Positions 1-25,751 of a DNA stretch of 25,751 bases are shown one piece after another. The notes under the pieces are model-generated. The model was given only the letters and a program-made list of their open reading frames with translations, searched no databases and was not told where the DNA came from. The stretch comes from a virus. The position numbers and the translations under genes were made by a program. Position 1 is the first letter of the stretch. Every line of letters starts with the position of its first letter. The DNA is taken from the IMG/VR virus record IMGVR_UViG_3300042691_024754, positions 1 to 25,751 of that record. The stretch is one strand, 5' to 3'.

Positions 1-1
1 C

Positions 2-115
2 CCGGAGCGTTGGCCGAACGCGCATGGCAAGACCGTTGTGATCCCTGCGACTTGGGTCGGTCCGCACGAAGCGAACGTGGGCCGGCGGAAGTTCAGCATC
101 ATGCTCGATCTGTGA
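2..115 (+). CDS. C-terminal tail of an unidentified phage protein (5' truncated)
   Basis: An open frame runs in from the left edge and ends at TGA 113-115. The 37 visible residues read as ordinary protein: hydrophobic beta-like stretches around 'KTVVIPATWVGP' and 'RRKFSIMLDL', ending directly at the stop. The end of the gene sits 8 bases before the next ATG at 124, matching the compact packing of the rest of the window. The overlapping frame starting at base 10 is arginine and proline rich and looks non-coding until ATG 124. I do not recognise the family. Most of the gene lies outside the window, so no function is proposed. Confidence 0.55.
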   Translation, partial: PERWPNAHGKTVVIPATWVGPHEANVGRRKFSIMLDL

Positions 116-123
116 CGCCACCA

Positions 124-324
124 ATGAGCAAGCGCGCCGCGTGGGTTCTCGTTTTCTCTGCCTCGATGCTCGCCTACGCGATCATCGTGGCGTTCGGCAC
201 GTCGGTGTGGACGCTGTTCGCGATGGCTCCGCCGCTGATCGGCGCGTTCGCCTCGTTTGCCTATCTCTACGCCAAGGGCAGCGGCCTCCCGGAGCAGAAC
301 GATGCGCGTGGCACTAACCGCTGA
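124..324 (+). CDS. Small two-helix membrane protein, unknown function
   Basis: The gene encodes 66 residues from ATG 124. Upstream in-frame codons overlap the end of the preceding gene and lack coding character, so this start is preferred, although no strong Shine-Dalgarno sequence is visible. After a short basic N-terminus (MSKR), two hydrophobic segments at about residues 6-24 and 28-50 could each span a membrane, followed by a polar tail. Size and topology would be compatible with a holin-like or other small phage membrane protein, but no lysin gene is nearby and nothing specific supports that role. Its 3' end overlaps the start of the SbcD homologue by 23 bases, suggesting co-transcription. 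Confidence 0.55.
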   Translation: MSKRAAWVLVFSASMLAYAIIVAFGTSVWTLFAMAPPLIGAFASFAYLYAKGSGLPEQNDARGTNR

Positions 325-1318
325 TCTGCAGATCCAACCGCAGCCGCGCTACTCGACGCTCTTGCCGAGTGGCATCACCACACGCCTGCAGGACTTCCTC
401 GACTGCTTGCGTTGGATCGCGAAGAAGGCCGTCGACGAGAACTGCGACAAGCTGTTCATCCTGGGTGACCTTCTCGACTCCCGCACGGTCATCGACCTGA
501 CGGTCATCGACCAGACCTGCCGGGCTTTCGCCGAGATCGCGAAGTCGATCGAGGTTCACGTTCTGGTTGGCAACCACGACGCCTACTTGCGCACGCCACG
601 CATGAACTCGACCCAGATGCTCGCGGGCGTTGCGACCGTGCACGAGTCGGTTGAGGTTGTCGGGCCGTTCGTCACGGTCCCGTGGACCGACAACCAGGAC
701 GACTACCGCGCAGCCATCAAGAGAGCCAACGTGCTCTCTGCGTCGAAGTCGCGGCCGGGGTTCCTGCTCTCGCACGGCATGTTCGGGGACGCGGTTCCGA
801 TGGCCAAGGGGTTGCCTGTCGAGTGGCTGCAGGAGGGGAAGTGGCGCGGTGTCTACCTCGGCGACGTGCACGAGCCCGTGATCCTGCAGAAGAACCCGGT
901 CATTCGCTACGTCGGCTCTCCGCTCCAGATCCACTTCGGAGACGCTGGTCGCGATCGCGGGTTCGTCGTGCTCGACACGGAGAGCGGAAAGCAGAAGTTC
1001 GTGTCGAACGACGTGAGCCCGCGGTTTCACGTCGTGACGAGCGTCGATGAAGTCCCCGAGCCTGTCACCGATCGTGACTTCATTCGGGTCAAGGCGGAGG
1101 ACGTTGAGCTGTCGGAAGCTCTGACGAAGTCCGTGACAAAGCTCAGCAACTGGGTTGAGGTCGAGACTTCTGCCAAGCATGCGGAGCAGGTTCGCATCGA
1201 AGCGGCCGGCACGCTCAGCGACGAGGAGCTGCTCAGGGCCTACTGCAAGCACGTCTTGGTTGACCCAGACCTGCTCGTTCCGCTCGGCCTGCAGCTCTTG
1301 CAAGAGGCTCGTGAATGA
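302..1318 (+). CDS. sbcD: SbcD/Mre11-like recombination exonuclease subunit (T4 gp47-like)
   Basis: A calcineurin-like metallophosphoesterase of 338 residues. The start is ATG 302, preceded by GGAG with suitable spacing; an upstream in-frame ATG at 257 would add 15 residues unlike the family. Visible motifs are TADLQ at 6-10, GDLLD at 55-59, GNHD at 90-93, SHG at 157-159 and GDVH at 187-190, followed by the family's VGSPLQ stretch near 204. Two usual metal-site positions differ: motif I has Asp-x-Gln rather than Asp-x-His, and the last motif has GDxH rather than GHxH. Members of this family pair with an SbcC/Rad50 ATPase to process DNA ends in recombination and recombination-dependent phage replication. 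The next gene is exactly that partner and overlaps by ATGA, so the two are translationally coupled. The family call is secure; the effect of the altered residues is not known. Confidence 0.93.
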   Translation: MRVALTADLQIQPQPRYSTLLPSGITTRLQDFLDCLRWIAKKAVDENCDKLFILGDLLDSRTVIDLTVIDQTCRAFAEIAKSIEVHVLVGNHDAYLRTPRMNSTQMLAGVATVHESVEVVGPFVTVPWTDNQDDYRAAIKRANVLSASKSRPGFLLSHGMFGDAVPMAKGLPVEWLQEGKWRGVYLGDVHEPVILQKNPVIRYVGSPLQIHFGDAGRDRGFVVLDTESGKQKFVSNDVSPRFHVVTSVDEVPEPVTDRDFIRVKAEDVELSEALTKSVTKLSNWVEVETSAKHAEQVRIEAAGTLSDEELLRAYCKHVLVDPDLLVPLGLQLLQEARE

Positions 1319-3177
1319 CCGGCTACCGAATCGGCAAGACTGTCATCAAGAACTTCCTCGCGTTTGGCTCTGCGACGTTCGACTTCTCGAAGCCCGGCCT
1401 GACGGTCGTGGAGGGCGAGATCTCGAACGTGGCGGGCTGTGACTCGAACGGCGCGGGCAAGTCCGCGCTCCTGGAAGCCCCTGTCTGGGCCATCACGGGC
1501 CGGACGATCCGTGAGCGGTGCAAGGGCGACGACGTGATCCTGCTCGGGTCGAAGGGGGGCGCGGTCGTCGATTGCACCGTGACCGGACCGAAGACCGTCC
1601 GGGTTGTGCGCCACCGCGGTCATGCAACGCACGCGAACAAGGTCTTTCTCTACGTCGACGGCAAGGACGTGACCCGCGGAACATCCGCGCAGACCGATCT
1701 GGCCATCGAGTCAGAGCTGGGTCTCGACTTCACCACGTTCCTGAACACGGTTGCGTTCGGTGCCCGGGCCGAGGTCCGTTCGTTCTTCTTCGCGAACGAC
1801 GCGGACCGGAAGGCCGTGATGGACAAGCTGCTCGGCTTGGGCGCGTTCGCTCGTGCTAACGTCCTGGCTCGCTCTCGCATGCGTGCGAAGGTGTCCGAGC
1901 TGGATCCGCTGATGAACCGACAAATGGCCATCGGATTCGCTCTGGAGGAGAAGCGCGACTCATTGAAGGCGCTTCTCGCGATTCCGGGCGTTGACCCGAT
2001 CGAGCTACAGGAGGCCAAGGTCGCAGTGAAGAACCTGGAGCGTCGTGTCGAGGAGGCAACGACCGCGGTGAATGCTGCGAAGGCCGACTTGGACGCTGCT
2101 CAGCGAGATCATGCGCATCGGATGCGCGTGCACGACAACGCGGTCGCAGCCTTTCATCGGGCTCAGTCGTCGGCTCGCGCTGAGACCTCAAAGCTCGACG
2201 AGCAGGCGCGTGCTGCTCGTGCGTTGTCGAAGTCTCTGCGTGAACGCTCGGACAAACTGCTCCGTCTGGCCGGCGATGAGTGCCCGACCTGTAGGCAGTC
2301 GGTCGACAAGCCGGCAGCCAAGCACGCGGCAGGCTTCATCTTGGCCGAGGCTGACGAACAGGATCGAATCGCTGCGGAGCGCACGGCCGAGGCAGATCGG
2401 TTGCGCGCGATCGCGAAGCAGTCTGTCTTGCCGTCACCCCCGAAGGCCGACACGCTCAAGACGCACGAGGTTGACTTTTCGCTACGGCAGGAAGACCTAT
2501 CGTCGGCAAAGTCTGCCCTCGCTGCGGCGTCGTCTCGGCTGGAGGTTCTGCAGTCGAACGAGAGCAAGTCGAAGTCTCGCATCGGCGCGTTGCAGTCGGC
2601 GATCAGCGACTTGCAGGAGGAACTTTCGGGCAACGCCTCGGCGCAGGCTGCTGTGCGCGCCGACATCAGCCGCTTGGAGTTCTGGGTCCAGGCTTTCGGC
2701 AACGGAGGCGTCAAGAGCTTCGTCATCGAGTCTGAGATCCCGAGGATCAACGCGATCGCGACGAACTACGCTCGTCGTCTGCTCGGCAAGGGTGCGTTCG
2801 TCAAGATCAGTCCGACGCGGAAGCTCAAGTCGAGCGACGAACAGCGCGAGGAGCTTCTGGTCGAGGCAGGCATCCCGGGGTGCGCGCAGAGCTACGCTGG
2901 AGCGAGCAAGGGCCAGCGTCATCGGCTCGATCTCGCGCTGATCCTGGCGTTTCGATCGGTCGTTGCTGCGCGCAGCGCGTGTCCTTTCGACCAACTATTC
3001 GCTGACGAGCTGTTTGACGGCGTAGACGCGACCGGCGTAGACTGCGTCGTCGAGATCTTGCAAGAGATCTCTGCAGAATGCCCGGTAGTGCTCGTCACGC
3101 ACGATGCTCGACTGAAGTCGGTCGGTGATCGCCGCGTGGTTGTCGAGCACGACGGGAAGTGCGCGACCCTCCGCTGA
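1315..3177 (+). CDS. sbcC: SbcC/Rad50-like SMC ATPase (T4 gp46-like)
   Basis: This 620-residue protein has the split ATPase layout of Rad50/SbcC. The Walker A motif GCDSNGAGKS is at residues 41-50. A long central charged coiled coil is interrupted by a CPTC zinc hook at 323-326. The ABC signature-like AGASKGQRHRLD is near 527-538, a Walker B-like LFADELFDGVD near 561-571, and an H-loop VTHD follows. At about 620 residues it is much shorter than bacterial SbcC (about 1000) and close to the T4 gp46 size, so the coiled coil is short. It should bind the SbcD homologue and use ATP to open or tether DNA ends. Its ATG overlaps the SbcD stop, and the nuclease gene follows after 4 bases, giving a recombination operon. 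Confidence 0.94.
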   Translation: MTGYRIGKTVIKNFLAFGSATFDFSKPGLTVVEGEISNVAGCDSNGAGKSALLEAPVWAITGRTIRERCKGDDVILLGSKGGAVVDCTVTGPKTVRVVRHRGHATHANKVFLYVDGKDVTRGTSAQTDLAIESELGLDFTTFLNTVAFGARAEVRSFFFANDADRKAVMDKLLGLGAFARANVLARSRMRAKVSELDPLMNRQMAIGFALEEKRDSLKALLAIPGVDPIELQEAKVAVKNLERRVEEATTAVNAAKADLDAAQRDHAHRMRVHDNAVAAFHRAQSSARAETSKLDEQARAARALSKSLRERSDKLLRLAGDECPTCRQSVDKPAAKHAAGFILAEADEQDRIAAERTAEADRLRAIAKQSVLPSPPKADTLKTHEVDFSLRQEDLSSAKSALAAASSRLEVLQSNESKSKSRIGALQSAISDLQEELSGNASAQAAVRADISRLEFWVQAFGNGGVKSFVIESEIPRINAIATNYARRLLGKGAFVKISPTRKLKSSDEQREELLVEAGIPGCAQSYAGASKGQRHRLDLALILAFRSVVAARSACPFDQLFADELFDGVDATGVDCVVEILQEISAECPVVLVTHDARLKSVGDRRVVVEHDGKCATLR

Positions 3178-3181
3178 GCAC

Positions 3182-3691
3182 ATGGTCGATGGACGTGAGA
3201 AAGGCAACAAATACGAGAACGCGATCTGTCGCGTCCTCTCTGTCTGGCTGTTCCCGGATCTCGATCCGAAGACGCCCATCGAGCACTTGCCGTTTCGTCG
3301 GCGATCCACCTCCGTCATGCCGATCGAGGGCCACTGGAACGGCGCAGGCGACATCTTGCATCGCCCTGATCTGGAGTCGCGCTGGCCGTTCTGCGTCGAG
3401 TGCAAGCACGTCGAAGGCTGGTCCCTCGACGGCGCGTTCAGCGAGAAGTGGCCTGTCTGGTCTTGGTGGGCTCAAGCCGAGCGACAGGCTGCCCGCGCCG
3501 GAAGGAAGCCGCTTCTCGTGTGCGGTCGCAACCGGAAGCCTGACTACGCGCTCTTGCGCGCAGAGGACGCACCGTGGTTAGCACAACGGCTGCAAGTCGT
3601 TCGCGTCGAAAGGCCAAAGCACCCGCCGGTAGCGATCGTCCTTCTGGGAGATCTCGTCAAGACGAAGGTCGAAAGGCTCTCGACCGCCTGA
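3182..3691 (+). CDS. PD-(D/E)XK nuclease, Holliday-junction-resolvase-like
   Basis: The product has 169 residues from ATG 3182, four bases after the SbcC stop; an earlier in-frame ATG at 3125 lies inside SbcC and is less likely. The N-terminal GREKGNKYENAI resembles the conserved helix with a catalytic Glu in resolvase-type nucleases. The core is GDILHRPD followed by CVECKH, giving the Asp...Glu-x-Lys active site, then an aromatic WSWWAQAERQA helix typical of phage PD-(D/E)XK nucleases annotated as Hjc-like. A role in trimming or resolving branched DNA alongside SbcCD fits the context, but substrate specificity cannot be read from sequence. Its last 118 bases are also used, in another frame, by the following HU-like gene. 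Confidence 0.8.
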   Translation: MVDGREKGNKYENAICRVLSVWLFPDLDPKTPIEHLPFRRRSTSVMPIEGHWNGAGDILHRPDLESRWPFCVECKHVEGWSLDGAFSEKWPVWSWWAQAERQAARAGRKPLLVCGRNRKPDYALLRAEDAPWLAQRLQVVRVERPKHPPVAIVLLGDLVKTKVERLSTA

Positions 3692-3993
3692 ACAGCGAGC
3701 AGTTCGCCCAGGCGATCTACGAGTTCGCTCAGGACGATCACTCGCTGTCGTTCATCGACTTGGCGACCGCCAGGGAGCTGTGGTCGATGATCCTGGAGGT
3801 CATGTCCGACTCGCTCTTGGCTGGTCGGTCGGTCGTTCTGCGCAACGTCGGGACGCTCGACACCTACGTGAAGAACGCGCAGCGGTATCGTCACCCGACG
3901 ACCGGACAGATCCGGGTTGCCAGCCCGAAGCGGCATCTTCGCCTCGTGCTGTCTCCGAAGATGCGGTCGAGACTCCGCAGGAGGCCCAAGTGA
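3574..3993 (+). CDS. HU/IHF-family DNA-bending protein (first copy)
   Basis: The protein has 139 residues with a GTG start at 3574, supported by AGAGGA about seven bases upstream. Residues from about 60 onward match the HU fold: helices with ATARELWSMILEVM, the turn LLAGRSVVLRNVGTLDTYV corresponding to the 'G..V.L..FGTF.V' signature, and a beta-arm YRHPTTGQIRVAS corresponding to 'RNP.TG..I.IP'. The C-terminus is strongly basic. About 55 extra N-terminal residues, rich in Arg, Ser and Lys, precede the fold and are encoded where the gene overlaps the nuclease. Such proteins bend DNA and help packaging, replication or transcription. A second diverged HU-like gene lies at 8937. The next gene begins at the GTGA overlap. 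Confidence 0.82.
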   Translation: MVSTTAASRSRRKAKAPAGSDRPSGRSRQDEGRKALDRLNSEQFAQAIYEFAQDDHSLSFIDLATARELWSMILEVMSDSLLAGRSVVLRNVGTLDTYVKNAQRYRHPTTGQIRVASPKRHLRLVLSPKMRSRLRRRPK

Positions 3994-4301
3994 CCGACGA
4001 CTTTCGCAAACGCTCCGAGGAGCTGCAGCAGCAGGTTCGTCTGCTGACCTCAGAGCAAGCCAAAGCGGAGGCGATCCTCACCAGCCTTCGCCAGACGCTC
4101 GGCGTCAAGACTGGCATCGCTCTTGCCGTCGCCGATCTGATGAACTACGCCATCGCTTCGCGCTCGATCCAGCAGCAGCTTGCTTCGACGATCGCGCATC
4201 TGCGCGCCGTTCAGACCGTTGAGGAAGCTCGTGCGATCGGGAACTCGCTTGAAGCCTTGTTCAGAGCGGCCAGGGTTCCACAAGTGCTAGACCGCGGTTA
4301 G
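3990..4301 (+). CDS. Small helical protein of unknown function
   Basis: This 103-residue product starts at GTG 3990, overlapping the HU-like stop codon as GTGA. The N-terminal 40 residues (TDDFRKRSEELQQQVRLL...) look like a coiled coil, followed by further helices. It contains no cysteine cluster, enzyme motif or membrane segment that I can recognise. It is the last gene before a promoter-like element and the packaging genes. Unknown; possibly an oligomeric accessory protein, but that is only suggested by the predicted helix content. Confidence 0.65.
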   Translation: MTDDFRKRSEELQQQVRLLTSEQAKAEAILTSLRQTLGVKTGIALAVADLMNYAIASRSIQQQLASTIAHLRAVQTVEEARAIGNSLEALFRAARVPQVLDRG

Positions 4302-4304
4302 TCT
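4297..4304 (+). promoter_or_regulatory. Extended -10 promoter element upstream of the packaging genes
   Basis: GtTAGTCT matches the G-n-TA-nnn-T pattern shared by nine sites in this window. The predicted transcription start is about 4311, ten bases before ATG 4321, and no Shine-Dalgarno sequence fits between. No convincing -35 is visible. The element overlaps the stop codon of the preceding gene and touches the TGACAC-nn-AGTCAA motif at 4305-4321. Confidence 0.4.
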
Positions 4305-4321
4305 CAGTGACACGAAGTCAA
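4305..4321 (+). repeat. Dispersed 17-base motif, copy 1 (at the start of the putative small terminase gene)
   Basis: CAGTGACACGAAGTCAA runs up to the A of the ATG at 4321. An identical 17-mer occurs at 11476-11492, and variants at 8582, 18921, 23912 and 25357 (reverse orientation). The core TGAC-n5-GTCA is an imperfect palindrome, as expected for a dimeric DNA-binding protein, though an RNA hairpin with a 4-bp stem is also possible. Confidence 0.5.
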
Positions 4322-5016
4322 TGCTGACCTCCGTCGAACGCGAACTGATCGCCCGCGCCTTCGCCAACGGACCTGCAGTCTTGTTGGAGGAGGGATACTC
4401 GCAGGCTGACATCGAGAAGTTCTGCTCTCGCCCCGAGGTTGCGGCGCACTTCTCGTTCCTGGAGCGCGAACTCGACCTGCGAGAAGAGCTGGACGTCAGG
4501 ACGCGTCACTCGACGCGCCGGCAAATGTCCAGGCTCACGCCCGGCGCGGTCGCGGTCGTGGCGCAGGCTTTGGCAGGGCCGCAGTATCTCACCTACAAGA
4601 CTCCTGACGGCGTCACAGCGATCCAGACGGACGCTGCGGGGAAACCGGTGCTCTTGCGTCCTGAGATCTCGACAACGCAGCTCCGCGCTGCCGAAGTGAT
4701 CCTGGAGACTCTCGGCATCCCGTTCGGGCGCGCGAAGAACGAGACGGGACAGAACATCGGGGCGAAGGTCGGGCTTCTGTTCAAGCCGACCGACACGGAC
4801 GTTCAGGTCGTTCTGGACGACCCGCTACACGAGAACGATGCTCAGCGTGCGCTGTCACGCGAGCGCGTGCGGACCGTCATCGCGGTCCTTTCTGGTCGTG
4901 TCTCCGAGATGCACCAGAACCTGAACCAGAACCTCGGTCTGGAGGTCAAACCGAACCCGCCGGTCAAGCGGAAGAAGGCTCCCCGTGTCCAAGCCAAGAC
5001 GAAAGGTAAGGGCTAA
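4321..5016 (+). CDS. Putative terminase small subunit
   Basis: A 231-residue protein starting at ATG 4321, immediately upstream of and overlapping the large terminase gene by 32 bases. The N-terminal part (ERELIARAFANGPAVLLEEGYSQADIEKFC) could hold a helix-turn-helix-like DNA-recognition region. A central basic helical stretch and the segment TTQLRAAEVILETLGIP resemble small terminase proteins, and the C-terminal tail is Lys/Arg rich. In that role it would recognise phage DNA and regulate the large subunit. The call rests mainly on position and general composition; I do not see a diagnostic motif. It begins directly after the 17-base motif and a promoter-like -10. Confidence 0.5.
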   Translation: MLTSVERELIARAFANGPAVLLEEGYSQADIEKFCSRPEVAAHFSFLERELDLREELDVRTRHSTRRQMSRLTPGAVAVVAQALAGPQYLTYKTPDGVTAIQTDAAGKPVLLRPEISTTQLRAAEVILETLGIPFGRAKNETGQNIGAKVGLLFKPTDTDVQVVLDDPLHENDAQRALSRERVRTVIAVLSGRVSEMHQNLNQNLGLEVKPNPPVKRKKAPRVQAKTKGKG

Positions 5017-7069
5017 AGACCCTTCTCTTGGTTCGATCGAGCTGCCTTCGACTCCACTGACGCAGGCAGCCGAGCGCCTGTTCACCAAGATCGCCGAAGA
5101 GGTGATGCACGGGCATCGCGCTCTGTTCGACACCCTGACTGCGCACGAGAAGTCTCTCGTCCTGGAGTGGCTCGCCGACTCGGTTGCGGTGGGCAAGGCC
5201 GAGACTGCTGTGCACGACGTCCTGTGGGAGGTCGACTACCACCGAAAGCCTCCGGCGATCGAGGAGTTCGTTCACAGCGACGAATACATGGGCCGCGTGG
5301 CCAGCGAGCTGCACCCGAAGTGGAAGGAGGATCTGTTCGAGATCTTCAAGCCGGGCAGCCAGATCTTCGAGTGGGTGCTCACCGGAGCGATCGGCATCGG
5401 CAAGACGACGCTCGCGTGCGTCGCGCAGGCATACAAGCTGTGCTTGCTCTCCTGCTTGCGTGACCCCGCGCGCTACTACGGCCTGCTGACTGACTCGCTG
5501 ATCGTGTTCGGCATTTACTCGATCACGAAGAAGCAGGTCAGCGACGCTGGTTACTTCAAGCTGCGCGGGTTCATCGACTCCAGCCCCTACTTCATTTCCA
5601 AATACCCGCGCAACCGCAAGATCGACTCGAAGGTCCAGTTCCTCCGGCAGAAGGTGCAGATCGTGCCGGGCTCGCAAGAGATGCACGCTCTCGGTCTCGA
5701 CCTGTTCGCGTTCATGATGGACGAGGTCAACTTCATGCGCTCGAAGGAGTCGAAGGAGGGCGGCAAGATGGTCGGTCAGGCATACGACCTCTACAACGCG
5801 ACCCACACGCGCATGATGAGCCGCTTCATGCGCCCCGGCGGCACAGTGCCCGGCATGATGATCCTCATGTCGTCGCGCAACGCGCAGACGAGCTTCCTGG
5901 AGGAGCATCTCAAGAAGGTTGACCCGAAGCGCACGTTCGTGAGCGACTACCCGCTCTGGGCAGTCAAGTCGAAGCACCTCTACACGCAGCCAAGGTTCAA
6001 GGTCGAGGTCGGAGACCGGACAAGCCGCTCGCGTGTGCTGAAGGCCGGCGAATCTGCGCGCAAGGGTGCGCGCATCATCGAGATCCCTGGCGAGTTTCGC
6101 CGTCGCTTCGACGAGGACGTCGACCAAGCTCTGCGAGACCTTGCGGGCGTCGCGACCTTCAATCTGTCGCCGCTCATTCGTGACCGTCAGTCCGTGTTCG
6201 ACGCGGTGCACCCAGACCTACGTCACCCGTTCTCGCGCGACGTCGTCTCGATCGACTTCCAAGACGAAGATCGCATCGATTCGTTCTTCCGCCTGGAGGA
6301 GGTTTGCCGCCTGGATGCTTCGGTCTGGAAGCCCAAGCTGAACCCAGGTGCTCCGCGCTTCGTGCACATCGACATCGGCTTGACCGAGGACGGTCTCGGC
6401 TTGGCGATGGGCCATCCGGCCGGAACTGTCAGGAACGAGCGCGTCAACGAAGACGGGACGGTCTCGGAGATTCCGAATCCTGTCGTGATCGTCGATCTGA
6501 TGCTCCGCGTGACCGCACCGCCAGGGTCCGAGATCGACTTGGGCAAGGTGCGCAGCTTCCTGGTCTACCTGAGCAAGCTCTACAACATCGTCAAGATCAC
6601 GTTCGACCGGTTCCAGTCGGCCGACTCGATCCAGATCTTGCGGAAGCTCGGGTTCGAGACTGGGCACTTGTCGGTCGACCGCGACGACGAGGCGTATGTC
6701 ACGCTCCGGAGCGCGCTGTTCGACCGCCGCGTGCTCTACTACGAATACACCCCGTTCATCGACGAGGTTCTCGACCTGGAGCGCGACGCCAAAGAGCGCA
6801 AGGTCGACCACCCGGTTCGCTCGTCGAAGGGCGGACGCGGAAGCAAGGACGTGAGCGACGCGGTCGCTGGTGTGGTCTGGCACTGCACGAACGACCCGTT
6901 GGCGAAGGAGGCTGCGGCTGCGATCGAGATCGAAGCCAACCGGGCCAAGATCAACGATCGGAAGCAGCTCGTCGCTGCCGCGAAGGCCGCGGTGGCTGAG
7001 AAGCAGGCAAGCCTGCCTGGACTCGGTGCGTGGGACGACCTGCACCGCAACATGCGCGAGCGCCTCTAG
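4985..7069 (+). CDS. terL: Terminase large subunit (packaging ATPase and nuclease)
   Basis: A 694-residue protein with a GTG start at 4985 and AAGAAGG upstream. The N-terminal ATPase shows Walker A GAIGIGKTT at 134-142 and Walker B LFAFMMDEV at 240-248 with the catalytic Glu 247. The likely coupling motif is MILMSSRNA near 292-300. The C-terminal RNase H-like nuclease shows three acidic positions: D463 in VHIDIGL, D541 in TFDRFQS and D625 in DVSDA, near the usual end of the fold. The enzyme pumps DNA into the prohead and cuts it. Roughly 130 residues precede Walker A, longer than in many terminases. The putative small subunit lies upstream and the portal downstream, the common order. Confidence 0.95.
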   Translation: MSKPRRKVRAKDPSLGSIELPSTPLTQAAERLFTKIAEEVMHGHRALFDTLTAHEKSLVLEWLADSVAVGKAETAVHDVLWEVDYHRKPPAIEEFVHSDEYMGRVASELHPKWKEDLFEIFKPGSQIFEWVLTGAIGIGKTTLACVAQAYKLCLLSCLRDPARYYGLLTDSLIVFGIYSITKKQVSDAGYFKLRGFIDSSPYFISKYPRNRKIDSKVQFLRQKVQIVPGSQEMHALGLDLFAFMMDEVNFMRSKESKEGGKMVGQAYDLYNATHTRMMSRFMRPGGTVPGMMILMSSRNAQTSFLEEHLKKVDPKRTFVSDYPLWAVKSKHLYTQPRFKVEVGDRTSRSRVLKAGESARKGARIIEIPGEFRRRFDEDVDQALRDLAGVATFNLSPLIRDRQSVFDAVHPDLRHPFSRDVVSIDFQDEDRIDSFFRLEEVCRLDASVWKPKLNPGAPRFVHIDIGLTEDGLGLAMGHPAGTVRNERVNEDGTVSEIPNPVVIVDLMLRVTAPPGSEIDLGKVRSFLVYLSKLYNIVKITFDRFQSADSIQILRKLGFETGHLSVDRDDEAYVTLRSALFDRRVLYYEYTPFIDEVLDLERDAKERKVDHPVRSSKGGRGSKDVSDAVAGVVWHCTNDPLAKEAAAAIEIEANRAKINDRKQLVAAAKAAVAEKQASLPGLGAWDDLHRNMRERL

Positions 7070-7087
7070 GACACGCCGCCTTGCGCG

Positions 7088-7095
7088 GGTATCTT
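7088..7095 (+). promoter_or_regulatory. Extended -10 promoter element upstream of portal
   Basis: GgTATCTT lies 19 bases after the terminase stop and fits the G-n-TA-nnn-T pattern. The predicted start near 7102 would give a leader of about 24 bases carrying GAAGAGG before GTG 7126. No clear -35 is seen. Confidence 0.4.
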
Positions 7096-7125
7096 GGTCG
7101 GAAACCCACTGCACGAAGAGGCTAC

Positions 7126-8940
7126 GTGTCTGTCGTCAACCCACCCGCGATGAAAGCGCAGCCGCACCGCACCGGCTGGTTCACCAACCTGCTTGCGCAG
7201 TTCCAGCGGACGCAGCATCCGGCTGCCGCCGACCTGGACGACGATGACTTCGGGATGGACCTGCCCGACGGTCCGCACCAAGTCCTCGACCTTCTCAAGA
7301 TGGACGCGGACCGCAAGAAGCGGCTCTCGCTGTTCGACGAGATGGATGCGTTCGGTCTGGTCGCTTCGATCCTCGACCTCTACGCGGAGGAGACGACGCA
7401 GCCGGACTACGACAAGCAGCGGCGTGTGTGGATCGAGTCGGGCAACGGCAAGATGATCCGGCAAGGGGACATCTGCTTGGCGAACCTGCAGATCGAAGAT
7501 CGGGTCACCGGCATTGCGCGCCGCCTCGCCAAGTATGGCGATGAGTTCCGTCGGCACATCTACGAGGCCGGCAAGGGTGTGCTTGGCTGGCGTGCGGTGA
7601 ACGCTGGCTCCGTCACGCGCATCGAGGACCAGTATTCCCGTCTTGTCGGGTTCTCCGAAGACGGGAAGCAGTATCGACAGAAGTCGCGCAAGGAGTCGTG
7701 GCCCTGGGACTACTCGCACTTCCGTTTGCTCGGCAAGGACAAGGACGATCTCTACGGGACGTCCATGCTGGAGGCGATGTTCCGCCCGTGGCGTCAGCTC
7801 GCGCTGACCGAAGACGCGATGCTCATGTTCCGGCTGCGCCGCACGCCGGATCGAAACGCCGTGTTCGTGAACGTCGGCACGATGGACCCGACGGAGGCCG
7901 CGCAGTCGCTCAACACCTACCGCAAGAAGTTCCGCAAGAGCGAGTTCGTCGACCCGGCCAGCTCGAACTACCGGAAGCAATACAACCCGCTCACGCCGCT
8001 GGAGGACGTGTTCCTCGCGGTGCGCAATGGCGACGAAGTTCGAGTCGAGACGCTGTCCGGGTCAGGGCAGATCGGGGAGGTCTACGATCTCGAATACTTC
8101 CGCGATGCCTTCTTCGGTGCTGCGCGCGTGCCCAAGGCTTACCTCGGGTTCGAGGGCGACATCAACGCGAAGGCCACGCTCATCATGCAAGACGTGCGTT
8201 TCGCGCGCGGTTGCAAGCGTCTCCGCGGCGGCGTGATCCAGGGCGTTCGCAACACTCTGGACATCCACTACGTCCTCTCGGGCGAAGCCGGAAGCGCGCA
8301 GAACGAATACGATCCGATGCGTCCCGAGAACGCTTACGTCGTGCAAATGTCGCCGATCTCGTATCTCGACGAGTTCGAGCGGCTTGAGCTGGTGCAGCTC
8401 CGCTTCCAGATCTTGGAGGCGCAGATGCGCGTCGGAACGGATCTGCAGCTCGACACTCGCGTGTGGGCCAGCTACATCCTGCTGAACTTCGCCAAGCTGC
8501 CTGAGGATCTGGTTCTGCGCCTCCTGACGAAGGCCGAGAAGCCCGTCGATCCGCCGGAGCAGGCAGCCCTGGAGCAGCGGATGACACCGAGTCAACGCGC
8601 TCTGTGGGAGTCACTCCCGAAGTCGACGCGGGATCAGGTTCTCAACCGCACGCCTTCGCCAAGGCACGCATACTCACTATCCGAAGCGGAGGCGCGAGAG
8701 GTTGCGAACATGATCCATCGCGATCCGAAGGTCCGGAAGGTCATCAGCGACATCTGCTACTTCTATGATGGGCCAGACCTATCCGAGTCGGCGAAGCAGC
8801 AAGTCGACAGCTCGCTCATCCCGCCACGAACTGCCTCTGGTCGTGTCGTGAGCGAATCCATGGAGGACGCTGCGGCGAAGCAGCTCGCTGAAGACCTGAA
8901 GGAGCTGGTCACGCCGGCCAAGCCGGAGAGCGTGTCGTGA
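7126..8940 (+). CDS. Portal protein (T4 gp20-like class)
   Basis: This 604-residue protein uses GTG 7126 with GAAGAGG upstream; ATG 7150 is a possible alternative. The central region resembles gp20-type portals: WPWDYSHFRLLG, then DDLYGTSMLEAMFRPWRQL, and the signature DLEYFRDAFFGAARVPKAYLG near residues 321-340. That signature is followed by INAKATLIMQDVRFARGCKRLR, equivalent to the clip and wing helices. It should form the dodecameric ring at the capsid vertex through which the terminase pumps DNA. The C-terminus is Glu/Lys/Pro rich. It lies directly after the large terminase and overlaps the next gene by GTGA. A copy of the dispersed motif lies within it at 8582. Confidence 0.9.
   Translation: MSVVNPPAMKAQPHRTGWFTNLLAQFQRTQHPAAADLDDDDFGMDLPDGPHQVLDLLKMDADRKKRLSLFDEMDAFGLVASILDLYAEETTQPDYDKQRRVWIESGNGKMIRQGDICLANLQIEDRVTGIARRLAKYGDEFRRHIYEAGKGVLGWRAVNAGSVTRIEDQYSRLVGFSEDGKQYRQKSRKESWPWDYSHFRLLGKDKDDLYGTSMLEAMFRPWRQLALTEDAMLMFRLRRTPDRNAVFVNVGTMDPTEAAQSLNTYRKKFRKSEFVDPASSNYRKQYNPLTPLEDVFLAVRNGDEVRVETLSGSGQIGEVYDLEYFRDAFFGAARVPKAYLGFEGDINAKATLIMQDVRFARGCKRLRGGVIQGVRNTLDIHYVLSGEAGSAQNEYDPMRPENAYVVQMSPISYLDEFERLELVQLRFQILEAQMRVGTDLQLDTRVWASYILLNFAKLPEDLVLRLLTKAEKPVDPPEQAALEQRMTPSQRALWESLPKSTRDQVLNRTPSPRHAYSLSEAEAREVANMIHRDPKVRKVISDICYFYDGPDLSESAKQQVDSSLIPPRTASGRVVSESMEDAAAKQLAEDLKELVTPAKPESVS
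8582..8595 (+). repeat. Dispersed TGACAC-nn-AGTCAA motif, copy inside the portal gene
   Basis: TGACACCGAGTCAA matches the core of the copy at 23915 at 13 of 14 positions, and the match continues to 18 of 19 bases (both run on with CGCGC). It encodes part of MTPSQRA, so it could be codon-driven coincidence. Confidence 0.35.
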
Positions 8941-9353
8941 TCCGTCTGCCTCTCGCACACCGGAAGAGCGCCGAGCCGGTCAAGCGGTGCATCGAGATGG
9001 CGGCCAACCGGTCAGGCCACTCCGAGGAGCAGGTCGTCGCGATCATGACGTTGTTCCTCGAATGCATCGCGGACGAAGTGACGAAGGGTCGCGCGGTCAG
9101 CATCCCTGGCTTCGGGATGTTCGTGCAGTCGAGCGCGTTTCGCTACGGCAAGCTGTTCTTCCGGCCCAACTTCATCCCGGCGCGTCCGTTCCGCGATCAG
9201 ATCAAGTTCGGCACGCGTCCAATCCCGGAAGTGCGCAAGGCTGCGAACACCTACAGCCGGAACAACGCGCGCGGCGGGGACAGCGGGTCTCGCGCGTTTG
9301 CCGTGCTCAAGCGCATTCGCGATACCGTGACGGCTCAGGTTTCGAAGTCATGA
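8937..9353 (+). CDS. HU/IHF-family DNA-binding protein (second, diverged copy)
   Basis: This 138-residue product has a GTG start at 8937, overlapping the portal stop as GTGA. The sequence VKRCIEMAANRSGHSEEQVVAIMTLFLECIADEV, then KGRAVSIPGFGMFV, gives the HU helices and the 'IPGFGTF' turn. The RYGKLFFRPNFIPARPFRDQIK segment corresponds to the DNA-contacting arm and C-terminal basic stretch, although the usual RNPxTG arm tip is replaced. About 45 residues beyond the HU fold are new. Placement between portal and minor head protein suggests a role in the head, for example DNA condensation or packaging, rather than a host-like nucleoid role. This is inferred from position only. Confidence 0.72.
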   Translation: MIRLPLAHRKSAEPVKRCIEMAANRSGHSEEQVVAIMTLFLECIADEVTKGRAVSIPGFGMFVQSSAFRYGKLFFRPNFIPARPFRDQIKFGTRPIPEVRKAANTYSRNNARGGDSGSRAFAVLKRIRDTVTAQVSKS

Positions 9354-10249
9354 CGAACTCGCTGACTGGCGATCCTCTGAACATCCGCGCGCAAGAGGAC
9401 GAGCTGTTCATCTTTGCCCCCTCTGTGCTGTATGCGGAGGCTCTGCTGGAATCCGGCCGCCTGTTCGAAGGCAAGTCGGTTGGAACGGCGAAGGAGCTGG
9501 ACCTGCTCTTTCTGGACCTCGACCAGACCATCAGGGCCAAGGTTCGGCCGACTCAGTTCTCCAACGAGCGCAAGAAGGGCGTGACGGTCGGGAGGCGCAT
9601 CCTCGAACGTGTGCAGCAGCGCGTCGAGAAGGAGCTGCTGCGTATCATGCTCCGCCACGACGCCGGCAAATACGAATCGTTCAAGGCGTTCGAGCGTGAC
9701 GCGATCGCCGTGATGAAGCCGGCGTGGAAGGAAGTATTCGAGGCAGGAGTTCGCGCGTCCGGGATCAAGGGCACTGGCTCGACGACCGGGCCAGTCGTCA
9801 AGCTGTCGCCGGACGACGAGAAGTGGCTTCGTGGCGCGATGGTGCACGAGATGCGCTTCCTGAACGGCTTCATCACGGCGGTCGACGAGGGGACTTGGAA
9901 GATGCCCTTGGCTCGACGCGTCAGGATGTATGCCAGGACGCTCGAAGCCTTCTACGACAGTGCGCGTGTCATTGGCTTGCCCGCGACCGTGATGATCCAC
10001 TGGACCGGCGAGAACGACGAACGGACGTGTCTTGGCTGCAAGTATCTGTTTGAGCACAGCCCCTACACGAAGAAGACGCTGCCGACTGTGCCGCGTGCTG
10101 GTCTCACGCCGTGCCTCAGCAACTGCCGCGACAAGCTGCTGATTCGACAGGTCGAGTCCGAAGCGGTAATCTCACGAACTGACGAGTCGCTCACGCGAGG
10201 GACTCACATCAAGAACCTGCGCCGCATCAAGGCCAGAGGCCATCTATGA
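9350..10249 (+). CDS. Mu F-like minor head / head morphogenesis protein
   Basis: The protein has 299 residues from ATG 9350, overlapping the HU-like stop as ATGA; the frame is open further upstream but that part is a shadow of the HU-like gene. The C-terminal third has the signature of phage Mu gpF/SPP1 gp7 proteins: WTGENDERTCLGCKYLF around 218-234, PTVPRAG, then TPCLSNCRDKLLIR. This gives spaced cysteines after a conserved Trp-Thr...Asp-x-Arg-Thr-Cys. The N-terminal two thirds is helical. Such proteins attach at the portal vertex and are needed for head assembly or DNA ejection. The portal-then-F order supports the call. Confidence 0.82.
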   Translation: MTNSLTGDPLNIRAQEDELFIFAPSVLYAEALLESGRLFEGKSVGTAKELDLLFLDLDQTIRAKVRPTQFSNERKKGVTVGRRILERVQQRVEKELLRIMLRHDAGKYESFKAFERDAIAVMKPAWKEVFEAGVRASGIKGTGSTTGPVVKLSPDDEKWLRGAMVHEMRFLNGFITAVDEGTWKMPLARRVRMYARTLEAFYDSARVIGLPATVMIHWTGENDERTCLGCKYLFEHSPYTKKTLPTVPRAGLTPCLSNCRDKLLIRQVESEAVISRTDESLTRGTHIKNLRRIKARGHL

Positions 10250-10452
10250 GCAATCCGCGAATCATCCAGGGCGGCGTCGCCGCCAGTGCGAATCCCGCGA
10301 AGGCTGGCAACAAGCCCGGCCCTCTCGTCGAAGACGCGAGCGTCGTCGGCGGTGTCGATCGTCAAACTGGCGCTCCCGTGATCCGACCGAAGGGTCCGGA
10401 CGGCAAGGGCGACAAGATGACCGAGGCGACCGATCAGCGCGAACGGTCGTGA
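10246..10452 (+). CDS. Small Gly/Pro/Lys-rich protein, unknown function
   Basis: This 68-residue protein starts at ATG 10246 and overlaps the previous stop as ATGA; its own stop overlaps the next GTG. The sequence is low in hydrophobic residues and rich in Gly, Pro, Asp and Lys (for example PVIRPKGPDGKGDK), so it is probably disordered. No domain is recognised. Its tight coupling between the minor head protein and the next gene is the main evidence that it is real. Confidence 0.55.
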   Translation: MSNPRIIQGGVAASANPAKAGNKPGPLVEDASVVGGVDRQTGAPVIRPKGPDGKGDKMTEATDQRERS

Positions 10453-10817
10453 CCCCGGACGAGGCTGTCGAGCTGCTCGGCTCGCTGACCTACAAGCCGC
10501 GATGGACGATCCGGGCCTATCCCGTGCCCGGTGCGGTCGTCATGCGCTCGGGCTCGAAAGAGCCGGACGTCTACGAGCTGCTCAGAACTGGTCGCATCGT
10601 CGAGATCGACGTCGTGCTGACCGATTCGCTGCAGGCCGAGGAGCTTGCGCACATGAGCCGCGCCGATGTGCTCGCGTGGGCGTTCCGGGTGTTCGAACGA
10701 CGCGAGCTGCATGAAGTCGAGGAGTGGCTGCGGCTGAAAGGCCAGCCCCTTCGCGCTCCGCACCCTGGTCGCGGAAAGCCCGGGATTCTGGGCAACGGCG
10801 TCAGCACGCCAACCTGA
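10449..10817 (+). CDS. Conserved phage-type hypothetical protein
   Basis: Encodes 122 residues from GTG 10449, overlapping the previous gene as GTGA. The C-terminal half contains ADVLAWAFRVFERRELHEVEEWLRLKG, then APHPG. This resembles small phage proteins whose pattern is 'W.F......ERHE..E.F...G...DPH.PG', which I recall from phages of high-GC hosts; that resemblance is from memory and should be treated as a lead. No catalytic or metal motif is evident. It closes the packaging and head gene block and is followed by a 165-base non-coding gap. Confidence 0.6.
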   Translation: MTPDEAVELLGSLTYKPRWTIRAYPVPGAVVMRSGSKEPDVYELLRTGRIVEIDVVLTDSLQAEELAHMSRADVLAWAFRVFERRELHEVEEWLRLKGQPLRAPHPGRGKPGILGNGVSTPT

Positions 10818-10887
10818 CCGTAACCTCCGGACACACGGTCGGTTCACCGCCGCGCAGACCAAAATCTCGCGCTGCCCGCGATTCTCG

Positions 10888-10895
10888 GCTAAAGT
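10888..10895 (+). promoter_or_regulatory. Extended -10 promoter element in the 10818-10982 gap
   Basis: GcTAAAGT fits the G-n-TA-nnn-T set. An AT-rich block AAAATCTCGCG begins 29 bases upstream, and a similar block lies upstream of the elements at 14358 and 23599. The predicted start near 10902 gives a leader of about 80 bases containing two hairpins. The remaining gap (10818-10887) shows only a 6-bp GACCGT/ACGGTC inverted repeat without a T-run. Confidence 0.45.
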
Positions 10896-10925
10896 TCTCT
10901 GCCCGGCGTTCCGAAAGGACTCCTG

Positions 10926-10964
10926 CCGGGAAACCCCGGAACCAACAGGCGGCCTAGCTGCCTG
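10926..10964 (+). promoter_or_regulatory. Two consecutive hairpins in the 5' leader of the 10983 gene
   Basis: Hairpin one: CCGGG 10926-10930, loop AAAC, CCCGG 10935-10939. Hairpin two: CAGGCGGC 10946-10953, loop CTA, GCTGCCTG 10957-10964, with 8 pairs including one G-U. The Shine-Dalgarno GGAG 10971-10974 lies seven bases beyond and is not in either stem. They could protect the mRNA 5' end or bind a regulator. Neither is followed by a T-run, so they are not typical terminators. Confidence 0.5.
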
Positions 10965-10982
10965 GACAACGGAGAACCTGCA

Positions 10983-11471
10983 ATGCTCACCAAGGAATCG
11001 CTCGAAGTCGTCTCGATCCCGTTCTTCACCTCGCCCGTCGATGGCCAGACCTACACGGTCACGGTCGCGGCGGAGATCGCGGCCAACATCCGCGACATGC
11101 TGTTCACCGGCCTGCGTCAGGTCTCCGCGACCGAATACGCCAAGGTCCGGGCCGCGGAGGTTGCGGCAATCAAGGCGAGCGATGCGAGCGCGCTGCGCGA
11201 CGTGTTCGTCCTGCTCGTCGGAACCGTTGCCAGTCTGATCCCGTCGGACAAGCCGGAGCACCCGCTGATCCGGAAGGCGCGGCACGACATGACCGACATG
11301 GTTGGCGTGCTGTCTCCCGAGGTGCACGCGCAATACCGCGCGGTCAAATACTCGGGCGCGCAGGACCAGGGCGAGGGCAAGACCCCGAAGGCCGACCCGG
11401 CCAAGCGCGCGGAGGCTCTGGCGCTCGTCGCGGAAGTGCTGGCGAAGGCCGCGCTGGTCCCAGGCTTCTGA
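10983..11471 (+). CDS. Unknown 162-residue helical protein with its own promoter and structured leader
   Basis: ATG 10983 follows GGAG at good spacing. The sequence is largely helical and alanine rich: an N-terminal beta-like part (VVSIPFFTSPVDGQTYTVTV), then helices with AAEVAAIKASDASALRDVFVLLVGTVASLI, a charged middle and an Ala-rich C-terminus. I see no known motif. At 162 residues it is too short for an HK97-fold major capsid protein, though a decoration or scaffold-type role next to the head genes cannot be excluded. The dedicated promoter and hairpin leader suggest strong or regulated expression. Confidence 0.6.
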   Translation: MLTKESLEVVSIPFFTSPVDGQTYTVTVAAEIAANIRDMLFTGLRQVSATEYAKVRAAEVAAIKASDASALRDVFVLLVGTVASLIPSDKPEHPLIRKARHDMTDMVGVLSPEVHAQYRAVKYSGAQDQGEGKTPKADPAKRAEALALVAEVLAKAALVPGF

Positions 11472-11475
11472 CCTG

Positions 11476-11492
11476 CAGTGACACGAAGTCAA
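11476..11492 (+). repeat. Dispersed 17-base motif, copy 2
   Basis: CAGTGACACGAAGTCAA is identical to the copy at 4305-4321. It begins five bases after the stop of the 10983 gene and contains a possible GTG start (11478) for the next gene. Confidence 0.5.
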
Positions 11493-11509
11493 AGTTTCGG
11501 TGATCGCTA

Positions 11510-11526
11510 CGCCGCGTTCCGCGGCG
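11510..11526 (+). promoter_or_regulatory. GC-rich hairpin between the 17-base motif and ATG 11574
   Basis: CGCCGCG, loop TTC, CGCGGCG forms seven perfect pairs. If ATG 11574 is the true start this lies in the leader; if GTG 11478 is used it is coding. No T-run follows, so a terminator is unlikely. Confidence 0.35.
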
Positions 11527-11573
11527 CGATCAAGAACGCAGATCCATCCCTCTCGCGCAACCACGACCGACCC

Positions 11574-12143
11574 ATGAAGAAGTCCGCCAAGCCCGCTGTT
11601 CGCAAGGCTCCCGCCCGCCGTGTCCCGTCTGCCATCATTCGCCCCTCGATCGCCGACGTCCTCGCGATCGCCTTGACCAAGACGACCGACGCGAGCGAGA
11701 TGTTCGCCGAACGTCTCGTCGCGCTGCAGGCCGCTCCGCAGATCTTGCAGGACGACCTCGCGAACGTCGCGACGTTCGGCCGGGTCTCGAAGATCGCTGA
11801 CGGGCCGAAGGACAGCTTCAGCTCGTTCGCCAAGTCGCTCTACGAGGAGCGCGAGCGGGAGGCTGGCGAGGGTGAGAAGGTCCGCCTGCCTGTCGAGGTC
11901 GGGACGCGCGTGCTCGCCTGGGAGGACAACCGTCGCGTGACTCCCGCCTGGAAGGATCAGGCTGCGAAGCACGCCCAGATCCTGCACGCTGTCGCTGCGG
12001 CTTTCGCCACCAATGACCGCGAGTCGATGGGCAAGCTGCTCGCTCCGTTCATGGGCTCGTTCGACCAGAAGGTCTGGGAAGAGGCGATCCGCCGAATCAC
12101 GCCGAAGACCGGCTCGCTCACCCCGAAGATCGTGGAGGGCTGA
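11574..12143 (+). CDS. Unknown protein with a basic N-terminus
   Basis: I choose ATG 11574 (189 residues) because the product then begins MKKSAKPAVRKAPARR, a typical basic start. A GTG at 11478 would add 32 residues, begins with codons uncommon in neighbouring genes, and lies inside the 17-base repeat. Neither start has a clear Shine-Dalgarno. After the basic Lys/Arg/Ala/Pro tail (about 25 residues) come helical segments and SSFAKSLYEEREREAGEGEKVRLPVEVGTRVLAWE. No domain is recognised. The basic tail could bind nucleic acid, but this is speculation. It ends three bases before the next gene. Confidence 0.6.
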   Translation: MKKSAKPAVRKAPARRVPSAIIRPSIADVLAIALTKTTDASEMFAERLVALQAAPQILQDDLANVATFGRVSKIADGPKDSFSSFAKSLYEEREREAGEGEKVRLPVEVGTRVLAWEDNRRVTPAWKDQAAKHAQILHAVAAAFATNDRESMGKLLAPFMGSFDQKVWEEAIRRITPKTGSLTPKIVEG

Positions 12144-12146
12144 GAC

Positions 12147-12743
12147 GTGTGGATCTTCTCCACCTACGGGTTCTTCTCGGTCGTGTGCCTGAACAACCGG
12201 CCGCTCGACGGCTCTCCGCTCCGCGGCAAGCTGTCGGTCGACAAGGAGCGCGTGGCTGTGCGCGCCCGCGTCAGGGCGCACCTGGAGAACCTGCTCAAGG
12301 ACTACCCAGAACTCAACGTCGAGATCCTGGACACGCCCGGTCGTGACTACGCCTGTCGGATCGTCTTGTCGAGGTCTGCCTGGGCTGAGGTCGTGTCCGA
12401 GATGGCCAAGGACATCGACTACGAGAACTTCAAGGGCCGTGTCGGGCACGCGGACCCAGCGTATGCCGACTGGCTCAGCCGTGTGTGGGGGATCGGCCAC
12501 GGCGTGCAGGCCAAGTCCAGCATCCTGTCCGCTGCGAGCGTTGACCTGCTCAACTTGCCGACGCGCGCGTTCATCCAGCACGTTCGACGGAGCGTTTCGC
12601 GTCTTGGCTGGAAGGATCAACCTCTCGCTGTCCTGCAGGCGCTCAAGGTGCGCGGCTGGATCGAACTTCGAGGCACGGGGCCGAATGCCAAGTTCGACCT
12701 GACGGAGGAAGGCCAGCGTCGGCTCGGGGTCATCGTCCCGTGA
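12147..12743 (+). CDS. Conserved 'MWIF...GFFSVV' family protein with a winged-helix-like C-terminus
   Basis: This 198-residue protein uses GTG 12147. The first 115 residues match a widespread bacterial and phage protein of unknown function recognised by a start MWIFSTYGFFSVVC, then VRARVRAHLENLL, ETPGRDY-type DTPGRDYACRI, IDYENFKGRV, and DPAYADWLSRVWGI. The usual family member ends about there. Here a further 80 residues follow, with RAFIQHVRRSVSRLGW, LAVLQALKVRGWIELRG and FDLTEEGQRRLG. These resemble a winged-helix domain in which a recognition helix precedes a beta wing. DNA binding by the extension is therefore plausible but unproven. The stop overlaps the next GTG. Confidence 0.75.
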   Translation: MWIFSTYGFFSVVCLNNRPLDGSPLRGKLSVDKERVAVRARVRAHLENLLKDYPELNVEILDTPGRDYACRIVLSRSAWAEVVSEMAKDIDYENFKGRVGHADPAYADWLSRVWGIGHGVQAKSSILSAASVDLLNLPTRAFIQHVRRSVSRLGWKDQPLAVLQALKVRGWIELRGTGPNAKFDLTEEGQRRLGVIVP

Positions 12744-13105
12744 CGCTCAAGCCCATCTCGTTCCGCTCGCGTGGACTCTGGCTGTCCGGGGTCCGCGCGG
12801 AGGTGCAAGAGGTGAAGAAGGCACACCGGAAGGCGTGTCACATCTGCGACAAGATGCCGTCGGGTCTGCGCCTACACGTTCAGACCGGTGCGGGACGATC
12901 GGCGTCGACCGCGATCCTCTGCCGCGTCTGCGGCGAAATGTGGACCTCCATGATCGTGCGCGAGGGTCTGCGTGTCGTCGGCGTCCTCAAGGGCACGATC
13001 ACGGATGGCCGACCTGTTCGGCTCGGGTGGGACGCGAAGCATCAGCGTTCGATCTGGATCAAGACCAAGATGCGACCGAAGAAGAAGGAACCGAAGGAAC
13101 CATGA
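12740..13105 (+). CDS. Small zinc-binding protein
   Basis: A 121-residue protein with a GTG start overlapping the preceding stop (GTGA). It carries CHIC at 33-36 and CRVC at 61-64, a CxxC...CxxC pair spaced like a zinc ribbon or HNH-associated zinc knuckle. An HNH nuclease is not supported, because no His-Asn-His array follows. The C-terminus is very basic (KTKMRPKKKEPKEP). It may bind nucleic acid or a partner protein. It overlaps the DNA ligase start by ATGA, implying coupled translation with the ligase. Confidence 0.68.
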   Translation: MTLKPISFRSRGLWLSGVRAEVQEVKKAHRKACHICDKMPSGLRLHVQTGAGRSASTAILCRVCGEMWTSMIVREGLRVVGVLKGTITDGRPVRLGWDAKHQRSIWIKTKMRPKKKEPKEP

Positions 13106-14238
13106 ACCTCCCGACTCTCTATCATCGCGGCAAGAAGGGCGAGGTGCGCGTCTGGCGCACCTGGGCCATCGGCGATACCGTGTTCGCCGAGTCCGGTGTG
13201 CAAGGCGGCAAGCTCACGCGCTCGTCCTACAAGTGCGAGCCGAAGAACGTGGGTCGCTCGAACGCCACGAGCGCGAACCAGCAGGCCATTGCCGAGGCGA
13301 AGGCTGACTGGCAAAAGAAGCGCGATCGCAAATACAGCGAGTCAGTGCCGCCTGAGGACCAGACGCACGAGAACATGCCGATGCTCGCTCAATACTTCTT
13401 CGTGAAGGGCGAGCCGGGAGTGCTCACGTCACACGCCAAGAAGATCAATTGGCCTGTCGACGTGCAGGTCAAGTTCGACGGCGTTCGTGCGAAGGCTCGG
13501 CGTGTGGATGGCGCGATCAAGCTGTTCCCGCGCTCCGGCCAGCTCGACGAGTGCTACGACGCTCGGCACGTCATCCAGCAGCTCGACAAGTGGCTGCCCG
13601 AAGACATGGAGCTGGACGGCGAACTCTACGTGCACGGCAAGAAGCTGCAGGAGATCACGTCGCTTGCGAAGCGGTTCCGCGTGCCGGACTCTACTGTCCT
13701 GATCTATCAGGTCTACGACGTGCCGATGTTCCAGGGCGACCGGACGAAGCCTTGGGCCATGCGGCGCAAGCTGCTCGAATCGGTCGTGACCGAGACGCCG
13801 AGCGTGAAGCGCGCAGTGACTGTCACGGTGTCGAGCATCGAAGGGGAGAACGGCGTGGTCGATCTGTTCCGTCGGTTCCGCGAGCGCGGCTTCGAGGGCG
13901 CGATGGTTCGTCTGCACGACGGCCTCTACGAATGCGGCCACCGCTCGAAGTCTCTGCTCAAGGTCAAGGAGCACCTGGACGACGAGTTCGAGGTGATCGG
14001 GTGCAAAGAGGGCGTGGGGAAAGCCGTCGGAACTGCCACGTTCATCTGTGTGACGAAGGACGGGAAGGAGTTCGACGCGACCATGCGCGGCACGATCGAC
14101 GAGCGACGCCGCTTCTGGGCCGACCGCAAGCTCTACGTCGGTCGCAAGCTCACCGTGTCGTTCATGCGCTGGACCTCGGAGGGCAAGCCGCAAGAGCCGG
14201 TCGGCGAGGCGTTCCGCGACGAGCGCGACCTCGGGTAG
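13102..14238 (+). CDS. ATP-dependent DNA ligase with WGR-like N-terminal domain
   Basis: This 378-residue enzyme starts at ATG 13102, overlapping the zinc protein stop. Residues 1-80 (TLYHRGKKGEVRVWRTW, GGKLTRSSY, KNVGRSN, EAKADWQKKRDRKY) form the WGR-like domain found in some phage ligases. The nucleotidyltransferase core shows motif I VKFDGVR with Lys 124 as AMP acceptor, motif III ELDGELY 170-176, IIIa IYQVYDV 201-207, IV FEGAMVR 264-270 and V LLKVK 285-289. An OB-fold-like C-terminal region includes EVIGCKEG and the RRFWADRKLYVGRKLTVSF stretch. It seals nicks in phage DNA during replication and recombination. All catalytic motifs look intact. A promoter-like element overlaps its stop. Confidence 0.94.
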   Translation: MNLPTLYHRGKKGEVRVWRTWAIGDTVFAESGVQGGKLTRSSYKCEPKNVGRSNATSANQQAIAEAKADWQKKRDRKYSESVPPEDQTHENMPMLAQYFFVKGEPGVLTSHAKKINWPVDVQVKFDGVRAKARRVDGAIKLFPRSGQLDECYDARHVIQQLDKWLPEDMELDGELYVHGKKLQEITSLAKRFRVPDSTVLIYQVYDVPMFQGDRTKPWAMRRKLLESVVTETPSVKRAVTVTVSSIEGENGVVDLFRRFRERGFEGAMVRLHDGLYECGHRSKSLLKVKEHLDDEFEVIGCKEGVGKAVGTATFICVTKDGKEFDATMRGTIDERRRFWADRKLYVGRKLTVSFMRWTSEGKPQEPVGEAFRDERDLG

Positions 14239-14241
14239 ACT
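14234..14241 (+). promoter_or_regulatory. Extended -10 promoter element, leaderless start for the 30-residue peptide
   Basis: GgTAGACT overlaps the ligase stop codon TAG. Six bases separate its end from ATG 14248, so the predicted transcription start coincides with the start codon. No Shine-Dalgarno is present in the gap. Confidence 0.45.
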
Positions 14242-14247
14242 GGCGCG

Positions 14248-14340
14248 ATGCGACGCCGCTGGTTCTGGCCGTTCTGGATCCTCGTGTCGTTCCTCGCGAC
14301 CGCGGCGATTGTCGGGCTGCACGCGCTGCTTAGAGGCTGA
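14248..14340 (+). CDS. 30-residue single-span membrane peptide
   Basis: ATG 14248 to TGA 14340 encodes a peptide of 30 residues: a basic start MRRRW, then a hydrophobic stretch of about 20 residues (WFWPFWILVSFLATAAIVG) and a short LHALLRG tail. This looks like a single transmembrane helix with positive-inside N-terminus. The -10 element is positioned for leaderless translation. Its stop lies just before the AT-rich block of the ThyX promoter. Function is unknown; a small membrane toxin-like or accessory lysis peptide are both possible, without specific support. Confidence 0.5.
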   Translation: MRRRWFWPFWILVSFLATAAIVGLHALLRG

Positions 14341-14357
14341 AAATCTCGGGCAGCGCG

Positions 14358-14365
14358 GCTACTGT
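14358..14365 (+). promoter_or_regulatory. Extended -10 promoter element, leaderless start for ThyX
   Basis: GcTACTGT ends seven bases before ATG 14373, so the mRNA would begin at or one base before the start codon. GAAAATCTCGGGC begins 21 bases upstream of the TA, similar to the block upstream of 23599. Confidence 0.48.
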
Positions 14366-14372
14366 CCTCGGG

Positions 14373-15491
14373 ATGAAGCCCGAAGCACAGCTCGTCTACG
14401 ACGGCCACGAACTTCACGTCCCGACTGCCTGCGGGATCCCGACGCATACCCAACTGACCGGAACGGTCGCGGAGAACCTCTGCGAGCTGGCTGGGCGCGA
14501 GTGTTACGACTCGCTTGGCGTGGAGCACAGCCGTGGCTCTGCCGACTTCCATCAGCACATTCTGGAAGTCGGGCACCTGTCGATCTACGAGCACTTCAAC
14601 TTCACAGTCGGCATCCCTGCGCTGGGCTGTTTCATCGCCGACTTCGGGCCGGAGCAGTTTGCGGCGCTGCTGTCGCTCATGAACCGACCGGGCCTGTATT
14701 GCCGAACGGACCCGTCGCATCAGGACTCGCTGCGCCTGACGTTGAACCTGCGGTGCATCTTGGAATGGTCGAAGTGGGGAGACCATTCGGAGTGCTCTCC
14801 TGCTCTGTCGCACATCGCGCACAACTTGGCTCCGGCCATCATTCGCGTCCCAGGCCCCCGTGACGAAAGGTCTCCGCTTCCGGCCGGAGCCCGGTCGGGT
14901 CGCACTGGTGGTCTCGACCCGATCGACGATGAGGAGCGTTGGGTCACGCTACGGCTGGCGGGATCGCGCGGGTTCTCGCACGAGCAGGTTCGGCATGGTG
15001 ACCGGACCGCGATCTCGCAACGCAGCACGCGCTACGTGGATGAGGCGAACAGCGATTGGTGCATGCACCCGCTGGTCCTGGCCATGATGGACGATCCACA
15101 GAACCACGAGTTCTTTGGCCGCGTGCAGCGATTCATCGACGAGTCTCGCAGCATCTACAGCGAGATCGTGCAACGCGGATCAGAGCGCCTGATGAACAGC
15201 GGTGCGAAGCTGACTGCTGTTGGGTCGCGCAAGCAGGCGCGGGGTGCTGCTCGCGGCTTCCTGGGCAACGCGCTCGGCACGTCCTTGATCTTCTCGGCGA
15301 GCGTCGCGCAGTGGCGACGCATGCTCGTGATGCGGTGCCACCCAGCGGCCGACGCGGAGATCCGAGAAAGCGCGGCTGCTGCGCTCGCTTGCCTCAAGCA
15401 GTCCGCCTACGCTGACCGCTTCGCCGATATGGTGCTGGTGCCGTCGCCCGACGGGCTCGGCGAGGTGCTGGCCGATGGGATCAAAGCCTGA
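14373..15491 (+). CDS. thyX: ThyX-type flavin-dependent thymidylate synthase
   Basis: A 372-residue protein from ATG 14373. It shows family landmarks: GHLSIYEH at 67-74 (the 'H..lEH' region), the ThyX motif as RHGDRTAISQRSTRY at 207-221, and the C-terminal substrate arginine region RKQARGAARGFLG followed by SASVAQWRRMLVMRCHPAADAEIR. It should make dTMP from dUMP using methylene-tetrahydrofolate, FAD and NADPH. The motif has one extra residue between RH and the SQRSTRY part compared with the classical RHRx7S spacing. The protein is also over 100 residues longer than typical ThyX, with a long insert at about 105-190. The leaderless start is supported by the -10 placement. A P-loop kinase overlaps its end, forming a nucleotide-metabolism pair. 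Confidence 0.88.
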   Translation: MKPEAQLVYDGHELHVPTACGIPTHTQLTGTVAENLCELAGRECYDSLGVEHSRGSADFHQHILEVGHLSIYEHFNFTVGIPALGCFIADFGPEQFAALLSLMNRPGLYCRTDPSHQDSLRLTLNLRCILEWSKWGDHSECSPALSHIAHNLAPAIIRVPGPRDERSPLPAGARSGRTGGLDPIDDEERWVTLRLAGSRGFSHEQVRHGDRTAISQRSTRYVDEANSDWCMHPLVLAMMDDPQNHEFFGRVQRFIDESRSIYSEIVQRGSERLMNSGAKLTAVGSRKQARGAARGFLGNALGTSLIFSASVAQWRRMLVMRCHPAADAEIRESAAAALACLKQSAYADRFADMVLVPSPDGLGEVLADGIKA

Positions 15492-16197
15492 ACTCGTTCT
15501 CGTCTCGGTGTCCGGCGCGCAAGCGACGGGCAAGACGACGTTGCTGACCGCCCTGGCGCAGGAGGTGGCCAAAGGGCCGACCTGCTTCTGCGTCAGGACT
15601 CCGTCGTTCGGCACGCGTCTGTTCGAACGGTGGAAGGCTCGGACCTTGTCGAACGCGCCCATGCCGGTTGCCAGCTTCGACGAGATCGACGGGCGCGGTC
15701 ACCGCGAGTGGTTCCAGCGGCAGCTTCCTGAGGCCCTGTCGTTCGAGGTCGAGATCGCGGCGCAGATGGTGCGCAATACCGGATCGTCGTCGAATTACAT
15801 GCTGGTCGACCGCTGGTTCCCGGACATCATGGCGCACACGCGCCTCGGGCTCTCGAAGGACGACATCGCGCAGCGGCAGATCCGTCGTCTCTGTCGTGAT
15901 CGGAACCTTCAACTGCTCGAACACCTCAGCGCGCACTTCTCTGTGCTGCACGTCACCGTGTTCGTTCCGGTCGCCGTGTCGGACTTCAACGTGTCAGGTC
16001 AGGACGGGAAGTTCCGTGCGACCACTGACCGCGACGCGTTCGAATCGGCTTGTCTGCAGGAATGGCCGATGGTCATGGACAAGCTGCCCATGCTCAAACT
16101 CTCGTCGCCTGATCTCGCGACGCGCGTTCTCGATACTAAGCTCGCTATCCAGACTGCCAGGACTGCCAATGACTCAAGACCAGCAAAGCGTTCCTAG
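15475..16197 (+). CDS. P-loop kinase of the AAA_28/NadR-like or thymidylate-kinase-like group
   Basis: This 240-residue protein starts at ATG 15475 within the ThyX end (17-base overlap). Walker A is GAQATGKTT at 14-22. YMLVDRWFPDIMAHTRLGL at about 108-126 resembles the 'DR...D..a' element of nucleoside and nucleotide kinases. LSAHFSVLHVTVFVPV is a Walker-B-side strand. An Arg-rich lid-like region is not obvious. Because it follows ThyX, phosphorylation of dTMP or another deoxynucleotide is a sensible hypothesis, but AAA_28 proteins have varied substrates and sequence alone does not decide. The next gene starts inside its 3' end. Confidence 0.68.
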   Translation: MGSKPELVLVSVSGAQATGKTTLLTALAQEVAKGPTCFCVRTPSFGTRLFERWKARTLSNAPMPVASFDEIDGRGHREWFQRQLPEALSFEVEIAAQMVRNTGSSSNYMLVDRWFPDIMAHTRLGLSKDDIAQRQIRRLCRDRNLQLLEHLSAHFSVLHVTVFVPVAVSDFNVSGQDGKFRATTDRDAFESACLQEWPMVMDKLPMLKLSSPDLATRVLDTKLAIQTARTANDSRPAKRS

Positions 16198-16552
16198 CCC
16201 GTTCATCGTTCGCGTCGACACCTACGAGAACCACTTGGGTCAACGCCTGTTCGCTCGCGTCGTGGTGTCGGGCGAGGCACCGTCGGGCTTCGCTCGGTTC
16301 ATCGGCGTTGGGCAGATCAACATCCCGAACTCGCCGGTTGGCCCGGTCAGCCACCCGTTTCAGTTCGCGATCGACGCGGACTCGGTGGAGCGGGCGTTTT
16401 CCCTGTTCGAATCGACCGCCCAATCGGAAGGGAAGGCTGAGTTCGATAAGCTACGGGCCGACATTCGTCGACAGATGACGGCCGTGCAGGTTGCTCCTGC
16501 GGGAGCCCTTGGCTTGCTCGACCCGTCAGGCAACCCAATCAAGAAAGGCTGA
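16169..16552 (+). CDS. Unknown 127-residue protein upstream of the 725-residue protein
   Basis: ATG 16169 is preceded by AGGA and overlaps the kinase gene by 29 bases; the open frame further upstream is a shadow of the kinase. The first 70 residues alternate beta-like segments (FIVRVDTYENHLGQRLFARVVVSG, FIGVGQINIPNSPVGPVSHPFQFAI) and are followed by a helix (DSVERAFSLFESTAQSEGKAEFDKL). The stop lies three bases before the 725-residue gene, so the two are probably translated together. No family recognised; a partner of the large downstream protein is a reasonable guess. Confidence 0.65.
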   Translation: MTQDQQSVPSPFIVRVDTYENHLGQRLFARVVVSGEAPSGFARFIGVGQINIPNSPVGPVSHPFQFAIDADSVERAFSLFESTAQSEGKAEFDKLRADIRRQMTAVQVAPAGALGLLDPSGNPIKKG

Positions 16553-16555
16553 GGT

Positions 16556-18733
16556 ATGACCACTGCTACTGCTCCCGTCCAGATCCCGGTCTTGACCGCG
16601 ACTGGCATCCGTGCGGTCCTGACGAACCCGTCTCCGCGTCGCCGACGCGAGTGGGTTTCGGTTTCGGTTCCGTTTGGCTCGATGACGTCTCTGCGCCCGG
16701 TGTTCTTGACCGATCGCGGCCTCCATCTTCGCGCTGCTCGCGGCGAAGACGTCGGCGATCAGGGCACCATCTACCGCGTGTTCGCCCCGTTCGACGGCTT
16801 TCAGTCGGTCATGGGCGAGTTCATGCTGCACAACGCGATCGTCGACGATCCGTTCAAGTTCCACCCGTGGTGCACGGACGCCACCGAGAAGCTCATCCCG
16901 AAGCTGGAGCTTCGTCTCCGTCGAAACGGGCAGAGTGTCAGCTACCGCACGAACGAGCCGTGGGAGCTGTTCGAGATCGAGTCGAAGAGCGACGCGCACA
17001 TCCGGTTTCGCTTCGTTTCGAAGCTCGGCAACTCGGGGTTCCTTGTGGAGGGCTGGACCACCTTCCACGACAACTCGCCAATCGCGGACGTCCGTGTCGC
17101 GTTCATCTGGTCGGACCGCAACAATCCGGCGCACGACATGCAGATCGAGGGCCTGTTCTTCCTGACGGGAGAGCCGGTCGTGTTCGACTTCGCCGTGCGG
17201 AACGGCATGACGCCGCTGCCGGTGTTCAACGGTCAGCACTGGGTCTCGCAGGTTTGCGGACCGATCAGCTTCATCGACGGCTCCGGCTTGCCGCTCATCG
17301 GTCGCATGCTGTGCCTGCCGGAGAACGCGTCCTCTCAGCCGATCTACGACCCGGACACCTACAACGAAACCGACGCGAACGCGCAGGTCGCGCAGGACAT
17401 CGAGTCGATCTTGGCTGCGGCTCATCTGCCGGTTCTCGGCGTGTGCGGCCCGCGAACGTGGAACGGCAAGACGCTGGCGCATCGGAACATCCCGCGCATT
17501 GGCCGGCCGAAGGAGCACGTCGAGGCGATGGCCGATCAGGTGCTCGACAACTTCTTCAACAACACGCTGGCTCTCGCTGGTCAGTTCTACGACTCGCGTC
17601 CGATCGGCATCGGCAAGACGCCGGGGCAGACGGGCGACCAGCAAGACTTCGGCTCGCAGAAGGGATGGGAGGCGACGGTTGCGGCCGACCCGCGGTGGCT
17701 GCACTACGCGATGCACTCGGTCACGTCGGACTTCTTCCGCGGCTTCATGCACTACGAAGCCAACGGTGCGCGCCTGAACCTCTCGGCGCATCCGAGCTGG
17801 GTCACTTGGGGCATGCGGACGCACTACAGCACGTCCGTGTCTCCAGATCGCTTGGGCAAGAGCCCGCCCGTGTGGGGCGCTGGTGAGTCGGTCGGCTGGT
17901 GGGGCTACGACGAAGAGCATCGGAGCCAGACGAACCTTGCGCAGCTCTACCTGCTGACGGGCGACCCGCTGCTCCGCTACATCATCGAGCACTGCGCCAC
18001 GACCGACACGGCCAACGTCCGGGTCAAGCTGGAGTTCGGGACGGGTGCGCCGCGTGCGATCGGTCGACAGGTGCACTGCTGGAGCAACTTCATGCTGCTG
18101 TGCCCGCCGACGTCGCCGGTCAGGCAGCAGTTCCGCGCGGCGATCGACCGGATGGCTTTCCTGACGATGCGCGACTGGCTGGGCGACAAGTTCCCCGGGC
18201 CGGTCGACATCATCTCGGACCGTCTCGATCCGCGCATGGGCATCACGCACAACGGCGCGGTCTTGCCGGCGTGGTCGTGCTGGGAGCACGGGCTGTTCGT
18301 GGTCGGTGCCTACGCTGCCTGGAAGGCGACCCGCGACGAGCGTTGGCTCACTCTGGTTCGTCGGGTGTGCCGCACGATCGTTCGCTACGCGACGTTCCAG
18401 GACCAGCAAGGCTGGACGTTCATCGCGACGTGTCACTGGCCGAAGCCGGGCGTCGGCCCGACCGGCGTGGCCGAAGGTCAGCCGCTGCCGACGCAGTGGG
18501 TTTCGCGCGAGTCGACCCTGGTCACGCCTTTGAACGGCGACGTCAGCACCTGGACGCAGAACGCCATCCTGATCTTCATCGAGACGCACGAGGCGAACGA
18601 TCCGGACATGGCGCGAGCGCAGGCGATCGCGCAGGCGTTCATGCCGTCGGACCCGGTCGATCCCAGGACGGCCGAGTGGCAAGCATGCGTCAGGTCGGTC
18701 CCGCCGGTCCCGGGTGACTGGGCTCGCTACTGA
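16556..18733 (+). CDS. Large protein with a possible carbohydrate-active-enzyme-like alpha-helical domain
   Basis: The gene encodes 725 residues from ATG 16556, with AAAGGCTGAGGT upstream. Residues 1-270 are beta-rich (EWVSVSVPFGSM, GFLVEGWTTFHDNSPIADVRVAF). From about 440 to 640 come paired helices with repeated patterns such as LAQLYLLTGDPLLRYIIEH and VVGAYAAWKATRDERWLTLVRRVCRTIV. Aromatics are plentiful, including ESVGWWGYDEEHRSQTN. This beta-sandwich-plus-helical-toroid plan recalls exo-rhamnogalacturonan lyase (YetA-like) or glycosidase proteins. There is no signal peptide, so a virion protein acting on surface polysaccharide is possible. The similarity is structural intuition, not a motif match; catalytic residues cannot be assigned. 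Unknown structural protein is the fallback. Confidence 0.6.
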   Translation: MTTATAPVQIPVLTATGIRAVLTNPSPRRRREWVSVSVPFGSMTSLRPVFLTDRGLHLRAARGEDVGDQGTIYRVFAPFDGFQSVMGEFMLHNAIVDDPFKFHPWCTDATEKLIPKLELRLRRNGQSVSYRTNEPWELFEIESKSDAHIRFRFVSKLGNSGFLVEGWTTFHDNSPIADVRVAFIWSDRNNPAHDMQIEGLFFLTGEPVVFDFAVRNGMTPLPVFNGQHWVSQVCGPISFIDGSGLPLIGRMLCLPENASSQPIYDPDTYNETDANAQVAQDIESILAAAHLPVLGVCGPRTWNGKTLAHRNIPRIGRPKEHVEAMADQVLDNFFNNTLALAGQFYDSRPIGIGKTPGQTGDQQDFGSQKGWEATVAADPRWLHYAMHSVTSDFFRGFMHYEANGARLNLSAHPSWVTWGMRTHYSTSVSPDRLGKSPPVWGAGESVGWWGYDEEHRSQTNLAQLYLLTGDPLLRYIIEHCATTDTANVRVKLEFGTGAPRAIGRQVHCWSNFMLLCPPTSPVRQQFRAAIDRMAFLTMRDWLGDKFPGPVDIISDRLDPRMGITHNGAVLPAWSCWEHGLFVVGAYAAWKATRDERWLTLVRRVCRTIVRYATFQDQQGWTFIATCHWPKPGVGPTGVAEGQPLPTQWVSRESTLVTPLNGDVSTWTQNAILIFIETHEANDPDMARAQAIAQAFMPSDPVDPRTAEWQACVRSVPPVPGDWARY

Positions 18734-18743
18734 GCAGTGGCTC

Positions 18744-18785
18744 GGGCTCCTGCTGTGGGTAGAATCGAACCACCCGCAGGAGCCC
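18744..18785 (+). promoter_or_regulatory. Inverted repeat sequestering the ribosome-binding site, with an internal promoter
   Basis: GGGCTCCTGC 18744-18753 pairs perfectly with GCAGGAGCCC 18776-18785. An inner stem GGGTAG 18757-18762 / CCACCC 18770-18775 adds five pairs around one A-C mismatch. The right arm contains AGGAG, the Shine-Dalgarno of the gene at 18787. The -10 TAGAAT (18760-18765) lies inside. RNA reading through from upstream would hide the site, whereas RNA starting near 18772 lacks the left arm. No T-run follows, so a terminator is unlikely. Confidence 0.65.
18758..18765 (+). promoter_or_regulatory. Extended -10 promoter element inside the hairpin
   Basis: GgTAGAAT is the site closest to the classical TATAAT consensus in this set. 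The predicted start near 18772 gives a leader of about 15 bases with AGGAG before ATG 18787. Confidence 0.5.
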
Positions 18786-18786
18786 A

Positions 18787-21700
18787 ATGCACAAGCTCGA
18801 TCGAACGCGCTACCCCTCGCATCTGACCGAACAACGCCGAGCGTCTGCAGCTCAGATCAAGAGCCTGCTCGCGTTGATCGACTCGGACCTTCCGCTCGAA
18901 TCGGTTGGCGCACTGCTCGGCAGTGACATCGAGTCATCGCACGGTCACTCCCTGTCCTACGTTTCGTGGGTCTTGGAGGTCGCGCAGCTTGCGCCGGATG
19001 CATCGGCACGCGCGTTTGCCAAGTCCTTCCTGGAGCGACCGCACGACTACTCCAAGACCAAGGCCGGCATCTCGGCGATCATGCTGGAGGTCTGGTTGTC
19101 GCGCCGCGGGCAGGCGCTGTTCAAGAAGTTCGTCGAGACCGTCGTGGACGGACAGGACACGTTCCTCGCGGTGTTCGACGGTCCGATCTCGCAGACCGAG
19201 TTCGACCGGATGAAGCTCCAGACCGAGGAGTTCGTCGCGGAGTTCACTCCGCTTGTTCTGGCTGGTCAGCGCAATCAGGACAACATGGTCTCGGACCTGA
19301 CGATCTTCGAGGTCAAGGCGGCGAAGAGCCTGACGAAGGACAGCTTGCCCGGGCAGTCGAGCGCGGAGGTTCGTCCGGGCGCACCTGACCCGGGCGACGA
19401 CGAGCGGAAGCGTGAGAACTCGCTCCGCCCCGAATCTCGTCAGGACTACGAGCGCGTGATCACGGAAGGCGGGATCTCGACCGCGGCCCTGCCGGTCGTG
19501 TTCGGTCCGGACCTGCGCCCGGTGTCGACGGGGTCGCTCGGGACGGCGTTCACAGACCAGAACGGCGTCGTGTGGGAGCGGCTTCGCGACGCGAGCGGAT
19601 GGATTCCGCGCCTGGACACCAAGGTCGAGGAAGGTGGCGGACCTCCCGGTCTCCGCCGGGCGACCAAGGGCTCGTGGCAGAGCTGCCAGACGTGCGCGTC
19701 CTACGACCACCCGGCCAACGGCAAGTCAGGGCAGTGCTCGCAGTTCGGCATCGACGTCGCGCCGACTCAAATCTGCGACGTTTGGGATGGTCGTGAGACC
19801 GGAGCCGAGTCCGTGCAGCCTGTCGTGAACATCGTGGTCAGCGAGGACGAGGATCCCGAATCGGGATTGCCCCAAGCTCCTGAGCCCGAACCCTTGCCTT
19901 ACGAGGTGACCGAGGCGGGCGTCACGCGCTCTCTGTGCGGTTCCTGGGCCGTGTTCGAGGCTCCGGTGGCTGGCGGCTCGTCCATGACCGTGATCGTGGC
20001 TGAATCGGCCGCCTGGGCGCTCAACGTGCCGATGGAGAAGGTGGTCGAGACCGTTCGGGATCTTTCGGCGTGCTACCCCGAGACCGCTGCGTGGCACCGT
20101 GACCTCTGCGTCGAGCACGCCCTGGCCGAATGGGCGCGCGACGAAGGTGCCGAGGTCGAGAACCTGGACGAGTGCCTCCAGATCGCTGCGCGCAACGACG
20201 ACCTGCTGGCCGAGCGCGATTCGGCGGTCGCTGCGACGCTCACCGAGGCTGACGACAAAGAGAAGGAGCCCAAGGAGCCGAAGGTCGCGAAGAAGCCAGC
20301 GAACGCTCCGCCAGTTCCGCCTGCGCCCCCGGAGCCTCCGGAGCCGAGCGATCGGATGGACGATCCCGAGTTCTATCGAGACGATCTGCAGACCTACTAC
20401 GACGTCCAGATCCTCGCGGGCCTGTCGCCGAAGAAGGCCGAGCAGAAAACGAAGCAGCGGTTCGGTGTGAAGGAGCTGCTTGTCACGCCGACAGGTGAAG
20501 TGCGCTCTCCTGGTGTGACCGACCGTCCGAAGCCGCCACCTCCGCCGATGCCGGGTGGCGAGCCGGGCGCTCCGCCAGCTCCGATCGAGCAACCGGACGG
20601 CGCTCCAGACCAAGCTGCGGCTGGTGCCCCTCCGGCCAAGGAGGGCGTGGCTGAGGTCGCGTCTGTCGTGTCGGCGTGGGCCAAGCGTTCGGGCAAGTCG
20701 CAAGACGAAGCTGAGCGCCTGTGGCAGAAGGCCGGCGACCTCGCGTCGAAGAACTACCCCGACCTGAGCCCGAAGAGCGATCGCTGGTATCAGGTCAAGA
20801 TGGGGATCTACCGTCGCATGGTGGGTGTGGCCGCCGAGTCGCGTTACGCCGAGCCCGAGACCATCGACGATGCATTCCATCGCTGGGTCAGGCACGCGGA
20901 CGGCGACGTCCAGGACTTCGAAGAATGGCTCGCGGACAACCACCCGAAGTTCTTGCCGCACGTCGTGCATTGGGCTCCTGCCGACTTGCACGAATCGAAG
21001 AAGTGGCCGGCTGGTCTGACGGCCGAGCACGACGAACGCTACGCCAAGTGGGTTCGGCTGATGAACATGACGCCGCACGAGATCCGCGTGATGGCGCGTC
21101 GCGTGAGCGAAGCCACCACGTCGCTGTCGGTTAGCGGTCTGCGTGCGTTCACGCTCGGCCAGCGCAGCACGCGACGCTTGCTCGCCATGAAGACCAAGCC
21201 GGTCAAGTCCTGGACCGAGGACGACTGGAGCTGGGCGTCGCGCCAGATCAACACGGTCAGCAAGCTCCGCGCGTCGCCGGGTCCGCTGTTGAAGGACGGC
21301 AAGCCGACCGAGAAGCTCGTCTTGCTGCGCGCCTGGGGCCACGAGCCTCGCGTCAGGTCTCGCGTGTCCGAGCGCGAGGTCATGGTCAACCAGCGCGTGA
21401 ACTGGCGTTGCCGCTCGTGCCATGCTCTCGTGACCGAGTCGAGCCTGCGCTACGAAGGCGAGTCTTGGATGCACTCGTGCGGGAAGGCTCTGATCGTCCC
21501 GGTGGCTGACGAAGAAGCGCGCCGGCAGGTCAATCGGTGCGTCATCGACGTGACCCCTGGCTCACTGCCCTGCTTGATCGGCGAGTCTGCGCCGTCGTTC
21601 GCCGATCTGAAGGCCGGCAAGGTCGAGCTGGCCGACGACGAGCGTGCCGAGGTCATGCGGAAGAAGGCCGTGTGGCACTTCTCGCATCACAAGGGCAAGG

Positions 21701-21837
21701 CGAGCGCGGCCGTTTGGAAGTCGATCGTGGACGGCAAGACCTACTTCGTGACGAACACGCACAGGGCCTACAACGTCGCGCCGACGGTCAAGGGCGCGAT
21801 CAACCGCTACCACGCGTTCATCAAAAGCACGGCCTAG
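18787..21837 (+). CDS. 1016-residue multidomain phage protein
   Basis: ATG 18787 follows AGGAG, which is buried in a hairpin. From the N-terminus: a helical region (1-170); a cysteine module CQTC at 300-303 with C317 and C330, ending QICDVWDG; a mixed domain 370-490; a Pro/Lys-rich linker 495-520; and a second Pro-rich linker 578-618. Next comes a helical segment 621-682 (RSGKSQDEAERLWQKAGDL...SDRWYQVKMGIYRRMVG), known to me as a recurring phage-protein tail. Residues 761-856 contain LSVSGLRAFTLGQRSTRRLLAMKTKP and WTEDDWSWASRQ. A zinc ribbon uses C875, C878 and H896/C898, and a terminal domain contains AVWHFSHHKG, WKSIVDGKTYFVTNTHRAY and KGAINRYHAFIK. It looks like several phage modules joined by linkers. 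Function unknown. Confidence 0.72.
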   Translation: MHKLDRTRYPSHLTEQRRASAAQIKSLLALIDSDLPLESVGALLGSDIESSHGHSLSYVSWVLEVAQLAPDASARAFAKSFLERPHDYSKTKAGISAIMLEVWLSRRGQALFKKFVETVVDGQDTFLAVFDGPISQTEFDRMKLQTEEFVAEFTPLVLAGQRNQDNMVSDLTIFEVKAAKSLTKDSLPGQSSAEVRPGAPDPGDDERKRENSLRPESRQDYERVITEGGISTAALPVVFGPDLRPVSTGSLGTAFTDQNGVVWERLRDASGWIPRLDTKVEEGGGPPGLRRATKGSWQSCQTCASYDHPANGKSGQCSQFGIDVAPTQICDVWDGRETGAESVQPVVNIVVSEDEDPESGLPQAPEPEPLPYEVTEAGVTRSLCGSWAVFEAPVAGGSSMTVIVAESAAWALNVPMEKVVETVRDLSACYPETAAWHRDLCVEHALAEWARDEGAEVENLDECLQIAARNDDLLAERDSAVAATLTEADDKEKEPKEPKVAKKPANAPPVPPAPPEPPEPSDRMDDPEFYRDDLQTYYDVQILAGLSPKKAEQKTKQRFGVKELLVTPTGEVRSPGVTDRPKPPPPPMPGGEPGAPPAPIEQPDGAPDQAAAGAPPAKEGVAEVASVVSAWAKRSGKSQDEAERLWQKAGDLASKNYPDLSPKSDRWYQVKMGIYRRMVGVAAESRYAEPETIDDAFHRWVRHADGDVQDFEEWLADNHPKFLPHVVHWAPADLHESKKWPAGLTAEHDERYAKWVRLMNMTPHEIRVMARRVSEATTSLSVSGLRAFTLGQRSTRRLLAMKTKPVKSWTEDDWSWASRQINTVSKLRASPGPLLKDGKPTEKLVLLRAWGHEPRVRSRVSEREVMVNQRVNWRCRSCHALVTESSLRYEGESWMHSCGKALIVPVADEEARRQVNRCVIDVTPGSLPCLIGESAPSFADLKAGKVELADDERAEVMRKKAVWHFSHHKGKASAAVWKSIVDGKTYFVTNTHRAYNVAPTVKGAINRYHAFIKSTA
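18921..18937 (+). repeat. Weaker copy of the dispersed motif
   Basis: CAGTGACATCGAGTCAT keeps TGAC-n5-GTCA and matches the 17-mer at 13 positions. It lies 134 bases into the 1016-residue gene and is preceded by a small CACTG-CTCGG-CAGTG hairpin. Confidence 0.25.
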
Positions 21838-21872
21838 CCGTGACTTTCCGGACTGGATCTTGCTTTTCGCGT

Positions 21873-21880
21873 GCTAACGT
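21873..21880 (+). promoter_or_regulatory. Extended -10 promoter element, near-leaderless start for the winged-helix gene
   Basis: GcTAACGT ends eight bases before ATG 21889; the mRNA should start one or two bases from the start codon. It lies in the 51-base gap after the 1016-residue gene. TTGCTT lies nearby but only 9 bases upstream, too close for a standard -35. Confidence 0.45.
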
Positions 21881-21888
21881 CTGCCGGC

Positions 21889-22215
21889 ATGTCTCCGGCA
21901 ACCAGACGTTCAGATCCTGCGACGAGCCATGCCGCGGCCGAATCTGTCGGCGACGTTCGGCTCCGACAGCTCGCCGTTCTTCGTGTTCTCGTTCACAACC
22001 CAGGTCTGACTGACGAGCAGATTGCTAGCAACTACGTCGGACCTGTGCAGTCTCCCAGTGGGCTGCGAACTCGTCGGAGTGAGCTTGTAGCCCTCGCCCT
22101 CGTCGAGGACTCCGGGGCGCGTGCGCGCATGCTTAGCGGTCGTCTGGCGATCGTTTGGTCGCCGACTGCCGAAGGAGTTCGCGTCGTGGCAGGGTCGTCC
22201 AAGAGGAGGCTGTGA
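21889..22215 (+). CDS. Winged-helix DNA-binding protein of a phage-common family
   Basis: A 108-residue protein from ATG 21889 (an in-frame ATG at 21871 precedes the -10 element and is unlikely). Order of features: RRSDPATSHAAAESV, then helix RLRQLAVLRVLVHNPGLTDEQIA, then QSPSGLRTRRSELVALALVEDSG as the recognition helix region, and ARMLSGRLAIVWSPTAEGVRV as the wing. This matches small phage winged-helix proteins with a 'T..E......PSG.RTRR.EL...G.V...G......GR...VW..T..G' pattern. A transcriptional regulator is plausible, and it is a candidate binder for the dispersed motif, but no link is shown. It overlaps the next ATG as TGATG. Confidence 0.75.
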   Translation: MSPATRRSDPATSHAAAESVGDVRLRQLAVLRVLVHNPGLTDEQIASNYVGPVQSPSGLRTRRSELVALALVEDSGARARMLSGRLAIVWSPTAEGVRVVAGSSKRRL

Positions 22216-22682
22216 TGTCCCGTTACGCCGCCGGCACGTCCGTCTCGGTTGACCGCTCGATCGTGCAGATCCGGCAGCTCGTCATGCGCTTCGGCGCGGA
22301 CAAGTTCGCGATCGCGACGGGCCGGAAGACCGCGACCGTGGCGTTCGCCTACAAGGGCCGCCCGGTCAAGTTCGACCTGTCGCTGCCCGACCAGGACGAC
22401 CCGACGTTCCAGGTGACCGAGACGGGACGGCCCCGGCGTAACGCCGCCGCGCCCCTGCAGGCTTGGGAGCGCGCGTGTCGGGAGAAGTGGCGAAGCCTGC
22501 ACCTTCTGCTCAAGGCCCTGTTCGTCGCGATCGAGGAAGGCTTGCTCGACTTCGATCGGGCGTTCATGCACGACATCGTCATGCCCGACGGCCGCACCGT
22601 TGGACAGAAACTCCTGCCGGTCGTTCAGGACGCGGTCTCCCGCGGCGACGTCGGCGCTCAACTCCTGCTCACGAACTCCTGA
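22215..22682 (+). CDS. Conserved phage hypothetical protein
   Basis: The start is ATG 22215, overlapping the previous stop as TGATG, with AGAGGAGG upstream; 155 residues. The sequence follows a phage-common pattern: SRYAAGTSVSVDRSIVQIRQLVMRFGADKFAI, KGRPVKFDLSLPD, then AWERACREKWRSLHLLLKALFVAIEEGLLDFDRAFMHDIVMPDGRTVGQ. I recognise this layout from uncharacterised phage and plasmid proteins without an assigned function. No catalytic signature is visible. It is the middle gene of a coupled run starting at 21889, with its stop overlapping the following ATG. Confidence 0.75.
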   Translation: MSRYAAGTSVSVDRSIVQIRQLVMRFGADKFAIATGRKTATVAFAYKGRPVKFDLSLPDQDDPTFQVTETGRPRRNAAAPLQAWERACREKWRSLHLLLKALFVAIEEGLLDFDRAFMHDIVMPDGRTVGQKLLPVVQDAVSRGDVGAQLLLTNS

Positions 22683-23173
22683 TGGACACCGAAACGCTGT
22701 TGCGGCGCAACGTCGCCGAACTCCGCTCACTTCTCGACCTGAGCTACGCCCGCGAATGTCGCCTCATCGAAGCCGTCAAGGCGCTCCAGTTCTTGCTCGA
22801 AGGCGCGGCCATCGCGCCTGCCCGTGTTGACGAGCAGGCGAACATCGTGGCGAAGGTGGCCGAGACGCTTCGGTCGTTGACTGACAGGCCGGTTCCGAAT
22901 CACGGCTTGTTCGTGGACTACGCGCGGCAGACAGCCGAGCTGAAGGCCGCGGCCGTGCTGAACGGCACGCTGAACTCGGCGCTCAACGCGGCACAGCAGC
23001 AGGTCGCGACTCTGACGGCCGACGCGAACAACCTGCGGCTCCGTGTGATGGAGTCTGAGGTCGTGCGTGACGCGATCGTTGCGCTTCTGAACCGTCGTGA
23101 CCTGACGGACTCGATCGAGGCTTCGGTCAAGGCGCTCGTGCAGGCTCGCTCCGCCGCAGGACGGACCGGATGA
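22682..23173 (+). CDS. Coiled-coil protein, unknown function
   Basis: A 163-residue product from ATG 22682, overlapping the previous stop as TGATG; the frame is open upstream but that part is Arg-rich shadow. Most of it is helical, and residues 85-130 (AELKAAAVLNGTLNSALNAAQQQVATLTADANNLRLRVME) have heptad-like spacing of hydrophobics. No enzymatic motif or cysteines of note. The next gene begins at its ATGA stop. Confidence 0.68.
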   Translation: MDTETLLRRNVAELRSLLDLSYARECRLIEAVKALQFLLEGAAIAPARVDEQANIVAKVAETLRSLTDRPVPNHGLFVDYARQTAELKAAAVLNGTLNSALNAAQQQVATLTADANNLRLRVMESEVVRDAIVALLNRRDLTDSIEASVKALVQARSAAGRTG

Positions 23174-23535
23174 AGGTCAGGGTCTACGAGGTCTTGCGCT
23201 GTTTCGAGGTGGACGTGGAGGGCAACGGTCCGATCGCGATGCGTGATGCGATCGCTCGTGTGGAGCGCGGCGAGGTTCCGGCCATCGAGCCGGAGTGCCG
23301 GCACATCGCGTTCCCCGCGGACTCTCGCATCGCTACGGAAGACCCTCGGGAGGTCTTGCGCTCCCTGCTCAAGGCGACGCCTGACCAATGCGTCGCGGCT
23401 GCACAATCCGCTGGGCTGTTCTGCATGGACGACCCCAACATCTTGATGGACCGGGCCGGCTGGACGTCTGCGGTTCTGCGCCGAGCGATTACGCAAGGGC
23501 GTCTTGCTGCGCTGGTCTCGGCGATCAGAAGTTGA
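23170..23535 (+). CDS. Unknown 121-residue protein
   Basis: ATG 23170 overlaps the preceding stop as ATGA. It begins with a beta-like MKVRVYEVLRCFEVDVEG, then a helical part with SLLKATPDQCVAAAQSAGLF and an Arg/Ala C-terminus. No family recognised. It is last in the 21889-23535 operon; a 77-base gap with the 23599 promoter follows, and apart from that element I see nothing else in the gap. Confidence 0.62.
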   Translation: MKVRVYEVLRCFEVDVEGNGPIAMRDAIARVERGEVPAIEPECRHIAFPADSRIATEDPREVLRSLLKATPDQCVAAAQSAGLFCMDDPNILMDRAGWTSAVLRRAITQGRLAALVSAIRS

Positions 23536-23598
23536 GGCAGGAAAAGAGCTTCCGGTGGCACGGGCAGGACAGATCGGGAGGAAAATCACGCGCTACCC

Positions 23599-23606
23599 GG
23601 TAAGAT
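23599..23606 (+). promoter_or_regulatory. Extended -10 promoter element, leaderless start at GTG 23613
   Basis: GgTAAGAT is followed by six bases and then GTG 23613, so the predicted transcription start coincides with the start codon. GAAAATCACGCGC begins 20 bases upstream, matching the block before ThyX at most positions. Confidence 0.5.
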
Positions 23607-23612
23607 TCTGGT

Positions 23613-24050
23613 GTGGCGACTCCCCCGCGCATCGAAATCGACAGCCTGTGGTGCAAACGCGATGACCACGCGAAGGTCGTCCGCGTCCTGGCAGCTCCGA
23701 CCACTACGACCTCGCCGCGCATCTCCTACCAGGACGAGCTGTCCAAGCGGGTGCATGCGACGTGGCTCGACCGCTTCTTGACGGTCTACCAACCGGTGCG
23801 CCCGATCTCGCGCGACGAGATTGTCACGCGTCTCCGCGCTGCATCGTCGCTCGGCAAGCCCGTCACGCTGCTCCCGCACGAAACTCGCGCGCTCCTGTAT
23901 CACCTGCGGCGCAGTGACACGGAGTCAACGCGCAACGACGAGAACAAGGCGCTGCGCGTGACGGTTGCGGCTCGCTACGGCCTGATGCCGGACGCCTCCA
24001 TCAACGAGATCCTTTCGGTCATCCCCATCCATGCCAATCCAGCTAAGTGA
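23613..24050 (+). CDS. Unknown 145-residue protein with a leaderless GTG start
   Basis: GTG 23613 has no Shine-Dalgarno but lies six bases after a -10 element. The first 60 residues (IEIDSLWCKRDDHAKVVRVLAA...ISYQDEL, then RVHATWLDRFLTVYQPV) form a short beta-strand pattern ending in 'FL..Y.P', like small phage proteins with an SH3- or Tudor-like barrel. The rest is helical and includes ISRDEIVTRLRAASSLGKPVTLLPHETRALLYHL. Function unknown. A dispersed motif copy lies within it, and its 3' end overlaps the methylase start by 20 bases. Confidence 0.62.
   Translation: MATPPRIEIDSLWCKRDDHAKVVRVLAAPTTTTSPRISYQDELSKRVHATWLDRFLTVYQPVRPISRDEIVTRLRAASSLGKPVTLLPHETRALLYHLRRSDTESTRNDENKALRVTVAARYGLMPDASINEILSVIPIHANPAK
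23912..23928 (+). repeat. Dispersed 17-base motif, copy with one mismatch
   Basis: CAGTGACACGGAGTCAA differs from the 4305 and 11476 copies at one position. It lies inside the 23613 gene and encodes SDTEST. Confidence 0.45.
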
Positions 24051-24792
24051 ATCTGTTCGCGACGTCCTGACCCGTTCGACCATCACGTCCACGACCGTCA
24101 CGCTTCCGCCCGAGCAGCTCGAACGGAAGCTCTACGTCGAGGTCAACAAGGTTCTCGAAGCGGCAGGCGGCAAATGGGACAGGCGTGTGCGCTCGCACGT
24201 CTTTCCGTCCGACCCGCGCGAGCTGCTCGGGCTTGCCTTGGAGAAGGGAGCGATCGTTTCGAAGAAGCAGGAGCTGCAAGCGTTCTACACGCCGGATGCC
24301 TTGGCCGACCAGATCGTCAAGCTGGCTGCCGTGCGCCGTGGCTCTGTTGTGCTCGAACCATCTGCAGGAGCCGGCGCGCTGGCCAAGGCATGCTTGCGTG
24401 CTGGTGCGCTGCCTCGCGACGTCTACTGCCTCGACATCGACCCGGAAACCAGCGCGCACCTGTCCGGGTTCTCGCTCATCTTGCAGGACTTCCTCATGTG
24501 GTGTCCTCCTGATCGTGTCGGCACGTTCGACGCGGTCGTGATGAACCCGCCGTTCACCCGTGGGCAGGACATCGCGCACGTTGCACACGCCCTCGCGTTT
24601 CCTGCGCGCGAATGCATGCTGGTCTCGGTCATGACGCCGACTTGGCTCACGTCAGACAAAGCTGCGGCTCGTGCGCTGCGCTCCCAGCTCGATCGCGGCT
24701 ACGACTGGGAGACCAAGCCACTGCCCGACGGGTCGTTCAAAGAGTCGGGCACGAACGTCAAGACCATCTTGCTGGTCGCGCAGAGGCGCTGA
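24031..24792 (+). CDS. N6-adenine DNA methyltransferase, orphan
   Basis: This 253-residue protein starts at ATG 24031. Residues 30-60 (ERKLYVEVNKVLEAAGGKWDRRVRSHVFPSDP) form an N-terminal module seen in phage and plasmid methylases. The Rossmann core has FYTPDALADQIV at 85-96, motif I VLEPSAGAGALA at 107-118, acidic CLDIDP at 133-138 and catalytic motif IV NPPF at 172-175. It should transfer a methyl group from S-adenosylmethionine to adenine N6. No restriction enzyme is nearby, so host-restriction protection or regulatory marking is more likely than a restriction-modification system. The target site is not readable from sequence. Confidence 0.85.
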   Translation: MPIQLSESVRDVLTRSTITSTTVTLPPEQLERKLYVEVNKVLEAAGGKWDRRVRSHVFPSDPRELLGLALEKGAIVSKKQELQAFYTPDALADQIVKLAAVRRGSVVLEPSAGAGALAKACLRAGALPRDVYCLDIDPETSAHLSGFSLILQDFLMWCPPDRVGTFDAVVMNPPFTRGQDIAHVAHALAFPARECMLVSVMTPTWLTSDKAAARALRSQLDRGYDWETKPLPDGSFKESGTNVKTILLVAQRR

Positions 24793-24816
24793 CCGATGAC
24801 CCGGCGTCTTGTCTCG

Positions 24817-24824
24817 GATACCAT
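24817..24824 (+). promoter_or_regulatory. Extended -10 promoter element upstream of the 24848 gene
   Basis: GaTACCAT fits the set. The predicted start near 24831 gives a leader of about 17 bases carrying AGGAG, followed by ATG 24848. The layout closely parallels the 18758 promoter (23 versus 21 bases from -10 to ATG, both with AGGAGCCC). Confidence 0.45.
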
Positions 24825-24846
24825 GGGCGCTCTCGACAGGAGCCCC
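24825..24846 (+). promoter_or_regulatory. Short hairpin covering the ribosome-binding site of the 24848 gene
   Basis: GGG 24825-24827 and GCTC 24829-24832 pair with GAGC 24840-24843 and CCC 24844-24846, with one bulged C and a seven-base loop. The right arm includes part of AGGAG. Its left arm is almost wholly upstream of the predicted start near 24831, so only read-through RNA could form it. Confidence 0.4.
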
Positions 24847-24847
24847 T

Positions 24848-25210
24848 ATGCCGCAAGCCTGGATCCTCGACCGTCTCCAGCGGAACCAACCCGCTACCGA
24901 ATGGCGCGTCGCGTTGTGGGCGGACGTCAACACGCCCGAGCGTCGTCGTTGGTATGCCAAGCCTCTGACCTGGACGAGCGCGTTCAAGGACGCGACCTCC
25001 CAGCATCTGCAGGATCTGCGTGCCGGGGTCATGACCGAAAAGGTCATCACGCTGTCCTACACGGACTCCGTGACGTTCGCGCAGGTCAGGCTGGACATCC
25101 AGGAGCAGCTCAACGCGTTCCAGAGCCTGACGAACAACCTGAACCTCTGGAACCGCTACGGCTCGCACTTCGACGGCACGACCTGGGACGTGATCGCGAA
25201 CAACCCGTAG
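24848..25210 (+). CDS. Unknown 120-residue protein with its own promoter
   Basis: ATG 24848 follows AGGAGCCCC. An upstream in-frame ATG at 24809 precedes the -10 element and is rejected. The protein has a Trp-rich N-terminal part (MPQAWILDRLQRNQPATEWRVALWADV, RRRWYAKPLTWTSAF) and a C-terminal half with VTFAQVRLDIQEQLNAFQSLTNNLNLWNRYGSHFDGTTWDVIANN. Tyr, Asn and Trp are enriched, as often seen in virion proteins, but no family is recognised. Confidence 0.65.
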   Translation: MPQAWILDRLQRNQPATEWRVALWADVNTPERRRWYAKPLTWTSAFKDATSQHLQDLRAGVMTEKVITLSYTDSVTFAQVRLDIQEQLNAFQSLTNNLNLWNRYGSHFDGTTWDVIANNP

Positions 25211-25229
25211 GCTCGGGGCGGAGGTCCAG

Positions 25230-25643
25230 GTGACCTTCGCTCGTCGCGCTTGGATCAATCAGCCGTCCGCCTCGCAGCCGCTGCACAGCATGCACGGCGT
25301 CCGGGTGATCGCGCTTCCGGCTCAGGATGGCTACTGCACGGTCTATCCGGTCGACGGTGACACCGTGTCACTGCGGGCTTCGACCCTGTGCTTGTCGGAC
25401 GGCTGGCCCGCTCCGAAGCCAGACAGCCCTACGGTCGTGGCCATGCTGGAGGAGTGCCTCAAGTTCACCGAGGGCCTGTTCGCCCGCGAGATCGCCGTGC
25501 TGGAGCGCGAGAAGGAGGCTCAGGTCATGAGCCAGAACTTCGACGCGGCTGCGCAAATCGGTGCCGAGATCGTCGAGCTGCGGTATCGCTGGTCCAACAA
25601 GGGCATCGCGAAGCGCATCCGCGCGGCGCTCGGGAGGCCGTGA
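25230..25643 (+). CDS. Conserved phage hypothetical protein (INQPS...LHG...ALS-type)
   Basis: GTG 25230 follows GGAGG; 137 residues. The first 65 residues match a small-protein pattern common in phages and plasmids: WINQPSASQPLHSMHGVRVIALP, a beta segment GYCTVYPVDGDTVSLRASTLCLSDGWP. The usual family member ends about there. Here a further helical part follows (VVAMLEECLKFTEGLFAREIAVLEREKEAQ), probably coiled coil. Function unknown. It contains the reverse-oriented motif copy at 25357 and overlaps the next ATG as TGATG. Confidence 0.72.
   Translation: MTFARRAWINQPSASQPLHSMHGVRVIALPAQDGYCTVYPVDGDTVSLRASTLCLSDGWPAPKPDSPTVVAMLEECLKFTEGLFAREIAVLEREKEAQVMSQNFDAAAQIGAEIVELRYRWSNKGIAKRIRAALGRP
25357..25373 (-). 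repeat. Palindromic, reverse-oriented copy of the dispersed motif
   Basis: GTGACACCGTGTCAC (25357-25371) is a perfect 7-1-7 inverted repeat. Read on the - strand, 25373 to 25357 gives CAGTGACACGGTGTCAC, 14 of 17 identical to the copies at 4305 and 11476. It lies inside a coding region (GDTVSL). Confidence 0.4.
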
Positions 25644-25751
25644 TGTATTGCGTCCTGGACCCGAAAGGAAAGCTGCTCGGACCCTTCACCACGATCGAGG
25701 CAGCTCGTCGCGAGTGCGCGTGGTCTGGTGGCCACGTCTACCTCCTGCAAG
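25643..25751 (+). CDS. N-terminus of an unknown protein, cut by the window edge
   Basis: ATG 25643 overlaps the previous stop as TGATG and GGGAGG lies upstream. The 36 visible residues begin MYCVLDPKGKLLGPF and continue TTIEAARRECAWSGGHVYLLQ. This resembles short proteins with a 'G.yl..p.G...G.f.t...A' beta-turn-helix unit, but too little is present to assign a family. Confidence 0.6.
   Translation, partial: MYCVLDPKGKLLGPFTTIEAARRECAWSGGHVYLLQ

Follow-up and report, generated by a model that had tools for sequence, protein, structure and literature searches.

The start of one long gene in a virus contig raises the question of whether the point at which transcription begins decides whether the resulting RNA can be translated. 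The contig, analysed over its whole length of 25.75 kb (hereafter the window; 64% GC, with nearly all genes on the + strand), encodes a T4-like portal protein (Pfam Portal_T4), a large terminase, SbcCD-like (gp46/47-type) proteins, a DNA ligase and ThyX. It belongs to an uncultivated, high-GC phage lineage that has only a distant T4-like portal in common with T4. The gene in question (18787..21837, + strand) encodes 1016 residues and begins at an ATG that is the first possible start after an in-frame stop; genes were called with a small program made for the purpose. A preliminary description of this DNA called the product a large multidomain protein, a label that we drop because the product matches no family: no relative was found in Pfam, PHROGs or the PDB, and an AlphaFold model of the N-terminal region (pLDDT 68) gave no confident fold match.

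Upstream on the same strand lie a gene for 127 residues (16169..16552), which forms the left border of a variable slot, and a gene for 725 residues (16556..18733), the putative source of read-through RNA. The end of the latter and the ATG at 18787 are separated by 53 bases, within which an inverted repeat at 18744-18785 overlaps the Shine-Dalgarno (SD) sequence.

A hairpin over the Shine-Dalgarno sequence

The repeat, present as a single copy in the window, reads GGGCTCCTGC-TGT-GGGTAG-AATCGAA-CCACCC-GCAGGAGCCC, followed by AATG. Its hairpin, -10 element and SD lie where they were first described: the anti-SD strand GGGCTCCTGC (18744..18753, +), which only read-through RNA would contain, pairs perfectly over 10 bp with GCAGGAGCCC (18776..18785, +), which holds the SD AGGAG (18778..18782, +), and TAGAAT is in the left half. 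The inner stem had been placed at 18757-18762/18770-18775; its five pairs and one A.C mismatch exist, but ViennaRNA prefers a stem of 4 bp between GUGG (18755..18758, +) and CCAC (18770-18773). In ViennaRNA the 44-nt hairpin (18744-18787) folds with -28.3 kcal/mol (z = -5.5; none of 200 shuffled versions reached this stability), and RNA from 18772 folds with -3.9 kcal/mol (z = 0.1) and has no stable structure. Stems of 10 bp with loops of 3-40 nt occur three times in the window, with 2.4 expected; a stem of this length is not rare by itself, but one placed on an SD is rare.

The score given to each start was the free energy needed to open its SD. At 18787 this cost falls from 14.3 kcal/mol in read-through RNA to 4.3 kcal/mol in RNA from the predicted start at 18772, which bears out the earlier expectation that in-silico folding would find the SD hidden in the long RNA and free in the short one. 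It stays at 10.8-14.3 kcal/mol with 60-250 nt of upstream and 20-60 nt of downstream context, and drops from 11.6 to 2.1 kcal/mol while the 5' end shifts from -42 to -33. When the 60 nt upstream were shuffled, with SD and start fixed, the observed sequestration was reached in 1 of 1000 sequences. T4 served as positive control: the cost fell from 14.1 to 3.2 kcal/mol for gene e and from 9.4 to 5.0 kcal/mol for segB, and among the 23 scored starts of a 12-kb stretch of T4 (60000-72000) e ranked first and segB fourth.

Inside the 1016-residue gene, at 20965..20981 (+), there is a 17-nt perfect reverse complement of its ribosome-binding site and start codon (18776-18792), a longer match than at any other of the 541 starts examined; it may be due to chance.

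A predicted promoter within the hairpin

TAGAAT occurs once in the window, at 18760..18765 (+), between the two arms of the hairpin and with a G at -14. Intergenic sequence (2.75 kb) has 11 instances of the pattern G.TA...T, against seven in the 24.4 kb of coding sequence read in sense and none in antisense coding sequence (odds ratio for intergenic enrichment 14, P = 2e-7); because it is enriched between genes, we read the site at 18760 as one of a class. The element had been called a good extended -10, of which the G at -14 is present, but the TG stands one base further upstream than it should (TGGG-TAGAAT). The best -35 for this promoter is poor (GTGGCT). A generic sigma-70 scan of 9001-25751 returned no promoter; as that scan demands a -35, a -10-centred analysis was used in its place. 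If active, the promoter would give the gene its own RNA with a predicted 5' end at 18772 (+), the seventh base after the -10, and a 15-nt leader, ACCCGCAGGAGCCCA.

The suggestion that this promoter acts perhaps later is not supported by the sequences, since the promoters here and in the orthologues described below are host-sigma-like (TAGAAT; TTGACA-17-TATCCT; TTGAAT-16-TAAAAT) and not of the T4 late type, TATAAATA. The promoter at 18760 does not contain TATAAATA, a sequence that defines the late-gene subset of such systems and not the gating mechanism, and TATA is absent from the whole window on both strands.

Several G.TA...T sites of the window (14236, 14360, 21875 and 23601) belong to promoters of leaderless type, in which the -10 ends 6-8 nt before the start codon, and one of them would feed a 30-codon open reading frame (14248-14340) that by appearance encodes a tiny membrane protein. 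Leaderless genes with a -10 next to the open reading frame have been described, e.g. in Deinococcus-Thermus (PMC12340547).

We consider it probable that these elements make up a gate on translation that is set by the transcription start site. Any read-through RNA from the 725-residue gene would carry both arms, its GC-rich hairpin would bury AGGAG, and the 1016-residue protein would be made poorly from it. The -10 between the arms (18760-18765) would direct an RNA start near 18772, and RNA from there would have lost the whole left arm, expose a free SD and be translated. With read-through RNA gated and its own RNA free, the gene would be expressed only from its own promoter, insulated from the upstream cargo gene. 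Against such a gate stand the poor -35, the TG out of register and the lack of a hairpin in three of seven orthologues.

Orthologues in related contigs

A portal-alignment scan led to 17 related contigs, and orthologues of the 1016-residue protein, recognised through the N-terminal domain with E values from 1e-21 to 1e-79, are encoded in 6 of the records covered by the search. Single-protein scans with the 1016-residue and 725-residue proteins found no relative, and a scan with an alignment of the orthologues found none beyond those already known; the contig of the closest relative, G001, stops before it reaches the locus. The orthologues are too distant for a covariation test of the stem.

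Ranking 369 SD-bearing starts, from the window and nine related contigs, by SD-opening cost placed at the top a different gene of G007 (L059:10777; 18.6 kcal/mol), followed by the orthologue in G013 (L052; 16.2 kcal/mol), the window (14.3 kcal/mol) and the orthologue in G005 (L047; 12.9 kcal/mol). Ranks 2-4 of 369 thus belong to the 1016-residue gene and its orthologues (indicative hypergeometric P about 1e-5; P = 6e-5 when only starts behind a gap of at least 30 nt are counted), and of 20 groups the orthologue group has the highest mean cost (indicative permutation P = 2e-4). All four of these strongest hairpins have a promoter score in the top 5%, with the predicted start inside the hairpin or at its edge (indicative P = 2e-4 for an intergenic gap of at least 30 nt). 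The nested promoters are TTGATC-17-TATGCT in G007, TTGAAT-16-TAAAAT in G013, TAGAAT with G at -14 in the window and TTGACA-17-TATCCT in G005, and truncation lowers the cost to 2.9, 6.2, 4.3 and 3.4 kcal/mol, respectively. We call the P values indicative because the gene calls and promoter scores are our own, the scoring scheme was made for this analysis and the promoter-score cut-off was set after the top matches had been inspected.

The hairpin arms of the window, G013 and G005 have no sequence in common, and the same anatomy recurs on orthologues of the 1016-residue gene with unrelated sequence. The preliminary description had looked to homologous loci for a case in which the stem was lost while AGGAG and the -10 were kept; no orthologue has that arrangement. 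Three of seven orthologues (G003, G007 and G014) are without such a hairpin and also without a nearby TA...T -10; the one in G014 overlaps its upstream neighbour and so leaves nothing to gate. The orthologue in G012 has no SD hairpin and a leaderless start from an identical 11-mer promoter core, GGTAGAATCGA, which is found nowhere else among the relatives fetched. Leaderless initiation in general is likewise most effective on RNA with a 5' end of its own, and the same would apply in G012.

The start at the head of the ranking, L059:10777 with its nested TTGATC-17-TATGCT, belongs to a gene for a 94-residue cysteine-rich protein. Weaker candidates for gates of this kind are window 24848 (9.1 to 3.6 kcal/mol on truncation) and position 10586 on the minus strand of L047 (9.3 to 2.7 kcal/mol).

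Cargo upstream of the gene

The 725-residue gene was not found in relatives, which have other cargo in its place. A homologue of the 127-residue gene directly precedes the orthologue in G014 and, on a weaker match (E = 0.001), probably in G012. Between the two, or upstream of the orthologue, lie the 725-residue gene in the window, an HNH/NUMOD4 endonuclease gene in G005, cas5c-cas8c-cas7c with a repeat array in G013 and a tmRNA in G007. The G013 cargo, directly upstream of the orthologue, is of CRISPR type I-C, with cas5c, cas8c, cas7c and an array of 9 repeat copies (L052 7969-12035, minus strand); the G007 tmRNA, just upstream of the orthologue, is phage-encoded and carries the tag ANPFAQQSRVAA (L058 13256-13628).

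Given that the cargo just upstream differs from relative to relative, the gate most likely serves to insulate the gene from read-through; it would keep the output of the 1016-residue gene independent of the cargo. Insulation is not universal, as is seen in G003 (a 135-residue gene between, no hairpin) and in G007. A broader reading, which we hold only tentatively and think doubtful, is that in this phage lineage a resident gene just downstream of a hot spot for foreign cargo has had its own-promoter-dependent translation rebuilt repeatedly by selection from unrelated sequence, as a hairpin with a nested promoter or, in G012, as a leaderless start. If so, gating of this kind would offer phages a general means of coping with inserted cargo.

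Alternative explanations

The hairpin could instead act on transcription, stopping or pausing incoming RNA polymerase while the nested promoter restarts it. Its position right after an upstream gene that is missing from relatives would suit such an insulator, and the G013 stem, which is followed by TATTTTTT, a possible U-tract, could do both. A terminator need not overlap an SD, however, and yet three orthologues put the stem exactly there; the site is absent from the listing of the terminator scan, and no U-run follows the stem in G005 or in the window (AATGCAC). The GC stem at 18744-18785 thus lacks the U-run of an intrinsic terminator, intrinsic termination is unlikely in the window, and we regard an insulator of transcription as unlikely overall. 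A DNA-level operator, in which the inverted repeat would bind a protein over the promoter and the RNA hairpin would be a by-product, seems to us quite unlikely. Palindromes over promoters are common and this phage has another palindromic motif near starts, but the arms have no sequence in common between orthologues, no second copy exists in the window and the repeat is centred so as to pair with the SD. Of the four top hairpins, three also have G.U pairs that favour the RNA of the + strand (+/- strand folding -22.5/-13.5 in G013, -21.3/-17.0 in G005 and -30.8/-26.7 in G007b); for the window the - strand has a small advantage (-33.3 vs -35.8 for + and -), so there wobble pairs give no support for RNA. 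The other motif, the palindrome-like TGACAC-N3-GTCA, has 10 matches at 6 sites in the window (4308, 8582, 11479, 18924, 23915 and 25358) vs 1.8 expected; one match ends at the ATG at 4321, another starts within the GTG start codon at 11478, and the one at 25358 is perfect (TGACACCGTGTCA). G005, G007 and G013 also have a similar motif, TTGACANTGTGTTAA, which in G005 overlies a -35.

That the hairpin is the target of a translational repressor protein, in the manner of T4 gp43 or gp32 on their leaders, is highly improbable. SD-overlapping leader hairpins are so used in T4 (PMC3014915), but the predicted own RNA is without the left arm, which leaves nothing structured for a repressor to bind, and neither loop nor arm sequence is common to the orthologues. 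Scarcely credible is a tRNA-like or attachment-site element on the minus strand, where GGTGG-TTCGATT-CTACC has the form of a canonical T-arm and TAGAAT would merely be its complement. The T-loop consensus is perfect, the stem has 5 bp including one G.U, and the only exact match of the 20-mer in viral contigs (L024) resembles a tRNA 3' half; against this, neither ARAGORN nor Rfam finds a tRNA, the extended element has no exact match in 84,980 bacterial and archaeal genomes, and the SD pairing and the orthologous hairpins would be left unexplained. With no tRNA detected and no match in those genomes, we rejected the resemblance as coincidence. The L024 sequence (10326-10380, +), which is on an AT-rich phage contig with no detectable tRNA, is possibly an attachment site. 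A chance hairpin with no function is likewise very improbable: 10-bp stems are expected about 2.4 times in such a window, but the position on the SD, the 1 in 1000 of the shuffled null and the orthologues at ranks 2-4 of 369 speak against it.

Comparison with known systems

The proposed gate set by the start site has a precedent in the T4 late genes e, soc and 49, which the preliminary description named correctly (PMC3014915; PMC2988022). In the T4 gene e leader a hairpin forms in early read-through RNA, and the late promoters lie in its 5' strand (PMC3014915). T4 e and the window both have the SD in the right arm, the promoter within the left-arm segment and an own RNA, predicted in the case of the window, without the left arm, and their computed SD-opening costs are nearly equal (14.1 to 3.2 vs 14.3 to 4.3 kcal/mol). 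The window likewise combines an SD in a stable helix of the long RNA with an SD freed by truncation, and its -10 at 18760-18765 predicts a start, 18772, past the left arm. The hairpin of the G013 orthologue also resembles that of T4 e (AAATACCTTCTA...GGAGGTATT). The two differ in that T4 e has gp55-dependent late promoters, whereas the window has a promoter of host-type appearance on a different gene in a high-GC phage known from sequence alone.

The same gating is documented for T4 soc, 49, I-TevI, I-TevII, I-TevIII and segB, and in hairpins of Aeh1 mobE (PMC3014915, PMC2988022), with the logic proposed for the window and mostly in places where RNA that runs on from an upstream unit has to stay untranslated. 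Several of these T4 and Aeh1 gates block early expression of the mobile gene itself, whereas the window would gate a resident gene downstream of a variable slot. Closest in promoter class are two predicted gates, at the starts of T4 regB and denV, where a host-type promoter (TATAAT and TATGAT, respectively) is nested in a strong SD-hiding hairpin; truncation lowers the cost from 13.1 to 0.2 kcal/mol for regB and from 10.5 to 1.6 kcal/mol for denV, whose leader has a 10-bp stem, TCTCCTGTAG/CTACAGGAGA. No published account of these two gates was found in the literature searched.

Cluster K mycobacteriophages have 13-bp GGGATAGGAGCCC repeats at many starts and conserved 17-bp inverted repeats (SAS/ESAS; PMC3203893). 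Like the window they have an SD-containing AGGAGCCC near starts, with inverted repeats upstream of some, but SAS/ESAS are repeated, conserved sequences, whereas the window hairpin is a single copy without the 13-bp consensus. We rejected identity with SAS/ESAS, as exact CAGGAGCCC is limited to two sites on the + strand, of which the hairpin is one.

The locus is thus probably, as read from its sequence, a new example of control of the T4 e/soc/I-TevI type, with a host-like promoter and in a distant lineage. A control device documented in T4 and close relatives would now extend to an uncultivated, high-GC phage lineage. As the device recurs on one gene without conservation of sequence, sequence searches miss it, and scoring of structure against promoter position is required; such scoring recovers T4 e and segB and is applicable to any phage genome. 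The locus also suggests a use for the device beyond the delay of late genes, namely to protect a resident gene against transcripts that run on from a cargo slot.
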